Shown: positions 1 through 64,000 of the stretch, piece after piece
How the letters are laid out: the number at the start of each line of letters is the position of its first letter
Position numbering within the stretch: the stretch's first letter is position 1
From: Thermoplasmata archaeon
GTDB lineage: Archaea > Thermoplasmatota > DTKX01 > VGTL01
Direction of reading: 5' to 3'
Assembly: GCA_038851035.1 (NCBI GenBank)
Contig: JAWCLH010000009.1
Coordinates: 25,817 to 89,816 of the forward strand
Length of the DNA: 64,000 nt
The notes under the pieces: generated by a model
The model's database searches: none
What the model was told of the DNA's origin: nothing
What the model saw: the letters and a program-made list of their open reading frames with translations, nothing else
Made by a program: the position numbers and the translations under genes

Positions 1-1
1 C

Positions 2-82
2 GACAGAGTACCGGTGGAGAACATAAGAACCGGTGACAGGGTCAGGGTAGACGCCGACACCGGAACGGTGGAGATTCTCTGA
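2..82 (+). CDS. C-terminal end of a probable aconitase-X swivel (DUF126-like) protein, partial
   Basis: An open frame enters from the left edge and ends at TGA 80-82, giving 26 residues that finish with TGDRVRVDADTGTVEIL. The pattern 'GD-x-V-x-VDAD-x-G-x-V-x-I' is typical of the last strands of the swivelling domain of aconitase X / phosphomevalonate dehydratase small subunit. A PEP-utilising mobile domain ends in a similar way and cannot be excluded on so short a piece. Codon use and GC match the neighbouring genes. The function is an inference from a short motif only. Confidence 0.4.
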   Translation, partial: DRVPVENIRTGDRVRVDADTGTVEIL

Positions 83-152
83 GGCTCCACCGGCCATGTC
101 TCCACAAAGGGTCGCCCCAACACCCGCCGGGTTTTTGTCGCTCCATCCGGAC

Positions 153-203
153 CGCTCAAAAACGCGCTCAAAAAGGTAAATCGCTCAAAAAGGTAAATAT
201 ATC
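153..203 (+). promoter_or_regulatory. Tandem 17-bp repeats and TATA box upstream of the Kelch/PKD gene
   Basis: CGCTCAAAAAGGTAAAT occurs twice head to tail (165-181 and 182-198), with a third partial copy, CGCTCAAAAA, at 153-162. The second copy runs into an AT-rich TATA-like stretch (AAATATATC, about 195-203). A start site about 25 bases further on, followed by GGAGGGAGG at 228-236, would support translation from TTG 240. The repeats may bind a regulator, which is inference. Confidence 0.5.
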
Positions 204-239
204 GTGTTAGCGAATGAGCATCTGTCTGGAGGGAGGACG

Positions 240-3200
240 TTGACGAGGCCCCTGTGGTTTGTGGCTCTTATTCTGCTCACCACCCCCATTCCCATGCCCA
301 CATTGATAGGAGAGGGGGAAGGCGCATGCTCCGGAGGTAAGGTGGAGCCCTCTATGCCACCTGCGTCCAGCCTCGAGGGTGGCGCCATGGAGAGGGCGGA
401 CCCTGAGGTCTCGGGCGAGGGCCCCCACTCCCGAAGCGTAGCCTGGGAGATGCTCGCTCCCTCCTCCTACACGATAGACAGGGTGGTAATATCGGCGGGT
501 AGGGCGAATCTCTCTCAGGTTCTTGAGAGCGTGGGCGAGAGTTGGAGCCAGCGAGCCCGCCTCGGCGACGGGGCGGAGAGGGAGGACTTCTCCGCCGCCT
601 GGGACGATGCCAACAACCAGATGATCATCCACGGAGGCTACTACTTCGTCTCGGGCATGCAGGACGCAAGCTGGTTCCAGCCACTTTATACTTATTCTCC
701 GGTGAGCAACACCTGGACTAATCGTGGGAATGCCAAACTCCCGGCGGGCAACGTCGGTGTCTGGGACGGCGCGGACGGCTGCTTCATCACCCACGGCGGG
801 TACTACCTGAGCATGTGGGGCAATGCCTACTACAACCAAACCTGGGCCTGGTACCCGTCAATACAGGGGTGGAGCCGGCTCGCGGACGGGCCCACTCGCT
901 TTCACCACTCCGCGGTCTGGGACCCCGTGGACGGCGTGATGATTATTTTCGGGGGTTTGGAGACGATAAGCGGCGCCCCCTACGGGGACCTCTGGGCGTT
1001 CAATATGAGCACCAATTCCTGGGCCCAGCTGAACCCCGGTGGGGTAACTCCTTCGGCACGCGCTTACCACACCGCGGTCTGGGACACCAACGGCAGTCGG
1101 ATGCTGGTTTTCGGCGGCTACAACAACGGCCCCCTCTCTGACCTTTGGGCCTTCAACTATACGCAGATGCGCTGGACGCAGCTAGCGAGCGCGTCCTCGG
1201 CGCGCTACGGCCACTCCGCCTGCTGGAATTCCGACTTAGGTGTAATGACGGTCATTGGTGGCAAGGTTGGGGCGCAGGGCACAAACTCTAACGAGACACT
1301 GACCTACGACCCTTCTGCAAACGCGTGGGCCTCGAACGCAAACCTCCCAGCCGCGGGCCGATTCCGGCACGCCTGCGTGTACGACACTGCCAACCATCAG
1401 GTTATTCTGTATGGGGGCGGCACTGGCAGCGGGCAGGACGAGTTCTCAGACACATGGGCCTTTAGATACGGTCATCTGGAGCTCAGGTACGTCCCCCAGG
1501 GAACCATCCAGAGCCTTCCGTTCGACACCGGCCCCGATTTCCACAGCCTCAATAGAATTACATGGTACGGAGAGATTCCTCTGGGGACGAGCATAACTCT
1601 CCGGTTCCGGTCGAGTCAAACGAATGTGAACAGCTCATCCTTCACGGACATTGGAAACGGGAGCCGGCCGGTCCACCAAGGGCGCTTCGTCCAGTGGAAT
1701 GCCACCCTCCACGCCTCCTCCGACAGGACAAAGACGCCTGAGCTGGGGGCAGTGGTTCTGGAGTATACGGTAAACAGTAAGCCAAGGGCGTTCCCGGGCG
1801 AGGACAGGCAGGCCTATAAAAGGACAGAGGTTGTTCTCAATGGGAGCGCGGTGGATCTCGATGGAGACCCGGTGACATATAAATGGAGTAGGGTCTCGGG
1901 GCCCGCGACGGCCCTCAACAATCCAGAAAGCCAGAGGGCCTCCTTCATCCCCACCAAGTCTGGAGCCTATGTGTTCTCTCTGGTCGTGAGCGACGGCTTC
2001 GCCGAAAGCCAACCCGCGACCGTAACGATAACCGTCCCGAACAGGCCGCCGAGGTGCGACGCCGGACCCAACCAAACGGGCTTCAAGAGGCAGCTCGTAA
2101 CCTTCACAGCGACCGCCTCCGACGAGGACGGAGACCCCCTGAGCTACCTATGGACTCAGTCCTCGGGTCCACCCGCCATGCCCGCGGTCACCGACCAGCC
2201 CTTCCTCTCCTTCGTGCCGTTCACTATCGGCTGCTACACCTTCAGGCTGGAGGTGAGCGATGGAGAGGAGACGAGCGAACCCTCCTACGTGACGGCGGTC
2301 ATCTCAGGAAAGACCCCCACCGCCCATCTGGAGGCCAGACCATCTCAGACCGGCCTGAACTCCGAAGTACTGTTCTCGGCGTCTAGGTCGAGGGACGAGG
2401 ATGGCGACATCGTCGCGTGGCTCTTTGACTTCGGCGACGGAAACTCATCCGGGTGGATAAAGCATTCCTCCGTCAACCATACCTACACCGCGCCCGGCGA
2501 GTACAACGCCACGGTCAGGGTCCGGGACGACGATGGAATGGAATCAGGGTGCGCCACAGCCTGCGTGCGCGTGGAGAACAGGCCGCCCGTCGTTGACGCA
2601 CAGGTCTACCCGCTCACCGGGAACACCTCGACCGTTTTCAGGTTCTCCGTGCCCGCCGGAACCACAATTGACCCTGACGGGACGATAGTGGCTTATGAGT
2701 GGGACTTCGGTGACGGAACAACCGCGAGCGGGAGCGCCCAGACCCATACTTATAGAAAGAAGGGAAACTACACCGTCGTCTTTACCGTGACCGACAACTT
2801 CGGCGCAAAGGCATCAGTCGAGCTTGAGGTCAGGGTCCTGAATAGGCCCCCTGTGGTTGTATCGTACTCGCCGGCGGAGAGGACTGTGTGCTACACAGGC
2901 GTCGGCCAGCTGTTCTCCGTAGCGATGTCGGATCCTGATGGGGACAGGCTTTTCTACGAGTGGTTCGTAAACGACGTCCCCCAGAGAGACAACGACAGCT
3001 CGATGGCCTTCACGCCCGAGAAAAAGGGGGTATACAAAATCCTTGTCAGGGTCAGCGACGGCGAAGCTGAGGCTCTCTACGGCTGGACGCTCGAGGTCAG
3101 GTCCAGACCCGCAATTGGGCAGGAGGGCAAGGTGGAACTGTTCTGGCCCGCGATTATTATCGTCCTCATCATCGCCGCGACCATTACGATATTTTTCCTG

Positions 3201-3434
3201 CGCAGGGGCAGGGAGGGTGAGACGGAGGCGATTCTCGAGGCCGAGCCGATCGAGTCCTACGAGGGCCCCCCGCCGCCCGAGGCCGAGCCAGCCGCACCTG
3301 CTGGGGGAGAGGTAGAGGGATACGAGAGCGGCGGGGCCGGGCTGACGCCGCCCCCAGCGCTTCCTGAAGAGAGGCTGAGCTACGCCCCCGACCCATACCA
3401 GCAGAAGGTCTGGAGCAGGCGCGGCCCCGAGTAG
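240..3434 (+). CDS. Secreted, membrane-anchored Kelch-repeat / PKD-domain surface protein
   Basis: A cell-surface protein of about 1064 residues. TTG 240 is preferred to GTG 204 because it follows a strong Shine-Dalgarno sequence (GGAGGGAGG, 228-236) and gives a clean signal peptide (TRPLWFVALILLTTP), whereas GTG 204 abuts the TATA box. Residues about 115-410 hold Kelch-like blades, each with a W-D/G-G pattern such as 'HSAVWDP...MIIFGG' and 'TAVWD...MLVFGG'. Residues about 490-950 hold PKD/Ig-like modules ('DEDGDPLSYLW', 'FDFGDGNSSG', 'YEWDFGDGTT'). One transmembrane helix lies near residues 967-990 (PAIIIVLIIAATITIFF), followed by RRGR and an acidic, proline-rich cytoplasmic tail of about 70 residues. 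Kelch propellers and PKD folds usually bind proteins or sugars; the ligand is unknown. Confidence 0.8.
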   Translation: MTRPLWFVALILLTTPIPMPTLIGEGEGACSGGKVEPSMPPASSLEGGAMERADPEVSGEGPHSRSVAWEMLAPSSYTIDRVVISAGRANLSQVLESVGESWSQRARLGDGAEREDFSAAWDDANNQMIIHGGYYFVSGMQDASWFQPLYTYSPVSNTWTNRGNAKLPAGNVGVWDGADGCFITHGGYYLSMWGNAYYNQTWAWYPSIQGWSRLADGPTRFHHSAVWDPVDGVMIIFGGLETISGAPYGDLWAFNMSTNSWAQLNPGGVTPSARAYHTAVWDTNGSRMLVFGGYNNGPLSDLWAFNYTQMRWTQLASASSARYGHSACWNSDLGVMTVIGGKVGAQGTNSNETLTYDPSANAWASNANLPAAGRFRHACVYDTANHQVILYGGGTGSGQDEFSDTWAFRYGHLELRYVPQGTIQSLPFDTGPDFHSLNRITWYGEIPLGTSITLRFRSSQTNVNSSSFTDIGNGSRPVHQGRFVQWNATLHASSDRTKTPELGAVVLEYTVNSKPRAFPGEDRQAYKRTEVVLNGSAVDLDGDPVTYKWSRVSGPATALNNPESQRASFIPTKSGAYVFSLVVSDGFAESQPATVTITVPNRPPRCDAGPNQTGFKRQLVTFTATASDEDGDPLSYLWTQSSGPPAMPAVTDQPFLSFVPFTIGCYTFRLEVSDGEETSEPSYVTAVISGKTPTAHLEARPSQTGLNSEVLFSASRSRDEDGDIVAWLFDFGDGNSSGWIKHSSVNHTYTAPGEYNATVRVRDDDGMESGCATACVRVENRPPVVDAQVYPLTGNTSTVFRFSVPAGTTIDPDGTIVAYEWDFGDGTTASGSAQTHTYRKKGNYTVVFTVTDNFGAKASVELEVRVLNRPPVVVSYSPAERTVCYTGVGQLFSVAMSDPDGDRLFYEWFVNDVPQRDNDSSMAFTPEKKGVYKILVRVSDGEAEALYGWTLEVRSRPAIGQEGKVELFWPAIIIVLIIAATITIFFLRRGREGETEAILEAEPIESYEGPPPPEAEPAAPAGGEVEGYESGGAGLTPPPALPEERLSYAPDPYQQKVWSRRGPE

Positions 3435-3448
3435 AGGGAACTGCACAA

Positions 3449-3459
3449 TCTTTTTATCA
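3449..3459 (+). promoter_or_regulatory. TATA box of the subtilisin-like protease gene
   Basis: TCTTTTTATCA lies about 25 bases before ATG 3480 in the 45-base gap after the Kelch gene. The spacing implies a leaderless or nearly leaderless transcript. Confidence 0.5.
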
Positions 3460-3479
3460 ACCGGAGCCATCATTGGACC

Positions 3480-6400
3480 ATGAGCCCTGCGATGGTCAGG
3501 ACACGGCGCAGGCAGGCAGCTCCGCGGGTAAGGACCGTGATGAGCATGGTGGTCCTCCTCGCAGGCACCATCGCGTGGTCTCCAATGCTCCAGGCAATTA
3601 CTTTTAAACCCGCTCTTAACCCCGCCCGCAGCCCCTTGTCTGGCGCCCGCGATGACAACCCACCGGATGAGGTCAAAGTGATGGAGAGAGGCAGCGCTCG
3701 GACATGTCGCGCGATCCCGCTCCGGCTTCGCGCCGGCGAGTTCGACCCTCTGAAGGATGAGACGTTCATTCCCGGGAACCTGAAATCGAGCGGTGAGGAC
3801 GGGTGCTTTATCGTCCAATTTGACGGACCTGTAAGGCAGGACTGGGTTGCCTGGCTTGAGGGGCGGTGTGGGGTGCTGGCTTATCTTCCCGATTTTGCGT
3901 TCGTGGTGCGCGCTCCGCCCTCCGTCGCGGACGGGCTGAGAACGCACCCGCATATCAGGTTCGTGGGACCGTTTCATCCCGCCTACAGGCTCCATCCGGA
4001 GCTGGCTCCGGACGGAAGGCTCCGGACCCTGAGCGTGCTTGCCTTTTCAGACTCGCTCCCCGGCCGGCTCGCACGCGAGCTCGAGTCGCTGGGAGCGGAG
4101 GTGGTGGGCGTGGAGGGCCCCGCGGTTTTCATACGCGCTCCAGATATCCTCTCCATTCAAATTGCGCGGTTACCAGACGTTCAGTGGGTCGAGGAGCTCC
4201 GGCCGGACGCTCCACATAACTATAAAACGTCGCTGATAACCTCCATTCGTTCCCCTACTGACGGCCCATACAACTTCAGTAGCGACTCGTGCCTGTGGAG
4301 CTACAACTCCTCATACGGAGGCTTCGAGGGCTACACGGGCGGCAACATGACGGTCGCCGTCTGCGACACGGGCGTCGACGGAACCCACCCCGCGTTCGAG
4401 GGAAGGAAGAAGCTCTTCTTCAGCTACACCGGTTCGGAGAACTGGACCGACACTGGCTGGCACGGAACGCACGTCTCCGGCACAGTGCTCGGGAGCGGGG
4501 CCTACAGGCCGGGCCACTCGGGGACTGCTGGCTACTACGGAGGAATGGCGCCGGGAGCGCAGCTCGTGGGTCAGGCCCGCTCCTTCTCAGGCGCCGGAGC
4601 CTACGCGACCTACTGCAGGGACGCATCACGCGGCAGCGCGCTTGTGCAGAGCAACAGCTGGGGTTCCTCGGGCGCTGACCACGGCGATTACGATAGCCGG
4701 GACGTAATCTACGACAGGAGTGTGAGGGATTCCGACCCCGACCGCGAGGGGAATCAGTCCCTTTGCATAGTTTTCTCCGCCGGAAACGACGGCCCCGGCA
4801 ACGGGACCGTCCAGCCGCCCGCGACCGCTAAAAACGTCATCGCGGTCGGCGCAACGGACAAGGTCAACGGCACGACGGTGGCGTCCTTCAGCGCAAGGGG
4901 GCACTGCGACGACGGAAGAATCAAACCGGACCTCGTCGCGCCCGGAGTTTCTGTCGTCTCTACCAGTTCCAACGCTTCGTCGTCCTACATAACGGCCTCC
5001 GGGACGAGCATGGCCTGCCCGGTGGTCGCGGGCGCTGCCGTCGTTGTTTGCGAGCATTTCTGTGTCACCCGCGGTCTCCTCCCGAGCCCTGCGATGGTCA
5101 AAGCGGTTCTGATAAACGGCGCCGAGCCACTCGCAGACTACTCCTGGCCGGGCCCGGAGCAGGGCTGGGGGAGGCTCAACCTCTCCCGCGCCCTCCTCAA
5201 TACCACAGCCCGCAAAATCTGGGTGGAGGACCAGCAGCACAAGCTCGCCACGGGCGAGAGCAGGGACTACCAGTTCAGGGTGGTTGGCGGGAGCGAACTC
5301 AGGGTAACGCTTGTTTGGAGCGACGTCCCGGGGACCGTTAACGCGAATTTTGCACTCGTCAACGATTTAAATTTGATTGTCTCCGCGCCCGATGGAACCA
5401 CCTACATGGGCAATTCTTTCGCAGGCGGCTTCTCCGTCCCGGGCAACGGGAGCGATAACGTGAACAACATCGAGCAGGTAAGAATCGCGTCCCCTGCGGA
5501 GGGCTGGTGGGGAGTCAGGGTCAGCGGGGCGAACGTGCCATCCGGCGCCCAGGACTACGCTCTCGTGATTTCGGGCAAATTCGTTCACGTCTTCCCCGAG
5601 ACGACGGACCTCTCGGTCCTGAACCTCTCCGCCTCTCCCGCGGAGCCGGAGGAGGGGGAAACGATACTGCTCAGCGCCGAGCTCTTCAACGCCGGCCCAG
5701 TGGCCCTTCCGGGGCTCAGGTATCGCTTCACGGTCGGGGGCGCGGGGGGACCAGAGGCGGCCACCATCGATGGAGGGCTTGGAGGGCTCAGGCCCGGCGA
5801 GACGGCCCCCGTCAGCGCCAGCTGGACCGCAACGAGAGGTCTGTGGATTGTCGCCATCGAGGCCGACCCCTTCGATGACATTCCCGAGCGCTCGGAGGAC
5901 AACAACAGCCTCTCGGTGGAGCTCTTCGTCAGGGGCTATGGAGTGCGCCTTGAGACGGGCGCAGAGAGAATCGCTGTCGACCCTGGGGAAGAGGCGCTTT
6001 TAGAAGTGGGTGTCGTCAACACCGGCAACACTGCCGACACCTATTCCATATCGCTGGAGGGTCAGGTCCTTAATGGCTGGACAGCGAAGCTAAGCGATAC
6101 CAGCGTGGTTGTTCCTCGATGCGAGACCCGCCAGGTGTGGCTGACCGTTGCACCCCCCACCTGGGCCGGGGCACTCGAGAGCTGCTCCCTGTGGGTTCGC
6201 TGCACCTCCACTGGCAACTCGAGCCACACGGCCTCGGTCCAGATCACGGTCGTGGTCAACCATCTCTTCGGCCTCAATCTGACGGCGGAGCGCTGGGAGG
6301 GCTTAGTAGACCCCGGAGCCTCCACGCTATATATCCTGCGTCTGGAGAACACCGGCAACGGACCTGACCAGTTCAACCTTTTCGCATCGGGCCCTACAAG

Positions 6401-7433
6401 GGGCTGGAGGGCCTCCCTCTTCCCCCGCTCCGCAGAGCTCGAGGCTGGCGGGTGGACCGACATCGCCCTGACAGTCTCCTCGCCGCCTTGGAGCCTAGCG
6501 GGGCAATGCTGCACGGTCGAGGTATCGGCGGTTGACGCGGCGGGCATTCGCTCGTCCCTCACCATAACAACGATGGTCCGGCCCCGGGCGGGACTAGAAG
6601 TCGAAGTGGTCAAGGGAATCGTGAGCGTCCGCGCGGGCGAGGTCGCCACGCTCGCCGCGAGGCTGAGCAACACCGGTAACTTTGAGGAGGAGTTCGATAC
6701 CGATGCCCTCGCACCTCCCGGTCTGTCCGCACGCACGGAGCCTCCCATCGCCCGCCTTCGGCCCGGCGGGAGCGCGATCGTGCTCGTCAGGGTCAGTCTG
6801 ACGGCATCCCATCCGCCGGGGGAGGTGGGAATCGCTGTGCGGGTCGCGCCACGCTCGGATGCCTCCATGGCGCGCTCGGTGAATATTACCCTCGCCATCC
6901 TCCAGCGCTACTGTGTCTGGTGCGATGCTGTGGAAAGGGAGAGGACGGTTGAGAGCGGGAGTGGAGTGGATTTCGTCCTGATAGTGACCAACACGGGCAC
7001 CGGCCCCGACCTGATACGCCTCTCGCTGCCCGGGGCCCTTCCGGAGGGCTGGAAAGCCTCGCTGAGCCCTGCAGAGCTCGAGCTCCAGCCTGGCGAGAGC
7101 GCGGATGTTATTCTGTCGATGACCACTCCCGCCAGCCGGGGGAGCTCGCTCATCGCGATTCCAGTCCGGGCAATCTCCTCGGGAGACGGGCGTATCGCGT
7201 GCGAAACCGTCGTTCTGCTCCATGCCACTCCCATCACCGCGCCCGGGGCCCCGAAGCCGCCCTCGCCGCTGCCGCCCTCACCGGAGCCGCCCGCTCCTAC
7301 GCCGGAACCCACGATTTCAACGGAGCGCTCGTCAATTGGCCTCGTGGCCGCTCTGGCTCTTGCTGCATTATTCTCCCTGCTTGTGTGCTCGGCGGCGCTA
7401 TTCATGCGGCTGCGGAGAAGAAGGTGGGATTGA
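3480..7433 (+). CDS. Secreted subtilisin-like (S8) serine protease with CARDB/NEW3-type modules and C-terminal anchor
   Basis: A large extracellular protease of 1317 residues. It has an N-terminal hydrophobic segment, a propeptide-like region to about residue 280, and then the S8 domain. The catalytic residues are all present: Asp296 (AVCDTGVDG), His328 (WHGTHVSGT), oxyanion Asn436 (SAGNDG) and Ser510 (SGTSMACPV), so it should be active. Residues about 560-690 form the usual jelly-roll after S8 domains. From about 695 to 1260 several CARDB/NEW3-like beta domains repeat the pattern 'VVNTGNTADTYSISLEG'. A proline-rich linker leads to one membrane helix (about 1283-1305) and RLRRRRWD. It sits directly behind the Kelch/PKD gene with its own TATA box. 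Roles in processing surface proteins or degrading external protein are both plausible. Confidence 0.88.
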   Translation: MSPAMVRTRRRQAAPRVRTVMSMVVLLAGTIAWSPMLQAITFKPALNPARSPLSGARDDNPPDEVKVMERGSARTCRAIPLRLRAGEFDPLKDETFIPGNLKSSGEDGCFIVQFDGPVRQDWVAWLEGRCGVLAYLPDFAFVVRAPPSVADGLRTHPHIRFVGPFHPAYRLHPELAPDGRLRTLSVLAFSDSLPGRLARELESLGAEVVGVEGPAVFIRAPDILSIQIARLPDVQWVEELRPDAPHNYKTSLITSIRSPTDGPYNFSSDSCLWSYNSSYGGFEGYTGGNMTVAVCDTGVDGTHPAFEGRKKLFFSYTGSENWTDTGWHGTHVSGTVLGSGAYRPGHSGTAGYYGGMAPGAQLVGQARSFSGAGAYATYCRDASRGSALVQSNSWGSSGADHGDYDSRDVIYDRSVRDSDPDREGNQSLCIVFSAGNDGPGNGTVQPPATAKNVIAVGATDKVNGTTVASFSARGHCDDGRIKPDLVAPGVSVVSTSSNASSSYITASGTSMACPVVAGAAVVVCEHFCVTRGLLPSPAMVKAVLINGAEPLADYSWPGPEQGWGRLNLSRALLNTTARKIWVEDQQHKLATGESRDYQFRVVGGSELRVTLVWSDVPGTVNANFALVNDLNLIVSAPDGTTYMGNSFAGGFSVPGNGSDNVNNIEQVRIASPAEGWWGVRVSGANVPSGAQDYALVISGKFVHVFPETTDLSVLNLSASPAEPEEGETILLSAELFNAGPVALPGLRYRFTVGGAGGPEAATIDGGLGGLRPGETAPVSASWTATRGLWIVAIEADPFDDIPERSEDNNSLSVELFVRGYGVRLETGAERIAVDPGEEALLEVGVVNTGNTADTYSISLEGQVLNGWTAKLSDTSVVVPRCETRQVWLTVAPPTWAGALESCSLWVRCTSTGNSSHTASVQITVVVNHLFGLNLTAERWEGLVDPGASTLYILRLENTGNGPDQFNLFASGPTRGWRASLFPRSAELEAGGWTDIALTVSSPPWSLAGQCCTVEVSAVDAAGIRSSLTITTMVRPRAGLEVEVVKGIVSVRAGEVATLAARLSNTGNFEEEFDTDALAPPGLSARTEPPIARLRPGGSAIVLVRVSLTASHPPGEVGIAVRVAPRSDASMARSVNITLAILQRYCVWCDAVERERTVESGSGVDFVLIVTNTGTGPDLIRLSLPGALPEGWKASLSPAELELQPGESADVILSMTTPASRGSSLIAIPVRAISSGDGRIACETVVLLHATPITAPGAPKPPSPLPPSPEPPAPTPEPTISTERSSIGLVAALALAALFSLLVCSAALFMRLRRRRWD

Positions 7434-7479
7434 TGGATGGCCCAGCGGAGCGGTGCGCGGGGCCGTAAATCGGGAGCGC

Positions 7480-8421
7480 TCAGTCGCGAATTCCGTCCCT
7501 GGTGACCGATATAACAGCCTCTCCCTCGGGCAGATTGGGGCTGTCCACTAGACGCGCGATGCGCTTGTCGCCCTTGCTTTTACGCATATAGATTCTGAAA
7601 GTGGCGGTGTGGCCGACGATGTGGCCCCCGATCGGCCTCGTCGGGTCGCCAAAGAATGTGTCGGGCTTGGCCTGGACCTGGTTCGTGACGAGCACGACCG
7701 CGTTGCTCATATCCGCGATTCTGAGCAGATTGTGCATGTGCGTGTTGAGCTTCTGCTGCCTGTCTGCGAGCGCGCCGCGGCCGACGTATTCGGCCCTGAA
7801 GTGCGCGGTCAGGGAGTCGACAACAATCAGCCTTATCGGGATGTCCTTGACGAGCTCCGCTATTTTCTCGACCAACAGCATCTGGTGGTGGGAGTTGAAG
7901 GCGCGGGCGACCCTGATGTTCTGGAGCGTCTCCTTCGGGTCCATGTCGTAGGCCTCGGCCATCTGGATAATCCTCTCGGGCCTGAAGGTGTTCTCGGTGT
8001 CTATCATTATCGCCTGCCCCTCGAGACCGCCATCTTTTTTAGGCCTCTGGACGTTGACGGCGAGCTGGTGCGCGATTTGAGTCTTGCCGCTCCCGAACTC
8101 GCCGTAGACCTCGCTGATTGCCTGCGTCTCGAACCCGCCCCCGAGCAAATCGTCCAGCGACTTGGCTCCGCTGGTCAACTTGCCGACGCCCTTTCTGCGC
8201 TCCAGAATAACATCGCCGGTCTCGAAACCGCCGATATCCGCCTCCTTTCGCGCGGCGTTGATGATTTTTATTGCCGTGGCCTCCCCTATCTCCGCCACTT
8301 CGACCAATTCTGCGGGCGAGGCTACTGCCAGCGCCATTAAGTCCCTGTAGCCCGCCTCCCTGAGCTTCTCGGCCGTCGTGGGGCCCACGCCGGGCAGGTC
8401 CTCTATGCTCTTCTCAGCCAT
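7480..8421 (-). CDS. radA: DNA repair and recombination protein RadA (archaeal RecA/Rad51 recombinase)
   Basis: The main archaeal strand-exchange recombinase, which forms filaments on single-stranded DNA; 313 residues, normal for the family. An N-terminal helix-hairpin-helix domain ([19 protein letters not shown]) precedes the ATPase core with Walker [10 protein letters not shown] (residues 107-115), Walker [13 protein letters not shown], and the ending '[22 protein letters not shown]'. The open frame extends to 8538, but the upstream part is not RadA-like. ATG 8421 gives the expected N-terminus and has a TATA-like GATTTATATGG at 8452-8462 on the minus strand. It stands convergent to the protease gene. 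Confidence 0.97.
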
Positions 8422-8451
8422 CGCCGATCCCGTTCCAAAACCTGACTCGTA

Positions 8452-8462
8452 CCATATAAATC
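8452..8462 (-). promoter_or_regulatory. TATA box of radA
   Basis: The minus-strand sequence GATTTATATGG lies about 30-40 bases before the radA ATG (8421). This indicates a very short leader and supports the chosen start. Confidence 0.55.
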
Positions 8463-8559
8463 TTGGCTGGTGGTGACCGAAAGTGGGGGCGTGTCGTGCC
8501 CCGCCCGGCCTGCAGCCAATCCCCGGGGCCCCAGACACGCCCTGCCGTTTTCACCATTA

Positions 8560-8741
8560 CGTCCCCAAGAGACACCCGGGTCCGCGATCACAGAAAGGGC
8601 AGGGGGAACTATCGGGGCAGGGGCATGGGGAGAGCGCTTCTCGGCGCGGCTGAGGAGGACGCCCGCGCGCTGGGTGCGAGGGACATGGCTGCCCGGGGCA
8701 TCTCGCTCCCACTTCCACACGCAGACCCCCCAAAATTTTAA
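8560..8741 (+). pseudogene. Remnant of a GNAT-family N-acetyltransferase
   Basis: In the 350-base gap between radA and the aldo/keto reductase, one plus-strand frame reads NYRGRGMGRALLGAAEEDAR followed by ALGARDMAA. This matches motif A of GNAT acetyltransferases, where R/Q-x-x-G-x-G/A binds acetyl-CoA and the next helix reads 'LLxxAEExARxxGA'. Neither the N-terminal fold nor the terminal strands can be recognised, and the frame stops at 8741 after an unrelated proline-rich end. A decayed gene fits better than a short working enzyme. A chance resemblance in GC-rich DNA remains possible. Confidence 0.4.
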
Positions 8742-8776
8742 TTAAACCGCCCTCCATCGAGCCACCGGTGGTTCCG

Positions 8777-9742
8777 ATGGAGGGGCAGAGGCTCAGGCTC
8801 GGGAGCACGGAGCTCATGGTCTCCGCGGTCTGCATCGGGACCTGGTCCTGGGGCTCGAGAATCGTCTGGGGATATGGGAGAGGCTATGGAGAGAGGGACA
8901 TTTCCGAGGTCTACTCCGAGTGCCTGCGCAGCGGTCTCAACTTCTTCGACACCGCCGAGCTCTACGGTCTGGGCGCCTCGGAGAGGCTACTGGGCGAGTG
9001 CATCAGGAGGGAGGGGGGCGAGCCCGTCATCGCCACAAAATTCTCGCCCCTGTACCGGAGGAGGAAAAGCTCCGTCAGGAGGGCCCTCGTGGGGAGTCTC
9101 GGGAGGCTCGGGTTGAAGAGGGTCGGCCTCTACCAGGTCCACCAGTTCGACAGCCTGAGCCGGGTGCCCCGATGGATGGAGGCCCTCGCGGAGCTGAAGC
9201 GCGAGGGCCTTGTGAGCGGTGTCGGAGTCTCAAACTACTTCTCCGCAGAGATGGGCGTGGCGCTTGACGCGCTCGCGACACTCGGCGCGAGGCTCGACTC
9301 GAACCAGCTGCACTACAGCCTTCTCTACAGAAAGCACGAGCGGGGTGGTCTGCTGAAAATGTGCAGGGAGCGAGGGGTGACCGTGCTCGCCTACATGCCC
9401 CTGTGCTGGGGCGTTCTTGCCGGGAAGTACGGCCCGGACAGACTCCCCCGCAACCCTATTCGAAGGCTGGTGGTCAGCCGGAAGCTTCTGGAGCGCGCGG
9501 CCCCCCTGCTTGACGCCATGAAGAGAATGGCGGAGGGGAGGGGGGCAACGATGGCCCAGCTCGCCATAAACTGGGTCAGGGCGAAGGGAGCGATACCGAT
9601 TGTGGGTGTCAAGAACCTGCGCCAGCTAGTGGACGTGAAGGGCGCCCTGCAGTGGAATCTGACGAGGAGCGAGCTCGACGAGCTGGATGAGGCCTCGGAC
9701 GCGCTGGGCGAGGAGCCTCTCAGGACATTCTGGAGGTCCTGA
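8777..9742 (+). CDS. Aldo/keto reductase family oxidoreductase
   Basis: A 321-residue (alpha/beta)8 NAD(P)H-dependent oxidoreductase. The catalytic tetrad is visible: Asp and Tyr in FFDTAELYG, Lys in VIATKFSP and His in YQVHQFD. The C-terminal nucleotide-binding part (MAQLAINWVRAKGAIPIVGV) is typical of the AKR11-15 group. ATG 8777 is preferred to GTG 8768, with an AT-rich promoter element (AAAATTTTAATTAAA) at about 8733-8747. The ferredoxin and ThiL genes follow in the same direction. The substrate cannot be inferred. Confidence 0.88.
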   Translation: MEGQRLRLGSTELMVSAVCIGTWSWGSRIVWGYGRGYGERDISEVYSECLRSGLNFFDTAELYGLGASERLLGECIRREGGEPVIATKFSPLYRRRKSSVRRALVGSLGRLGLKRVGLYQVHQFDSLSRVPRWMEALAELKREGLVSGVGVSNYFSAEMGVALDALATLGARLDSNQLHYSLLYRKHERGGLLKMCRERGVTVLAYMPLCWGVLAGKYGPDRLPRNPIRRLVVSRKLLERAAPLLDAMKRMAEGRGATMAQLAINWVRAKGAIPIVGVKNLRQLVDVKGALQWNLTRSELDELDEASDALGEEPLRTFWRS

Positions 9743-9839
9743 CGGCTCCTTCGCAATGTTCTTATCCTGGCCGCCTGATGCGTCCTACGTGAGGTTTAGA
9801 AATGGCGCGGGCCCGAGGCAGCGGTGGAGAGAGCGGTCA

Positions 9840-10163
9840 GTGCGTTGGCGCCGCGAGACCTGCTTCCTGTGTGGCTCCTGCGAAGCACTCTGCGCGCTAG
9901 GGGCGCTGACTGTGCACGAGACTTTTCTCGAGGTGGACACTGGTAGATGCACGGGCTGCGGCATTTGCGTCCGTGGCTGCCCATCGGGCGCACTCGTGAT
10001 TGTGGAGAGAGAGGCGGAGAGAAGGCCGTGCCCTCCCGGGACTGCCCAGAAAAGCGTGGCGGCGGCATCGGGCCCGAGTCAGGTGCGGTCTCCTGAGGGG
10101 GCATTCGCCTCCAAGCTCTCAGGGAGGGGCCGGCCCGGTCCTGCCGGGGGGGATTTGCATTGA
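9840..10163 (+). CDS. Small 2[4Fe-4S] ferredoxin
   Basis: About 107 residues carrying two cluster-binding motifs: CFLCGSCEALC and CTGCGICVRGCP. The pseudo-twofold arrangement of clostridial-type ferredoxins (CxxCxxCxxxC ... CxxCxxCxxxCP) is complete. The open frame extends upstream to 9687, overlapping the reductase gene. GTG 9840 is chosen because GGAGAGAG lies six bases before it and the core begins just after; GTG 9789 and ATG 9756 are possible. The 40-residue C-terminal tail is low-complexity. The stop overlaps the ThiL start by four bases (TTGA, 10160-10163), so the two are probably co-translated. The redox partner is unknown, the upstream aldo/keto reductase being an unlikely one. Confidence 0.75.
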   Translation: MRWRRETCFLCGSCEALCALGALTVHETFLEVDTGRCTGCGICVRGCPSGALVIVEREAERRPCPPGTAQKSVAAASGPSQVRSPEGAFASKLSGRGRPGPAGGDLH

Positions 10164-11449
10164 AGCTCTCGGAGCTGGGCGAGAGGAGGGTGGTCAGGGA
10201 CATACTCCGCCTCCTCGGTGTGGGTCCCACCGGGGAGGGTCGAGGCCACCGCCGGAGCCACGCGCGGCCCAGTGGGGTCGTCTTCGGAGCGCCCGGCGAC
10301 GACTGCGCATTTATCGAGTGGGGAGGAGCCTTCCTGCTCGCGACGTCGGACGTCGTCTCCCCCCGCACCCACGTGCCCATGGAGGCTCCGTGGATATGGG
10401 GCTGGCACGCGGCGGCAGTCAACCTGAGCGACATCGCGGCCAAGGGCGGCGAGCCGCTAGGCGTTCTCATGTCCCTCCTCTTGCCTCCTGGGACGAAGGA
10501 GAACGTGGCCCTCGAAATAATGAGGGGAGCGAGGGATTGCTGCGCGCGGTTCGGCACCGTCATTCTCGGCGGTGACACGAAAGAGGGCGCTGAGGTCGCG
10601 ATATCGGGGACAGCCATCGGGAGAGTCCCCCGGGGAATGCTTATGCCGAGGGGCGGGGCAAGGCCCGGCGACCTGCTCGCGGTGACCGGGGTTCTCGGGG
10701 AGGCCGCGGTGGGGTATCTTTTTCTGAGGGGAGATACAGGGCGGGGAGTCCCAGCAAAGGATTTGGCGGGTGGAGGGGACGTAGGGGCGCGGGGAGCGGA
10801 ATCGACCGGAGATGTGGTTGCGACGGGAGGGGCGAAAGAAATTCGGAGGATACTCGGCTCGAGATTCGGCTCTGGTTGGCTCAAGCGTTTGCGGCTTTCC
10901 CGGGCCTCTCGTGGTCCTTCCTCGCTTAAGGAGCAGGCACTCCTCCGCTTTCTCGCTCCCGTTCCGAGGCTCGAGGAGGGCAGGGCCGCGGCCCGGACTA
11001 GGAAGGTCCATGCCTGCACCGATATCTCCGACGGCCTTTCAGCGTCAGTGCACCAGCTCTGCGAGGCGAGCGGCACGGGCGCGGTTATCGAGCTGGAGCG
11101 CCTGCCGGTCGCTCCCGTGCTCTATAAAATCTGCTTGGGGCGTGCTTCCGGCTGTCATTCCGGGAAATCCGCCGGCTCCCGCGCGCGACAGACGACCCGG
11201 AGGCTGCGATTCTCCCTGACGATGTCTCCGGAGGAGCTCGCCCTCAACTTTGGCGGCGACTACGAGCTCTTAATGGCGCTCCCGCCCGGGGAATGGGAGC
11301 GTGTCCGGAGAGCCATCCTCCGGACCGGCACCCAGATAACCATGGTCGGAAAAGTCACCGGCGGCCGGAGGGTTCTACTCCTCGACCGGGGCCGCGTCAG
11401 GCCCATGGGGTACGGCGGATGGGAGCACTTCGTGACGCGGGTGGAATGA
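10160..11449 (+). CDS. thiL: Thiamine-monophosphate kinase (ThiL-like, AIR-synthase fold) with low-complexity inserts
   Basis: This probably phosphorylates thiamine monophosphate to the diphosphate cofactor. The family signatures are the N-terminal 'LSELGERRVVRDIL', the metal-binding GDDCAFI, 'NLSDIAAKGGEPLGVLMSL', 'GGDTKEGAEVAISG', 'GDLLAVTGVLGEAA' and the C-terminal 'DISDGLSASVHQL' and GGDYELL. At 429 residues it is about 100 longer than usual. The excess lies mainly in one Gly/Arg-rich insert (about 10735-11000) and a second at about 11150-11205, at points where homologues have loops. The start is a TTG after a G-rich ribosome site and overlaps the ferredoxin stop. IorA in this window is a thiamine diphosphate enzyme, but the linkage is only metabolic. 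Confidence 0.82.
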   Translation: MKLSELGERRVVRDILRLLGVGPTGEGRGHRRSHARPSGVVFGAPGDDCAFIEWGGAFLLATSDVVSPRTHVPMEAPWIWGWHAAAVNLSDIAAKGGEPLGVLMSLLLPPGTKENVALEIMRGARDCCARFGTVILGGDTKEGAEVAISGTAIGRVPRGMLMPRGGARPGDLLAVTGVLGEAAVGYLFLRGDTGRGVPAKDLAGGGDVGARGAESTGDVVATGGAKEIRRILGSRFGSGWLKRLRLSRASRGPSSLKEQALLRFLAPVPRLEEGRAAARTRKVHACTDISDGLSASVHQLCEASGTGAVIELERLPVAPVLYKICLGRASGCHSGKSAGSRARQTTRRLRFSLTMSPEELALNFGGDYELLMALPPGEWERVRRAILRTGTQITMVGKVTGGRRVLLLDRGRVRPMGYGGWEHFVTRVE

Positions 11450-11577
11450 GGGATTAGGAGTGGGTGTGGAGACGCGGGTGGGAAGGGCCAAGTGATGGAG
11501 GTAAGGCACGGCAAGGGACATCCGAGGACGAATCTGAGCCGGGGCTGTCAAATCTGGACTGAAGTGAGGTTACGGAC

Positions 11578-12438
11578 ATGAAATCAGGAGATACAGGGTC
11601 AGGGCCCGGAAGAAAGCGCGGGAGAAAGCGAGCGGTCGTTCTCCTGTCGGGCGGTATGGACTCGGCGACCGCTATGGCCGTTGCGAGGGCAAGGAACTAC
11701 GAGCTCTTTGCGCTCACCGTGGACTATGGCCAGAGGCACGGGAGGGAGCTCCAAGCCGCGGCGAGCCTCGCCCGCTTCTTTAGGGCGAGGGAGCATAGGG
11801 TGATATCGTCAGGAATCGGAGGTCTCGGTGGCTCCGCCCTCACAGACATGAAACTCAGGGTGCCGGAGGGGAGAACGAGGCGGCAGGGGGAGATTCCTTC
11901 GACATATGTGCCCGCGCGCAACCTTGTCCTCCTGGCCTATGCGGTAGCATATGCTGAGAGGGTTGGGGCGGACGCGATATTTATCGGAGCGAACGTCGTG
12001 GACTACTCTGGCTATCCCGACTGCAGGCCTGAATTCCTTTCAGCCTTCGAGAGGGCGGCGCGCGCGGGAACAAAGATGGGGGCGAGGGGACGAAGAATTC
12101 GTGTTGTGGCCCCGCTGCTCCGGATGTCCAAGGGGGATATCGTCAGAAAAGGAAATGAGCTGGGTGTTCCGTTTGAGTTGACCTGGAGTTGCTACAAAGG
12201 TGGGAGGAGGCCCTGTGGCCGTTGCGACGCGTGTCTTCTTCGAGCGAGAGGCTTCAGGGAAGCCGGAGTGATGGACCCGCTCTCGAGCCCCTCCGGCTCC
12301 GATGCGGATGGGGGGGCAGGGCAGCGCCGGGCTGGGCGCCGGATAAAAATTGGAGGGGGACGTGAGAGAAAGACGCGGGATGGATATCTGGACCGAACTC
12401 GAGAACGCGGGAGAGGGGTGAGGGGGGCGCATCGATGA
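11578..12438 (+). CDS. queC: 7-cyano-7-deazaguanine synthase QueC
   Basis: An ATP-dependent enzyme converting 7-carboxy-7-deazaguanine to preQ0, the precursor of archaeosine in archaeal tRNA. It has the PP-loop SGGMDS (residues 24-29), 'LTVDYGQRHGRELQAA', 'STYVPARNLVLLAYA', 'GANVVDYSGYPDCRPEF' and the zinc site CYKGGRRPCGRCDAC. The last 50 or so residues (from about 12285) form an Arg/Gly-rich tail absent from ordinary QueC. The stop overlaps the QueE start by four bases (ATGA), so the two are translationally coupled. Confidence 0.95.
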   Translation: MKSGDTGSGPGRKRGRKRAVVLLSGGMDSATAMAVARARNYELFALTVDYGQRHGRELQAAASLARFFRAREHRVISSGIGGLGGSALTDMKLRVPEGRTRRQGEIPSTYVPARNLVLLAYAVAYAERVGADAIFIGANVVDYSGYPDCRPEFLSAFERAARAGTKMGARGRRIRVVAPLLRMSKGDIVRKGNELGVPFELTWSCYKGGRRPCGRCDACLLRARGFREAGVMDPLSSPSGSDADGGAGQRRAGRRIKIGGGRERKTRDGYLDRTRERGRGVRGAHR

Positions 12439-13076
12439 GAATCTGCGAAATCTTTCACTCAATTCAGGGAGAAGGTGTGGACGCGGGGCTCCCGACCGTT
12501 TTTGTCCGGACTGTGGGCTGCAATCTTCGCTGTAGCTGGTGCGACACGAAGTATGCTTTTGACGGCGGGAGCGAGTGGGAACTTGACAGGATAATCCGAC
12601 GCGTCGAAGCATTCAGATGCAATAGAGTGTGCCTGACAGGGGGCGAGCCGCTCCTCCAGCCGGACTCAAAGGAACTCGTTGCGCGCCTGCTGAGCTCTGG
12701 GCGGGAGGTGTCCGTAGAGACCAACGGCTCCCTCCCCGTGGGAGCTCTCCTCTCCCTGAGGGGCGCACCAGCTCTGAGAGTCTCGATGGACGTGAAGTGC
12801 CCGTCGTCGAGGATGCACAGGCGGATGAGGCTCGAGAACCTCGGCGAGCTTAGGGCCCGGGACCAAATAAAGTTCGTCGTGAGAGATAGGAGGGACTACC
12901 TCCATGCGCGCAGGGTGCTGAGGCAGCACCGGACGGAGGCGGCCGTGGTTTTCCAGCCCGTCTGGAGCTCAAGGCCCTCTAGGTTGGTCGGCTGGGTTCT
13001 CTCTGACGGGCTGGATGCTCGAGTGATGCCCCAGCTCCACAAGATCATCTGGGGCGGGGGGGCGAGGGGGAGGTAG
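12435..13076 (+). CDS. queE: 7-carboxy-7-deazaguanine synthase QueE (radical SAM)
   Basis: A radical SAM enzyme making 7-carboxy-7-deazaguanine, one step before QueC. The N-terminus EIFHSIQGEG is diagnostic. The cluster cysteines are C29, C33 and C36 (CNLRCSWC), followed by 'CDTKYAFDGG', the glycine motif LTGGEPLLQP and the SAM-binding 'VSVETNGSLPV' and 'VSMDVKCPSS'. The 213-residue length is normal. It overlaps queC, so the carboxy and cyano steps are made together. QueD and archaeosine transglycosylase are not in the window. Confidence 0.95.
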   Translation: MRICEIFHSIQGEGVDAGLPTVFVRTVGCNLRCSWCDTKYAFDGGSEWELDRIIRRVEAFRCNRVCLTGGEPLLQPDSKELVARLLSSGREVSVETNGSLPVGALLSLRGAPALRVSMDVKCPSSRMHRRMRLENLGELRARDQIKFVVRDRRDYLHARRVLRQHRTEAAVVFQPVWSSRPSRLVGWVLSDGLDARVMPQLHKIIWGGGARGR

Positions 13077-13190
13077 GAGACGGCCGGTGATGCCTTTCAG
13101 TCACCCCAGGGGCACATTTGGGAGACGGTCGAGATGGGCAATGCATGTATATCCCCCCGTCCATAACCCCGCGTGTGGGGAGGTAGGGGC

Positions 13191-14192
13191 GTGAAGGAGA
13201 GAAAGATGGTTCTCGGGGCCAGGAATGCCCTGGAGGCTGTTCTCGAGGTAGGAAAGGGGTCCACCGTTCTGGTTGTGACGGACAGACCCAAGCTTTCGAT
13301 CGGAAGGGCCTTTGAAGAGGGGGCGAGGGGACTCGGCGCGGAGGTCCAGAGGTACCTTCTCCCCGAGAAGAGGCCGATGGTCGAGCTGCCCGCTGAGCTC
13401 GGGGAGCTCGTGGATTCCTATAAAGGAAGGGCGGAGAGGCATGTTTTCATCAATGCTTTCTCCGGTATCGCGGAGGAGACTCCCGTCAGGATAGCGCTCA
13501 TCAAGAGGGAAATCGCGACGGGAGCTAGAGTGGGTCACGCGCCCGGAATCACAGAGGAAATGATGACTGAGGGCCCGATGAGCGTGGACTACAGGGCAAT
13601 AGCAAACCAGGCATTCGCCCTGATAGAGCGCTTCAGAGGGGCGGAGGAGGTCCGCATCACCGCTCCGTCCGGCACGGACATCGCCCTGCGCATCGAGGGC
13701 CGGCCATTCGAGACGGACCTGCTTATTAAGAACGGCGCGATGGGGAACCTCCCCGCGGGCGAGATATGGTGCGCACCCATCGAGGAATCCGGAGAGGGTG
13801 TCGTCGTGTGCGACGGCTCGATAGGGGACCTTGGACCAGTCCCCAAGCCCCTCAGAATCTCGGTCAGGAGGGGCAGGATTGAGGAGGTCGAGGGCGGGTC
13901 GGGGAAGCTTCTCGACAGGCTCAGGGAGCTGCTAAACGTCGACGTGATGGCCGGTGTCGTCGGGGAGCTGGGAATCGGCCTCAACCCAGGGGCGAGAATC
14001 ACGGGCAACCTCCTCGAGGACGAGAAGGCCGGTGGCACGGCCCACATTGCTTTCGGCAACAACACGGAGATGCCGGGCGGGAGAAACAACTCGAAGACGC
14101 ACCGGGACTTCCTATTCCACAGGCCGACTATTGAAGTTGTGTTCGGTGGCGGGACCAGAAGGACGTTGTTGAATGACGGGAGACTCACTTGA
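13191..14192 (+). CDS. M29-family (thermophilic) aminopeptidase
   Basis: A 333-residue metal-dependent aminopeptidase of the AmpS/aminopeptidase T family. The C-terminal metal-binding region is intact: GELGIGLNPGARITGNLLED, EKAGGTAHIAFGNN and HRDFLFHRPTIEV. The N-terminal part binds neighbouring subunits in known dimers. GTG 13191 is chosen because GGGGAGGT lies seven bases upstream; GTG 13173 would place the start inside that site. A TATA-like GCATGTATATC lies at about 13142-13152. It probably trims peptides in the cytoplasm and would suit an organism that ferments amino acids. Confidence 0.87.
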   Translation: MKERKMVLGARNALEAVLEVGKGSTVLVVTDRPKLSIGRAFEEGARGLGAEVQRYLLPEKRPMVELPAELGELVDSYKGRAERHVFINAFSGIAEETPVRIALIKREIATGARVGHAPGITEEMMTEGPMSVDYRAIANQAFALIERFRGAEEVRITAPSGTDIALRIEGRPFETDLLIKNGAMGNLPAGEIWCAPIEESGEGVVVCDGSIGDLGPVPKPLRISVRRGRIEEVEGGSGKLLDRLRELLNVDVMAGVVGELGIGLNPGARITGNLLEDEKAGGTAHIAFGNNTEMPGGRNNSKTHRDFLFHRPTIEVVFGGGTRRTLLNDGRLT

Positions 14193-14372
14193 GCGGTCAT
14201 GGCGCGCCTCGCCACAATGATGGATGCATTTAATGTTGTTGTTATGAACCGCAAAAACAACATGAGTCCGTGGAAAGGGAATGTGAGGACCTGGACTAGA
14301 GGTAATAGTCAGGGTCGTGACAGGCGCACGTCGCAGAGTCCGGAGGAAGCCCGCTCTGGCGGTTGCGTGTAA

Positions 14373-14486
14373 ATGCCCGGGGTTATTGCGAACAGCATTG
14401 AGGAGACGGGCTCCGAGAGGGTATTAGACGATATCGTAGACCCGCTCCCGGGCGAAGAGGCAGGGGACGGGGATGAATCTCTGTAG
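14373..14486 (+). CDS. Possible small acidic protein, unrecognised
   Basis: ATG 14373 opens 37 codons ending at TAG 14484-14486. The product is acidic (IEETGSERVLDDIVDPLPGE), with third-position GC like real genes here. No ribosome site or family was recognised. It could be a gene remnant or chance. Confidence 0.2.
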   Translation: MPGVIANSIEETGSERVLDDIVDPLPGEEAGDGDESL

Positions 14487-14804
14487 CTTCTCCGGCGCGG
14501 TTTTTCTTGGGCTTCCGCGGGCTCCCCACCAATGCGTGTCAATGGGCGGTATGAACCCTCCCCTGCGTGCATTTCCCTCAAGCTCATGCTTAGTAGGATA
14601 AATGCAGACGCGTCTCCACCGGGGCGGTCGAGACGCACCGGTGCTGGCGCGGGCGCGGAGGAGGCTGTGAGAAACTGGACGATTGCAATGATTCTGTGGG
14701 GGAGGATGGGGGGCCGGGTTCCCCTGTTTTCAAGTCGGGGCATTTTCAAAATACTTTTCCCATGAAATAATTTCTGGTCCCCTCGGGCGGACTGAGTGTG
14801 CCGA

Positions 14805-14835
14805 AAAATTTTTCTATAGGAACTAGCATATAAAC
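14805..14835 (+). promoter_or_regulatory. AT-rich promoter of the winged-helix regulator
   Basis: Two TATA-like elements, TTTTCTATAGG (about 14809-14819) and GCATATAAAC (about 14826-14835), precede ATG 14851. The first has the better spacing for a start just before the ATG; the second could belong to an operator or alternative start. Confidence 0.45.
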
Positions 14836-14850
14836 CAAAGGTTAACATCC

Positions 14851-15558
14851 ATGCCCCGCGTTGCGAAGCAGAGGGAGCTGACCATCGACGAGCTGCTGGC
14901 GGTGCTCGGGAACCCCCTGCGCCGGGAGATTCTGGCCCGCCTCACGCAGGAGACCCACTACCCACTCCAGCTATCTAGGGAGCTCAGGGTGAGCCAGCAG
15001 GCGATAATGAAGCACCTGAGCGTGCTCAGGAAGTACAGGCTGGTCAGGTGCGCGGAGAGGAGGAGTTCACGGCTAGGTCCCCCGCGAAAGTGCTATGTCT
15101 CCACGGGGAGCTTCTCGATTCGAATTGACCTCGGTCCAGGAGCGTTCGAGGCCAGGCTGATTCCACTGGAAGCCGGCGAGGGCCAGGGCCGGGGGTCTGG
15201 AGTGGCGGGAGGGTCAGGGCACGCGCCAATCGCGGAGTTAAAAGAGGAGAGGGGCGAGACCCGCGAGCCAGCCGCAAGGCTGAGGGAACTAATCGGCGTT
15301 CTCTCGAAAATCAACCGTGAGATCGCGGAGCTCGAGAGCCGCAGAGCCTCCCTCGCCTCGGCCAAGCAGGAGATTCTGAGAGAGGCATGCGGAATCATAG
15401 CCGGGATGACAGACAGCTATAAAGAAAGGAGGGTGCTATATCTTCTCGCGGAGGACCCGGAGACGCCCCTCGATGAACTCGCCCAGGAGCTTAGGGTGCG
15501 GCGGGAAGAGCTGGAGCGCCTCTATAAAATGGTCGGGCTGGACGGGGGGCTCATCTGA
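14851..15558 (+). CDS. ArsR-like winged-helix transcriptional regulator with coiled coil and second C-terminal helical domain
   Basis: A 235-residue DNA-binding protein. Residues 10-95 form an ArsR-type winged helix: 'LLAVLGNPLRREILARLTQE', 'LSRELRVSQQAIMKHLSVLR' and the wing 'RLGPPRKCYVSTGSF'. Residues about 105-145 are a Gly/Glu-rich linker and about 145-180 a predicted coiled coil (EIAELESRRASLASAKQEI). The last 45 residues look like a second small helical, HTH-like unit (LAEDPETPLDELAQELRVRREELERL). Similar regulators are frequent in euryarchaea. It lies convergent with the beta-helix surface gene, has its own promoter, and its targets are unknown. Confidence 0.82.
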   Translation: MPRVAKQRELTIDELLAVLGNPLRREILARLTQETHYPLQLSRELRVSQQAIMKHLSVLRKYRLVRCAERRSSRLGPPRKCYVSTGSFSIRIDLGPGAFEARLIPLEAGEGQGRGSGVAGGSGHAPIAELKEERGETREPAARLRELIGVLSKINREIAELESRRASLASAKQEILREACGIIAGMTDSYKERRVLYLLAEDPETPLDELAQELRVRREELERLYKMVGLDGGLI

Positions 15559-15616
15559 GGCCCGGAGGGAGGAGACGCCCCGCGCCGCTGCCCTTTCTAG
15601 TTAGGGAGGGGAGGAG

Positions 15617-18600
15617 TCATCCCAGGCGCCTCAGCAGCTCCTCCACCCTTTTCACCCCGGGATCTCCGCGCCCGCCCTCTCGGCTATGCGGCGCCTCCTC
15701 CTCCCAGCTCAGCTCCTCGGGCTTCTCCATCCTCGGCATCGGCGGCACAGGCTCCATATGGGGAGCACTCTCCGCTGCTGGAACCGACGGAATCCACTCT
15801 TCGGATTCCAGCGTTTCGGAATGAGGCGGGAAGGGTGGTGTGGTGGGCTGCGCGGGCGCGGGAACCTCCTGCTCCAGAACCTCCTCCCCTACTGCCTCGA
15901 CGTTGTACCTCCCTATCGATGGCTCAAGAGGTGCCACAGCCTCCTCCCTCCTCCTTCGCCGCATGGCGGCTAAATAGCCGGCCACGGCCCCGGCGACGAG
16001 ACCCGTCCCGAGACCGACGAAGAGGAGTGGCGTCTCCTCTTTTGAAAGGGAAAGGGGGCCCGTTCGGGTGATTCTCAGGACCTTGGTCGTTGGGTTGCCC
16101 GCTCTATCCACGGCAGTGAGTACGAGCGAGTTCTCGCCCTCCTGAAGCGATATCTCGCAGGCGAACCTTCCCGAAGAGTCAATCTGTGCTAGGATGCCGT
16201 TGACAGTGACCGAGCTCCCGGGGTCCGTGTAGCCCCGGACCATTACCGTGTCCTGTGAGGTTCGGAAACCGCTCTGCGGGCTCGAGATGACCAGAGGCGG
16301 GGGCACCTGGTCGAGCTCAACGGTGGTGTTGACGAAAGCGGCGTTGGTGGCCCCGTCGACTGCTCTCACGGTGAGCGTATTCAGGCCCGGCGAGAGCCTG
16401 ATGGGGACGCTGAGGCTCCCACCCGTGTTTGTCGCGGGAAGGCCGTTGACAGTGACCTCGGCCCCCGGCTCGGTGACGATGCTGACCGTCAGGGCCGCGT
16501 TGTTGGTCACGAAGCCCGGCCTTGGGTGGACGAGCTGGACGAAGGGGGGGATGGTGTCCAGTGTCACTGTGATATGGGTCTGGTTGGCGTTGCCCGCGGC
16601 GTCGAGAGCTCTCAGCGTGATATGGTTCGGTCCCTCCTCGAGCTGGAGCTGGAGAGAGAAGCGGCCCTCCACGGGCGATGTCCTCGTCGCGCCGGCGGTG
16701 ACCTCAACGCCATCGCTCTCTCCCGACACTGTCAGGAGGGGACGGTTGGTCAGACTCCCGTCGGACGGGTGGAGGATGACGAGGGAGGGGGGAACGGTAT
16801 CCAGAACCACAAGCAGGGTTGTGGAGTTGAGGTTTCCGGCAGCGTCCGCCGCCGTTACCTGAATTGCGTTGTTGCCCTCGCGCAGAGGCACCTGCGCGGA
16901 GAACACTCCATCAGGCCCCACAATTGCGGGTAATCCACCCGCCGTAACAAAGGCGCCTTGCTCGGTCTGGCCATTAATGGTCACTACCCTAGACGCGGTC
17001 ACGTGGCCTTGGGCGGGCGAGAGAATCATCAGCGCGGGCTCGACCGTGTCCACAGTGACGTTCCTCGTCTCTACCGCCGTATTCCCGGCCTCGTCCACTG
17101 CAACGACTGTCAGGGTCTGGGGGCCCTCCCCTAGCTCCACGAGGGCCTCGAAATTGCCCTCGGGGTCGAGCTCCGCCGGAAGGCCGTTGACGGTGACGCA
17201 GCACATGGGCTCCGCCACCCCTGAGACCCTGACGGGGCTCTTGTTCACGAGCGCACCCTCCTCAGGCGTTTCCACCCGTAGCTGGAGCTCGGTATCGACG
17301 AGTATGGAGGCGGCGGCCACGCTCGACATTCCGGCGCGGTCGAACGCGCGGACCTTGAGCAAGTGGCGGCCATCGAGGAGGTCCAAGTCGAAGCTCCATC
17401 TGTCGAGACCATCCGCGCGGCTCCAGTTGCCATCGTCTACCGCGTACTCGACTCTGTTAAGACCGGAGGCGTAGTCCTCGGCTGTTCCCTCGGCTCGGAT
17501 ATGACCAGTGGTCGAGCGAAGCCCATCCCTCGGATGAGTTATGCACAGGAGGGGGGGGTCGGGGTCCGCGAGTGTCAGGCGAATCACCGTATTTGTCGTC
17601 AGAGATTTCCTCTCGGACCTCCTGACCCCGCCGGCCAGGGCGGATATCTCGTGCGGGGTAAAGTTCTGCCAGGTGAGTTGGCTTCTCGAGTACTGTCTCA
17701 CCGGAACAGTGGGGCACTCACCTCTTTCCCCTGTCTCGGTCTCAAAGACGAGGCGCGCGCTCGAATCAGTGACCCTGACTCTAGCACCGGGCGCTGGAGC
17801 GGCGTTCTGCCACTGGACGGCTGCGGTCAGGAACCAGGAGAGGTGAAGGACGCTCGTCGGCTCCGTGAATGTGACCTTCGACTGGTCGAAAAATGTGTTG
17901 GTGAGGTCGAGCTCGTTGCGTGGCCCGCCGACGTAGATGCAGGCGACGCCGGGGGCGCTCGAGGTTATTGTGGAGTTCACAGCTGTCAGGCGACTGTCAC
18001 CCGCTGTGTAGATGGCGTTGCTTCGAATCGAATAGACCGAGGAGTTATGGAGAGTGGCCAGGGACCCGCTGAGGTAGAGGCCGATGCTGCTGCGGCCACC
18101 GAGCGTGGTCCTGTTGAGCACGGCCTCCGAGCCGTAGTAGAGCACATACATTCCGAGCTGGTCCCCGTATATCGTGCAGTTATCGGCGGAAATGAAGGAG
18201 GTGTAGTATAGAATCGCTCCCGAGCCCGCGGTTGATGTCAGGTTCGTTCTGTTGAGGCTGCACTGAGCCGTGTAGAGGTAGATGCCGTAGGAGCGCGCGG
18301 TAACCTCGCAGTTGCTCAGGGCCACATAGGAGTAGTGCTCTGCATAAATGGCGTAGCTGTCTCCTGTGCTAATAGCGCTCTCTACAATCTCCACGGCACC
18401 GTAGGATGTCACCGAGATTGCGGGTCGGGACTTGGTCGATATTTCGCACTGGTCGACAACCGGGCGGCAACCGTCGGTCAGCTGAATTCCGTAGCCCAGG
18501 TCTGGGGTCGTGACCTTGTTTCTGCGGAACCCCCCACTCGTCATCTGGCCGTAGTATGCGGCACCACCGTAGGAGGAACTTAGGAGTCCGTTGCGGACGA

Positions 18601-19405
18601 ATGTGCAGTCCTCGATGTCTGGCGAGGTGTAGTAGGCGCAGTAGATTCCGAAGTATCCCGACCCCTGGAAAGTGCAGTTGTGGACCTTGGGCCTCGAGTG
18701 GCCGTACATGTAGACGCCGTATCGGCAATCCGTGAAGCTCGAGCTTGAGACGGTTGGCGACGAAAAGTAGCTGTAGACGCCGTAGTAGCATCTGGTGAAC
18801 TCGCAGCCGTTGACCACCGGGCTGGCCCCGTAAGCCATGATGCCGGCGGAGGCGATGTCGAAGAATCCGCAGGAAGTCACGGAGGGCGAGACACCGTCGA
18901 GATAGACTCCGTGGGTCGAGTTGATGAAGGTGCAGGAGTCGATGGTCACATTTTCAGAAGCTACGTAAACGCCGTTGTTCTCCGAGGGGCTGTTCGTGTA
19001 GGTGTAGCCCACGTCGCTCAAGGTGCTGCCCGAGAGCGTCACCGACGCACCCGGCCGAATTCTGAACAGGTACCTGTTCGAGGCATTTGTGGAGGATATG
19101 GTCGAGCCGTTCCTGACGACCAGCTTTCCCCCGGACTGGACCTCGATGCCGAACTGGCCGCTGGTGTCCAGTCTGAGGCGGAGCGAGACGTGGTCTAGTG
19201 TGAGGCTGCCACCGGACGCCACGGTCAGGTTGCCGTGGTCAAGAAGAATGCTCACGCCCGTGTATGTCCGGGCGTCCGTAACGGTCCAGTTTCCCGTGAC
19301 CGTGCCGCCCGAGGGCGGGGGGTCGTTGGAGGCGGGAACAGAAGGCATGAGAAGGGAGAGGGCAAGAGCGGTGAGCACCAGCCCCGCCTTTCCATTATTC
19401 TTCAT
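15617..19405 (-). CDS. Secreted right-handed beta-helix (NosD/PbH1) protein with Ig-like repeats, membrane anchor and acidic tail
   Basis: A surface protein of about 1262 residues. It begins with a signal peptide (AGLVLTALALSLLMPSVPAS). Residues about 30-500 are PbH1 repeats ('GVYLDGVSPSVTSCGFFDIA', 'YGVYSYFSSPTVSSSSFTDC'), forming a parallel beta-helix like those of polysaccharide-binding or -cleaving proteins. About 590-1110 hold six or so Ig-like modules with 'VNGLPAxVxxxGxF...EGxNxIxVxAxDxAGN'. A helix near 1121-1141 (LFVGLGTGLVAGAVAGYLAAM) precedes RRRRR and a tail of about 115 residues, rich in Pro and Glu and ending in the helix VKRVEELLRRLG. ATG 19405 follows a GGAGG site; TTG 19411 lies just upstream in frame. 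No catalytic residues were identified. Confidence 0.82.
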   Translation of the reverse strand: MKNNGKAGLVLTALALSLLMPSVPASNDPPPSGGTVTGNWTVTDARTYTGVSILLDHGNLTVASGGSLTLDHVSLRLRLDTSGQFGIEVQSGGKLVVRNGSTISSTNASNRYLFRIRPGASVTLSGSTLSDVGYTYTNSPSENNGVYVASENVTIDSCTFINSTHGVYLDGVSPSVTSCGFFDIASAGIMAYGASPVVNGCEFTRCYYGVYSYFSSPTVSSSSFTDCRYGVYMYGHSRPKVHNCTFQGSGYFGIYCAYYTSPDIEDCTFVRNGLLSSSYGGAAYYGQMTSGGFRRNKVTTPDLGYGIQLTDGCRPVVDQCEISTKSRPAISVTSYGAVEIVESAISTGDSYAIYAEHYSYVALSNCEVTARSYGIYLYTAQCSLNRTNLTSTAGSGAILYYTSFISADNCTIYGDQLGMYVLYYGSEAVLNRTTLGGRSSIGLYLSGSLATLHNSSVYSIRSNAIYTAGDSRLTAVNSTITSSAPGVACIYVGGPRNELDLTNTFFDQSKVTFTEPTSVLHLSWFLTAAVQWQNAAPAPGARVRVTDSSARLVFETETGERGECPTVPVRQYSRSQLTWQNFTPHEISALAGGVRRSERKSLTTNTVIRLTLADPDPPLLCITHPRDGLRSTTGHIRAEGTAEDYASGLNRVEYAVDDGNWSRADGLDRWSFDLDLLDGRHLLKVRAFDRAGMSSVAAASILVDTELQLRVETPEEGALVNKSPVRVSGVAEPMCCVTVNGLPAELDPEGNFEALVELGEGPQTLTVVAVDEAGNTAVETRNVTVDTVEPALMILSPAQGHVTASRVVTINGQTEQGAFVTAGGLPAIVGPDGVFSAQVPLREGNNAIQVTAADAAGNLNSTTLLVVLDTVPPSLVILHPSDGSLTNRPLLTVSGESDGVEVTAGATRTSPVEGRFSLQLQLEEGPNHITLRALDAAGNANQTHITVTLDTIPPFVQLVHPRPGFVTNNAALTVSIVTEPGAEVTVNGLPATNTGGSLSVPIRLSPGLNTLTVRAVDGATNAAFVNTTVELDQVPPPLVISSPQSGFRTSQDTVMVRGYTDPGSSVTVNGILAQIDSSGRFACEISLQEGENSLVLTAVDRAGNPTTKVLRITRTGPLSLSKEETPLLFVGLGTGLVAGAVAGYLAAMRRRRREEAVAPLEPSIGRYNVEAVGEEVLEQEVPAPAQPTTPPFPPHSETLESEEWIPSVPAAESAPHMEPVPPMPRMEKPEELSWEEEAPHSREGGRGDPGVKRVEELLRRLG

Positions 19406-19500
19406 AGGCAATTCCCTCCTGTTTTCAGGAGTCGTTTGAGAATTCGGGTCCCTGAATTTAAGGCCTTTGGTGGATTTGCGTCAACAGCCACAAGGTGTGA

Positions 19501-19509
19501 TTTAATAAA
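19501..19509 (+). promoter_or_regulatory. TATA box of hflX
   Basis: TTTAATAAA lies about 27 bases before GTG 19531, the right spacing for a leaderless transcript starting on that codon. It is too close for GTG 19513. Confidence 0.5.
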
Positions 19510-19530
19510 TCTGTGGTTCATTCCGGCTTT

Positions 19531-20949
19531 GTGCACTCGACAGCGGCTGGGGGAGCTGGCCACGCCGTTATCCTCTCCACGGAGGAGGACACCGCCGAGA
19601 TTCTGGAGCTAGCGAGGTCCGCTGGGTATGAGGTCCTCCGAACTTTCGTACAGAAGAGAGAGAGCCCGGACGCTGAGCTATACATCGGGAAGGGAAAGGT
19701 CCGCGAGGTGGCGGATTTCCTGAGGCAGCTGGAGGACTCCGGGGAGCGGTGGGGTGGCCGGGGAGGGAGGGAGTGTGTGGCGATATTCAACGGCTCCCTC
19801 AAGCCGGGGCAGGTGTTCCACCTCGAAAAAGAGCTCGGGACCCGCGTGCTGGACAGGGTGGGCCTGATTCTGGAGATATTCAGCAGACGCGCCGGGAGCA
19901 GGGAGGCAAGGCTGCAGGTCGAGTTGGCGAGGCTCCGCTACGAGGTTCCTCTGGTGCGCGAGTACATTCACAGGACGAGAACGGGGGAGCACCCTGGCCT
20001 ATTCTTCTCGGGAGGGGAGTACCAAGTCGACGACTACTACAGAATGATTCGGGCCAGGATGGCCGCTATAAGAAAGGAGCTCGAGACCATCGGAAAGGAG
20101 AGGGCCCAGAGGCGCAAGACGAGGAGGAGGGGGGGAAGGGCGCTTGTCGCCCTCGCGGGCTACACCAACGCGGGTAAGAGCGCCCTATTTCGCGCCCTGA
20201 CTTCAGAGGACAGCCCCGTCGGCCCAGAGCTGTTCACCACCCTCTCGACAACCACGAGGCGGCTGGCGGAGGCTGAGGGCGGGGGAGGCCACACGGGGAG
20301 AGGAGACGGCACGCCCCTTGCGAGGGCGGGGGGTACCGCCGCGGCGCTAACGGGGGGCAGCTGGGGGGTGCAGGGCTCCCGAATTCTGCTGACCGACACC
20401 GTCGGCTTCATCCGCGACCTACCCCCCTGGCTCATCGAAGCGTTCAGGTCAACGCTCGAGGAGGTATTCCTCTCCGACGTCGTTGTTGTGGTCGTGGACG
20501 TATCGGACCCCCTAGAAGAGATTCAAGTCAAGACCGCGACGACGCTCGGAGTGCTCAGAAAGGGCGGCGCAACTGTGCCAGTTGTCGCGGCATTCAACAA
20601 AATGGATCTAGTGGGCAGAGAGGAAGGCATGCGCAGGGCTTCTGCAATCGCGCTCCGGCACGGGCTTCAAAAGTACTGTCTTACCTCTGCCCTCGACGGC
20701 ACGGGCCTCCCCGAGCTCACCCGGCTGGTCATCGAATCTCTCGATGACTTCTTCTACGGCACAATAAAGGGACCAGCGGATGAGGTCGGGAGACTGGCGA
20801 GGGAGGAGGGGCTGAGGGTCTCGGCCGTCGCCGGCGGAATGGCCGAGGTGAAGGGGGCTCTGCTGCGCAACTGGAGGGTGCGGAGTCTCTTGACCCGGTA
20901 CCCCCGGGTCTCGTTCGAGAGGGGGGCGGCACCGCGAGAGAGACCGTAG
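19531..20949 (+). CDS. hflX: HflX-family ribosome-associated GTPase
   Basis: A 472-residue GTPase; family members bind the large ribosomal subunit and rescue or recycle stalled ribosomes. The N-terminal domain has 'DAELYIGKGKVREVADFL', 'VFHLEKELGTRVLDRVGLIL' and 'EARLQVELARLRYEVPLVREY'. The G domain has P-loop GYTNAGKSALF, G3 DTVGFIRDLP and G4 NKMD. Between G1/G2 and G3 there is a Gly-rich insert of about 36 residues (20278-20385), where normal HflX has a short loop. GTG 19531 fits the TATA spacing; GTG 19513 is an in-frame alternative. It is transcribed divergently from the beta-helix gene. Confidence 0.93.
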   Translation: MHSTAAGGAGHAVILSTEEDTAEILELARSAGYEVLRTFVQKRESPDAELYIGKGKVREVADFLRQLEDSGERWGGRGGRECVAIFNGSLKPGQVFHLEKELGTRVLDRVGLILEIFSRRAGSREARLQVELARLRYEVPLVREYIHRTRTGEHPGLFFSGGEYQVDDYYRMIRARMAAIRKELETIGKERAQRRKTRRRGGRALVALAGYTNAGKSALFRALTSEDSPVGPELFTTLSTTTRRLAEAEGGGGHTGRGDGTPLARAGGTAAALTGGSWGVQGSRILLTDTVGFIRDLPPWLIEAFRSTLEEVFLSDVVVVVVDVSDPLEEIQVKTATTLGVLRKGGATVPVVAAFNKMDLVGREEGMRRASAIALRHGLQKYCLTSALDGTGLPELTRLVIESLDDFFYGTIKGPADEVGRLAREEGLRVSAVAGGMAEVKGALLRNWRVRSLLTRYPRVSFERGAAPRERP

Positions 20950-21082
20950 CAAAGGGATGAGAGGAAAAACAGACTGGGACCGAGAGCACACCGAAGCCAG
21001 CAACAGGGAGGAGCTCGGAGCCGCCCACAGGGCTGGACCGGGAATTCGGAGAAATCGAGCAGAATAACCGGGGGTCCCCCAC

Positions 21083-21853
21083 TCATCTATACATTGACAA
21101 CGAGGGCGGCTCCACCGAGAGGGGGCTCTGGTGGCCCGCGAGGGTCTTCTGGACGCTCTTCAAGGCCTTTTTTATCTCGGCCTCCATTCTCTCCGCCTCC
21201 TCATATAGGGGGGTTGTGTCCAGCTCGATCTGGGGGAGGAGGGCGTCTATGGCCTCGACGAGCTTCGCGGCGGACCGGGCGTCCGGGTAGCTTTCGTGCG
21301 CATCCGCGATAAGGCACAGAACGTCCCTGTCGAGTCTGGCGCCCTCGTTCAGTAGGACCCCCGAGATTCCTGTGATGATCCCCTCGCTGAGCTCAGGTAT
21401 CGCGTTCTTCTTGAGGAGCTCACGCATCCTTGGGGTGCTCCCCACCCCATATGTGTTGATCTTCTCCGGCTGGTATCCCTCGGCGATGGGGAGGCCTTCC
21501 GCTGAGATTATGATGCCGCAGCCGGCCTCAGAGGTCCAGTCCAGAATAGCGTCGACAAGGGGGTCGACGAGCTCGGCGGGTGGCCTGAACTCGGAGAGAA
21601 AAACCACCAGCCTCTTGTCACCGTATATCCTCACTGGGTGGTTTGGATCGCCTCCCTTAATTATAGAGGTGACAGGGAGGTATCTGGAGTGGATGCAGCC
21701 GATTTTGGGCAGCTTGAGCTGCTCCACAAGGTAGTTCGCGGCGAGGGTGCTGACCAGCCCAACGCTCGGGAAGCCCTCGACCACCGCAGCTCCCTTCAGC
21801 TCGCTCTTCTCCTTGATGTATATCTCTAGCTCTCTCTCGGCTCCTCCCGCCAT
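21083..21853 (-). CDS. PAC2-family protein, probable archaeal proteasome assembly chaperone
   Basis: A 256-residue PAC2/COG2047-type protein: 'GAAVVEGFPSVGLVSTLAANYLVEQL', 'IGCIHSRYLPVTSII', 'LVVFLSEF' and 'GSTPRMRELLKKNAIPELSEGIITGISGVLL'. Archaeal homologues PbaA/PbaB form a chaperone that can bind the 20S proteasome. The C-terminus is MYR, which fits the HbYX motif (hydrophobic-Tyr-any) that docks on the proteasome alpha ring, and the preceding region is a long helix followed by a flexible tail. ATG 21853 is chosen over GTG 21859. It is divergent from the CBS gene. No proteasome subunit is in the window. Confidence 0.85.
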   Translation of the reverse strand: MAGGAERELEIYIKEKSELKGAAVVEGFPSVGLVSTLAANYLVEQLKLPKIGCIHSRYLPVTSIIKGGDPNHPVRIYGDKRLVVFLSEFRPPAELVDPLVDAILDWTSEAGCGIIISAEGLPIAEGYQPEKINTYGVGSTPRMRELLKKNAIPELSEGIITGISGVLLNEGARLDRDVLCLIADAHESYPDARSAAKLVEAIDALLPQIELDTTPLYEEAERMEAEIKKALKSVQKTLAGHQSPLSVEPPSLSMYR

Positions 21854-21941
21854 CCGCACTTCCCCCTGCGCGTGGCCCGTACCTCACTCGACAATATTGT
21901 ACTTTTCCCAGCCCGCCCCTACCCGAAGACCACACAGGACC

Positions 21942-21953
21942 TAAATATTTATC
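21942..21953 (+). promoter_or_regulatory. TATA box of the CBS-domain gene
   Basis: TAAATATTTATC lies about 35-45 bases before ATG 21986. It leaves a short leader containing the ribosome site GTGGAGGA. It lies inside the open frame upstream of the ATG, so the longer start at 21872 is unlikely. Confidence 0.55.
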
Positions 21954-21985
21954 ATCGGCGGAGAGGATGCGGGTTGGGTGGAGGA

Positions 21986-22453
21986 ATGAGGGTCTCTGAG
22001 ATAATGAACCGAGAGGTCAAAACCGTCAGACCTGAGCAGAGCCTAGCGGACGTCGCCCGCCTCTTCGTCGAGAACCACATCCACGGCGCGCCCGTCGTGG
22101 ACGCGGAGAACCGCCTCGTCGGCATCGTCACCGAGTCCGACATACTGAACGCGACCAAAGCGAAGTACATCAGGTACAATCTGGTCTATCCGTCGATTCA
22201 TCAATTCGGGCTCGACTTCAAAGAGAATTACTCCGAAATCGCGAGGGCCTTCGAGGAGGTCAAGAGCGTGCCCGTCTCGGAAATCATGACCAGAAAGGTC
22301 GTCGCTGTGGCCCCCGGCGACAGCGTTGAGGAGGTTGCGTCGATGATGGTTAGCAAGAAAATCAATCGCGTCCCCGTGGTCGAGAGAGGGAAGGTCGTCG
22401 GTATCCTTACGCGCGGGGACATCCTTCGGGGTCTGTTCAGGAAGAGGGAGTAG
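21986..22453 (+). CDS. Two-CBS-domain protein (Bateman module)
   Basis: A 155-residue protein made of two CBS domains and nothing else. The first runs 'VSEIMNREVKTVRPEQSL' to 'GIVTESDIL' and the second 'VSEIMTRKVVAVAPGDSVEE' to 'GILTRGDILRGLF'. Such stand-alone pairs usually bind adenosyl ligands (AMP, ATP, SAM) and regulate partners. About 35 residues between the domains (KYIRYNLVYPSIHQFGLDFK) are longer and more aromatic than the usual linker. ATG 21986 follows GTGGAGGA. The partner is unknown. Confidence 0.9.
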   Translation: MRVSEIMNREVKTVRPEQSLADVARLFVENHIHGAPVVDAENRLVGIVTESDILNATKAKYIRYNLVYPSIHQFGLDFKENYSEIARAFEEVKSVPVSEIMTRKVVAVAPGDSVEEVASMMVSKKINRVPVVERGKVVGILTRGDILRGLFRKRE

Positions 22454-22509
22454 CTCGCCACCCTTATTTCAAGGCGAGCGCACGACCATAAGGGAGTGGT
22501 GGGGCCCGC

Positions 22510-22746
22510 TCAGGGAATCTTGGTTCTCTCGAGCTCGTTCGCCTTGTTCTCCAGCTCCACGGACTCGAGCTCCAGCTTCTTGACCTTCTCCATGGTCTGG
22601 GCGGCGAGCTTGCGCTTCTTGGCCGCCTTCTGCCGGAGAATGGAGACCTCGTGGTCGATTTCCGCGTTCCTCTTGAGCTTCCTCGCGGCCTCCAGCTCCT
22701 CCTCCTCCTTGCTTCGTTCTTTCTTTACGCTCGGGAGGTCAAGCAT
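22510..22746 (-). CDS. Small charged coiled-coil protein of unknown function
   Basis: A 78-residue protein, nearly all predicted to be one long coiled coil (KEEEELEAARKLKRNAE... TMEKVKKLELESVELENKA), rich in Lys and Glu. The ATG follows GGGGGAA, and a TATA-like ACTTTTAATTCC lies about 40 bases upstream on the minus strand, so expression is likely. It stands alone between the CBS and HisS genes. A scaffold or adaptor role is possible but unsupported. Confidence 0.65.
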   Translation of the reverse strand: MLDLPSVKKERSKEEEELEAARKLKRNAEIDHEVSILRQKAAKKRKLAAQTMEKVKKLELESVELENKANELERTKIP

Positions 22747-22894
22747 GCACTTCCCCCACCATCCCCAACCGCCTGGAGGGAATTAAAAGTTACTGAGTGG
22801 CCCGGGTCCTTTGCTCTCGCGGCTTGCGGCTCGGACACCGCGCCGGGGCTCGAACGCCTGCAAGCTCTCGCGACCCGTCGGCCTTTCTGATGGG

Positions 22895-22903
22895 TATTTA
22901 TAT
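22895..22903 (+). promoter_or_regulatory. TATA box of hisS
   Basis: TATTTATAT is centred about 28 bases before GTG 22927, indicating a leaderless hisS transcript starting at the GTG. Confidence 0.6.
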
Positions 22904-22926
22904 CCATCCAGCCCATTCATGGGTCC

Positions 22927-24165
22927 GTGCCCGAGCTCCGGAGGCCGAGGGGTACGAGGGATTTCCTGCCGCGCGAGATGGAGCGCCGGCGCTGGCTGGA
23001 GGAGCGTCTCAGGAAGACAGCCTCGCTCTTCGGCTTCAGGGAAGTCGCCACACCAACTTTCGAGCATGCAGAGCTCTTTACAGCGAGGTCCGGCCCTGGA
23101 ATTGTTGAGTCCATGTATGTTTTCAAGGACAAAGGAGGACGAGAGCTCGCGCTCAGGCCAGAGCTGACCGCACCCACGATGAGGCTCTTTGTCGAGGGCC
23201 TGAGGGCAGAGCCTCGGCCCCTCAAGCTCTTCTACCATGGCCCCTGTTTCAGGTACGAGGAGCCTCAGAGGGGGCGCTACAGGGAGTTCTGGCAGTTCGG
23301 GGCAGAGGTCATCGGTGCAAAAAGGGCGGAGGGAGAGGTTGAGGTCCTCTCGCTGGCCCATGAGTGCCTCCGGGCTTCGGGCCTGAGGGGCTTCAGGCTT
23401 AGGATAGGCCACGTCGGGGTCCTGAGGAGCGCTCTCGAGAGCGCGGGCGTGCGGAGGGAGGCGCAGGCACCCCTGATGCACCTGATCGACAAGCGGGACA
23501 TGGATGGCCTCAGGGCCGCAATCGAGAGGCTCGGGGCCGACCCCAAGCCGCTCCTCGCGCTCCTCGAGGCGTCCGGGGGCAGGGAGGTACTTGAGAGAGC
23601 GCCGGAATCTGGCCTCGAGGAAGTTCTCGAAGGACTCGAGGCCTGCGGCATAACGGACTACAGAATCGAGCCCGGCATCGCTCGCGGCCTCGACTACTAC
23701 ACAGGACTCGTATTCGAGATAGACGCGCCCGAGCTTGGGGCGGAGAAGCAGGTCTGTGGGGGCGGGACCTACGCCCTAGCGGAGCTGTTTGGCGCGGAGC
23801 CCGTCGAGAGCACCGGCTTCGCCCTCGGGTTCGACAGAATTCTCGTCGCTTTGGAGGCGCAGGGTCTCGAACTCCCGGAGAGGGGGCCGGAGTTCTATGT
23901 GATTTCGGTGGGGCCGGCCGCGAGGCGCGAGGCCCTCAGGCTCGCGAGCGAGCTACGCAGGGCGGGCCTCAGCGCGGACATTGACCTATCGGGAAGGAGC
24001 CTAGCCAAGGCCCTGAGGCACGCGGACGCCATCGGGGCCCAGAAGGCCGTCATCATTGGGGAGGAGGAGTTGAGTAAAGGGGTTCTGTCGCTCCGGGAGC
24101 TCTCCACAGGCGACCAGACCCAGACCACGGTGCAGGCCCTGCTCGAAGGAGCTCGCCGGACCTAA
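22927..24165 (+). CDS. hisS: Histidyl-tRNA synthetase
   Basis: A class II aminoacyl-tRNA synthetase of 412 residues charging tRNA-His. It shows 'RPRGTRDFLPREM' at the N-terminus, motif 2 'PCFRYEEPQRGRYREFWQFG', the histidine-binding HisA motif RGLDYYTGLVFEI, 'CGGGTYALAELFG' and motif 3 'GFALGFDRI'. The C-terminal anticodon-binding domain begins near residue 320 (EFYVISVGPAARREALRLA). GTG 22927 is supported by the TATA spacing and by the family N-terminus. Length and motifs are ordinary, with no insertion. Confidence 0.97.
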   Translation: MPELRRPRGTRDFLPREMERRRWLEERLRKTASLFGFREVATPTFEHAELFTARSGPGIVESMYVFKDKGGRELALRPELTAPTMRLFVEGLRAEPRPLKLFYHGPCFRYEEPQRGRYREFWQFGAEVIGAKRAEGEVEVLSLAHECLRASGLRGFRLRIGHVGVLRSALESAGVRREAQAPLMHLIDKRDMDGLRAAIERLGADPKPLLALLEASGGREVLERAPESGLEEVLEGLEACGITDYRIEPGIARGLDYYTGLVFEIDAPELGAEKQVCGGGTYALAELFGAEPVESTGFALGFDRILVALEAQGLELPERGPEFYVISVGPAARREALRLASELRRAGLSADIDLSGRSLAKALRHADAIGAQKAVIIGEEELSKGVLSLRELSTGDQTQTTVQALLEGARRT

Positions 24166-24235
24166 CTGGATAGCCCGAGGAGCCTTTCGCCTCCAGGGTG
24201 GCGAGGGAAGCGGCCCGGTGGCCCTCGTATAATGC

Positions 24236-25315
24236 TCACGCAACCCCGGCCGGCGCGGCCCCTGCGGCGATTTCCTTGGCCAGCCTCCTCCTCTTTCGTC
24301 GTCTGAGGGCGATGAACCCGCCTGCGATGGCTACTCCGGCCACGATAACGACGAAGATGGCGGTGATGAAAAGATTGTTGCCGGCCGTCGGGTTCGTAAA
24401 GAAGCCCTGGGCGACCTCCTTCTCGAAGCGGAGGGTGAAACGACTCGAGTTGGTGTAGTAGTTCTGGCCATCGTAGGAGGCCCCGACCGTAAAGGTGTAG
24501 TCACCGGACTGGGCTTTGCTCTTCTTAATGTCCCAGACCCATGAGACCGTGGTTCCGTTGTCGCTCGAGGAGATCGTGGGGGGGCTGATGTGGTCCGGGG
24601 AGACACTCGCCGGGCCAGTGACTGTGAGCCTGTAGAAGAGGGTGGCCGTGTCCATTCCCAAGCTCTCATTGACCGACGCGACGAGTCTGATGGAGCTCTT
24701 CTCCTTCTCCGGCTCGAGAAGGGACACGGAAAGTGGGGGCGCGCTGAGGGTGAGGACGATGAAAGAGTCGTGGTCCGCGCTTCCGTACAGGAAGTCGCCG
24801 CCGCTCGAGGGCCCAATGAAATAGTTCGGGTCGCTTAGCCAGACGAGGCCCACGCCGACGGTTCTCCCCCCGGGAATCGACAGGGTGGTGCTGTCCGTTA
24901 TCGTGAATTTAACCGGGCTGCTGACGTCCTGCCTCGAAGTGAAGAAGTAATCGACCAGCTGATCGCCGATGAATATGTTGAGCCTGAAGCCCGCGTTCTT
25001 TGCGCCCTCGCTACTCCTGGCCCAGAGCTCCGCCTTGAAGGAGCCCTGAATGACGAAGTCCTGGCGCGACACGAAGGACCACGTGCCTATCTCCGTTCCG
25101 TACCTGCGCGCTCCGAAGAGTCTCCCGGGAGCGCTGGCGTACTCCTCGGTGGTGTTACCGGGGCTGGGCGGGACGGTCGTGAACCCCTGTCCCTTGAAGT
25201 GCAGCGTGACCTGCAAGCCCTCGTCCTGCGCGGGCCCCGCGCCCGCGGTTGGAATCAGAAGCTCAACAGCTAAAACAGCTCCCACGAGCAGAGTGGCCAG
25301 CGCCCTATTCCGCAT
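24236..25315 (-). CDS. Secreted membrane-anchored protein of unknown function
   Basis: About 359 residues with a signal peptide (ALATLLVGAVLAVELLIPTAGA), a beta-rich ectodomain, and one transmembrane helix near the end (ITAIFVVIVAGVAIAGGFIAL) followed by RRRKRRRLAKEI. N-glycosylation sequons (NTT, NGT, NSS) are present. The middle holds 'GSFKAELWARSSEGAKNAGFRL', like jelly-roll/PKD-type surface folds, and then an Ig-like module. Homologues of this layout are common in Thermoplasmatota, but I recognise no function. ATG 25315 follows GGGAGG; ATG 25348 is an alternative. A TATA-like TTTTTAAG lies at 25362-25369. Confidence 0.7.
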   Translation of the reverse strand: MRNRALATLLVGAVLAVELLIPTAGAGPAQDEGLQVTLHFKGQGFTTVPPSPGNTTEEYASAPGRLFGARRYGTEIGTWSFVSRQDFVIQGSFKAELWARSSEGAKNAGFRLNIFIGDQLVDYFFTSRQDVSSPVKFTITDSTTLSIPGGRTVGVGLVWLSDPNYFIGPSSGGDFLYGSADHDSFIVLTLSAPPLSVSLLEPEKEKSSIRLVASVNESLGMDTATLFYRLTVTGPASVSPDHISPPTISSSDNGTTVSWVWDIKKSKAQSGDYTFTVGASYDGQNYYTNSSRFTLRFEKEVAQGFFTNPTAGNNLFITAIFVVIVAGVAIAGGFIALRRRKRRRLAKEIAAGAAPAGVA

Positions 25316-25490
25316 ACCGGGGCCTCCCGTGTTCCATGTTCTTTCCATACATACACGTTCTACTTAAAAACTGTTGTTATGGGGTGTTCCTTTGTGGCTC
25401 GAATTTCATTGATTCTCGGACTGGGTTTCCGCTGGGGCAATAGGTACCGGGGCCTTCAGCCGGCGTGGGGGCGCATGAACCGCACAAAAA

Positions 25491-25499
25491 GGATATATC
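25491..25499 (+). promoter_or_regulatory. TATA box of the iorA operon
   Basis: GGATATATC lies about 30 bases before GTG 25525. It is inside the longer open frame starting at 25465, which argues for GTG 25525 as the real start. The 25349-25490 stretch shows no gene. Confidence 0.5.
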
Positions 25500-25524
25500 A
25501 GAAGAATATCTTCGGTCGGGGGAG

Positions 25525-27567
25525 GTGGACGGCTCGCGAGCTGAGAATTCCTATCTCGAGGCCCCCGGCGGGAGGGCCCTCCTGCTAGGCAACGAGGCGA
25601 TCGCAAGGGGACTTCTCGAGGCCGGCGTGGACGCCTGCACCGGCTACCCCGGGACCCCCTCCACCGAGATACTCGAGATGCTCATAAAGGCGAGGCATCT
25701 GGGGCACTATGTCGAGTGGAGCACAAATGAGAAGGTCGCAGCGGAGGTGGCGATATCGGCCTCCCTGTGCGGCCTGCGCGCCAGCGTGTCCATGAAGGGC
25801 GTGGGGGTGAATGTCGCCTCGGAGCCCATCCAGGCGTTCACCTACATCGGCGCACCGGGGGGCTTCGTCCTCATAACCGCTGACGACCCCTCAATGAACA
25901 GTTCCCATAACGAGCAGGACAACCGCATCTTCGCCCGACAGGCCTATCTCCCCGTCATCGAGCCCTGTGGCGTGGCCGAGGCCAAGGAGGCGGCGCGTCT
26001 CGCCCTGCTTCTTTCCGAGCGCTGGCACCAGCCAGTGATGCTCCGCTCGACCACCGCCATTAGTCACTCGAGTGCGCCGGTCAAGCTCGGCCCTCTGCCA
26101 CAGAGACCCCGGAGGGGCACCTTCACAAGGGCTCCGGAGCGCTGGACCAACCTGCCGCAGAACGCACGCAGGATGCGTTGGGAGCTGCTCGAGAGGATGG
26201 CCAGAATCTCGCTCGATGTCGAAAACATTGAGCTGAACAGCCTATCTGGCCGAGGGGAGCTGGGATTCATCGCGTCTGGCGCGGCCCATCCAGTGCTCCT
26301 CGAGGCGCTCGAGGAGCTCGAGCTCGCTCGTGATGTGAGGGTCCTGAAGCTCTCCACGCCGTATCCCCTCCCGGAGAGGATGGTCTCCTCCCTTCTCGAC
26401 AGCTGCGAGAGGGTGCTCGTGGTGGAGGAGCTAGAGCCATTCGTCGAGGAGCAGGTGGGCGCGATCGCCCACAGGATGGGCTCGGAGACGCGTGTCGAGG
26501 GAAAGAGGGCGGCTCCGGAGCCTCGGCACCGGGCTCGTCCCGGCGCGGGCGGCAGGGCTCCACTGAGGGGACACGGGGCGGTACTCGCAAGCCACCTACC
26601 CATTCAGGGCGAGCTCACGGTCACACAGGTGGTCCGCGGAATCAGGAGCTTCCTTGGAATGGAGGCGCCTGCCCGTCCAGCGCCATGCGCGGGCGCTGTG
26701 GAGGTTCCCTCTGGCCGGTCAGGAATAGAAGGAACACCACGCGGTCCCGCGAGCGCTCCCTCGATTCCACCGAGGCCCCCTGTGCTGTGCGCCGGCTGCC
26801 TCCACAGGAACGCCTTCTTCGCCCTCAACATAGTTGAGCGGAGACTAGGGAGGGGAAAAAGGCTACTCAGGCCCTCCGACATTGGCTGCTACACATTGGG
26901 GTACCAGCCGCCCCTGAACGCTGTGGACTCGAACTTCTGCATGGGCGCGGGCGTGGGCCTCGGCTCGGGCCTGGGCCGCTTCAGCGGGGAGAGCGTGGTC
27001 GCCCAGGTCGGCGACTCGACCTTCTTCCACTCGGGCATCCCGGCGATTATCAATTCGGTGATGAACGGCTCGGACCTCGTGGTCCTTCTGCTCGACAACG
27101 GAACGACCGCTATGACGGGCCACCAGCCCCACCCCGGCACGGGCAGGAGGGCGGGCGGGGAGGCCACGCGGGCGGTGAGCATCGAGCGGGTGCTGAGGGC
27201 CTGCGGGGTCGCGGGGGTCTCGGTCGTCCCCGGCTGGAGCATCAGCAGGATCGCGCGGAGCGTTGAAAGAGCTGTGATGGATGGGGGAGTCAGGGCGGTA
27301 GTTGTCCGAGAGCCATGCGCCCTGCTCGTCCAGAGGGAGAGGAGGAAAAAGGGGAGGAGGGCGCCGGTCTGCAGGGTGGACCCGGAGAGGTGCAAGGGCT
27401 GCCTCCTGTGCATCACGCGCTTTGGATGCCCGGCGATGAAACCCTCCCAAACCGGCAAAAAAATGGAGATAGACCCAGGAATATGCTCCGGCTGCGGTGC
27501 CTGCCTGGACAAGAGCGTGTGCCCCCACGGGGCGATTCAAGGGGTAAGGGGGGGTGTGGCGCTTTGA
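25525..27567 (+). CDS. iorA: Indolepyruvate:ferredoxin oxidoreductase, alpha subunit
   Basis: The large subunit of the thiamine diphosphate enzyme that oxidatively decarboxylates aryl-pyruvates to aryl-acyl-CoA, reducing ferredoxin; about 680 residues. The N-terminal pyrimidine-binding domain has 'LLGNEAIARGLLEAGVDACTGYPGTPSTEI'. The C-terminal half has the diphosphate/Mg site GDSTFFHSGIPAI...DNGTTAMTGHQPHP. The end carries two [4Fe-4S] motifs, CKGCLLC...GCP and CSGCGACLDKSVCP; some spacing differs from classical ferredoxins, as is usual for IorA. Two Pro/Arg/Gly-rich inserts (about 26500-26590 and 26665-26785) are unusual. The stop overlaps the iorB start. Confidence 0.95.
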   Translation: MDGSRAENSYLEAPGGRALLLGNEAIARGLLEAGVDACTGYPGTPSTEILEMLIKARHLGHYVEWSTNEKVAAEVAISASLCGLRASVSMKGVGVNVASEPIQAFTYIGAPGGFVLITADDPSMNSSHNEQDNRIFARQAYLPVIEPCGVAEAKEAARLALLLSERWHQPVMLRSTTAISHSSAPVKLGPLPQRPRRGTFTRAPERWTNLPQNARRMRWELLERMARISLDVENIELNSLSGRGELGFIASGAAHPVLLEALEELELARDVRVLKLSTPYPLPERMVSSLLDSCERVLVVEELEPFVEEQVGAIAHRMGSETRVEGKRAAPEPRHRARPGAGGRAPLRGHGAVLASHLPIQGELTVTQVVRGIRSFLGMEAPARPAPCAGAVEVPSGRSGIEGTPRGPASAPSIPPRPPVLCAGCLHRNAFFALNIVERRLGRGKRLLRPSDIGCYTLGYQPPLNAVDSNFCMGAGVGLGSGLGRFSGESVVAQVGDSTFFHSGIPAIINSVMNGSDLVVLLLDNGTTAMTGHQPHPGTGRRAGGEATRAVSIERVLRACGVAGVSVVPGWSISRIARSVERAVMDGGVRAVVVREPCALLVQRERRKKGRRAPVCRVDPERCKGCLLCITRFGCPAMKPSQTGKKMEIDPGICSGCGACLDKSVCPHGAIQGVRGGVAL

Positions 27568-28274
27568 AAGACGGAACGCCGCCACGGGGAGCTCGTATTG
27601 GCACGGCCAAATTGAGGCAGTTCCGGGAGTCCGTCGCCCGACGCACCTACAACATCGTCCTCACTGGCGTGGGGGGACAGGGCGTCGTCACTGCGGCCCG
27701 GGTGCTCGCGGAGGCAGCGCTGGCCTCCGGCCTCGACCTCAGAATGTTCGGCTCCTACGGGATGGCCCAGAGAGGTGGAGCCGTTTCGGTCCACCTGAGA
27801 CTCGGGGGAAGGGTGCTGAACGCGCGTGTGGAGGAGGGGACGGCAAGCCTCATCGTCGGGCTCGAGCTGCTCGAGACGGTGCGCAGCCTACCCCTGCTCG
27901 CGCCTGACGGTATCGTCATCGCCACCAAAAGGCTGATTCCCCCGGCTGGTACGGTGATGAGAGGAGGAGCGGATGGGCTTCTCAAGCTCCTCTGCGACCT
28001 GCCAGGCTCCCTTATACTGGACGCAGAGGCCCTCGCCGGCGCGGCGGGCACGCGTGGCGTAAGCGCTGTGCTTCTGGGAGCAGCGTCTCGAGTGCCCGGG
28101 TTCCCCGTCCGTGAGGAGGCGCTCGAGAGCTTGGTTGCGGTGGACGCGGGCGCCGAGAGGGAGGAGGCCCTCCGCGCTTTCAGGAGGGGGAGGAGGGAGG
28201 CTGTGGAGTACTTCAAAACCCAGGTCGCTCGGAGGGAGCTGGAGGGGGGAGGGTCATGGGTGGATGGGGAGTGA
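27564..28274 (+). CDS. iorB: Indolepyruvate:ferredoxin oxidoreductase, beta subunit
   Basis: The gamma-domain-type subunit that completes IorAB. 'YNIVLTGVGGQGVVTAARVLAEAAL' and 'MFGSYGMAQRGGAVSVHLRLG' are diagnostic of 2-oxoacid:ferredoxin oxidoreductase gamma/IorB proteins. TTG 27564 gives 236 residues and overlaps the iorA stop in the four bases TTGA; TTG 27612 is an alternative, closer to the usual size of about 200. The open frame extends upstream into iorA, but that part is not IorB-like. IorA and IorB must assemble, so overlap helps equal synthesis. Confidence 0.92.
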   Translation: MKDGTPPRGARIGTAKLRQFRESVARRTYNIVLTGVGGQGVVTAARVLAEAALASGLDLRMFGSYGMAQRGGAVSVHLRLGGRVLNARVEEGTASLIVGLELLETVRSLPLLAPDGIVIATKRLIPPAGTVMRGGADGLLKLLCDLPGSLILDAEALAGAAGTRGVSAVLLGAASRVPGFPVREEALESLVAVDAGAEREEALRAFRRGRREAVEYFKTQVARRELEGGGSWVDGE

Positions 28275-28350
28275 GTGGACGGGCACATTCGCGGTTGGGA
28301 AACGGAGGGCGGGGAGGTGGGGAGCGGGGGATAGAAGGAGGTCTTAATAG

Positions 28351-29040
28351 ATGAGAAAGCTCTTCTTCACCGCCTCTCTTTGCACGGGCTGCAGGGCCTG
28401 CGAGGTCGCTTGCTCTTTTAAAAAGGAGGGCATCTTCTCGCCCGCGCTCTCCCGCATAAGGGTCGTCAGGCTCGACGAGGAGGGACTAGACATCCCGACG
28501 GGCTGCGAGCACTGTGAAGACGCGCCTTGCATCAGAATATGCCCCGTGAGGGCCCTCAAGAGGAGGCCGGAGACGGGAGCGGTGGTGGTCGACGGCGACA
28601 GGTGCATCGGCTGCAAACAGTGCATGGTTGTCTGCCCATTCGGTGCAGTGCACTTCAGCCACGCCTCGGGCAGAATCTTCAAGTGCGATTTGTGCAACGG
28701 AGACCCAGAGTGCGTGAAGTGGTGCTTCACCGGCGCGGTCAGCTTCTGCGAGGAGGCGGGTGTGCCACGGGCGAAGAGACACAGATTCGCGCACAAGCAC
28801 ATGGCCCTGACGAAGGACTTATGGTCTCCCGCGGCTCCACAGGCCAATGAAACCAGAGGTATTGGCAAGACGGTGGATAGAGAGGGCTCCCGGAGAGGAT
28901 ACGGGGAGGGGGGGAGTGGGGAGGCGCTGGGGGGCGGGAGCGGAGGGGCAGGGCCCAGCGGTGAAAGGCGGGTCAGTAAAACTAGCGGAGAGGGCCCCGA
29001 TGAAGGGACGGGTGGCCCGGGAGGGGGTGGCGGGGCTTGA
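28351..29040 (+). CDS. Polyferredoxin-type 4[4Fe-4S] electron-transfer subunit, linked to AOR
   Basis: A DmsB/HycB-like iron-sulfur protein. The first about 155 residues contain four Cys clusters: CTGCRACEVAC, CEHCEDAPCIRICP, CIGCKQCMVVCP and CDLCNGDPECVKWC. A tail of about 60 residues (from 28850) is Gly/Arg/Ser-rich and low-complexity. ATG 28351 follows the strong ribosome site AAGGAGGT. The stop overlaps the AOR start (TTGA, 29037-29040). Ferredoxin-like partners of this type sit beside AOR genes in many archaea and bacteria and carry electrons from the tungsten enzyme. Confidence 0.9.
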   Translation: MRKLFFTASLCTGCRACEVACSFKKEGIFSPALSRIRVVRLDEEGLDIPTGCEHCEDAPCIRICPVRALKRRPETGAVVVDGDRCIGCKQCMVVCPFGAVHFSHASGRIFKCDLCNGDPECVKWCFTGAVSFCEEAGVPRAKRHRFAHKHMALTKDLWSPAAPQANETRGIGKTVDREGSRRGYGEGGSGEALGGGSGGAGPSGERRVSKTSGEGPDEGTGGPGGGGGA

Positions 29041-31109
29041 GCTTCAAGTACGGCGCCTTCGCGGGCTCGCTCCTCTTCGTCGACCTTGGAAAGGGGACGG
29101 CGAAGAGGGTGCCGCTCGAGAGGCACTGGTGCGAGCTCTATCTGGGGGGGAGGGGGAGGGACGCTAGAGTTCTGTTCGAGAAGCAGGACCCGTCGACCGG
29201 CCCTCTCGACCCCGCGAGCCTCGTCCTCATCTCCACTGGCCCCCTGACGGGCCTACTAGGTCCAACGACGGGCAGGCTGAACGTGGCCGGCCGCTCGCCT
29301 CTGACGGGTATCTACGGGAACTCCAACGCCGGCACGAATTTCGGTCCGGAGCTGAAATTCGCCGGCTACGACGGCATCGTCCTCACTGGCCGCTCGCCCC
29401 GGCCCGTCAGGCTGAGCATCCAGGATGACGATGTCAGGCTGAAGGACGCCAGCGAGCTATGGGGCGAGGGCGTTTTCGAGACCACCGCTCGAATTCTCGA
29501 GGAGGAGGGTCCGGAGGCGAGGGTCGCCGCAATCGGTCCCGCCGCGGAGAACGGCGTTCTCTTCGGCTCAGTCATTTTCGATTTCTGGGACGCCGCGGCC
29601 CGGACTGGGCTCGGGACGGTGCTCGCCTCCAAGAACCTAAAGGCCGTGTCCGTCCAGGGCACGGGAGCGATTCGCGTTGCTGACCCGAAGGCCTATTATG
29701 AGGCTGCGCGCGAGGGCTGGCTCGCGGTTCTCGAGGACCCGGGCTTTAGAACGGGCGAGCATTCGGCGCTTGGGACGAGCATATGCGTGAACTGGGGGAA
29801 CGCGCAGGGCTGGCTCCCAACGCGCAACTTCCGTGAGAGCTGGTTCGAGGGCGCGGATAGAATCAGCGGCGAGGAGTTCAGGGACGTCTTCTCGACTCGC
29901 GAGGCGCCCCTTCCGGCGGGAAGGGCGTGCTTCTCCTGCCCAAACCGGTGCAAGAGGTACGGTAGAATCGACGAGGGTAAATACGCCGGCACGAGGGGGA
30001 ACATCGAGTTCGAGGGCGTCGCGGCCTTCGGCTCGAAGTGCGGCGTGGATGATTTGGGCGCGGTTTTCCACGCCTACATGCTTGCCAACGACTACGGCAT
30101 GGACTGCATAACCTGCGGCAACACGATCGCGCTCTTCATGGAGTGCATCGAGAGGGGTCTGCTCGAGGATGAGGGTCTGGGGCTTAGGTTTGGCTGCGCG
30201 GACGCCATGGTCGAGATGGTCCACAGAATCGCGAACCGCGAGGGGAGGCTCGGGGAGCTTGGCTCGCAAGGGAGCGAGAGGGCAGCAGCGGCAATAGGGA
30301 AAGGGGCAGAGGCGCTCCTTAACACGATTAAGGGGCTTGAGACCATCGCCTGCGACCCGAGGGCCGCCAAGGCATTCGGCTTCGGCTTCGCGGTTGCGAG
30401 CAGGGGCTCGGACCACCTGAGGGCCCATCCTGTCTTCGAGATGCTCAGGAAGCCTCCTGAGGTCGGAAGGGAACTTTTCGGCTCGCCCGAGGCTGTCGAG
30501 CTGAGGAAGTACGGCGGGAAGGTCAGGCTCGTGGCTTGGCACGAGAATCTCGCCGCTGTCACGGACTCCGCAGGTAGCTGCCGCTTCATGCATGCCTCCT
30601 ACTACGCCCAGTATCCCATTCCCGAGCTAATGAACAAGTATGCTAAGAGGAAGAGGGCCGTGGTTCACTCAATCAAGTACCACAAATGGATAGAGGCCGC
30701 GACGGGAATTCCGATGAGCTATGAAGGACTGATGGAGTTCGGGGACAGGATAATCAACCTCGAGAGGGCCCTGAACCTGCGGTGGGGCCTCAGGAGGGAA
30801 CAGGACACCCTGCCCCGTCGCTTCCTTACAGAAAGGATACCAAAAGGGCCGGCGAAGGGCGAGCTCTTCGAGCCACGAATTCTCGAAGAGATGCTGGTGG
30901 AATACTATAAAATCCGAGGCTGGGACCCCCGCACGGGCTACCCGTACGAGGAGAGGCTCGCCTCGCTCGGAATGGAGGACGTGGCCGCGGCTCTGAAGGA
31001 GAGGGGACTCCTCTCGCCCGGCGGCGCGCCAGAGCAAGCTCAGCCCTTCAGAGACCCACTCGCCCATCGCCCGGAGCCGGGCCCCGGTGAGAACGCCTCG
31101 AGGGGATAG
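29037..31109 (+). CDS. aor: Tungsten-containing aldehyde:ferredoxin oxidoreductase
   Basis: Oxidises aldehydes to acids, reducing ferredoxin, with a tungsten bis-pyranopterin and one [4Fe-4S] cluster; 690 residues. The N-terminal domain has LYLGGRGRDARVL and 'STGPLTGLLGPTTGRLNVAGRSPLTGIYG', pterin-binding regions of the family. The cluster ligands are C298, C301 and C305 (CFSCPNRC) and C515 (GSCRFM), matching the CxxCxxxC plus distal Cys of characterised AORs. TTG 29037 overlaps the polyferredoxin stop. Placement after iorAB suggests that aryl-acetaldehydes formed by IorAB are its substrates, though AOR, FOR and GAPOR cannot be told apart here. Confidence 0.94.
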   Translation: MSFKYGAFAGSLLFVDLGKGTAKRVPLERHWCELYLGGRGRDARVLFEKQDPSTGPLDPASLVLISTGPLTGLLGPTTGRLNVAGRSPLTGIYGNSNAGTNFGPELKFAGYDGIVLTGRSPRPVRLSIQDDDVRLKDASELWGEGVFETTARILEEEGPEARVAAIGPAAENGVLFGSVIFDFWDAAARTGLGTVLASKNLKAVSVQGTGAIRVADPKAYYEAAREGWLAVLEDPGFRTGEHSALGTSICVNWGNAQGWLPTRNFRESWFEGADRISGEEFRDVFSTREAPLPAGRACFSCPNRCKRYGRIDEGKYAGTRGNIEFEGVAAFGSKCGVDDLGAVFHAYMLANDYGMDCITCGNTIALFMECIERGLLEDEGLGLRFGCADAMVEMVHRIANREGRLGELGSQGSERAAAAIGKGAEALLNTIKGLETIACDPRAAKAFGFGFAVASRGSDHLRAHPVFEMLRKPPEVGRELFGSPEAVELRKYGGKVRLVAWHENLAAVTDSAGSCRFMHASYYAQYPIPELMNKYAKRKRAVVHSIKYHKWIEAATGIPMSYEGLMEFGDRIINLERALNLRWGLRREQDTLPRRFLTERIPKGPAKGELFEPRILEEMLVEYYKIRGWDPRTGYPYEERLASLGMEDVAAALKERGLLSPGGAPEQAQPFRDPLAHRPEPGPGENASRG

Positions 31110-31110
31110 A

Positions 31111-31335
31111 GTGCCGGTGTGCAAATTATGCGGGCAGCGCATTGATCTCTCCAGAACGGGCATCAGGGCGCGCAGGTGCGGCTCCTGCGGGGCAGTGGTC
31201 TGCGACGAGCACTACAGCTGCGAGCGGGGCCTCTGCTCCCCCTGTGCCGGCCTGCCGGTGAGGATAAAAAGGCGCTCGTTCATCAGGAAGCGCCGAGTGG
31301 AGCTTCGAGGGGGACATGGGGAGGGAGGAGGATAG
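31111..31335 (+). CDS. Small zinc-ribbon/treble-clef protein
   Basis: About 74 residues with many paired cysteines: CKLCGQ, CGSCGAVVCDEHY, CERGLCSPC. The two to three CxxC knuckles plus His indicate one or two zinc sites. The last third is very basic (RIKRRSFIRKRR). GTG 31111 follows GAGGGG and lies directly behind the AOR stop; GTG 31087 is an overlapping alternative. It sits between AOR and the MoaD-like gene. A role in cofactor insertion or assembly is possible but unproven. Confidence 0.75.
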   Translation: MPVCKLCGQRIDLSRTGIRARRCGSCGAVVCDEHYSCERGLCSPCAGLPVRIKRRSFIRKRRVELRGGHGEGGG

Positions 31336-31391
31336 AGGCCTTCCCTGAGCCGGGCTGGGGCCCGCGCGGGGCGCACCGGGAGGTCTGAAAG

Positions 31392-31664
31392 GTGAATAAA
31401 ATAACTGTGACCGTGCGCTATCTTGGGACCTTCTCCCAGCTCACGGGAAAGAGGGAGGAGACACTTGGGCTGGAGGAGGGCGCGACGGTCGGGGAGCTCG
31501 CAAGGCTACTAGGGCTCAAATACGGCAGGGAGCTCAGAAGGAGGCTGGAGGATGGGGAGTCCCGTCCAGTGTTATTCATCGTGGACGGGAGCCCCGCTCC
31601 ATCCGAGCGGCGGCTTGGCAACGGGGAGCTCGTTCTTGTCACCTACCCTGCGGGAGGTGGATGA
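31392..31664 (+). CDS. MoaD/ThiS-family ubiquitin-like sulfur carrier
   Basis: A 90-residue beta-grasp protein ending in Gly-Gly-Gly (TYPAGGG), whose C-terminal glycine is adenylated and thiocarboxylated in this family. The body reads 'ITVTVRYLGTFSQLTGKREETLGLEEGATVGELARLL' and '...LVTYPAGGG'. MoaD supplies sulfur for molybdopterin; archaeal relatives (SAMPs) can also tag proteins. Being last in the AOR operon, a pterin role for the tungsten enzyme is the best guess. The MoaE partner is not in the window. GTG 31392 follows GGGAGG. Confidence 0.85.
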   Translation: MNKITVTVRYLGTFSQLTGKREETLGLEEGATVGELARLLGLKYGRELRRRLEDGESRPVLFIVDGSPAPSERRLGNGELVLVTYPAGGG

Positions 31665-31804
31665 GGCGGCTGGAGGGTTGGGCGATGGGCGGGCTGGATT
31701 CTATTGGATACTCACTGGAGCGGGGGTCTGGAGCGAGATTCTAGAGGGGGGTTTGGCACGCTGCCCTTCATTTTTACCCCTCCATTTTGATGCTCTCATG
31801 CCGG

Positions 31805-31933
31805 CTTTTATTTAAAATATAGAAAGTACCCCCACCACAATAGCTTAAACCCTGAAAAACGATACCCCCAGCTAGTCTGGGACTGCTATCCAGCGGAAAA
31901 ATCGACCCCGACGCCACTGGGGTCTGGGGTGGC
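31805..31933 (+). promoter_or_regulatory. TATA box and hairpin-rich leader of the THEP1-Trm1 genes
   Basis: An AT-rich TATA-like stretch (TTTTATTTAAAATATAG, about 31804-31820) lies roughly 115 bases before ATG 31934, so the transcript should have a leader of about 90 bases, unlike most genes here. The leader holds two possible hairpins: CCCAG...CTGGG (31867-31881, loop of five) and GACCCC...GGGGTC (six-pair stem, about 31914-31934, reaching the start). The region 31665-31803 shows no gene. Confidence 0.4.
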
Positions 31934-32491
31934 ATGGTGAGACAGTTAGGTAAGGGAATTAAAATAGGCATCACGGGCCTTCCTGGCGCGGGCAAGACCC
32001 AGGCCCTCATCAAAGTAATCGAGATTCTGGAGGGCGAGGGGGAGGTTGTCGGTGGGATGATAACTAAGCCCATCATGGAGAAGAACAGGCGCACGGGCTT
32101 CACTGTCATGAACTGGTTGACCAAGGAGGAGGCGGTGCTCGCCCACATCAACATCCAGTCTAAAGTGATGGTCGGCAAGTACGGGGTCGACCTAGACGCA
32201 CTTGAGAGAATCGGCGTGAAAGCGATTGACGACGCTGCGGAGAAGGCAGACGTCATCATCGTCGATGAGGTCGGCAAGATGGAGGTTGAGAGCGACAAGT
32301 TCGTGGCGGCTGTCAAGAACGCGCTCGAGACCTCCAAGCCATTCATCCTGACCCTGCACAAGAAGTCCCGGAACCCACTGTTGCAGGACATCCGCAGGCG
32401 CGACGACATCCGCATTCTGGAGGTCACGCCCATAAACCGGAACCTCCTGCCCTACAAAATCATCAAGCTCCTCAAGGGGGAGCTGCTCTGA
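31934..32491 (+). CDS. THEP1-family nucleoside-triphosphatase
   Basis: A 185-residue P-loop NTPase of the THEP1 (UPF0334) family, which hydrolyses NTPs slowly and whose role is unsettled. Walker A is GLPGAGKTQ (residues 15-23). 'VVGGMITKPIMEKNRRTGF' is the family signature, Walker B is VIIVDEVGKME, and 'FILTLHKKSRNPLLQDIRRR' closes it. The length is normal. It ends one base before the Trm1 ATG, so the two genes are co-transcribed and probably coupled. Confidence 0.9.
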   Translation: MVRQLGKGIKIGITGLPGAGKTQALIKVIEILEGEGEVVGGMITKPIMEKNRRTGFTVMNWLTKEEAVLAHINIQSKVMVGKYGVDLDALERIGVKAIDDAAEKADVIIVDEVGKMEVESDKFVAAVKNALETSKPFILTLHKKSRNPLLQDIRRRDDIRILEVTPINRNLLPYKIIKLLKGELL

Positions 32492-32492
32492 G

Positions 32493-33737
32493 ATGCACGA
32501 GCTGGTCGAGGGCGCAGCGAGGCTGCTCGTGCCCCGTGTGGGCCCGGCCCGCGGGCCGGCGTCGTCGAGGACGCCCGTGTTCCACAACCCCGCGATGGCG
32601 CCCGCGAGGGACCTCTGCACGCTTTTCGTCGCGGCAGCGGGCGGGGCGCTGGGCCGGCGGCTCAGGGCGGTGGACGGTCTCGCCGGAACGGGCGTCAGGG
32701 CCATCCGTCTGGCCCTCGAGACCGGTCTGGACTTTGAGGCCCTCGTCGCCAACGACAGGAGCCGCGAGGCCCACGAGCTGATTCTCAGGAACATCGCCCT
32801 GAACGGCCTGGGGGGGCTGGTGAGCGCGTCGCGGAGCGACCTGCGCGCCCTCCTCTATCAGGAGCGCTTCGACTACATTGACATCGACCCGTTCGGCTCC
32901 CCGGCGCCATTCCTCCAGCCGGCCGCGGCGTCCGTCAGGCACGGGGGCCTCATCGGCCTGACCGCCACCGACACCGGCCCGCTCTGCGGCACCAATCCGC
33001 GGACCTGCCTGCGCCGCTATCAGGCCCTGTCCGCCCGCTCCGAATACATGCACGAGACGGCCGCTCGAATTCTCATCGGCTTCTGCGTCCGGAGCGCAGC
33101 CGGAATCGACATCGCCCTCAGACCCGTTCTTGTCCACTCGGGAGACCACTACATTCGCGTCTACCTCAAGGCCCTGAGGAGTCCCGCGAGGGCCGCGGAG
33201 GTGCTCGGGGAGCTTGGCTACGTGGGTCCGGGCAGGGAGATGACCCCTTATATTCCGGAACCCGGACGATTCGCAGCTCCTTTCCATGTCCCCGGCGGTC
33301 CCGGCGCCGGGGCGGGAGGAGGCCATGGGGGAGAGAGAGGGACCGAATTCGCCGGCCCCCTCTGGCTCGGGGAACTCTTCGATCGCGGGCTACTGGACGG
33401 GGTGCTCGAGGCCTTCAGAAAAAGATCCCGCGGGGGGCCGCCGCTCGCCCGCGAGCAGCAGCTCGCAAAGACCCTCTCGGCGATGGACGAAGAGGCAGGG
33501 ATGCCGCCCTTCTTCTACGAACTGGACGCGGTTGTGAGGGGCAGCCGCACCGGACCGCCCGGCCTGTCCGCGATGCTCGAGGCCCTGCGCGCCGCGGGCT
33601 TCAGGGCGTCGAGAACGCACTTCTGCCCCACGGGCTTTCGGACGGACGCCCCGCCTGAGGAGGTCAGGAGGCTGGCGGTCGAAGCAGCCCTGAGGCGGCG
33701 AGGGGACATGGGGCGTGGAGTGCTGCGAGGGCATTGA
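32493..33737 (+). CDS. trm1: tRNA (guanine(26)-N2)-dimethyltransferase Trm1
   Basis: Methylates G26 of tRNA using SAM; 414 residues. It shows 'VFHNPAMAPARDL' at the N-terminus, the SAM site VDGLAGTGVRAIRLALE, 'NDRSREAHELILRNIALNG', the catalytic-loop motif DYIDIDPFGSPAPFL (motif IV-like DPFG) and 'TATDTGPLCGTNPRTCLRRY'. The C-terminal domain contains a Gly-rich insert (about 33280-33352). The normal archaeal zinc-binding Cys set near the end of the core is not obvious. It is coupled to THEP1 upstream. Confidence 0.94.
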   Translation: MHELVEGAARLLVPRVGPARGPASSRTPVFHNPAMAPARDLCTLFVAAAGGALGRRLRAVDGLAGTGVRAIRLALETGLDFEALVANDRSREAHELILRNIALNGLGGLVSASRSDLRALLYQERFDYIDIDPFGSPAPFLQPAAASVRHGGLIGLTATDTGPLCGTNPRTCLRRYQALSARSEYMHETAARILIGFCVRSAAGIDIALRPVLVHSGDHYIRVYLKALRSPARAAEVLGELGYVGPGREMTPYIPEPGRFAAPFHVPGGPGAGAGGGHGGERGTEFAGPLWLGELFDRGLLDGVLEAFRKRSRGGPPLAREQQLAKTLSAMDEEAGMPPFFYELDAVVRGSRTGPPGLSAMLEALRAAGFRASRTHFCPTGFRTDAPPEEVRRLAVEAALRRRGDMGRGVLRGH

Positions 33738-33827
33738 TGGCACTGAGCGGGGCGTTGGTCTCGCAAACCGCTGCCGGGGCCAGGTTGATTTGCCTCCGCC
33801 CGACATGTCCGACAGTATCGGTCAAAC

Positions 33828-33837
33828 AGTATTTATC
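33828..33837 (+). promoter_or_regulatory. TATA box of the three-helix membrane protein gene
   Basis: AGTATTTATC is centred about 28-30 bases before ATG 33863 / GTG 33860. The frame is open upstream into trm1, but this spacing favours a leaderless start here. Confidence 0.5.
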
Positions 33838-33862
33838 AATGGAGCTCGATTATCATTCCGTG

Positions 33863-34765
33863 ATGTTCGAAAGGCTGGTGGGGTGGGCTCGCGGGTTCCT
33901 GAGCAACCTCAGAGACATCCTCGCCTCCCCGAGGGGGCTCGTCCTGAACATCCTCTGGCTATGCGCGCTCCTTTACACCTTCACAGACCAGAAGCTCCAG
34001 ATTTTCGTTCCAGTGCTCCTCGCCCTCTGGGTCATCGGCTACATGATTTACTTGGACAAGAGAGAAGGCTACAAACCCCAACTCTTGAGGAGGCTCGGGG
34101 TCGTGGTCTTCTGCTCCCTCGCCATCAGCACCTCGTTCTACGGCTACTTCTACATGAAGGTCAACGACATCCAGACAGCCTCGTTCCCCACGGATGTTCT
34201 GAACAAGACGGGCTACGTCAGGGACAGGTCGCTTGACTCCTCCCAGCTCCTCATGTACGGACTGCTGCGCGTTGAGACGCGAGCATTCAGGTACGACGAC
34301 AGGGACCTCGCGAGCCCTCCCTACCCGGGAGTGGTTTTCCTAGTGACGCTCAAGACCGTCATCATACCGCCTCAGGATATGATTCGAGACGAGGTGATGA
34401 AGAGAATCGAGGGACTCAAGATGGACGGGCTCACGATTCAAAAGGAGACGCGCAAGGAGGGCACGGGCGTCATCAGGAGTGGCCACGAGACGAACTGGGT
34501 GGAGTACGACGCCCTCCTGCAGGTGCCCGGCTCTGGCTCCCTCATCGACTTCCCCGTCGGCGCCAGGATAAAGGTGAGGGCTGAGTGGTGGCCCTGCCCA
34601 GAGCGCGGGACCGTGGTAATCGTCGCCGGTGCGGCCATGTACGGGACCTCTCCCTCCGGAAACAGAATTCGGGACATCGTCCTCCCGCCCGGGCCGGACG
34701 ACATGGCCACCTATGATTCGATCGTAAGGCTGATATACAACACAAAGTGCACTGGAGGGAGCTGA
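33863..34765 (+). CDS. Membrane protein of unknown function, three N-terminal helices and a soluble domain
   Basis: About 300 residues (from ATG 33863). Three hydrophobic helices lie in the first 110 residues or so (LVLNILWLCALLYTF, IFVPVLLALWVIGYMIYL, LGVVVFCSLAISTSFYGYF), followed by a soluble domain of about 190 residues with no cysteine-rich or catalytic motif I recognise. 'NKTGYVRDRSLDSSQLLMYG' and 'DNRIRDIVLPPGPDD'-like segments suggest a beta-rich extracytoplasmic part. The upstream start at 33734 would lie in trm1 and lacks support. I can assign no function. Confidence 0.65.
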   Translation: MFERLVGWARGFLSNLRDILASPRGLVLNILWLCALLYTFTDQKLQIFVPVLLALWVIGYMIYLDKREGYKPQLLRRLGVVVFCSLAISTSFYGYFYMKVNDIQTASFPTDVLNKTGYVRDRSLDSSQLLMYGLLRVETRAFRYDDRDLASPPYPGVVFLVTLKTVIIPPQDMIRDEVMKRIEGLKMDGLTIQKETRKEGTGVIRSGHETNWVEYDALLQVPGSGSLIDFPVGARIKVRAEWWPCPERGTVVIVAGAAMYGTSPSGNRIRDIVLPPGPDDMATYDSIVRLIYNTKCTGGS

Positions 34766-34828
34766 GTGGAACTCGCCTTCCCCTGCCACTCCTTTGACTT
34801 AATTTGGAGCTTTGGATATTTCTAGGAG

Positions 34829-35735
34829 ATGCTTGAGGGCCCGAAGGATTCCGACGTAGAGGCTTTGCTCAGGAAGAGGGTAGACCAGAGCGGGAAGATA
34901 AGGCTCATTGCCACCACCCTCAAGAACGAGCTCTTCCCGAGGGCCGAATCGATGTTCGTCGCAGAGTTCAGGTCCTACAACCCGCTCGAGGACGACCCGG
35001 AGAAAGCTGGCGGAGGCGATAGAGGCTCTCATCCATCCGGAGACGGGCGTCACGAGAATCATGGTAGAGAAAGCTGCCATGATATATTCCGATGGAATTC
35101 TCAGAGACCTCCCGGGCCTGATATCCAGAAAACAGCTGGAGTTCAAGAGAAATTTTCTACTAGATTCGAGCCTTGACGAATTATTTTTTTGGAGCTCGCG
35201 CGGAACTACAGGGACACCTTCCCGAAAAAAGGCACATCGGGACTAGGCTGGCCACCGACGAGCAGAGCGCCTTCCTCGCCCGCGGCCTCGCGGGTGCGGC
35301 CGCTCTCCGCTCCCTCAAGCTCTGGCCCGCCTGGTAGCTCCGCAACGCGCGCCTCTCGGTTCTCTATGAGATGGAAGAAATCCAGAGGCTCTGGGAGCTT
35401 TGCCGCCCTCTTGTGTCGGAGATGCATTGGGTCTAGAAGATAATTCCTGACATCGAGCGCCGCACCTTGGAATACATTGAAGAGAACTACCCAGCCGGCG
35501 TCTAGAAAGCGTAGAGAGCTCCGGCGAATGTTGGACCGAATCGAGATTTTCTAGTCTCGAACGAAGGCGAATAGGGGAGGGGGTCGGAGCGCTCCAGCTC
35601 TACCGCGGAGCCTCCGACGAACTAACAAAGGTTTTGATGGAGCTCTCGTGCCACTCCCTAAGACACGGTTTAGGAATTCTGGAGGCCACGGACGTCGTCC
35701 TGAGCATGATGATGAGGGTTACGCACTCGGCCTGA
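34829..35735 (+). pseudogene. Decayed gene for a protein of about 300 residues (family unrecognised), frameshifts and stops
   Basis: Protein-like sequence runs through successive frames: frame A from ATG 34829 (VEALLRKRVDQSGKIRLIAT...FRSYNPLEDDPEK), frame B from about 35003 (LAEAIEALIHPETGVTRIMV...LDSSLDEL), frame C at about 35189 (ELARNYRDTFPKKG), frame D from about 35233 (TRLATDEQSAFLARGLAGAA...) and a last frame from about 35502 to TGA 35733-35735 (ASDELTKVLMELSCHSLRHG...MMMRVTHSA). Four frameshifts and two in-frame TAG codons within frame D break it. The conserved character of each piece shows a real former gene. The resurrected protein is mostly alpha-helical and acidic/basic. No family was recognised. 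Confidence 0.75.
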
Positions 35736-35812
35736 GCCCCCCGCCAGACCGCTCCATTTCCAGCTCTGAAAAGGGTCCCCTCTCCCGGACCCATTGGCCC
35801 ACTCGCCAGACC

Positions 35813-36541
35813 TCACCTTGAGCCGGCGAGGGCGCTCGGGATACCGATGATGAGCGGGAAAATAGAGACTATTAGCGCAACCCCAACCGCCTCGGCCAGG
35901 GCTGAGCCTATGAAGTCCATCACTGGCGTTCCCTCGACGCCGAGGACAGAGAGCGGCTTGAGCAGGACAGAGAGCGCTCCGAGCAGCGCCAGAACCACAC
36001 TCCCTGTAGCGGCGTGCCCGAGGTCCTGCCTGCTGGGAGCGAGGCAGGCCGCGACAGACCATACGAAGTATAGGAAGATGAGAAAGAGAAATGTCACGGC
36101 GCTCAAGGCAGTTATATTCATCCAGAAAGTCAGCGCGGCCGATTTGAGGAGCGTAAATATTGACTCGAGAGGCCTCTCGAGCTCCAGCCCTCCGGGCTCG
36201 AAGAGAACCCCTAGCGCCCTGAACAGATGGACCAGAAACACGAGGAAAAGCGAGCAACCGGCAATGGGCGCGAGCGCGATGAGCGCCATCACAACCGGCC
36301 CACGCCTCTCGTGCCTCACATAGCCCCCATCCCTCTCGAACATCCTGACTTCGAAAACCTTCGTCCCGGTCAGGATGCAAGCGAGCCAATGGCTCGCCTC
36401 GTGCACCACGACTCCGAGCCATATGAAGACCCTGTGCCTGCCGCTCGTGAATATGCGCGAGAGGAGCCTGTCGTTGAGGGCGCTCAGAGTCACGAGCGCA
36501 AACATCCAGAGCAGGAGCGCGAGGTAGCCCGATGGTGTCAT
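35813..36541 (-). CDS. Integral membrane protein with HExxH, possible metallopeptidase
   Basis: A 242-residue protein with about six hydrophobic segments. HEASH (residues 47-51) sits inside the second helix (FIWLGVVVHEASHWLACILTG), the arrangement of site-2-type membrane peptidases and of other M50B-like families. A downstream 'GGYVRHERRGP' and 'LIALAPIAGCSLFLV' resemble the next loop and helix in such proteins. The third zinc ligand (NPDG or similar) cannot be located, so catalytic competence is uncertain. ATG 36541 lies about 27 bases from a minus-strand TATA (CGATTAATATGG, 36562-36573); ATG 36565 would fall in it. Divergent from the TauE gene. Confidence 0.7.
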   Translation of the reverse strand: MTPSGYLALLLWMFALVTLSALNDRLLSRIFTSGRHRVFIWLGVVVHEASHWLACILTGTKVFEVRMFERDGGYVRHERRGPVVMALIALAPIAGCSLFLVFLVHLFRALGVLFEPGGLELERPLESIFTLLKSAALTFWMNITALSAVTFLFLIFLYFVWSVAACLAPSRQDLGHAATGSVVLALLGALSVLLKPLSVLGVEGTPVMDFIGSALAEAVGVALIVSIFPLIIGIPSALAGSR

Positions 36542-36561
36542 TGGACATAGAACATACTGCG

Positions 36562-36573
36562 CCATATTAATCG
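36562..36573 (-). promoter_or_regulatory. TATA box of the HExxH membrane protein gene
   Basis: Minus-strand CGATTAATATGG is centred about 27 bases before ATG 36541, supporting the shorter start and a leaderless transcript. Confidence 0.5.
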
Positions 36574-36646
36574 TTGCCAGTCGCCGCCACGCCAGGTCGG
36601 GAAATCATCAGATACCGTTAAATCCGCAGCGGCCGTTACGAGGCTT

Positions 36647-37579
36647 GTGGACCCCCTGTCTCTCCTCGCGGCGCTCGGCATAGGCGCGGCCGCGGGCCTG
36701 CTATCAGGAATGTTTGGCATAGGCGGAGGGATTGTGATGGTCCCCGGGCTCCTCTTCGCCGGGCTCGTGGGCAGTTTCAGCGAGGCCACGGCCTGCTCCC
36801 TCTTCGCCATCATATTCGTCTCGCCGATGGGCTCATACGTACATATGAAAGCGAGGCATCTAAACCTCCGCTACGCTCTCGCGCTCGGGGCCTCCGGCGT
36901 TCTCGGGGGCGTCGCAGGCTCTTACATCAGCAGCCCGGCCCCGCAGAACTGGCTCGAGCTCGCGTTCGGCATTTTCGCACTAGTGATGGGAGTTGAGCTA
37001 TTCCTGAACTCCGGGAGGGGAGGAGGAACGGGGGTCAATAATGCGGTGGGGGCTCGTGAGGGCGGGGCCGGCGGAACAGGCGGAGCGAAGCTGCCATGCG
37101 GTCGCGATGCCCGGCGGCGGGGAAGCGCTGCAGAGGTTGCGAAGTTTGTGGAGGGAGAGGAGCGGCAGCCCGCGGGGCCAGGTGTTCGGGAGCCAACCGA
37201 GTGCGGGCTCCGGAACCCTTACCCTGTGCTAGTCCTCCTCGGCCTCGCCGCCGGCCTTTTAGCGGGCTTCCTTGGCGTCGGCGGCGGGCTGGTCATGGTC
37301 CCAGTGATGGTTCTTCTCGGCGTCGGGGTCCATGTGGCCATCGGCACCTCCCTTCTCGCGATTCTCTTCACCGCCTGCGCCTCGGTTGCGGCCAAGGCCT
37401 CCCTGAGCCACTTCGACATCGGTGTCGCGGTCCCGCTTGCGATCGGGGGCTGCGTCGCGGCCTGGGCCGGCGCCGCCGCGGCCGAGAGGACCGGCTCTAG
37501 GCAGCTCTCGAGATACGTGTCCGTGCTGCAGTTCGTGATAGGCGGATACATGCTGGCGAAGGGACTGGGCTTGCTGTGA
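36647..37579 (+). CDS. TauE/SafE-family anion permease, with a long hydrophilic insert
   Basis: A 310-residue membrane transporter of the DUF81/TauE family, whose members export sulfite, sulfoacetate and related anions. The two inverted halves are clear: 'GIGAAAGLLSGMFGIGGGIVMVPGLL' in the first and 'LGLAAGLLAGFLGVGGGLVMVPVMVLLG' in the second, each with the family's G-x-G-G-G motif. Between them is a Gly/Arg-rich hydrophilic stretch of about 66 residues (37012-37210), much longer than the ordinary central loop. GTG 36647 has an AT-rich GTTAAATC about 30 bases upstream. The substrate is unknown. Confidence 0.87.
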   Translation: MDPLSLLAALGIGAAAGLLSGMFGIGGGIVMVPGLLFAGLVGSFSEATACSLFAIIFVSPMGSYVHMKARHLNLRYALALGASGVLGGVAGSYISSPAPQNWLELAFGIFALVMGVELFLNSGRGGGTGVNNAVGAREGGAGGTGGAKLPCGRDARRRGSAAEVAKFVEGEERQPAGPGVREPTECGLRNPYPVLVLLGLAAGLLAGFLGVGGGLVMVPVMVLLGVGVHVAIGTSLLAILFTACASVAAKASLSHFDIGVAVPLAIGGCVAAWAGAAAAERTGSRQLSRYVSVLQFVIGGYMLAKGLGLL

Positions 37580-37724
37580 CCTCATCCGCTACTCTTGGCC
37601 GAACACGCCCCTCCCATGGCTAGAGCCCCGCCTGGCGGGCCAGAACATGCGGCACTCCGGCGCAAGGGCTGGAGCGAAACAGCCCCGCCCCCCTGGGGCC
37701 GAGACCCGCGTGCTTCCCCCAGCC

Positions 37725-38111
37725 CTACCTGACCCCCAGAACCTCCCTCGCCTCGTCCAATTTATCTACCGCGAGCGCAATCTCGGTCTTTCCGTCGCTC
37801 TTGCCGAAGATGTATATCGAGTTCACGTTTATCGCCTTTCTCGCGAGCCTGCGCGCGATCTTGGCCAGCTCGCCAGGTCTGTCTAGGAGCTTCACGACCA
37901 GAATCTCCTCCTCCGTGAACTCCCGCCCCGCCCTCTCCAGGGCCTTCCGGGTCGAGGCCTGGTCCTCGGTCACTATCCTTATCACTGGCCGCTTGGAGCC
38001 CGCGCCCTCGCTGGATATAGCGATGATGTTGATTCCGTGGTTCGCCATTATCTCGGTCACCCTGGCCAGCTCCCCCACCCTGTCCCTCACCTGAATGCTG
38101 AACTGCTTCAA
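37725..38111 (-). CDS. Two-ACT-domain protein
   Basis: A 128-residue protein of two ACT domains. The first is 'QVRDRVGELARVTEIMANHGINIIAISSEG' and the second 'KLLDRPGELAKIARRLARKAINVNSIYIFG'. ACT pairs bind amino acids or other small ligands and regulate enzymes. TTG 38111 is preceded by GAGGTGATC and lies four bases after the stop of the HPS-RraA gene, so they form one operon. The target may be the amino-acid aminotransferase pathway nearby, an inference. Confidence 0.87.
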   Translation of the reverse strand: MKQFSIQVRDRVGELARVTEIMANHGINIIAISSEGAGSKRPVIRIVTEDQASTRKALERAGREFTEEEILVVKLLDRPGELAKIARRLARKAINVNSIYIFGKSDGKTEIALAVDKLDEAREVLGVR

Positions 38112-38115
38112 GCGA

Positions 38116-39414
38116 TCACCTCAGCTTCTCCCACTTGTACAGCTCCATCACTTTGGATAGCGTGCTCCCCCTCTTGATTTCCTCGCGAATTCTGTTCTCT
38201 TTCTCCAGAACGTCGAGCGCTCGATTCGCAATCTCAGAGAGCCTCTCCTTCGGTATCACCGTAACCCCAGTCTCGTCGCCGACGAGCCAGTCGCCCATTC
38301 TCACGACCTGGCCGCCGCAGACGATCTCGGCTCCTATCTCCCCGAACCCCTTCGGCTCGCCCGCATTGGGCGCGGTTGCGGTGGCGAAGACGGGGAAGCC
38401 GATTTCGATGATGTCCTCGACGTCCCTGACTGCACCGTTGATGACCACGCCCGCGATGCCCTTCACCTTGCAGCTCCAGGACGCAAGCTCGCCCCAGACC
38501 GCGGCCCTCCCCTCGCCCGCCTCGATGACGATGACATCTCCCCTCTCGGCCACGTCGATCGCCTCGACGGGCTTGGCCCAGTCCCCGTCCGCGGTCCTGA
38601 CGGTCACGGCCCTTCCGACCATCTTGGCACCGCGGGGGATTATAGCCCTCATCCCCGCCATCGCGCCCTTCCTATGCATCGCGTCCGAGACGTTGGAGCT
38701 CGAGACCTTCATCAGCGCCTCGCGGACATTCGACTCATCGTACTTTTTATAGAGCCTCGTCCTCACGGCCTTGCCGGTGAGCATCGCCCTCTTTATCGCC
38801 CTCGCGGCCCGAGCTACGTCCGGCGCCTTGGTCAGTGCCCCGCCCACGATGACTATCGCCGCCCCCGCCTTCACAGCCTTCGCCGCGGTCTCGGAGTTGA
38901 TTCCTCCCGCCGCCGCCACCGGCAGCTTCGTCGCCGCCGAGACCTCCCTTAGCGTCTCAATGGGGGTTCCGCCCGCCATCTGCTCGTCTATGCCGACGTG
39001 AACGCACAAATAGTCCACGCCCATCGCCTCGAGCTCCCGCGCCCTCTTCGCCTTGTCCGCGCAGCCAAGGAGGTCCACCATGATTTCGCAGCCGTACTTC
39101 CTCCCTGCGCGCACGGCCTCGCGCACGGTGTCGTCGTCCGAGATGCCCATTATGATGACAACCGTGGCCCCGGCCTTGGCCGCGAGCTCGACCTCGAACG
39201 CCCCCACATCGAGCGTCTTCATGTCCGCGACGATTCTGTGCCTCGGGAAAAGCCTGCGGAGGGCCCTGACGGCCTCCATCCCCTCGCTCTTAATAAGGGG
39301 TGTGCCGGCCTCGACCCAGTCCGCGCCGCCCTCGACCGCCTCCCTCGCGATTTGAAGGGCCCGGTGCAGGTTCATCAGGTCGAGCGCAACCTGCAGGACC
39401 GGGTAGGAGCCCAT
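38116..39414 (-). CDS. Bifunctional 3-hexulose-6-phosphate synthase / RraA-like protein
   Basis: A fusion of about 432 residues. Residues 1-215 match 3-hexulose-6-phosphate synthase (orotidine-decarboxylase fold): 'VLQVALDLMNLHRALQIA', the catalytic segment VADMKTLDVGAFE and 'AAAGGINSETAAKAVKAGA'. Residues about 225-430 match RraA/aldolase-type proteins: 'SSSNVSDAMHRKGAM', 'AVTVRTADGDWAKPVEA' and 'GVVINGAVRDVEDI'. In archaea lacking the oxidative pentose pathway, HPS works in reverse with the isomerase to make ribulose 5-phosphate. ATG 39414 is about 26 bases from a TATA (39436-39445), so the longer start at 39492 is unlikely. Confidence 0.92.
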   Translation of the reverse strand: MGSYPVLQVALDLMNLHRALQIAREAVEGGADWVEAGTPLIKSEGMEAVRALRRLFPRHRIVADMKTLDVGAFEVELAAKAGATVVIIMGISDDDTVREAVRAGRKYGCEIMVDLLGCADKAKRARELEAMGVDYLCVHVGIDEQMAGGTPIETLREVSAATKLPVAAAGGINSETAAKAVKAGAAIVIVGGALTKAPDVARAARAIKRAMLTGKAVRTRLYKKYDESNVREALMKVSSSNVSDAMHRKGAMAGMRAIIPRGAKMVGRAVTVRTADGDWAKPVEAIDVAERGDVIVIEAGEGRAAVWGELASWSCKVKGIAGVVINGAVRDVEDIIEIGFPVFATATAPNAGEPKGFGEIGAEIVCGGQVVRMGDWLVGDETGVTVIPKERLSEIANRALDVLEKENRIREEIKRGSTLSKVMELYKWEKLR

Positions 39415-39435
39415 CAAGGACCCTATCGCCTCGCT

Positions 39436-39445
39436 GTTTATAAGG
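39436..39445 (-). promoter_or_regulatory. TATA box of the HPS-RraA/ACT operon
   Basis: The minus-strand reading is CCTTATAAAC, about 26 bases before ATG 39414, giving a leaderless transcript. Confidence 0.6.
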
Positions 39446-39629
39446 GTATTGCTCCCTGGGGGGCTGCGCAATAGGACGGCCGTCCGCGACACGCCCCGAG
39501 CCCCAGCCAGCAGGACAGCCCGCGCACCCAGCCCCCATACGATTCCGAGAGGACCGGAGCTATCCCGCCTCTCCTCCTCCCCAAAATTAATTACACACGA
39601 CCCCTTTTCCCGGGCGCGGGGGGGAAACT

Positions 39630-40802
39630 ATGGTCCGGGTCTCCTCGAGGATGGAGGGTCTGGCTGAGTCGGGTACCGTGAGGATGGCGAACATGGAGCG
39701 CGAGCTCAAGGCGAGAGGGATAAAGACCATATCCTTCGCACTCGGGGAACCCGATTTCCCCACTCCGGCCCACATCGTCGAAGCAGCAGCGGAGGCGATG
39801 AGGGCGGGCTTCACGCACTACACGGCGTCGAAGGGAATTCCAGAGCTTCGGGAGGCCATAGCGGAGAAGTCGCGCGTGGAGAACGGAATTCCCTGCTCCC
39901 CGGACGATGTTCTGGTCACCCCGACAAAGCTCGGAATCTATCTGGCGATGATGGCTTTTGTTGATAGGGACGACGAGGTTGTCGTCCCGGACCCCGGCTG
40001 GGTCTCCTACATACCAATGGTCCGGCTTGCCGGCGGCAAACCCGTGCCCCTGCGCCTGCGCGCAGAGGACGACTTCAGGATGACGCCGGAGCGCCTCGCG
40101 GAGGCCCTAACGCCCCGCACGAGGGCCGTGGTGCTGAACTCGCCCTCAAACCCGACCGGCAGCGTCGCGACGGAGGCGGACATGAAGGGAATAGCTGATC
40201 TAGCGCGAGACCACGACCTCCTCGTCCTCACGGACGAGATATACGAGAAGCTGATATACGAAGGGAGGCACGTATCAATCGCCTCGCTCGATGGAATGTT
40301 CGAGAGGACAATTACATTCAACGGCCTCTCCAAGTCCTACGCCATGACGGGCTGGAGGCTGGGCTGGGTGGTGGCACCGAAGGAGCTGATGAAGCAACTA
40401 GACAGGCTCCAGCAGCACACCCTGACCTGCGCACCCTCATTCGCGCAGAAGGGCGCGGTGGCCGCGCTCAGGGGCCCGCAGGACTGCGTGGATAGAATGA
40501 GGGAGGAGTTCAGGAGGAGGAGGGACTTCCTGCTCGGGCGGCTGGAGGCCTCGGGCCTTTTCGAGTGCCGGAGGCCCTCCGGGGCCTTCTATCTTTTCCC
40601 GAAGTACAGAGTCAACATGCCCTCGCTCGAGCTCGCCGAGAAACTACTTGAGAAGGCCCATGTCGCGCTCACGCCCGGCTCGGCCTTCGGCCCCGGGGGC
40701 GAGGGCCACATCAGAATCTCCTACGCCACGTCAATGGAGAACCTAGAGGAGGGGATGAGGAGAATCGAGGAGGCGATGGGGGGGTCGAAGGGAGCACGCT
40801 GA
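39630..40802 (+). CDS. Class I pyridoxal-phosphate aminotransferase (aspartate aminotransferase-like)
   Basis: A 390-residue fold-type I aminotransferase. 'ISFALGEPDFPTPAHIVEAA', 'YTASKGIPELREAIA', the substrate-recognition 'NSPSNPTGSVAT', DEIYEKLIY (PLP-binding Asp/Tyr), and Lys235 in LSKSYAMTGWRLGW, which forms the Schiff base, are present. The C-terminus has 'GHIRISYATSMENLEEGMRRI'. The group includes aspartate and aromatic aminotransferases; its place in an amino-acid-fermenting genome would fit making 2-oxoacids for IorAB, but substrate specificity cannot be read from the sequence. An AT-rich AAAATTAATT lies at about 39583-39592, and GGGGGGAAA precedes the ATG. Confidence 0.9.
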   Translation: MVRVSSRMEGLAESGTVRMANMERELKARGIKTISFALGEPDFPTPAHIVEAAAEAMRAGFTHYTASKGIPELREAIAEKSRVENGIPCSPDDVLVTPTKLGIYLAMMAFVDRDDEVVVPDPGWVSYIPMVRLAGGKPVPLRLRAEDDFRMTPERLAEALTPRTRAVVLNSPSNPTGSVATEADMKGIADLARDHDLLVLTDEIYEKLIYEGRHVSIASLDGMFERTITFNGLSKSYAMTGWRLGWVVAPKELMKQLDRLQQHTLTCAPSFAQKGAVAALRGPQDCVDRMREEFRRRRDFLLGRLEASGLFECRRPSGAFYLFPKYRVNMPSLELAEKLLEKAHVALTPGSAFGPGGEGHIRISYATSMENLEEGMRRIEEAMGGSKGAR

Positions 40803-40880
40803 GAGGGGAGGGATAGGCCCGCGAGGGGGCTGGATTAGCCACCTAGGCAGAATTTCAATAAATCCTCAGGCGCTTCGTTA

Positions 40881-41201
40881 ATGGAGGTGTTCCGGGTGCC
40901 GAAGGTGAACGAGGAAGTACCCGAGCGTACCGAAGAGCTTTTACGGGATTCAATAGCCCTTCACGAGAAGCTCGTCTCGCTCAACCCGCGCTCGCGGGCC
41001 CGGAGGAGGAATCTGGCTGCCGCATGCCAGGAGCTCGGAGAGTTCCTGACATCCGCGCAAAGGTTTGTCGAGGCCGAGAACATGCTCCGGCGCGCCCTTG
41101 CCCTTTACGAGGAGCTCATGAGGCGGTGCAGAATAACCAGTTATCAGCCCTATAAATACCCCTCCACAAATCCATCTATTCATCCCCCTCCGAACCTCTG
41201 A
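40881..41201 (+). pseudogene. TPR-repeat gene cut by an insertion sequence
   Basis: ATG 40881 opens a frame in which residues about 15-80 form two tetratricopeptide units ('RDSIALHEKLVSLNPRSRARRRNLAAACQELG', 'QRFVEAENMLRRALALYEELM'). At codon 81 the frame meets the left inverted repeat of the insertion sequence (41122). The remaining 26 residues come from IS DNA (ITSYQPYKYPSTNPSIHPPP) and end at 41201. TPR arrays normally continue, so the protein is truncated. No rest of the TPR gene is visible right of the IS (42594 on). Confidence 0.65.
41122..41141 (+). repeat. Left terminal inverted repeat of the IS
   Basis: Matches the reverse complement of 42574-42593 at 16 of 20 positions, including the first eight bases (GGCGGTGC). 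Confidence 0.65.
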
Positions 41202-42496
41202 AATTTCTCAGGGTACCACCCCCGGAACATCTTGAGAAGGGGGTCCTTAACATTCTCTGGGCAATCCATAACATCCTCCCACTTGAAAGTGCTCCTGGAA
41301 TGAGCGAAACTCTTGCTGGATTTCCCTCTTCGAAATGTATATAGAGAATCTACAATGGCATAGGCCACTATCCTTCCCAGGAAGGATGAAATCGTTTTAT
41401 ATGGCACGCCCATGAAATACTTCATTCTGCTAGCAAGACCTTCACCCGCCCCCGCTCCCAACCTCCCTGTAAACTCATTCCGGTCGTTCACATACTGAGG
41501 ATATAGAGTGGAGAGAGTCCTGACCCTCCTCTCTTTATGCTTTCTGAATTGTTCTTTGAATCCATTCATAAGGTCTTCATTGAGTGGTTGACCTTCAGGA
41601 AGCCCCTCACGGAATTCTGTGAACATGTTCCTGGCTTCATGGAACAGATCCGGAACTCTGTTGGGCCAGCGAGCATACAGGCCGCTTCCGTCTGTTAGAG
41701 TATAGTCGCTACCGGTAATGGGATATCGAAGGGCCATTCCCTGAATGTCGGTGATGGGCCAGGGGTGAACGGACAGGCTTGTGACAATATTGATTTCGGG
41801 CGAGAGCCTCATACCGACTGTGAAGGCTTCCGGGTAGTCCGGGCACTCCTCTCCTTTTTGACGGCATTTAACGAGAGTTTGCCGGAATTGCGAAAGAGCT
41901 CCTTTCTTCGCCGGATACGTCTCATCGGCCTGAGTTGACAGCTTTAATCCAGGATACCTCTTCCTGAGGGCCTCAATCGTCTCCATACCGAAGAGGAGCT
42001 TGAGTACATTCACTGCCTGGTCCTTATCAAATACCTTAATTCCTGCCAGCTGTGCAGAGCGCGCGCCGAATCTCTTGAAGTAGTTCCGGACAGTATCCCT
42101 ATCGACCTGAATTCTCAGGTCGGACAGGTCCTTTTCCACAGAGTTAAAGGGTCTGGTAGCGCCGAGGTATAGAATCAGGTCCACGATTCTCTTACCATAA
42201 CGGCAGTTGGGGTAGAATGCGTCATTGGCCATGGTGATATGGCCATTGGAGCACCGGAATCTGCGGACATTGACATAGATATTTCGAGGAATTCCCTCGA
42301 GGGTGAGAATTCTCATGTAGACCCGCCTAACCCGGTCAAAGGGCTTGATTTGTGATTTACATTTAGGGCAGACGGGAGGGGACTCTTGAAAATTCTTGTT
42401 TTCAAACCATCCCTGATACAGCATCGGGAGAATGAGGGCGAGGTTCTCCGGGATGAGCCTGTTGCCGGGTTTTGGGTCGGGTCTTCGCATCTGCAT
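41180..42496 (-). CDS. IS transposase, DDE/MULE-like
   Basis: A 438-residue transposase-type protein. A zinc-binding N-terminal region has CPKCKSQIKPF and RFRCSNGH, as in many IS1595/IS256-like and archaeal unclassified elements. A possible catalytic core has 'STQADETYPAKKGAL' and 'YTLTDGSGLYARWPNRVPDLFHEARN', resembling the second Asp and the CxxH/FH block of MULE-type transposases, and 'NRNEFTGRLGAGAGEGLASRM' near the third acidic residue. The exact family is not recognised. ATG 42496 is the first codon. The gene fills the element and looks intact. Its composition is more AT-rich than its neighbours. Confidence 0.7.
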   Translation of the reverse strand: MQMRRPDPKPGNRLIPENLALILPMLYQGWFENKNFQESPPVCPKCKSQIKPFDRVRRVYMRILTLEGIPRNIYVNVRRFRCSNGHITMANDAFYPNCRYGKRIVDLILYLGATRPFNSVEKDLSDLRIQVDRDTVRNYFKRFGARSAQLAGIKVFDKDQAVNVLKLLFGMETIEALRKRYPGLKLSTQADETYPAKKGALSQFRQTLVKCRQKGEECPDYPEAFTVGMRLSPEINIVTSLSVHPWPITDIQGMALRYPITGSDYTLTDGSGLYARWPNRVPDLFHEARNMFTEFREGLPEGQPLNEDLMNGFKEQFRKHKERRVRTLSTLYPQYVNDRNEFTGRLGAGAGEGLASRMKYFMGVPYKTISSFLGRIVAYAIVDSLYTFRRGKSSKSFAHSRSTFKWEDVMDCPENVKDPLLKMFRGWYPEKFQRFGGG

Positions 42497-42573
42497 AGGA
42501 AATGGAGGTTCTAGGATTCGAATCTTTCGGTGGGTAAGAGCTCCTATAAGAATTCTTCGGTTGCATTAGGTTC

Positions 42574-42593
42574 ACTTACTATTCCGCACCGCC
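42574..42593 (-). repeat. Right terminal inverted repeat of the IS
   Basis: The reverse complement begins GGCGGTGCGGAATAGT and matches the left end. It lies 78 bases upstream of the transposase start. Confidence 0.65.
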
Positions 42594-42704
42594 GCGTCAA
42601 TGATACTGAACCCGGCTCCGCTGCGCCGGGCGGTTGCAGGATCCGCGCCAGCGCCATTTTCCGGGCAGGGGCGCGGCGCTGCGGAGGGAGCCGCATTCCG
42701 GCGC

Positions 42705-42715
42705 AAACTATATTC
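42705..42715 (+). promoter_or_regulatory. TATA box of radB
   Basis: AAACTATATTC is centred about 29 bases before GTG 42739, supporting that start and a leaderless transcript. It lies outside the IS, so radB expression was probably spared. Confidence 0.5.
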
Positions 42716-42738
42716 ACCGCCAGTGCCTTGCTCTTCAC

Positions 42739-43413
42739 GTGAAGCACGAGCGAATTCCCCTCGCCTGCGCACCCCTTGACGAGCTTCTGGGCGGGGGTGT
42801 CGAGTGCGGCACCATCACTCTGCTCTACGGAGAGGGCGGGAGCGGCAAGACCAATTTCTGCCTTCAGCTTTCTCGCGAGGTGGCAAAGCGTGGCCTCAAA
42901 GTGATTTATATAGACACAGAGGGCGTCTCTGTAGAGCGCTTTGCTCAGATATGCGGCCAGGAATTCGACAGGCTCGCACCGAGCATCCTGTTTTTCGAGC
43001 CCTCCACACTCGACGAACAGAGGGACGCCATAGAGAAGAGCCAGAAAATCATAGAGGGCGAGGCGCAGGTCGGGCTTATCGTGCTCGACTCCGCAACGAT
43101 TTACTATCGAGTCCTGTTCGGCACGGAGGCCGAGGACGAGGGCCGGACCTCGCTCATCGCCCAGATAACGAAGCTCCTCGTCCTTGCCAGAAAAAAGCAG
43201 CTCCCTGTGGTCATCACCACGCAGGTCTACACTGATTCCGCCCGGAGCAGCTTCGAGCCGATAGGCGGCCACGCCTTCCTCCACACCGCCAAGGCGATAT
43301 TGAAGCTCGAGAGGTGCGAGGGCCCCCGAAGAAAGGCCACATTGATGAAGCACCGCTCTCTCAGGGAGGGGAAGAGCGCCATTTTTACCATAGGCCCGGA
43401 GGGTCTAGAGTAG
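42739..43413 (+). CDS. radB: RadB, recombinase paralogue
   Basis: A 224-residue RecA-fold ATPase lacking the N-terminal helix-hairpin-helix of RadA, the hallmark of RadB. 'PLACAPLDELLGGGVECGTITLLYGEGGSGKTNF' contains Walker A GEGGSGKT; 'VGLIVLDSATIYYRV' contains Walker B; 'LPVVITTQVY' and 'GGHAFLHTAKAILKLER' are typical. Archaeal RadB helps RadA and Holliday-junction enzymes. The frame is open upstream to 42634, but this part is not conserved; GTG 42739 is supported by the TATA. RadA lies 35 kb away. Confidence 0.95.
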   Translation: MKHERIPLACAPLDELLGGGVECGTITLLYGEGGSGKTNFCLQLSREVAKRGLKVIYIDTEGVSVERFAQICGQEFDRLAPSILFFEPSTLDEQRDAIEKSQKIIEGEAQVGLIVLDSATIYYRVLFGTEAEDEGRTSLIAQITKLLVLARKKQLPVVITTQVYTDSARSSFEPIGGHAFLHTAKAILKLERCEGPRRKATLMKHRSLREGKSAIFTIGPEGLE

Positions 43414-43542
43414 GGGGGAGTGAGGAGCTCCTTACTGAGGTCCGTCGGGCCCAGAGAGGGGCCTGATTTTTCCGTTCCACAAACCTTAAAAAAGGGGTAG
43501 TTCATTGTTTGCGATGGTTATGTGCGAGGGGGAGAGAGGAAT

Positions 43543-46500
43543 ATGATAATCAGGGACAGAGATTCGCGCCTTGCCAGGGTCAAGGAACTGCTTCTCGCCT
43601 ACTGCCTTGTCTCGCTCTGCGGCCTCCCGCTCGTATCGCTGGATGTCGAGGCTGGGACTCCATCTGCAACCTACACAATGACTTTTCAGTCGGGCGGGAA
43701 CCTAGGAATAACCCCGGAGGGGAATTGGGTGTCGGACCCCATAATCGTGGCCCCCTCCGTCACCATAAGCAGGCTAGAGGTGACCATTGGTCTAACCCAT
43801 GCAAACCCGGCCGAGCTGCAGATCTGGCTTGCGTCACCGGGTGGCGTGTGGCAGCAGATACCCTGGGCGCCGTGGGGAGGGCCCCGGCAGACATTCACCC
43901 TGAACAATTTCGCCGGCCTGAACTCCGCGGGCAACTGGGCCCTCTGGCTCCTCGACGGCGTCGCTAACGGAGTGACCGGAAAAGAGGACTATTGCTGGGT
44001 CACGATTTTCTATACCCTCGACTCTGACATAGTTACGCCCGCGATTGGAGCAACGATATCCGGCAATTATGTGGTGAGCGTACGGGCGCAGGGCGCGGCG
44101 AGCGTCAGAATCTACGTCGACGACCAATGGGTCTCGAACGCAGCCTACAACGCGGGAACCAGCAGGTGGGACTACACCCTCGCTACAACCGCCTTCCCGG
44201 ACGGCGCCCACACCATAACAGCCGTGGCGCGGGACTGGCAGGGAAACGAAATCGCCGATGGTCACCCAGTCACCTTCGACAACTGGAACATTTACGTTCT
44301 CTTCGGCAACCCGCCCAACGGGGCCATGATTTCAGGTACGTATACCGTCACATGCTCCGTGCCTAATTACGCGGTCAGGGGGGAGCTGTTTGTGGAGGGC
44401 GACCTGGTAGGGGTGGATACAACGATTTCAGGAGGGCAGTACGCGATATCCCTCGACACTCTCGCCTTCCCGGACGGTGGCTACAGCCTCCGGTGGATTG
44501 TCTACGACCCGGACGGTAAGAGCGCCACGGCCCTAAGGCATGTCGCAATTGACAACTACCAGATATCCTGCTCGATATCCTACCCCGCCTCCGGTTCGAC
44601 CGTATCAGGCACAATTACCGTGAACGCCACCGTTCCATCATATGCCCGGAAGGGAGAGCTATATCTGGATGGTACATTCATCGCGCTTTCCACGAGTGTG
44701 TCCGGTGGCATGTTCTCATTCAAGCTCGACACCCGGGGCTACCCAGACGGACCCCATTCCCTTAGCGTAATCGCGTACGACCCTGACGGGGACAGCGCCG
44801 TTGGAGTCTCGACTGTTTCATTTGATAACTACGCAATATTCGCGACCATTGTCTCCCCTGGCACGGGCTCCCCCCTCTCCGGGAGCAGGACGGTCTGGGT
44901 CAACACGGCGGACTATGCTGTGCGCGGGGAGCTACTCGTTGACGGAGGTCTCTATGCAACCACCACCTCCCTAGCCAACGTTGGCGCTTTGTGGTACCAG
45001 ACCTATATCCTCAACACCTCGGACTTTCACGATGGCTCCCACACGGTGACTGCCGTCTCATATGACCCGTACGGCGAGAGAGCCTCCCACACCCTGAAGT
45101 ATGGGTTCGACAACTACGACATTTACGTGACTATCACTCATCCAGGCGCGGGTGCGGTTCTGTCGGGCAATGTCACAGTCAACGCCTCCGTACCTTCATA
45201 CACACAAAAGGGCGAGCTTTATGTGGATGACGAGCTCTCGGCCGTGGACACCTCGGTCAGCTCCGGCCAGCTCCAGTTCACACTCTCCACGAGCGACTAT
45301 AGCGACGGGATGCACAGGCTCAGGGTCGTGGTTTACGACCCCGACGGTGGCATCGCGGTCGGAATTCGCTCCGTCACATTCGACAACTACCAAATATCCG
45401 TGACCATCACTAGCCCCGTGGATGGCGGAATCGTCTCGGGGACCGCAACGGTCACAGCCAGCGTTCCCAGCTACGCAAAGAGCGGAGAGCTATACGTTGA
45501 CGGGCAGCTCGTCGCGACGGCTGGTGGACTCTCGGGGGGCGCGCTGAGCTTCAGCCTAAACACGAAGGCTCTCTCCGATGGCAAGCACTTCCTCAGCGTG
45601 GTCGCCCTCGACCCGGACGGGGAGAGGGGAGCCCATACGATATCCGTGATTGTGGACAACTACAATATCTTTTGCACCCTCTCCTCCCCCACCACAGGTT
45701 CGGTGATTTCGGGGAATGTAACGTGTTGGGTCAATGCTCCGGACTACGCCACGAGATGCGAGCTGTACGTTGACGGCCAGCACATCGCGACCTGCACCAC
45801 GCTCACATTCGTCAGTGGCGGAAGGGGCTGGTACCAGATTCTTCTAGCCACAAAGGGCTTTCCTGACGGGACACACCTGGTGAGCGCGCGGGCTTATGAC
45901 CCCGACGGCAACTATGCGGTGGATGTCAGGAGCCCCGTTTTCGACAACTACAACATCTATGCCTCAATAGCCTCGCCATCCGAAGGGGCAAGAGTGTCAG
46001 GGAACGTCACCGTGGCCGTATCGGTGCCTTCATACGCGACGAAATGCGAGCTCTTTGTCGATGGTGTTCTCACAGCTACCTGCGCGACCCAAGCATTGGG
46101 CCAGTTCAGGGTCTCCTTCAGCTCTCTCTTCTTCCCCGACGGAAAGCACGTCCTGACAGCTGTTGTCTATGACCCAGACGGAGCCAGTGCGACGGCCTCG
46201 AGGGGTGTCTTGGTGGACAATTATGACATCAGCGTGACCATCAATAATCCCTTGAACGGCTTCACAATATCCAGAACCTATCTGGTCAATGCCACCGTCC
46301 CGGCCTATGCTGTTAAAGGTGAGTTATACGTCGATGGCTCCATCTATGCCATAGACATCGATCTCGACGCGCTAAGCAGATACCAGTTCTCTCTGGACAC
46401 AACAAGTTATCCGGACGGCAAACATAGACTAACGGTGGTGGCCTATGACCCTGACGGAAACTTCGGCGCGGCCACTGTCAGCGGCGAGTTCGACAACTGG

Positions 46501-49500
46501 AACGTATATGCGAATTTCGCTCCTCTATCAACCCCACTCTCTGGCAACGCCACAGTATCCGTATATGTCCCGCCCTACGCCCGAAGTGGGGAGCTCCGGG
46601 TCGATGGAATTCTGGTTTCCACTGACACCACGATAAGCAGTAACCGATTCGACTTCTCTTTCGACACCAGAGCCTTCCACGACGGGACCCACATTCTGAG
46701 CGCCACTGTCTACGACCCCGACGGCAACTACGCCACCGCCTCGCAGAGCGCCGCCGTCGACAATTATCAGATTTATGTGAATATACTATATCCAGCGGGG
46801 GGCGGCGTTCTGGGGGGCACGGAGATCGTGAGGGCCTCTGTGCCGGCCTACGCGGTCAGGGGAGAGCTATATATCGACGGCGGCCTCCACTCGACCACCA
46901 CTTCTCGCGTCTCGGGCGAGTTCAGGTTTGTGGTCGACACGAAAACCCTCAGGGACGGCCCACACGCGTTCACTGTGGTTGCAACCGATCCCGACGGCGG
47001 CACGGCCTCCCAGACCCTCACGGTCAATGTTGACAACTACCAAATCAGCGTTTCACTCCTGATCTCACCCGGAGGAGCTCTTCTGATGGGCAACCAAACG
47101 CTGATGGCCTATGCCCCATCCTATGCGACACACGGGGACTTCTACATCGACGGCGCACTTGTGTCGGTCGACTACACACTCACCCAGTCGGGCTCTCTTT
47201 ACTACTTCTCTCACATCGTTGATACCGCAACGTTAAAGGACGGCCCCCACTCTCTGGTAGTAATAGCCTACGACCCGGAGGGGAACGGGGCCTCAGTGCA
47301 GACCACGATAACGATTGACAACTGGCGAATCTCCGTAAACATTACCTCCCCTTCCACAGGCTCGATGAAGTCCGGCATGGTGACTGTCTCGGCCACGGTT
47401 CCCCCATATGCAAAGAGGGGGGAGCTGTACGTCGACGGCCTCTTCTATGGTCAGACCGGCACAATCTCCGGAGGAGCCTATCTCTTCCAGCTCGACACCC
47501 GAAGCCTCATTGACGGCTGGCACTCGGTCGCCGTAAGGGCTTACGACCCGGACGGCGAGAGCGCCTACCATTCCGTATCGGTTCTTTTTGACAACACACC
47601 CCCCTCCCTAGCCAACGCGAGTGTCATATACCCGGCTGGGCTGGGCGCTGTGAAGAAGGGCGGCGTAGTCTCTTTGACAGTCGAGGCGGCTGACAAGGCC
47701 TCCGGCCTGGCGTGGGTCTGGTGTAACTTGACGAATCTGGGCTCAGTAAGCGTTCAGATGCACGACGATGGCCTCCACAACGATACCCGGTCAATGGACG
47801 GCATTTTCGGGAGCGGCGGAATCACGGTCAACGCTACTATGGGCTACCATCATGCCTTCATTACGGCAACCGACATGGCCGGGAACTCGGCGACCGTCAC
47901 GGCGAAGGTGGCTGTCGACACGCACGACCCCCTCATAACAAACTCCTATTGCGTCTACCCCGCAGGGCAGTCTGCGGCGAAATTCGGGGACAGCGTGAGA
48001 ATCGTCTCGAGGGTTGTTGACACGAAGATGACGGTGGACGTAGTTCTGGTCATAGACACATCCGGCTCAATGAGCGGCACACCGATAAGCGATGCAAAAA
48101 CCGCCGCCAAGACATTCATCGGCAATCTCGGAGAGTACGACAGGGCCGCGATATACTCCTTCAATAATCCAGCGGGCCCGGGAGGAAACAAGCCGAAGCT
48201 GGAAGTGGCATTTACATCAGACAAGGCGACACTGAACTCCACCATCGACGCCCTGAGCGCGGACGACTGGACCCCGCTTTACGACACGATATACGAAGCG
48301 ATTCAATACGCCAAGACCTCCCCCAACATGCCAGTGGTCATTATTCTTACAGACGGAAACGACGAACTCGCCGGAGGTGGACACAGCACCCACACCCTCC
48401 AGGACTGCAAGAACGCCTCCATACCCGTTTACACCATCGGCCTCGACCCCCAGTCCCCGCCATATCAGAAGCTCAATGAGACCGTTCTGAAGGAAATAGC
48501 CTACAGCTCCGATGGAGGCGCCTACTACCACGCCCCCAGCTCCTCCCAGCTCAAGCAGATCTACGAGGATTTGGCGATGGTGGTGGAGAAGATGGAGGTC
48601 GGCGGAATTTCTGAGGTGTGGTGCGACGCCTCACCGATTGGCGGCCCATCCTATATGGGCATGTTCGACGACGGTGCCCATGGAGATAGAGCCCCCAGCG
48701 ACGGCTATTACGGAAGCGCGTGGATAACCGTTGGCTCGGCGGCCACGGCGGTATTCAATCTCACAGTGACGGCCCAGGACATCGCTGGAAATAGAGACAA
48801 TGATGTTGCTTACGTTCTTCTTGACAACACCCCGCCCGTTCTCTCCAATATCGACGTGAGGTACGGCCCAGGGAAATGGTGGGCCGGGGACGGGGAGTCG
48901 ATTTCAATCCTAGCAACGGTCAATGATCCTGGGAGCGTTGGGGGGGTGGGGAGCGTCGAGGTGGACACCTCGGCCATCGGCGGCCCCTCCTCCGTCGAGA
49001 TGCTGGATGACGGAAGCGGAAACGACCAGACCCCAGGCGACGGGAGGTACACATCGAAGGGTGTGCTCGTTGCCACCGGCCGCGCAACCGGCATCTACAC
49101 TTTCCGCGTAACAGCTCGAGATAACGCCTCCAATCGTGCCTCCCAGTCCGGGAACGTTTACATCGACAATGGCCGGCCCCTAGTCATCACAATCATCCAA
49201 CCCCAGCCTGGCCAGTTCGTCGAGGGCCTTTTGACTGTCAGGGCGAGGGCCACGAACGCGGCCGCCGTCCAGACCATCGAGCTCGAGATTGGACCAGGCT
49301 CCATGCGCCTCAACACTCACTACAACGGGCTGAGCGGTTGCTTCGAAGCCTCACTCGACACCTCATCAATACCTGACGGGAGCTACTCTCTTTCCGTGTC
49401 GGGGCAGGACATCGCGGGCCATCCCATTGACCCGCCGGTTCCCCTGACCTTCAACGTGGACAACCACCCCCCATCCCTGAGGATCGCCTCGCCTCGCTCG

Positions 49501-52431
49501 GGGGACTTCGTTTCTGGTGTAGTCATAATCAACACATCCGGAACTTCTGACACATTCCTGAGCGCGGTCGAGTACAGCGTGGACGGGAGAGATTGGGTCT
49601 CGACGGGGGTTCCTTGGCAGACGCTGGAGGAGGAGGAGGGGCCCCACCTCATCGTAGTGCGCGCTATGGACAGGGCCGGCCACACCGTCCAGCAGACCCT
49701 GAAGGTGACCGTCGACAACAACAATCCGGTCTGCAGGATTGTATATCCGGGGGAGCGGGCAGTTGTGAGCGGTAAAATTGTGGTTGCGGTCAAGGCCTCG
49801 GACGGAGTAGGGATTCAAAGGGTGCTCGTGTCGGGCGCCGCCAGCGGCGAGGCGGACTGGAACTCTCAGAGCGGCTACTTCGAGTTCGAGCTGGACACTC
49901 GGGAGTTGACTGACGGAGGCTATACACTCGGAGCCTATGCAGAAGATTTCTCTGGCCGGACCGCGCAGGCTGCGCCCGTGATGTTCTATGTGGACAATCA
50001 CGAACCCTCGCTCGTCGTGGAGAATCCACTGGACCATGGCCACGTTTCGGGTGTGGTGACCGTGAGTGCCGCTTCATACGACGGGCCATTCACATCAGAC
50101 CTGAAGGTATCTTACAGAGTCGACGAGGGCGGCTGGGTGCGGATGGTTCACGGGGAGCTCTGGAGTGCCGACTGGGACACGGGTCTCATTTGCGACGGCC
50201 CCCACACGCTTACCATCCGCTCCGAAGACATCTCGGGCAGAGTTGTGCAGGTGACCCTCCTCGTCACCGTGGACAACCATGACCCGGAGTGCCAGCTCAT
50301 CAGCCCCCTTGATGGAGAATATATCGAGAGGAGGTACGTTTTCCAGGCCCTCGCAGGAGACGATGTCGGGCTAGTCAGCGTGACGCTGAACCTCACCGGA
50401 ATTGGCGATTTCCAGATGTCCTACAATGGTCTGACTGGGTTCTTCGAGCGCTCCCTGATTACGACGAAATTGCCGGACGGGCTCTACAGCGCCTCCGTGA
50501 TTGCCGTCGACCGCTCCGGCAGGGAGACGCGTGCTGGACCCGTTGAATTCGGCGTGGACAACAACGCCCCATCGCTCGTTCTACTCAGGCCACGGGAGGG
50601 TGAGCCGATAACAGACATGGTCACTATAGAGTATGCGCTCACGGAAGGGCGGGGCGAGGGTGAGGAGGTCAGGGTAGTATACCGCATAGACACTGGTCCC
50701 TGGACCCCCGCAGACCAGAGCACGAGCGTCAGTGGCCTGCCGGACGGCCCCCACACCGTGACCGTCAAGGCCGAGGACGCCGCGGGGCATCTGACTGAGG
50801 TCAGTGTAACAATCTTCATTGACCGGGAGGGGCCAAGGCTACACATTATTGCACCGAGGAGCTCGCTCCAGACGAAAGGGGATGTGCCGGTGCGCCTGAG
50901 GGTTGAGGATGCGGTTGGAGTCAGGAGCGTCAGGTTGCTTCTTGACAACTCTACCTCTGAGGAGCTCTTCCTTAACGCCGCTACGGGCTTCTATGAAACC
51001 GAGCTCTCACTGGCCGGACTTCCCGACGGCCCGCACAACCTCACTGTGGTGGTCGAGGATCTCGCGAGCCATACGGCTGAAGCGAACACCACTGTCAGAT
51101 TGGACACCACTGGACCTGAGATCGCGCTCTCCTCGCCCTCGGTGAGAGACAGACTCACCGGAAAAATAGAGTTCCGCGCCATGGTCTCGGATTCGGCTGG
51201 CGTCTCGCGTGTGTGCATAAGGCTCAAGAGCGGGGACTGGAGGGAGATGAGGCTCGACACCGACGGCCGTTATACCTTCACCTGGGACACAGGCCTCAAT
51301 GACGACGGCTCCCATACAGTAGAGATTATGGCCGTCGACGCGCTCGGGAACGAGCGCATCGTCCCCTACGGCCTCTCGATTCAGAACCGGAGCCCCAATT
51401 TCATAGCAGACAATTTCGACTGGCTCCTGCTCCTGGTCTTGATCCTGGGCTTCGCGGCCGTGACCATCGCGGCACTCAGGAGGCCCGGGCGGGCGTTGCT
51501 GTATCCCGCGTATCCCGCAGGCCCAGCCCCCTCCGGTGCCCCTCCGCCAGCCCCTGGGGCTGAGAGGCCCCAACCCGCTCCAGCCACCGCACCTCCGCCC
51601 CAGCCATCGATTCCCTCCGTTCCCCCGCCTGAGCAAATGCCTGTACCTGTGCCCAGCCGGCCCGTGAGCAAACACGGGGAGGCTGAGGTCGAGGAACTCG
51701 AGATTCTAGAGATGGCCGAGCCACCCGCCCCCCCGCTCGGCCCGCGCGTCCCCCCAGCTCCCTCCAAGGCCCCGCGCAAGCTTCTCTCCTTCCTCAGACA
51801 AGCAAAGCCTGAACTGGTGAGTCCGCCACCCCAAGGGCCGGGAGAGGCGGGCTTCGTCGAGGTCGAAGAGGAGGGCGGGGTCGAAACGTTGGAGATGAAG
51901 GAGGCGTGGATGACGGGGGAATCCTTCCCCCCCGCAAAGGAGGTTCCGACGCAACTTCCCAGGGCGACGGGAGGAGGGGCGGGGTGGGAAGAGGACTTCG
52001 TGGAGGTTCCTGAGGAGCCCGAGCTCCGGCGGCCCGAGAACGCACCGAGCGAGCCTAGGCCCGCGATCCCTGGAGGTGCCGCCTTGCAAGTGGCTCCACA
52101 GACCCAGCCCAGGCCCCCCGTGGTTGCCCCACCCTCGAAGGGCATCACTCCTCTTGACAGCCTGCTGTTCTCCCAGCTCAAGGTGACTCGGACGGAGGAG
52201 GAGAGGGTCCGGAGGGGTCCGCCACCCGGATGGTATCATCCGAGGCCTGCCGAGATACCACCCCCATCTCCGCCGTCCCCGCCTCCCGCACCCAAGAGCG
52301 ATGGAGTGGCCGTCGCACCGCCCGAAGCTCTCAAACCGGTTCCACCTGAGGCTAGGATGAGCCATAGGGAAAGGCAGAAGATGGAGGCGATGATGGAGGA
52401 CCTTCTGGCGAAGGCTAGGAAGAGGAGGTGA
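43543..52431 (+). CDS. Giant cell-surface protein: P-domain, 13 tandem modules, VWA, Ig repeats, anchor and acidic tail
   Basis: About 2962 residues. ATG 43543 follows GGGGGAGAGAGGA; GTG 43522 is less likely. A signal segment (VKELLLAYCLVSLCGLPLVS) leads to a proprotein-convertase-type P-domain (about 45-165). 13 modules of about 91 residues follow (about 44018-47595), each with 'YAxxGELYVDG', 'YDPDG' and an ending DN-Y/W. A VWA domain lies at about residues 1495-1685 with a full MIDAS: DTSGS (1505-1509), Thr in DDWTPLYD and Asp in ILTDGND. Further Ig-like modules run to about residue 2620. A helix (WLLLLVLILGFAAVTIAAL) is followed by a Pro/Glu-rich cytoplasmic tail of about 317 residues ending in MMEDLLAKARKRR. 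An adhesion role is likely; the ligand is unknown. Confidence 0.85.
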   Translation: MIIRDRDSRLARVKELLLAYCLVSLCGLPLVSLDVEAGTPSATYTMTFQSGGNLGITPEGNWVSDPIIVAPSVTISRLEVTIGLTHANPAELQIWLASPGGVWQQIPWAPWGGPRQTFTLNNFAGLNSAGNWALWLLDGVANGVTGKEDYCWVTIFYTLDSDIVTPAIGATISGNYVVSVRAQGAASVRIYVDDQWVSNAAYNAGTSRWDYTLATTAFPDGAHTITAVARDWQGNEIADGHPVTFDNWNIYVLFGNPPNGAMISGTYTVTCSVPNYAVRGELFVEGDLVGVDTTISGGQYAISLDTLAFPDGGYSLRWIVYDPDGKSATALRHVAIDNYQISCSISYPASGSTVSGTITVNATVPSYARKGELYLDGTFIALSTSVSGGMFSFKLDTRGYPDGPHSLSVIAYDPDGDSAVGVSTVSFDNYAIFATIVSPGTGSPLSGSRTVWVNTADYAVRGELLVDGGLYATTTSLANVGALWYQTYILNTSDFHDGSHTVTAVSYDPYGERASHTLKYGFDNYDIYVTITHPGAGAVLSGNVTVNASVPSYTQKGELYVDDELSAVDTSVSSGQLQFTLSTSDYSDGMHRLRVVVYDPDGGIAVGIRSVTFDNYQISVTITSPVDGGIVSGTATVTASVPSYAKSGELYVDGQLVATAGGLSGGALSFSLNTKALSDGKHFLSVVALDPDGERGAHTISVIVDNYNIFCTLSSPTTGSVISGNVTCWVNAPDYATRCELYVDGQHIATCTTLTFVSGGRGWYQILLATKGFPDGTHLVSARAYDPDGNYAVDVRSPVFDNYNIYASIASPSEGARVSGNVTVAVSVPSYATKCELFVDGVLTATCATQALGQFRVSFSSLFFPDGKHVLTAVVYDPDGASATASRGVLVDNYDISVTINNPLNGFTISRTYLVNATVPAYAVKGELYVDGSIYAIDIDLDALSRYQFSLDTTSYPDGKHRLTVVAYDPDGNFGAATVSGEFDNWNVYANFAPLSTPLSGNATVSVYVPPYARSGELRVDGILVSTDTTISSNRFDFSFDTRAFHDGTHILSATVYDPDGNYATASQSAAVDNYQIYVNILYPAGGGVLGGTEIVRASVPAYAVRGELYIDGGLHSTTTSRVSGEFRFVVDTKTLRDGPHAFTVVATDPDGGTASQTLTVNVDNYQISVSLLISPGGALLMGNQTLMAYAPSYATHGDFYIDGALVSVDYTLTQSGSLYYFSHIVDTATLKDGPHSLVVIAYDPEGNGASVQTTITIDNWRISVNITSPSTGSMKSGMVTVSATVPPYAKRGELYVDGLFYGQTGTISGGAYLFQLDTRSLIDGWHSVAVRAYDPDGESAYHSVSVLFDNTPPSLANASVIYPAGLGAVKKGGVVSLTVEAADKASGLAWVWCNLTNLGSVSVQMHDDGLHNDTRSMDGIFGSGGITVNATMGYHHAFITATDMAGNSATVTAKVAVDTHDPLITNSYCVYPAGQSAAKFGDSVRIVSRVVDTKMTVDVVLVIDTSGSMSGTPISDAKTAAKTFIGNLGEYDRAAIYSFNNPAGPGGNKPKLEVAFTSDKATLNSTIDALSADDWTPLYDTIYEAIQYAKTSPNMPVVIILTDGNDELAGGGHSTHTLQDCKNASIPVYTIGLDPQSPPYQKLNETVLKEIAYSSDGGAYYHAPSSSQLKQIYEDLAMVVEKMEVGGISEVWCDASPIGGPSYMGMFDDGAHGDRAPSDGYYGSAWITVGSAATAVFNLTVTAQDIAGNRDNDVAYVLLDNTPPVLSNIDVRYGPGKWWAGDGESISILATVNDPGSVGGVGSVEVDTSAIGGPSSVEMLDDGSGNDQTPGDGRYTSKGVLVATGRATGIYTFRVTARDNASNRASQSGNVYIDNGRPLVITIIQPQPGQFVEGLLTVRARATNAAAVQTIELEIGPGSMRLNTHYNGLSGCFEASLDTSSIPDGSYSLSVSGQDIAGHPIDPPVPLTFNVDNHPPSLRIASPRSGDFVSGVVIINTSGTSDTFLSAVEYSVDGRDWVSTGVPWQTLEEEEGPHLIVVRAMDRAGHTVQQTLKVTVDNNNPVCRIVYPGERAVVSGKIVVAVKASDGVGIQRVLVSGAASGEADWNSQSGYFEFELDTRELTDGGYTLGAYAEDFSGRTAQAAPVMFYVDNHEPSLVVENPLDHGHVSGVVTVSAASYDGPFTSDLKVSYRVDEGGWVRMVHGELWSADWDTGLICDGPHTLTIRSEDISGRVVQVTLLVTVDNHDPECQLISPLDGEYIERRYVFQALAGDDVGLVSVTLNLTGIGDFQMSYNGLTGFFERSLITTKLPDGLYSASVIAVDRSGRETRAGPVEFGVDNNAPSLVLLRPREGEPITDMVTIEYALTEGRGEGEEVRVVYRIDTGPWTPADQSTSVSGLPDGPHTVTVKAEDAAGHLTEVSVTIFIDREGPRLHIIAPRSSLQTKGDVPVRLRVEDAVGVRSVRLLLDNSTSEELFLNAATGFYETELSLAGLPDGPHNLTVVVEDLASHTAEANTTVRLDTTGPEIALSSPSVRDRLTGKIEFRAMVSDSAGVSRVCIRLKSGDWREMRLDTDGRYTFTWDTGLNDDGSHTVEIMAVDALGNERIVPYGLSIQNRSPNFIADNFDWLLLLVLILGFAAVTIAALRRPGRALLYPAYPAGPAPSGAPPPAPGAERPQPAPATAPPPQPSIPSVPPPEQMPVPVPSRPVSKHGEAEVEELEILEMAEPPAPPLGPRVPPAPSKAPRKLLSFLRQAKPELVSPPPQGPGEAGFVEVEEEGGVETLEMKEAWMTGESFPPAKEVPTQLPRATGGGAGWEEDFVEVPEEPELRRPENAPSEPRPAIPGGAALQVAPQTQPRPPVVAPPSKGITPLDSLLFSQLKVTRTEEERVRRGPPPGWYHPRPAEIPPPSPPSPPPAPKSDGVAVAPPEALKPVPPEARMSHRERQKMEAMMEDLLAKARKRR
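44018..47595 (+). repeat. Thirteen tandem coding modules of about 91 residues
   Basis: Module ends are marked by F/V/I-DN-Y/W (the last by FDNT), giving 13 units from 44018 to 47595, near 275 bases each. Every unit has a 'SG...TV...VPxYA' strand, most have GEL(Y/F)VDG, then an 'LDT...DGxHxL' stretch and '(Y)DPDG'. The DNA of the units differs, so the array is old and kept by selection on the protein. Confidence 0.8.
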
Positions 52432-52447
52432 AAAGGGGCACGGGGTT

Positions 52448-53167
52448 TCACAGGCTCTTCTTAATCAGCTCGACGAGAGCTTTTACGATGTAGTCGTTTA
52501 TCCGTTGGCCCTTCCCCTTAGTTGCGGCCGTGGCGTCGCCGACGATCCCCGCAGGGAACCATCTCTCCGGAGTTGCGCTGACTATGAATCTAGGCGGTCT
52601 ATCGTAGCTCCTCACGCCCCCTCCTTTCACCAGTCGGGGTTTTATCGCCATTACCCGGGAGGTTTCTATTGTTCCCGCATGCCCGTCCCGCTCGTCGAAC
52701 TCCTTTCCACGCAGCTCGTATGCGATATCATAATCTGAGAGAACCATCAATTTGAGCTCGGGCCAGCGGGCCACGACCCCCTCTCCTGCGAGCCGGAGGG
52801 CGCTCATGTGTGCACCTCCAGCATGGCCCGAGAGCACGAGAATGCGGCGCACACCGTTGCGGCACAACTCGGAAAGCACCTCGCTAAGGAGGGCGCGGAG
52901 TGTGTCGAAGGAGATCGATATTGTCCCGGGAAAGTTACGCGTAGTCGAGCAGCACCCGTAGCGGATCGCGGGAGCAATTAGCACCGGTCCCCGAAGTCTG
53001 TTCGCCAGTCTGCCGGAGATGTACTCGGGCTGAATTGAATCTGTGCCCAAGGGGAGGTGGGGCCCGTGCTCCTCGACCGCACCCACAGGAATAATGACCA
53101 GAGGGTTCTTCGCGACAATCCTCCTAAACTCCGTCGAGGTCAGTCTGTTGAGGTCTATTGCGACCAT
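52448..53167 (-). CDS. Creatininase-family amidohydrolase
   Basis: A 239-residue metal-dependent hydrolase. The metal-binding residues are evident: E32, H34 and D43 in AVEEHGPHLPLGTD, with 'SGHAGGAHM' and 'DGHAGTIETS' (His and Glu). Relatives include creatininase, archaeal formamide hydrolases of the riboflavin/F420 route (ArfB) and MftE peptidase, so the substrate is open. It starts about 25 bases from a minus-strand TATA (AAATAT, 53189-53194). It follows the permease gene with 38 bases between and ends 17 bases from the end of the giant surface gene (convergent). Confidence 0.88.
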   Translation of the reverse strand: MVAIDLNRLTSTEFRRIVAKNPLVIIPVGAVEEHGPHLPLGTDSIQPEYISGRLANRLRGPVLIAPAIRYGCCSTTRNFPGTISISFDTLRALLSEVLSELCRNGVRRILVLSGHAGGAHMSALRLAGEGVVARWPELKLMVLSDYDIAYELRGKEFDERDGHAGTIETSRVMAIKPRLVKGGGVRSYDRPPRFIVSATPERWFPAGIVGDATAATKGKGQRINDYIVKALVELIKKSL

Positions 53168-53205
53168 GGGGCGTGAATGAATCAGGCGATATTTGATACT
53201 AGCCC

Positions 53206-56200
53206 CTACTCGACATACCTTAGCGCCTCTGCGGGAGGCACCTTGGCCGCCATTAGGCTCGGGTAGAATGTAAACAGAATTGTGGCGAGATAGGCTCCCA
53301 GGGCGATTATCAGGATGTTTTCCACGGGGATGACAAAGCTTGCACCAAGCTCCCTGTAACCACCCCCATCGAATATCTGCCAGCCTATACCCACCCCCAG
53401 AAGGATGCCGATGAATATCGCGAGAATGGTGACAAAGCTCGTCTCGATGAGGAAAGAGCTGGCAACCATCCTGCGAGTGAAGCCCACGGCTCTCATCATA
53501 CCGATTTGCTGGCGGCGCTCGATGACGTTTCTATAGGATACGATGCCGATACCGGCTATTCCAATGAAAAGGCCCACAGCGAGGAACGCCTCCATCAGGT
53601 ACATCACGTTTGATATCGATGTCGTCACGATGGATATTATCGCGTTGATGTCGATCACAACCAGCCCATTCTCGAGATAGGCCCTCTTGAAATCCTTCAT
53701 CGCCCCGCCGGAATCCTCGTGCGGCCCGAGGTCGACGAGAAGGAGTCTGTCTGCCCCGCTGTATTCTTGTGAGACCAGCTCCCTGTTGACGACAATGCCC
53801 TGAAAGAAATACATCTGGTGCATCACGCCGATTACTCTCAACGTCCTAGTCCTGTTCTGGCCCTGGAGATCCGTCACTGTCACCGTCCCTCCCGCGTAGG
53901 CCCCCCTCTGGCCCCCGAAGCTCGGGCCGCCCTGTATATAGGCCGTCTGAAACCTGCTCCCATCAATTATACATAGGGAACGGTTATTCTTTAGAGCGAG
54001 CCAGCATTCCCTGTCAGAAGTATAGTTACTGTCCCTTTCCTGGAGAGGAAAGCCGTTTCTCTCTAGGAAGTCTTCGCCTGCACCGTAGAGCTGGGTGATG
54101 CGGGATCCGGAGGCTATGGGCTGGCCCATCTCTATGCCGCTACCGCCACCGCCACCCATCTCATCGTATCCGACCAGTGCGACCATGGAGGTGCTGAGTG
54201 TATGGAGCTGGCGTATGTCTCTTTCCCGGAGCTGCGAGGGAAGGTTCTCAAGACTCAAGTTCTGGAAGGGCGTGCCCGGGCCGGTGAAACCGATGATGTC
54301 ATAACCCCCGCTTTGCTGACCCTTGATATTCTCCATCATCGACGCCTGCATCGCCGCTATCATCGCTATTACCGTTACGGTGAAAATCACGAGAGAGAAC
54401 ATCGCCAGCGTCATCCCCGTTCTGCCTTTGCGGTCCATCGGGTAGGCGACCGCGAGCTTCAGGGCGGCTCTCAGCGACCCCGACCTTCCCATTATCCTTT
54501 GGAGAAGCGAGAGGAGGGCGTCGGAGTTGAACATCATTAGGAGGACGCCGGCGATGACAAGAAAGACCCCACTGACGACGAACATATCGAGTCCCGCCCC
54601 CTCGGAAACGGCCTCGGAAACGATGGGGAGGGGGAATGGGTTGAAGACCCAGACTAGTATGGCGGTCGAGGAGAAGCTCATTGCAGCCCGCAGGCTGACC
54701 CATTTATGTAAGAGCAGCCCGAGTCCCAAAAATAAGAGGCAGGGTCCTGCGAGCCAGGCCCAGGCTATTTTCGCACTGGCCGCAAATAATGTGATTAGCA
54801 GGCCGGAAACGAGCATCAGGGCCCCGTACTGAATGTCGGACTTCATCGCCCTGCTCCCCCGGGGCTCTGGAATTCTCCTGATTGCTCGAATAATATTGAG
54901 CCGAGCACCCCTCCGAGTGGTGATGTATATTGTTATCAGAGTGAGCAGCACGCCCCCACAGAAGGCCGTCAGAACGCTTTCCCATCTGAAGAAGAAGGGG
55001 AACTGGGCAACACCAGTGAAAATCACACCAAAGGCCTGAATGAGGAGATAGCCGAGGCCCAGACCCGCGAGTCCACCCACTGCGCTTGCGAGAAGAACAT
55101 AAATGGCACCCTCGAACAAGAACATCCTCACGAGCTGACGCCGCATCATCCCTATGGCCCGCACTATCCCCATCTCGCCTTTTCTCTCCTCTGCCAGCAT
55201 CACGAATATATTGACTATGAGCACAATCCCCGCAATTATCGCAAAGACCGAGAAAATCATGAATATCTGGCCGATTGCCTCGCCACCCGCCCTAGCCCTC
55301 TTCAGCCCATCGTACTTGACGTCGTGCACCTCCAGCCCCGCGTCCCCGGCCGTGATTCTATCATCAAGTTCGGCCCGCACCGAAGAGGCTATGGCCTCAA
55401 GGAGCCGCGGGTCCGGACCCCATATTCTAGCGAAGGATAGAATCTCCACTGGATAGACGCCGCCCGTGACCAGATGCTGGGCGTCCCCAGGGGACAGGAA
55501 ACCAAAGGTAACGTTTCGGATTTCGGGTGACAGGAGTAGTTCTGGGCCGGGGGGTAGGACCAGAGCCTTCAGGTTTATACTGCGCACCACTCCGTCCAGA
55601 CCACGGCTGGCGAGGGAGATGGAAGTGCCGTTGCTCAGGTTCAGCGACGAGGCTGGGCCGCTGAGAACCGCTAGCTCCCCGCTCTCCACAACCGGAATCG
55701 ATGGGTCGGTGGTGTTGAAGCCTAGCGCAAGAGGAGTCGGAGGTGGGGCGCCGTTTACTGAGAGAAGCGGGGCCACAGTAGCGGTGAGCGCCTTCGCTCC
55801 AACCGCCGCTCCTTTCTCCAGTAAAAGGGAGGCATGGCTCGCGGGGAAATGGCCCAGAGTGCTTGTCAGCTCTAGCCCATCCCCAGTGATGGCGAGACGG
55901 AGCCCCAGCTCTCTCATACCAACAGCCCCGTCGAGAGCCCTCAAAATGCTGCGGTTAACCTTTGGCGACCAGCTCTCGCCCTCGCGCATGTCCCCCTTGT
56001 CCGATATCAGGATGGTGTTTATCTTCCCGCTCAAATTGAAAAGTTCCTGCGCGGTCGAGAGCTCCATGAAAAGTGCCTTGACCTGCTCGTAGTTGGCCCT
56101 TCCGAACAGCTGTTTTTCCTGAATGAGTCGTGCAATCGTGAGGTTGAGGCGAATCTGCACGGGCCCGGACCCGCCACCAGCCATGTATGAGCCGTAGGCG

Positions 56201-56784
56201 ACGGTCAGAACGTCTCCAGGACGGGCCTCTAGAGCCTCTCCGAGGCGCGAGTTCAGGGCGACTTCGCCCCGCGCGAGAGCATCCGTATAGAAGCCTGCTC
56301 CGTCAAGACTTCCGAACGCCGAGGTTCTCATTACGGAGGAGTTGAAAGCTCGGAGGACCACAGAGGGCTCAGCGAGCTGGGTGCGCGGGTTGAGTACCGA
56401 GACGGTTACGAAAAGCGCGGGCGCGACCGCCTCGATACCCTCGACGGAGGAGAGGCCATCAGAGAGGGAACTATAAAGACCCCCGTCGAAATTTCTCAGA
56501 CCTCCCGCCGGGTCCGTGCCCGACACAACGTGGTCAACCTCGCCCAGCGAGCGATAAGTCTCGACCTCGAAGAGGTAGCGCATCGTGTCGCCGACGACGA
56601 GAGAGGAGGAGATTATTGCGGTCCCCACCATCAGCCCGGCCACGACGAGTGCGCTCTGAGCCTTCCTTCTTGAGAAGTTCCTTACCGCTAGTCGGAAAAC
56701 GACCCTTCCCTGAAGGGCGAGGGCAGTGAGCGCGGCTAGTATGACGAGCACGAGCAGCAGGCAGATGGAAAGGCCGGGTTCCAT
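53206..56784 (-). CDS. ABC transporter permease, MacB/FtsX type, two FtsX units in one chain
   Basis: A 1192-residue permease. A helix (ICLLLVLVILAALTALAL) and a second (ALVVAGLMVGTAIISSSLVV) precede a large extracytoplasmic domain to about residue 500. Then comes an FtsX-like four-helix unit ('IFMIFSVFAIIAGIVLIVNIFVMLAEER'), helices near 670-770, another ectodomain and a final FtsX unit ('EAFLAVGLFIGIAGIGIVSYRNVIERRQQIGMMRAVGFTRRM'). Two fused FtsX units allow one chain to serve as the whole permease. ATG 56784 lies four bases after the ATPase stop. MacB-type complexes work as mechanotransmitters or export lipids/peptides; the cargo is unknown. Confidence 0.9.
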   Translation of the reverse strand: MEPGLSICLLLVLVILAALTALALQGRVVFRLAVRNFSRRKAQSALVVAGLMVGTAIISSSLVVGDTMRYLFEVETYRSLGEVDHVVSGTDPAGGLRNFDGGLYSSLSDGLSSVEGIEAVAPALFVTVSVLNPRTQLAEPSVVLRAFNSSVMRTSAFGSLDGAGFYTDALARGEVALNSRLGEALEARPGDVLTVAYGSYMAGGGSGPVQIRLNLTIARLIQEKQLFGRANYEQVKALFMELSTAQELFNLSGKINTILISDKGDMREGESWSPKVNRSILRALDGAVGMRELGLRLAITGDGLELTSTLGHFPASHASLLLEKGAAVGAKALTATVAPLLSVNGAPPPTPLALGFNTTDPSIPVVESGELAVLSGPASSLNLSNGTSISLASRGLDGVVRSINLKALVLPPGPELLLSPEIRNVTFGFLSPGDAQHLVTGGVYPVEILSFARIWGPDPRLLEAIASSVRAELDDRITAGDAGLEVHDVKYDGLKRARAGGEAIGQIFMIFSVFAIIAGIVLIVNIFVMLAEERKGEMGIVRAIGMMRRQLVRMFLFEGAIYVLLASAVGGLAGLGLGYLLIQAFGVIFTGVAQFPFFFRWESVLTAFCGGVLLTLITIYITTRRGARLNIIRAIRRIPEPRGSRAMKSDIQYGALMLVSGLLITLFAASAKIAWAWLAGPCLLFLGLGLLLHKWVSLRAAMSFSSTAILVWVFNPFPLPIVSEAVSEGAGLDMFVVSGVFLVIAGVLLMMFNSDALLSLLQRIMGRSGSLRAALKLAVAYPMDRKGRTGMTLAMFSLVIFTVTVIAMIAAMQASMMENIKGQQSGGYDIIGFTGPGTPFQNLSLENLPSQLRERDIRQLHTLSTSMVALVGYDEMGGGGGSGIEMGQPIASGSRITQLYGAGEDFLERNGFPLQERDSNYTSDRECWLALKNNRSLCIIDGSRFQTAYIQGGPSFGGQRGAYAGGTVTVTDLQGQNRTRTLRVIGVMHQMYFFQGIVVNRELVSQEYSGADRLLLVDLGPHEDSGGAMKDFKRAYLENGLVVIDINAIISIVTTSISNVMYLMEAFLAVGLFIGIAGIGIVSYRNVIERRQQIGMMRAVGFTRRMVASSFLIETSFVTILAIFIGILLGVGIGWQIFDGGGYRELGASFVIPVENILIIALGAYLATILFTFYPSLMAAKVPPAEALRYVE

Positions 56785-56788
56785 ATAC

Positions 56789-57481
56789 TCACCGCGCACC
56801 GGTCTCCTGGCCGATGATTCTGCCATTCTCCATACGTATAAGACGCCCGCACATTCCGCCGACTGCGGGGTCGTGGGTGACGATGACGAAGGTCAGGCCC
56901 TTCTCCCGGTTGAGCTTTCTCATGAGCTCCATGACCTCGCGGCTGTTCTCGGTATCCAGATTGCCGGTGGGCTCGTCCGCCCAGACAAGAGCGGGGTCGT
57001 TGACGAGGCTGCGTGCGATCGCGACGCGTTGCTGCTCCCCCCCGCTCAGCTCGGCCGGCTTATGGTTCTCACGGCCGATGAGGCCGACGAGGGCCAATGC
57101 TTCGAGCGCTCTTGCCCTTGCCTCCTTCATTGGAGTCCCGACGAGCAAAAGGGGGAGCTCGACGTTTTCGAGAGCAGTCAGCACGGGGAGGAGGTTGAAG
57201 CTCTGAAAAATGAAGCCCATTTTTCTTGCGCGATACGCAGTTCTCTCATCATCCTTCATCGCGTGGATATCCTTTCCCTCAATAAGCACCTTTCCGGAGG
57301 TCAGGTCGTCTAGACCGGAGAGGCAATTCAGCATCGTGGTCTTGCCACAGCCCGAGGGCCCCATCACCGCTACCATCTCGCCCTTCTCGACCGTGAAGTC
57401 CACCCCGCGTAGAGCCTCAACCTTCACGCGGCCGGTGTCGTAGGTCTTGTGGACGCCCCGCGCCTCGATTATCGCTACCAT
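56789..57481 (-). CDS. ABC transporter ATP-binding protein, MacB/LolD type
   Basis: A 230-residue ATPase of the MacB/LolD group. Walker [12 protein letters not shown]-loop '[23 protein letters not shown]', signature [15 protein letters not shown], Walker [15 protein letters not shown]-loop VTHDP. It works with the permease whose start lies four bases downstream. A TATA is not obvious; an AT-rich stretch (ATTTTTGATATTAAAC) lies at about 57510-57525. Confidence 0.94.
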
Positions 57482-57615
57482 TGCACACCCGCCTCGCAGG
57501 GGGATACCTATTTTTGATATTAAACTTATGAACTCCGCGCTCGGGGTTTAATAAGTAGGGTAGTGAATGGAGGTCGGTTGGGCCTCTCTAAGGGGGTCAG
57601 GAAGCGGGCATTACC

Positions 57616-57623
57616 TTTTTATC
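57616..57623 (+). promoter_or_regulatory. TATA box of the tRNA gene
   Basis: TTTTTATC lies about 33 bases before the first base of the tRNA, a usual distance for archaeal tRNA promoters. Confidence 0.45.
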
Positions 57624-57652
57624 TCCGGACTTTATGTCCGACCCTGCAGGAT

Positions 57653-57724
57653 GCCGTTGTAGCTCAGTGGCAGAGCGGCTGATTCGTAATCAGCAGGTCG
57701 GGGGTTCAATGCCCTCCAACGGCT
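57653..57724 (+). tRNA. tRNA-Thr (anticodon CGT)
   Basis: A 72-base cloverleaf: acceptor GCCGTTG pairs with CAACGGC (57717-57723) plus discriminator T; D arm GCTC...GAGC; anticodon stem GCTGA/TCAGC around loop TTCGTAA, anticodon CGT reading codon ACG; T arm GGGGG-TTCAATG-CCCTC. No intron and no encoded CCA. The following TTAACCAATTAAAAATG may serve as a terminator. Residues of identity (Thr) are inferred from the anticodon. Confidence 0.95.
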
Positions 57725-57827
57725 CTTAACCAATTAAAAATGAGACGTTAGAGAGTGCGCTCCCGTCGGCCCGACGAGAAGGCGGGGGCGTGTGAAGGAC
57801 GGCCGGATTTACAACATATCAGAGCGC

Positions 57828-59561
57828 TCACAAAATGAAGGCCCAGAGATAGTAGACCACCAGATACACTCCCACTATTATCAGCACGATACCACTGAGC
57901 TTTTTGATAATCTCGGTCGAGGCTTTCAGGCGGTTGAGTATGCTTTTGTGAAGGCCGGCGACAAGCAATGTGATCATGACCATTAGAACCGCGGCCACGA
58001 GGGAGTAGAGCAGGAGCACCCCCGCGCCCACGAGCAGCGAGCCGGAGAGAAGACCAAGAAGGAGTACTGCGACAAACACGGGGGCGGTGCAGCCCTGCGA
58101 GGCGGCGGCGTATCCCATCCCGTACAGGAACATCGATGTGTAGAACCCTTTCCCCTCCTGTGCCCCCTGAATTCTCTCCAGTAGCTTTCCCGAGCCAAAG
58201 GATATTGGGAGCAGGAGAAGAGCTCCAAGTGCGATCAGAACCGCGCCCATTACGGGCTGGAGGAGCGTTAAATAGGGGAGAGCAGCACCCCCCGCCCCAA
58301 TAACAATTGCCCCCGTCGACATGTAAACGGTCATAATTCCAAGTGCCGCCACCGAACCACCCGCGGCGGCTTTTTTATAAGACGTATCCCTCCCCGTGCT
58401 CTTTAGATAAAAGGTCATGTAACCAGGAAGCATAGGAAATGAGCAGGGCGAAAAGAAGGAGGCGGCACCCGCTAGGGCAGCCATCCCGGCTAGGCCGACC
58501 GAAGCCAGGAGAGAGCCAACAGCGGTCACCCCTGACGCTCCTCCGCCCGCCAGTGCATCATTGATGTGCCTAATCATCTCACTTTCGGAAACCTCGCCCG
58601 CGGCCTCGAACACTATCTCTCCTTTTCTGTCAATAATCACGATTTTCGGTATCTGCACTACGGCGTACTTCCTAACCATGTCGTCCGTGTCCCTAGCGAA
58701 TGGCCAGTCGGCGCCGTGCGCCTCCCTGTACTCGCGCACCTGCTCCTCGGTTTCTATTGGCGAGACGAAGACTGAGATTACGACCAGCTCACTCGTGTTG
58801 TAGCGCGCCCTGACCCTCGCTATTTCGTCGAGCACGATATTACACGCAGGGCAGTTTATCGCGGTCAGCTCCAGCAGAACGACCTTGCCCCTGTAGTCGG
58901 AGAGATTTAAAGGAGCTCCGGATACGTCTTTCAGCCTGAAGCCCGGGGCCTGCACGGCTCCAGTAGGGGTGGTGAGAACGAGGTAAATTTCGATCACAGC
59001 TAGGATTGCGAGTAGGGCCAGAGCCCCCGCTACGGCCCTCCGTCTTTTGCGGAGGGGATAGATGGCGATTCCTGTCGCAATCATCGCGCCGCCTAAAATC
59101 CAGTAGTGGAGAGGGCTCCTGCCCACAGGCCGTGCCGGCCCTCCAGTCCGATTGGTTGTGTTGTTCCAGCCGCCATCACCACCGTCCGGTCCGGAAACGG
59201 AGAAATGCGTGTCGGGCGTTGTGTGGTTAGTCCCATCCCTCATCTGGATGGTGATGTTATATTTGAGCTCCTGACCGGCCGGAAACTTACCTATGTTGAG
59301 CGCAAAAGTGTTGCTACCCACATATGCCATCTCCCTCGGAAGAAAGCACAGGTATGGCTCAAGCTGACAGAGCGTGAGCCATACCTTTCGGACGGAGGAC
59401 TGGTTCTCCACCTCAATATAGACCGTGACTTCATCCTCCGGAGTTACTACGTCGGGAATGTGGTACGTCCTGACCTCAAAATCCTCCGCCAGGGCACTCC
59501 AGAACAGGAGGGAGACGGAAAGCGGTAGCAGGAGCGCAGCGAGCGCGCCACGGCCCCTCAT
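57828..59561 (-). CDS. Thioredoxin-like/CcdA (DsbD-type) membrane redox fusion
   Basis: About 577 residues. A signal segment (LAALLLPLSVSLLFWSAL) precedes an ectodomain of about 120 residues, then two helices (residues about 150-195). A thioredoxin/AhpC-like domain has redox motif CPAC (237-240, TAINCPACN) and 'VVQIPKIVIIDRKGEI', the cis-Pro loop. The CcdA half (about 360-577) has six helices with the two transport cysteines in FFSPCSFPMLPGY and ASQGCTAPVF. Family members move reducing power from cytoplasmic thioredoxin to the outside. Carrying the receiver domain on the same chain is DsbD-like. ATG 59561 fits a TATA at 59582-59593. Confidence 0.88.
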   Translation of the reverse strand: MRGRGALAALLLPLSVSLLFWSALAEDFEVRTYHIPDVVTPEDEVTVYIEVENQSSVRKVWLTLCQLEPYLCFLPREMAYVGSNTFALNIGKFPAGQELKYNITIQMRDGTNHTTPDTHFSVSGPDGGDGGWNNTTNRTGGPARPVGRSPLHYWILGGAMIATGIAIYPLRKRRRAVAGALALLAILAVIEIYLVLTTPTGAVQAPGFRLKDVSGAPLNLSDYRGKVVLLELTAINCPACNIVLDEIARVRARYNTSELVVISVFVSPIETEEQVREYREAHGADWPFARDTDDMVRKYAVVQIPKIVIIDRKGEIVFEAAGEVSESEMIRHINDALAGGGASGVTAVGSLLASVGLAGMAALAGAASFFSPCSFPMLPGYMTFYLKSTGRDTSYKKAAAGGSVAALGIMTVYMSTGAIVIGAGGAALPYLTLLQPVMGAVLIALGALLLLPISFGSGKLLERIQGAQEGKGFYTSMFLYGMGYAAASQGCTAPVFVAVLLLGLLSGSLLVGAGVLLLYSLVAAVLMVMITLLVAGLHKSILNRLKASTEIIKKLSGIVLIIVGVYLVVYYLWAFIL

Positions 59562-59691
59562 TGACGCCGCCATTGCAGCTTCATATTTAAAAACTCTTTG
59601 GACTTTAAAACACATATAAATGCATATATAACCAAAACATTAAATTATAGGTCCGGTGGTAGTAGTTTAAGTAAAAGAAGACGGTGATGTC
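59562..59691. promoter_or_regulatory. Divergent AT-rich promoter region between two redox genes
   Basis: The minus strand carries TTTTTAAATATG (59582-59593), 27 bases before ATG 59561. The plus strand carries ATTAAATTATAG (about 59639-59650), about 45 bases before ATG 59692. Runs such as CATATAAATGCATATATAACC between them are unusually AT-rich for this chromosome. Shared control of both genes is possible. Confidence 0.5.
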
Positions 59692-62262
59692 ATGTTGAGG
59701 GTGCGATGTTTAGCGGCGGGACTAATTGTAATAGCGCTCCTTGCGCCCGTGGGTACCGGCGGCTCCAATGATGCGCCAAGGGCGACAAATAGGGTGGTGC
59801 TTGGAGAGCTATTCACGGCGACGTGGTGTGGCTATTGCCCGGCTGCCGACAATGCCTTCGACAAACTGCTTAATAATGCCAGCTATTTCCCGGTGCGCTT
59901 TATTGGGATTGAGTGGCACCCAACCAGCGACGCATACGGGACCCAGGAGACCGACGCAAGGGTGAGTTATTATGGTGTGGGTGGATATCCCACCGCCGTT
60001 TTCGATGGTGTCAGCACGTACGTCGGTGGCTCCACAGACCCCAACAGCCAGGCGGTTTATGACGCCTACAAAACAAGAATCGACGCCCGGCCCGCGACCT
60101 CATCGTTTTCGATAGAGCTCGAAGCCAAGCTTATCAATGATGTCGCTACACAGGTGGTTGTGAATGTCACACAGGTGGACACAAGCCTTGCACAGAACCT
60201 CAGGGTGAGGGCGGTTATTTTGGAGGACCTGAAATTGACTCACAATCAGGGCGTGCTAAGATACACCGTACGAGATGTAATTATTGATTCCGCCCTCGCG
60301 ATCTCAAACGGGCAGACCCGAAGCGCAACAGGCAATGGCACTGTGGGGTCGGGCTGGGACACGAGCAGACTCGCCGTAGCGGCCTGGGTCCAGACCGAAA
60401 CGACGAAGGAGGTTCTTCAGTCGGCGTTTAAGGGGAGCTTTGAGCGGGTGGTGAACAGACCCCCCCAGATATCCCACCCGCTAACGGATCTCAGCTTCCC
60501 AGAGGACACCGTTGACACGAGCATAGACCTCAACGCGGTTTTCACTGATCCGGATGGCGACGAGCTATCGTTCACGTATTCTGGGAATTTTAAAATTAAT
60601 GTAACGATCGTGGACGGGACAGTCACCCTGAGGCCTGCTAAGGACTGGAGCGGGACCGAGACCATCAGCTTCCATGCTCTAGACCCGTTCCACACGAACC
60701 CCGTCACGGAGGACATAAGAGTTACTATAACGCCCGTCAACGACCCGCCGCGGGTTGTAAAGCCTCTCAGCGATTTCTCCATGACCGAGGGTGGAACAAG
60801 GTCGGGCCCGGACCTCGACGACCACTTTGCCGACGTGGACTCCGAGCTTTCATTTTTTGTAGCAGGCGGGGAGAAGGTGACCGCGTCAATTCATCCCTCG
60901 ACGCACATTGTCACATTCACCGCAAGCGACCTCTGGACGGGCAGGGAGACGCTAACGTTCACCGCCAGCGATGGGGAACTGCAGGCCTCTACAACCGTTA
61001 ATGTGACCGTTCTCGATACAAACCATCCTCCCACGCCCTCACCCATTCCGGACATAACGATAAACGAGGACAGCATTGACACAAGCATTGACCTTAACAA
61101 GGTTTTCACCGACCTCGATGGCCAGGAGACCTTGACCTTCGAGTACTGGGGCAATTTCAGAATCGCTGTCACAATTATGTCCGATGGAAAGGTCGAGCTG
61201 AGGCCAGCGCCGGACTGGAATGGAATGGAAACCATCATATTCAGGGCGCTCGATGGAATTGCAGAGCCGGCGGTCGCCACGGCAAACGTGACAGTGACGC
61301 CCGTCAACGACCCTCCTGTCAGGGTGGGCCAGCTCGAGAGAATAGTGTTCGATGAAGACACCACCTACACGACGGAGCGCTCCCTTCGAGAGGTCTTCAG
61401 GGACGTTGACGGCGACGAGCTTGACTTCGATGCTGAGCTCGAGTTCCCCGACGACTTTGAGTTCAACGAGACCGACATCGAGATTATCATTAATCGAGAC
61501 GGCACGGTCACAGTGTCTCCGCTTAGAGATGTTCATGGTGAGGCCGAGGCCATCTTCACCGCCAGTGACCCTGGTGGCCTAGAGGCGACCTACCGGACGA
61601 GCGTTTCGATAACAAACGTTAACGATGCACCAACGATCACTGCCTCAGACCCTCCGGCTGCGAGGACGGTCTCCATCAACGAAGGAGAGAGCGTGGTCTT
61701 CAGCGTGGTCGCAAGCGACGCCGACCATGACCCCCTAGAGTACACCTGGAGCGTGGATATGAGAGTCCAGGACAATCCGGGTAGTGCGTTCGAGTACGTC
61801 CCGGACTACAGGTCTGCTGGGACACACCGGGTTACGGTGGTCGTGACCGACGGAGTAGAGAGGGTGGAGCTTACCTGGACGGTAAAAGTCCTGGACGTGA
61901 ACCGCAGACCTTCTGTGACTATCGAATCGCCAAACAATGGAGCGGTTTTCAAAAGCGGCTCACTTATCAAATTCAGGGCCATAGCGAGCGACCCGGATGG
62001 CGACCGGCTATTCTTCAAATGGGTGAGCGACAGGGAACCCATCGGGGCCTCGGAGGAGTTCTCATGCACCCTACCATCCGGGACGCACACAATAGAGGTC
62101 GAGGTGAGCGACGGAAAGGATACCGCGACCGCACAGGTTATAATTACAGTCAAGAAACCAACCCCGCCCGCTGCGCCGGGGTTTGGGGCACTGGCCATGG
62201 CCGCCGGAATCCTCGCGGGAGCGACGCTGGTTTCACTGAACCGGCAGTGGAGAAAAAGGTGA
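59692..62262 (+). CDS. Exported thioredoxin-like protein with cadherin/PKD-like repeats and PGF-type C-terminal signal
   Basis: An 856-residue secreted protein. After the signal peptide, an Omp28/thioredoxin-like domain (about 33-240) has the active-site CGYC (46-49, TATWCGYCPAADN) and 'YGVGGYPTAVFDG', the cis-Pro loop. Residues about 255-640 hold tandem cadherin-like/VCBS modules ('VFTDPDGDELSFTYSGNFK', 'VTPVNDPP'), and then PKD/Ig-like modules. The C-terminus APGFGALAMAAGILAGATL plus a basic end fits the archaeal PGF-CTERM signal, which is cut and lipid-attached by archaeosortase. Divergent from the CcdA-thioredoxin gene, with which it may exchange disulfides. Confidence 0.83.
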   Translation: MLRVRCLAAGLIVIALLAPVGTGGSNDAPRATNRVVLGELFTATWCGYCPAADNAFDKLLNNASYFPVRFIGIEWHPTSDAYGTQETDARVSYYGVGGYPTAVFDGVSTYVGGSTDPNSQAVYDAYKTRIDARPATSSFSIELEAKLINDVATQVVVNVTQVDTSLAQNLRVRAVILEDLKLTHNQGVLRYTVRDVIIDSALAISNGQTRSATGNGTVGSGWDTSRLAVAAWVQTETTKEVLQSAFKGSFERVVNRPPQISHPLTDLSFPEDTVDTSIDLNAVFTDPDGDELSFTYSGNFKINVTIVDGTVTLRPAKDWSGTETISFHALDPFHTNPVTEDIRVTITPVNDPPRVVKPLSDFSMTEGGTRSGPDLDDHFADVDSELSFFVAGGEKVTASIHPSTHIVTFTASDLWTGRETLTFTASDGELQASTTVNVTVLDTNHPPTPSPIPDITINEDSIDTSIDLNKVFTDLDGQETLTFEYWGNFRIAVTIMSDGKVELRPAPDWNGMETIIFRALDGIAEPAVATANVTVTPVNDPPVRVGQLERIVFDEDTTYTTERSLREVFRDVDGDELDFDAELEFPDDFEFNETDIEIIINRDGTVTVSPLRDVHGEAEAIFTASDPGGLEATYRTSVSITNVNDAPTITASDPPAARTVSINEGESVVFSVVASDADHDPLEYTWSVDMRVQDNPGSAFEYVPDYRSAGTHRVTVVVTDGVERVELTWTVKVLDVNRRPSVTIESPNNGAVFKSGSLIKFRAIASDPDGDRLFFKWVSDREPIGASEEFSCTLPSGTHTIEVEVSDGKDTATAQVIITVKKPTPPAAPGFGALAMAAGILAGATLVSLNRQWRKR

Positions 62263-62374
62263 ACGCTCCTGAAGCAGAAAAGCGGCGAGAGGGAGATATT
62301 CTGGGACGGAAGCCGGGCCCCGACCTCCGGTGGTGTCAAAGGGCGCGTAGTGGACCGGCGCGGAGGTGAGGCGG

Positions 62375-63280
62375 ATGGGGCGCGTTTTCTTGAGAGAAAC
62401 GATCGGTAGAATTCGAGAGGAGCTGGCGGCAACTGAAGGGGTACTTGTCGCTTTCTCCGGAGGGGTTGACAGCGCCGTCGTAGCGAAGCTTGCGCACGAA
62501 GCGCTCGGGGATAGAGCGGTAGCGGTCACAGTGGACTCCCGGACCTTCACTAGAGAAGAGCTTGAGCTCGCGAAAAAAGTGGCGAGGCTGATTGGAATCC
62601 GGCATGTCGTAATCAAACACGACCAACTCGACGAGCCGGGCTTCCGGAGCAACCCGCCGGAGCGGTGTTACGTGTGCAGGCGCTCTCTCGCACGCAGACT
62701 GGGCGTGCTGGCGAGGAAGCTTGGCATAGCGTGCATCGCGGATGGGGTAAATTACTCTGATCTAGATGAGCACAGGCCTGGCATCCGGGCCGCGACTGAG
62801 GCGGGCTTCCTCCACCCGCTGATGAAGCACAGGGTAACGAAGGTCGGGGTGAGGAGGATGGCAAGAGCGCTAGGCCTGCCGGTGCACGACCGCCCCTCCT
62901 CCGCCTGCCTATCGTCGAGGATACCATACTGGGAGGAAATAACGCCTCAGAAGCTGAGAATGATTGAGGAGGCGGAGCGATATATCCGTGGGCTGGGGTT
63001 CCGGCAGGTCAGGGTGAGGGTGCACGAGGTCGGGGCGAGAGGCCGCACAAGAAAAAGGAAGGCCGCTCCGGGCGGAAGGGATGCCTCGAGAAAGGTCGAA
63101 GATTCGAGCGGAGCACTTCTCCTTGCTAGGGTGGAGTTGGACAGAGCGGAACTCCCCCGGTTGCTCAAGGGGAACCTATGGCGCAGGGTGGACGCTAAGC
63201 TAAGTCGGCTGGGTTTCTCCTTTATTACTTTAGACCTCCGAGGCTATAGAAGCGGTAGTCTTGACACGCTGATTGTTTAA
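62375..63280 (+). CDS. larE: LarE-like ATP-dependent sacrificial sulfur transferase
   Basis: A 301-residue PP-loop enzyme of the LarE family. SGGVDS (residues 28-33) binds ATP; 'RSNPPERCYVCRRSL' contains the cysteine(s) used as sulfur source in characterised LarE; 'DRPSSACLSSRIPYWEEIT' and 'ERYIRGLGFRQVRVRVHE' are family-specific. LarE makes the thiolated nickel-pincer precursor with LarB and LarC, which are not in the window, so other sulfur-transfer roles are possible. A Lys/Arg-rich insert lies at about 63028-63110. ATG 62375 follows GGAGGTGAGG; GTG 62366 lies inside it. Confidence 0.87.
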   Translation: MGRVFLRETIGRIREELAATEGVLVAFSGGVDSAVVAKLAHEALGDRAVAVTVDSRTFTREELELAKKVARLIGIRHVVIKHDQLDEPGFRSNPPERCYVCRRSLARRLGVLARKLGIACIADGVNYSDLDEHRPGIRAATEAGFLHPLMKHRVTKVGVRRMARALGLPVHDRPSSACLSSRIPYWEEITPQKLRMIEEAERYIRGLGFRQVRVRVHEVGARGRTRKRKAAPGGRDASRKVEDSSGALLLARVELDRAELPRLLKGNLWRRVDAKLSRLGFSFITLDLRGYRSGSLDTLIV

Positions 63281-63320
63281 AGCAGTCCGATAAATTTTAT
63301 ATTAATATTTTGCTTACGAT

Positions 63321-64000
63321 TGTGGCGTCCTGAATTAAGTTCCTCTCGTTGATTTGAGTTCATGTCCCGGACCCCCTCTCTACCGTGAATCCCTCTTCCA
63401 ATAGATAGGCAGGAGCATATCTGGCAACCATCTTGATGTTCTCCCTGATGAACGCCTTTCTCTTTGCAGGCCACATCTTCCTTATGAACGCCTGGAACGG
63501 CGTCTCGCACTCCTCGAGCCTGAGGCTCCAGTGCGGCCTTCTGTAGTTATAGTAGCTTAATGCCCTCTCAAGCTCCCCGAAGTGCCCGATGAGCCTCATA
63601 ATAGTTCACGCCGCCTTCTTCACTTTCCCGTTGGATTGAGGATGCTTCACCCTGGCCTTCACATGTTCTATCCCGTTCTCCTCGAGCCATTTCTGGAACG
63701 TGTTCAATCCCGGTTCCGCACAGCTCTCTCTTGGTAAGGATGTGAATTGTGTTCCATGGTCGGTCATGAGCTGCCTGGGCTTGCCATAAGCTGCCACCGC
63801 CTTTTTAAGAGTTCTTAGACTATTCTGAGGGGTGGCATTTTTATATGAGCCGGCCCCCACCAGCAGCCTTGAAGCGTCGTCCTCTATAAGAATTACATAC
63901 GCACCCCCAATCTCTACCCAGTCAGCGTGCCAGAGAGAGTTGCTGTGCTTCCTCTCATACCGGACCCACTTCTGGCGTCTCTGCTTCCTGGGTTCATCTT
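63321..64000 (-). mobile_element. Degenerate insertion sequence with DDE integrase-type transposase, running off the window
   Basis: The right edge holds the minus-strand transposase below. A possible end of the element is at 63321, where TGTGGCGTCCTGAATTAAG begins after AT-rich DNA, because many IS481/IS3-like elements end in 5'-TGT. The other end is outside the window, so the inverted repeat cannot be confirmed. No intact transposase can be read. Confidence 0.5.
63360..64000 (-). pseudogene. rve-type (IS481/IS3-like) transposase, broken by an in-frame TGA, partial
   Basis: The minus-strand frame enters from the window end (WVRYERKHSNSLWHADWVEI, first catalytic Asp), passes the second (MTDHGTQFTS) and reaches HPQSNGKVKKAA. 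The third catalytic position, normally Glu in NGKVER, reads Lys-Lys here. A TGA at 63606-63608 then interrupts the frame; the same frame continues from 63605 ('GELERALSYYNYRRPHWSLRLEECETPFQAF') to 63360. The loss of the catalytic Glu and the stop codon indicate a dead element. The 5' end lies outside the window. Confidence 0.8.

Follow-up and report, generated by a model that had tools for sequence, protein, structure and literature searches.

Integrin beta chains are single-pass membrane proteins with a cytoplasmic tail, and their VWA-type domain, which bears a MIDAS, is nested in a beta-sandwich hybrid domain; in the ITIH heavy chains, a VIT domain lies beside the VWA domain. In HC1, the vWFA domain is an insert in a hybrid domain of integrin-like type, where it occupies a loop that has two strands ahead of it and six behind; the authors call this nest reminiscent of integrin beta chains and report that HC1 forms MIDAS- and metal-dependent dimers (PMC7170535). 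In RTX adhesins, ligand-binding domains emerge from split domains and are held away from the fibre axis; AhLap combines a long Ig-like extender array with split domains that bear the ligand-binding part, and also has a VWA domain that emerges from its RTX roll (PMC12077191). The Gram-positive pilus adhesins SpaC, RrgA and GBS104 carry a MIDAS-bearing VWA domain with two inserted arms at the adhesive tip (PMC5536039). Among archaea, arCOG02742 and arCOG02747 are described as secreted proteins with an Ig-like domain at the N-terminus joined to a vWA domain at the C-terminus, with a MoxR/GvpN ATPase gene adjoining (PMC5898192).

The protein encoded at positions 43543-52431 of the 64,000-nucleotide stretch of DNA analysed here (the window) shares features with each of these systems. 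As in integrin beta, profile and model evidence places a VWA domain with a MIDAS inside an Ig-like domain, and a single membrane segment and a tail follow; unlike integrin beta, the protein is archaeal to judge by its relatives, its nest is flanked by an Ig arm at either end, and it has no known alpha subunit. Our structural comparison of the nest was made with HC1, and the likeness to integrin beta is drawn through PMC7170535, which also gives HC1 (6FPY) a large Hybrid2 sandwich that sets it apart from the archaeal protein. Neither an integrin-beta sequence family nor a VIT family appeared among the Pfam matches to E 1. AhLap shares the long Ig-like array and the emerging VWA domain, but its VWA host is the RTX roll and not an Ig-like domain, and it is described with type I secretion and an RTX C-terminus (PMC12077191), whereas the archaeal protein ends in a membrane segment and tail and gave no RTX family in the Pfam search. 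SpaC, RrgA and GBS104, compared by description only, differ in belonging to sortase pili and in having a CnaB-type domain (PMC5536039). Finally, the archaeal protein differs from the arCOG02742/02747 proteins (linked to arCOG01314) in that its VWA domain is nested, and no MoxR/GvpN-type ATPase was found among the 16 window ORFs scanned, both flanking genes included.

Domain order and orientation of the chain

The gene is a single open frame of 2,962 aa on the plus strand (ATG 43543, stop 52429-52431). A longer frame from GTG 43522 is possible; P0002, a relative 98% identical to the window protein, begins at the same methionine as ATG 43543. Along the chain come a P-domain, 13 modules, Ig-like domain A, domain B with the VWA domain, domain C, eight Ig modules, a membrane segment and a tail, in keeping with an earlier note that had read the sequence as a 2,962-residue surface protein with a P-domain, 13 modules, a VWA domain, Ig modules, an anchor and a tail. 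The N-terminus (residues 1-36, 43543..43650) is signal-peptide-like as judged by hydropathy alone (hydrophobic 13-31, mean hydropathy 1.82).

The P-domain (residues 37-156, 43651..44010) matches PF01483 at 23.9 bits in the whole protein and at 32.7 bits when residues 36-157 are searched alone, against a cut-off of 21. As the earlier note had remarked, it stands without a protease: the Pfam search found no PF00082 in the protein. A protease-linked P-domain or proprotein convertase was discarded, since the chain itself carries no S8 catalytic domain and the genome has no PF01483 match besides this one. The S8 protease that had been noticed elsewhere in the window is indeed present at 3480-7433, about 36 kb from the gene, and has no P-domain at E<=0.001; it has a CARDB domain and directly follows a Kelch/PKD protein, both proteins being large (204-7433 for the pair). 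The window protein holds the only PF01483 match in its 2.69-Mb genome, and PF01483 exceeds the Pfam cut-off in 2 of 17 genomes. A family profile trained on P0001-P0010 recognised the P-domain in 13 of 14 long proteins, ten of which had trained it, with 21-31 bits in P0012, P0013 and P0015 and 3.3 bits in P0014. A second domain, P-like but below the PF01483 cut-off, stands at the start of a paralogue with Ig modules encoded on contig C6 of the same genome (L072, G000:C6); this 1162-aa frame joins the P-like domain (39.2 bits with the family profile) to an arm-type module (55 bits) and Ig modules, and gave no VWA match.

The arm that follows (residues 157-1351, 44011..47595) consists of 13 modules of 90, 91, 91, 95, 91, 91, 96, 91, 92, 89, 91, 95 and 91 residues (range 89-96) with a mean pairwise identity of 40.5%; the pattern DP[DYE]G has 12 matches in the protein. 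The claim of 13 near-equal modules is upheld by 13 consecutive matches (96-125 bits) to an HMM built from these same modules. The 91-residue unit had been taken as unrecognised; domain search identifies the modules as Big_7-type Ig domains (PF17957; 349.3 bits for the whole protein in 14 stretches, cut-off 24.1), and of three modules searched singly, two score above the cut-off and one below. A model of residues 36-616, which covers the P-domain and the first part of the arm, has a pLDDT of 87.6 and a pTM of 0.45, and does not establish the rigidity that the earlier note had suggested for the stalk. An Ig-like module is about 4 nm long, and at that spacing the arm would be about 50 nm. The DN and DPDG motifs make calcium at the module joints possible, as reported for the extender modules of RTX adhesins (PMC7493085).

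The eight divergent Ig modules on the membrane side (residues 1876-2615, 49168..51387) are bounded by DN motifs and module-HMM matches, and three of three tried score above the Big_7 cut-off. Two further families reach their cut-offs over the whole protein, choice-of-anchor X (NF041940; 31.6 bits, 3 stretches, cut-off 25) and the Ca2+-stabilised adhesin repeat (NF033510; 82.6 bits, 4 stretches, cut-off 50). Searched singly, domains score 21.1-23.5 bits against the former, below the cut-off (fragment A 21.5, fragment C 23.5), and none of ten single stretches reaches the cut-off of the latter. Foldseek searches with two models returned mostly long multi-domain beta-sandwich proteins with TM-scores of at most 0.31 by query and 0.42 by target, too low to guide the architecture, and these rows were discarded for that purpose; GhpA of Aureispira, another long chain, is among the matches.

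Late in the chain, hydropathy exceeds the threshold in a single stretch, the membrane segment at residues 2627-2645 (51421..51477; mean hydropathy 2.74), which is followed by RRPGR and by the proline-rich, predicted cytoplasmic tail (residues 2646-2962, 51478..52428), in agreement with the anchor and 317-residue tail reported earlier. Since the signal-like N-terminus is combined with a C-terminal membrane segment and RRPGR, the N-terminus is predicted to lie outside, far from the membrane. This orientation, predicted from sequence features, would place the 13-module arm on the membrane-distal side of the VWA domain with the P-domain outermost, contrary to the suggestion that the regular modules form a stalk carrying the VWA domain. 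The second part of domain B, then domain C and the eight divergent Ig modules, stand between the VWA domain and the membrane. The tail is 23.7% proline. Over 9 rows, the majority-residue frequency is 0.50 for residues 2646-2870 and 0.75 for the tail end (2871-2962), which is as conserved as the folded domains; the tail has no further match in its own genome at E<=1, and the four most distant aligned relatives have different C-terminal ends. P0016, a relative with a short arm, shows a zinc-ribbon match at residues 2076-2099, within its predicted cytoplasmic tail (E 1.4e-5, 24.8 bits, below the cut-off of 27).

The VWA domain and its Ig-like host

The VWA domain (residues 1494-1688, 48022..48606) matches PF00092 over residues 1499-1675 at 59.2 bits (cut-off 23.8). 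Its MIDAS, said in the earlier note to be complete, has DxSxS, T and D all in place (D1505, S1507, S1509, T1577 and D1604), and these five residues are invariant in 14 of 14 aligned proteins. In a scan of the P-numbered proteins other than P0011, DxSxS is present in 15 of 17, missing in P0017 and P0018, and present also in G003, G030 and G041.

Domains A (residues 1352-1459, 47596..47919), B (1460-1762) and C (1763-1875, 48829..49167) are of one type, A and C being unsplit sisters of B. In B, a first part of two strands (residues 1460-1493, 47920..48021) precedes the VWA domain and a second part (residues 1689-1762, 48607..48828) follows it. We built a profile from A and C of 14 proteins, with B kept out; it scores 128.7 bits on A and 152.5 bits on C, both of which are in the training set. 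On B of the window protein (P0001), profile positions 3-43 match just before the VWA domain (19.3 bits) and positions 29-113 just after it (69.6 bits). The second piece is beyond doubt. The first piece scores 8.9-20.8 bits across proteins, and the best of 280 shuffled B domains reaches 9.2; P0010, at 8.9 bits (5.1 in a whole-protein search), falls under this best shuffled score, and such a weak first half in some relatives would count against the nest. An AlphaFold model of the nest region (9 rows; pLDDT 85.7, pTM 0.56) has two B strands before the VWA domain (213-220 and 233-241, model numbering) and five after it (438 to 509), and the unsplit sister C has the same seven-strand run with no insert. 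On the two sequence halves and the model, then, the VWA domain interrupts Ig-like domain B after its predicted second strand and before its third, and is not the serial module that it had been taken for.

The nest was scored in frames with a VWA match above 15 bits, using position windows set by hand. Both B pieces are found in 17 of 17 of P0001-P0017, 14 of which supplied the profile, and in G030, G041 and G003, the last of which carries the P0015 gene. Among 15 further loci, 14 have a VWA match: 8 show both pieces (L044 and L048 of these repeat G030 and G041), 3 the first only, 1 the second only and 2, L063 and L064, neither. A short-query search for a wider spread of the nest returned 38 proteins, 37 with a VWA match above 15 bits and one, P0048, without; the A/C profile found neither B piece in these 38 database proteins or in two contig-13 paralogues, and frames without the nest number 42 in all.

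The HC1 row among the fold matches of the nest model spans exactly the VWA/Ig domain pair, with an rmsd of 10.1; given this rmsd and the model pTM of 0.56, the placing of VWA against Ig either differs from that in HC1 or is poorly modelled. Among the 50 fold rows, the integrin entries are alpha I domains, except 9p97_A (alphaE-beta7 chain); the absence of an integrin beta nest from these rows carries no weight. Two other rows, 4fx5 (113..513, rmsd 13.5) and 8s05_A (211..513, rmsd 13.8), reach past the VWA domain on both sides, and a VWA domain with a flanking sandwich is therefore not rare among solved structures.

Spread, arm length and gene context

A protein search found 45 relatives among 7,997 candidates scored, titled Thermoplasmatota, Thermoplasmata or Euryarchaeota; these titles are the basis for placing the window's genome, likely that of an uncultured archaeon, in Thermoplasmatota. 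Thirteen are full-length and 35-98% identical to P0001; these (P0002-P0010 and P0012-P0015) were aligned, and the shorter P0011 was left out. The earlier note expected no known family of this architecture, yet relatives with the same domain order are in the databases under generic names such as "Ig-like domain-containing protein" or "VWA domain-containing protein". The core occurs at E<=1e-30 in three of five genomes of the window's class, to which G003 belongs, and in at least 15 of 389 Thermoplasmatota genomes searched, drawn from a larger group; this is a lower bound because at most two candidates were scored per genome. Of two scans of named genomes, the first gave no relative and the second three Thermoplasmatota-type relatives and four weak loci, including one in a Woesearchaeota record. 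The wider group includes P0018, which has no VWA match, and P0017, whose VWA domain lacks DxSxS. No description of a VWA domain nested in an Ig domain in Thermoplasmatota was found by title or abstract among the literature matches listed, and within those matches this conserved archaeal family is apparently undescribed in print.

Module number, which the earlier note had proposed to compare among orthologs, does vary. Seven of the ten closest proteins have 13 arm modules, P0004 has 16, and P0009 and P0010 have 10; the 14 modules counted automatically in P0005-P0007 take in an Ig module that lies further along the chain, past the VWA domain. P0012-P0015 have 10, 10, 9 and 9. Modules 1-5 and 9-16 of P0004 pair with modules 1-5 and 6-13 of P0006 at 68-75% identity, and the difference between 16 and 13 is one mid-array block of three (P0004 modules 6-8). 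In P0009 and P0010, the arm ends pair with the ends of the P0001 arm and the middle is short. P0016, P0017 and G041 have one module-like domain (28-39 bits) before domain A, which puts their VWA domain near the N-terminal end; in G030, about 800 residues with one recognised module precede it. From these comparisons we infer that a long arm and a P-domain may be additions to a common core, which consists of A-B(VWA)-C, the Ig stack, the membrane segment and the tail.

When ORFs of at least 100 aa were compared by blastp (E<=1e-8, with 40% of the shorter protein covered), no neighbour beyond Ig-type proteins was shared with the G003, G030 and G041 loci, and the G004 contig carries the gene alone. 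With no neighbour common to the compared loci, gene context does not help to assign function; an operon or partner genes were discarded on the same finding. A 1,206-aa FtsX/MacB-type permease lies near the gene in the window (53206-56826, minus strand). Elsewhere in the genome, two adjacent giant frames of 1,924 and 2,187 aa (L067:1219-13553, G000:C13, minus strand) join an archaeal Pilin_N to CARDB, VWA and MAM-like domains, and their contig holds a third VWA frame; the two are candidate pilin-type VWA adhesins, and their VWA domains are not nested by the A/C profile. A relative from another family of the phylum (L068:4695-11315) has thrombospondin type 3 repeats near its C-terminus and a VWA match split in two by an insert.

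Readings of function

The domain order, the split of B, the intact MIDAS and the conserved family are sequence-based, and the folds and strands are model-based. Together they make it probable that the protein is a membrane-anchored archaeal adhesin, predicted to bind its target through the MIDAS of the VWA domain nested in an Ig-like domain. By analogy with the split domains of RTX adhesins and with the HC1/integrin-type nest, the VWA domain is the likely ligand-binding part. It would project sideways from the chain and use the MIDAS metal to grip an acidic side chain, held off the membrane by the eight Ig modules; the 13-module arm would reach further out and present the P-domain as a second contact, and the conserved tail end may bind a partner inside the cell. 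Some observations count against an adhesin. VWA domains with a MIDAS also do non-adhesive work elsewhere, as the TFIIH and Arn proteins among the best fold matches of the nest model suggest, and P0018 and P0017, without a VWA match and without DxSxS respectively, may point the same way.

The dimers of HC1, which has the same nest (PMC7170535), would suit a VWA domain whose main partner is a second copy of the protein, or the S-layer of the same cell, and not an outside target; the protein would then build a surface coat. Fold matches of the Ig arm include the S-layer proteins 8cka_A and 7ptp_A, but no S-layer family appeared in the Pfam matches to E 1, and a conserved tail end behind a single anchor exceeds what a surface coat needs; we regard such a coat as unlikely. 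That same tail end, which has no other match in the genome, together with the membrane segment and with a VWA/Ig nest as in HC1 and, through PMC7170535, integrin beta, would fit a signalling receptor in which ligand binding at the MIDAS shifts domain B and the tail reads out the movement, as in integrins. This is less likely still: the nest is set apart from the membrane by domain C and eight Ig modules, neither a second subunit nor a tail-binding partner was found, and the tail end differs in the four most distant aligned relatives. More doubtful again is a P-domain at the outer tip serving as the main binding head, with the VWA domain as a regulatory or cis-docking element. The P-domain is predicted to be outermost and is recognised in nearly all of the long proteins, most of which trained its profile, but P0016, P0017 and G041 keep the VWA nest with no P-domain match, and the VWA domain is the more conserved of the two (0.82 versus 0.72). 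The draft assembly consists of 50 contigs (99% complete), but an assembly or gene-model artefact is next to impossible given 2,962 codons without a stop, and relatives with this domain order in other assemblies rule it out.

A bolder reading is conceivable, though we rate it as rather improbable: a single-chain, integrin-like adhesion receptor in Thermoplasmatota, with a nested MIDAS, a P-domain arm and an Ig stalk, whose contacts are coupled to the tail. The central nest is what the protein has in common with HC1 and, through PMC7170535, with integrin beta; by sequence family it belongs to neither. At the functional centre of integrin beta chains is a VWA-in-Ig nest, and an archaeal, one-gene membrane protein with a like nest would favour either independent invention or great age of the design. 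The family would offer a small system in which to study how a MIDAS domain communicates with the Ig domain that holds it, and it displays length variation in an adhesin, with an arm of 10, 13 or 16 modules among the ten closest proteins and of one in short relatives.
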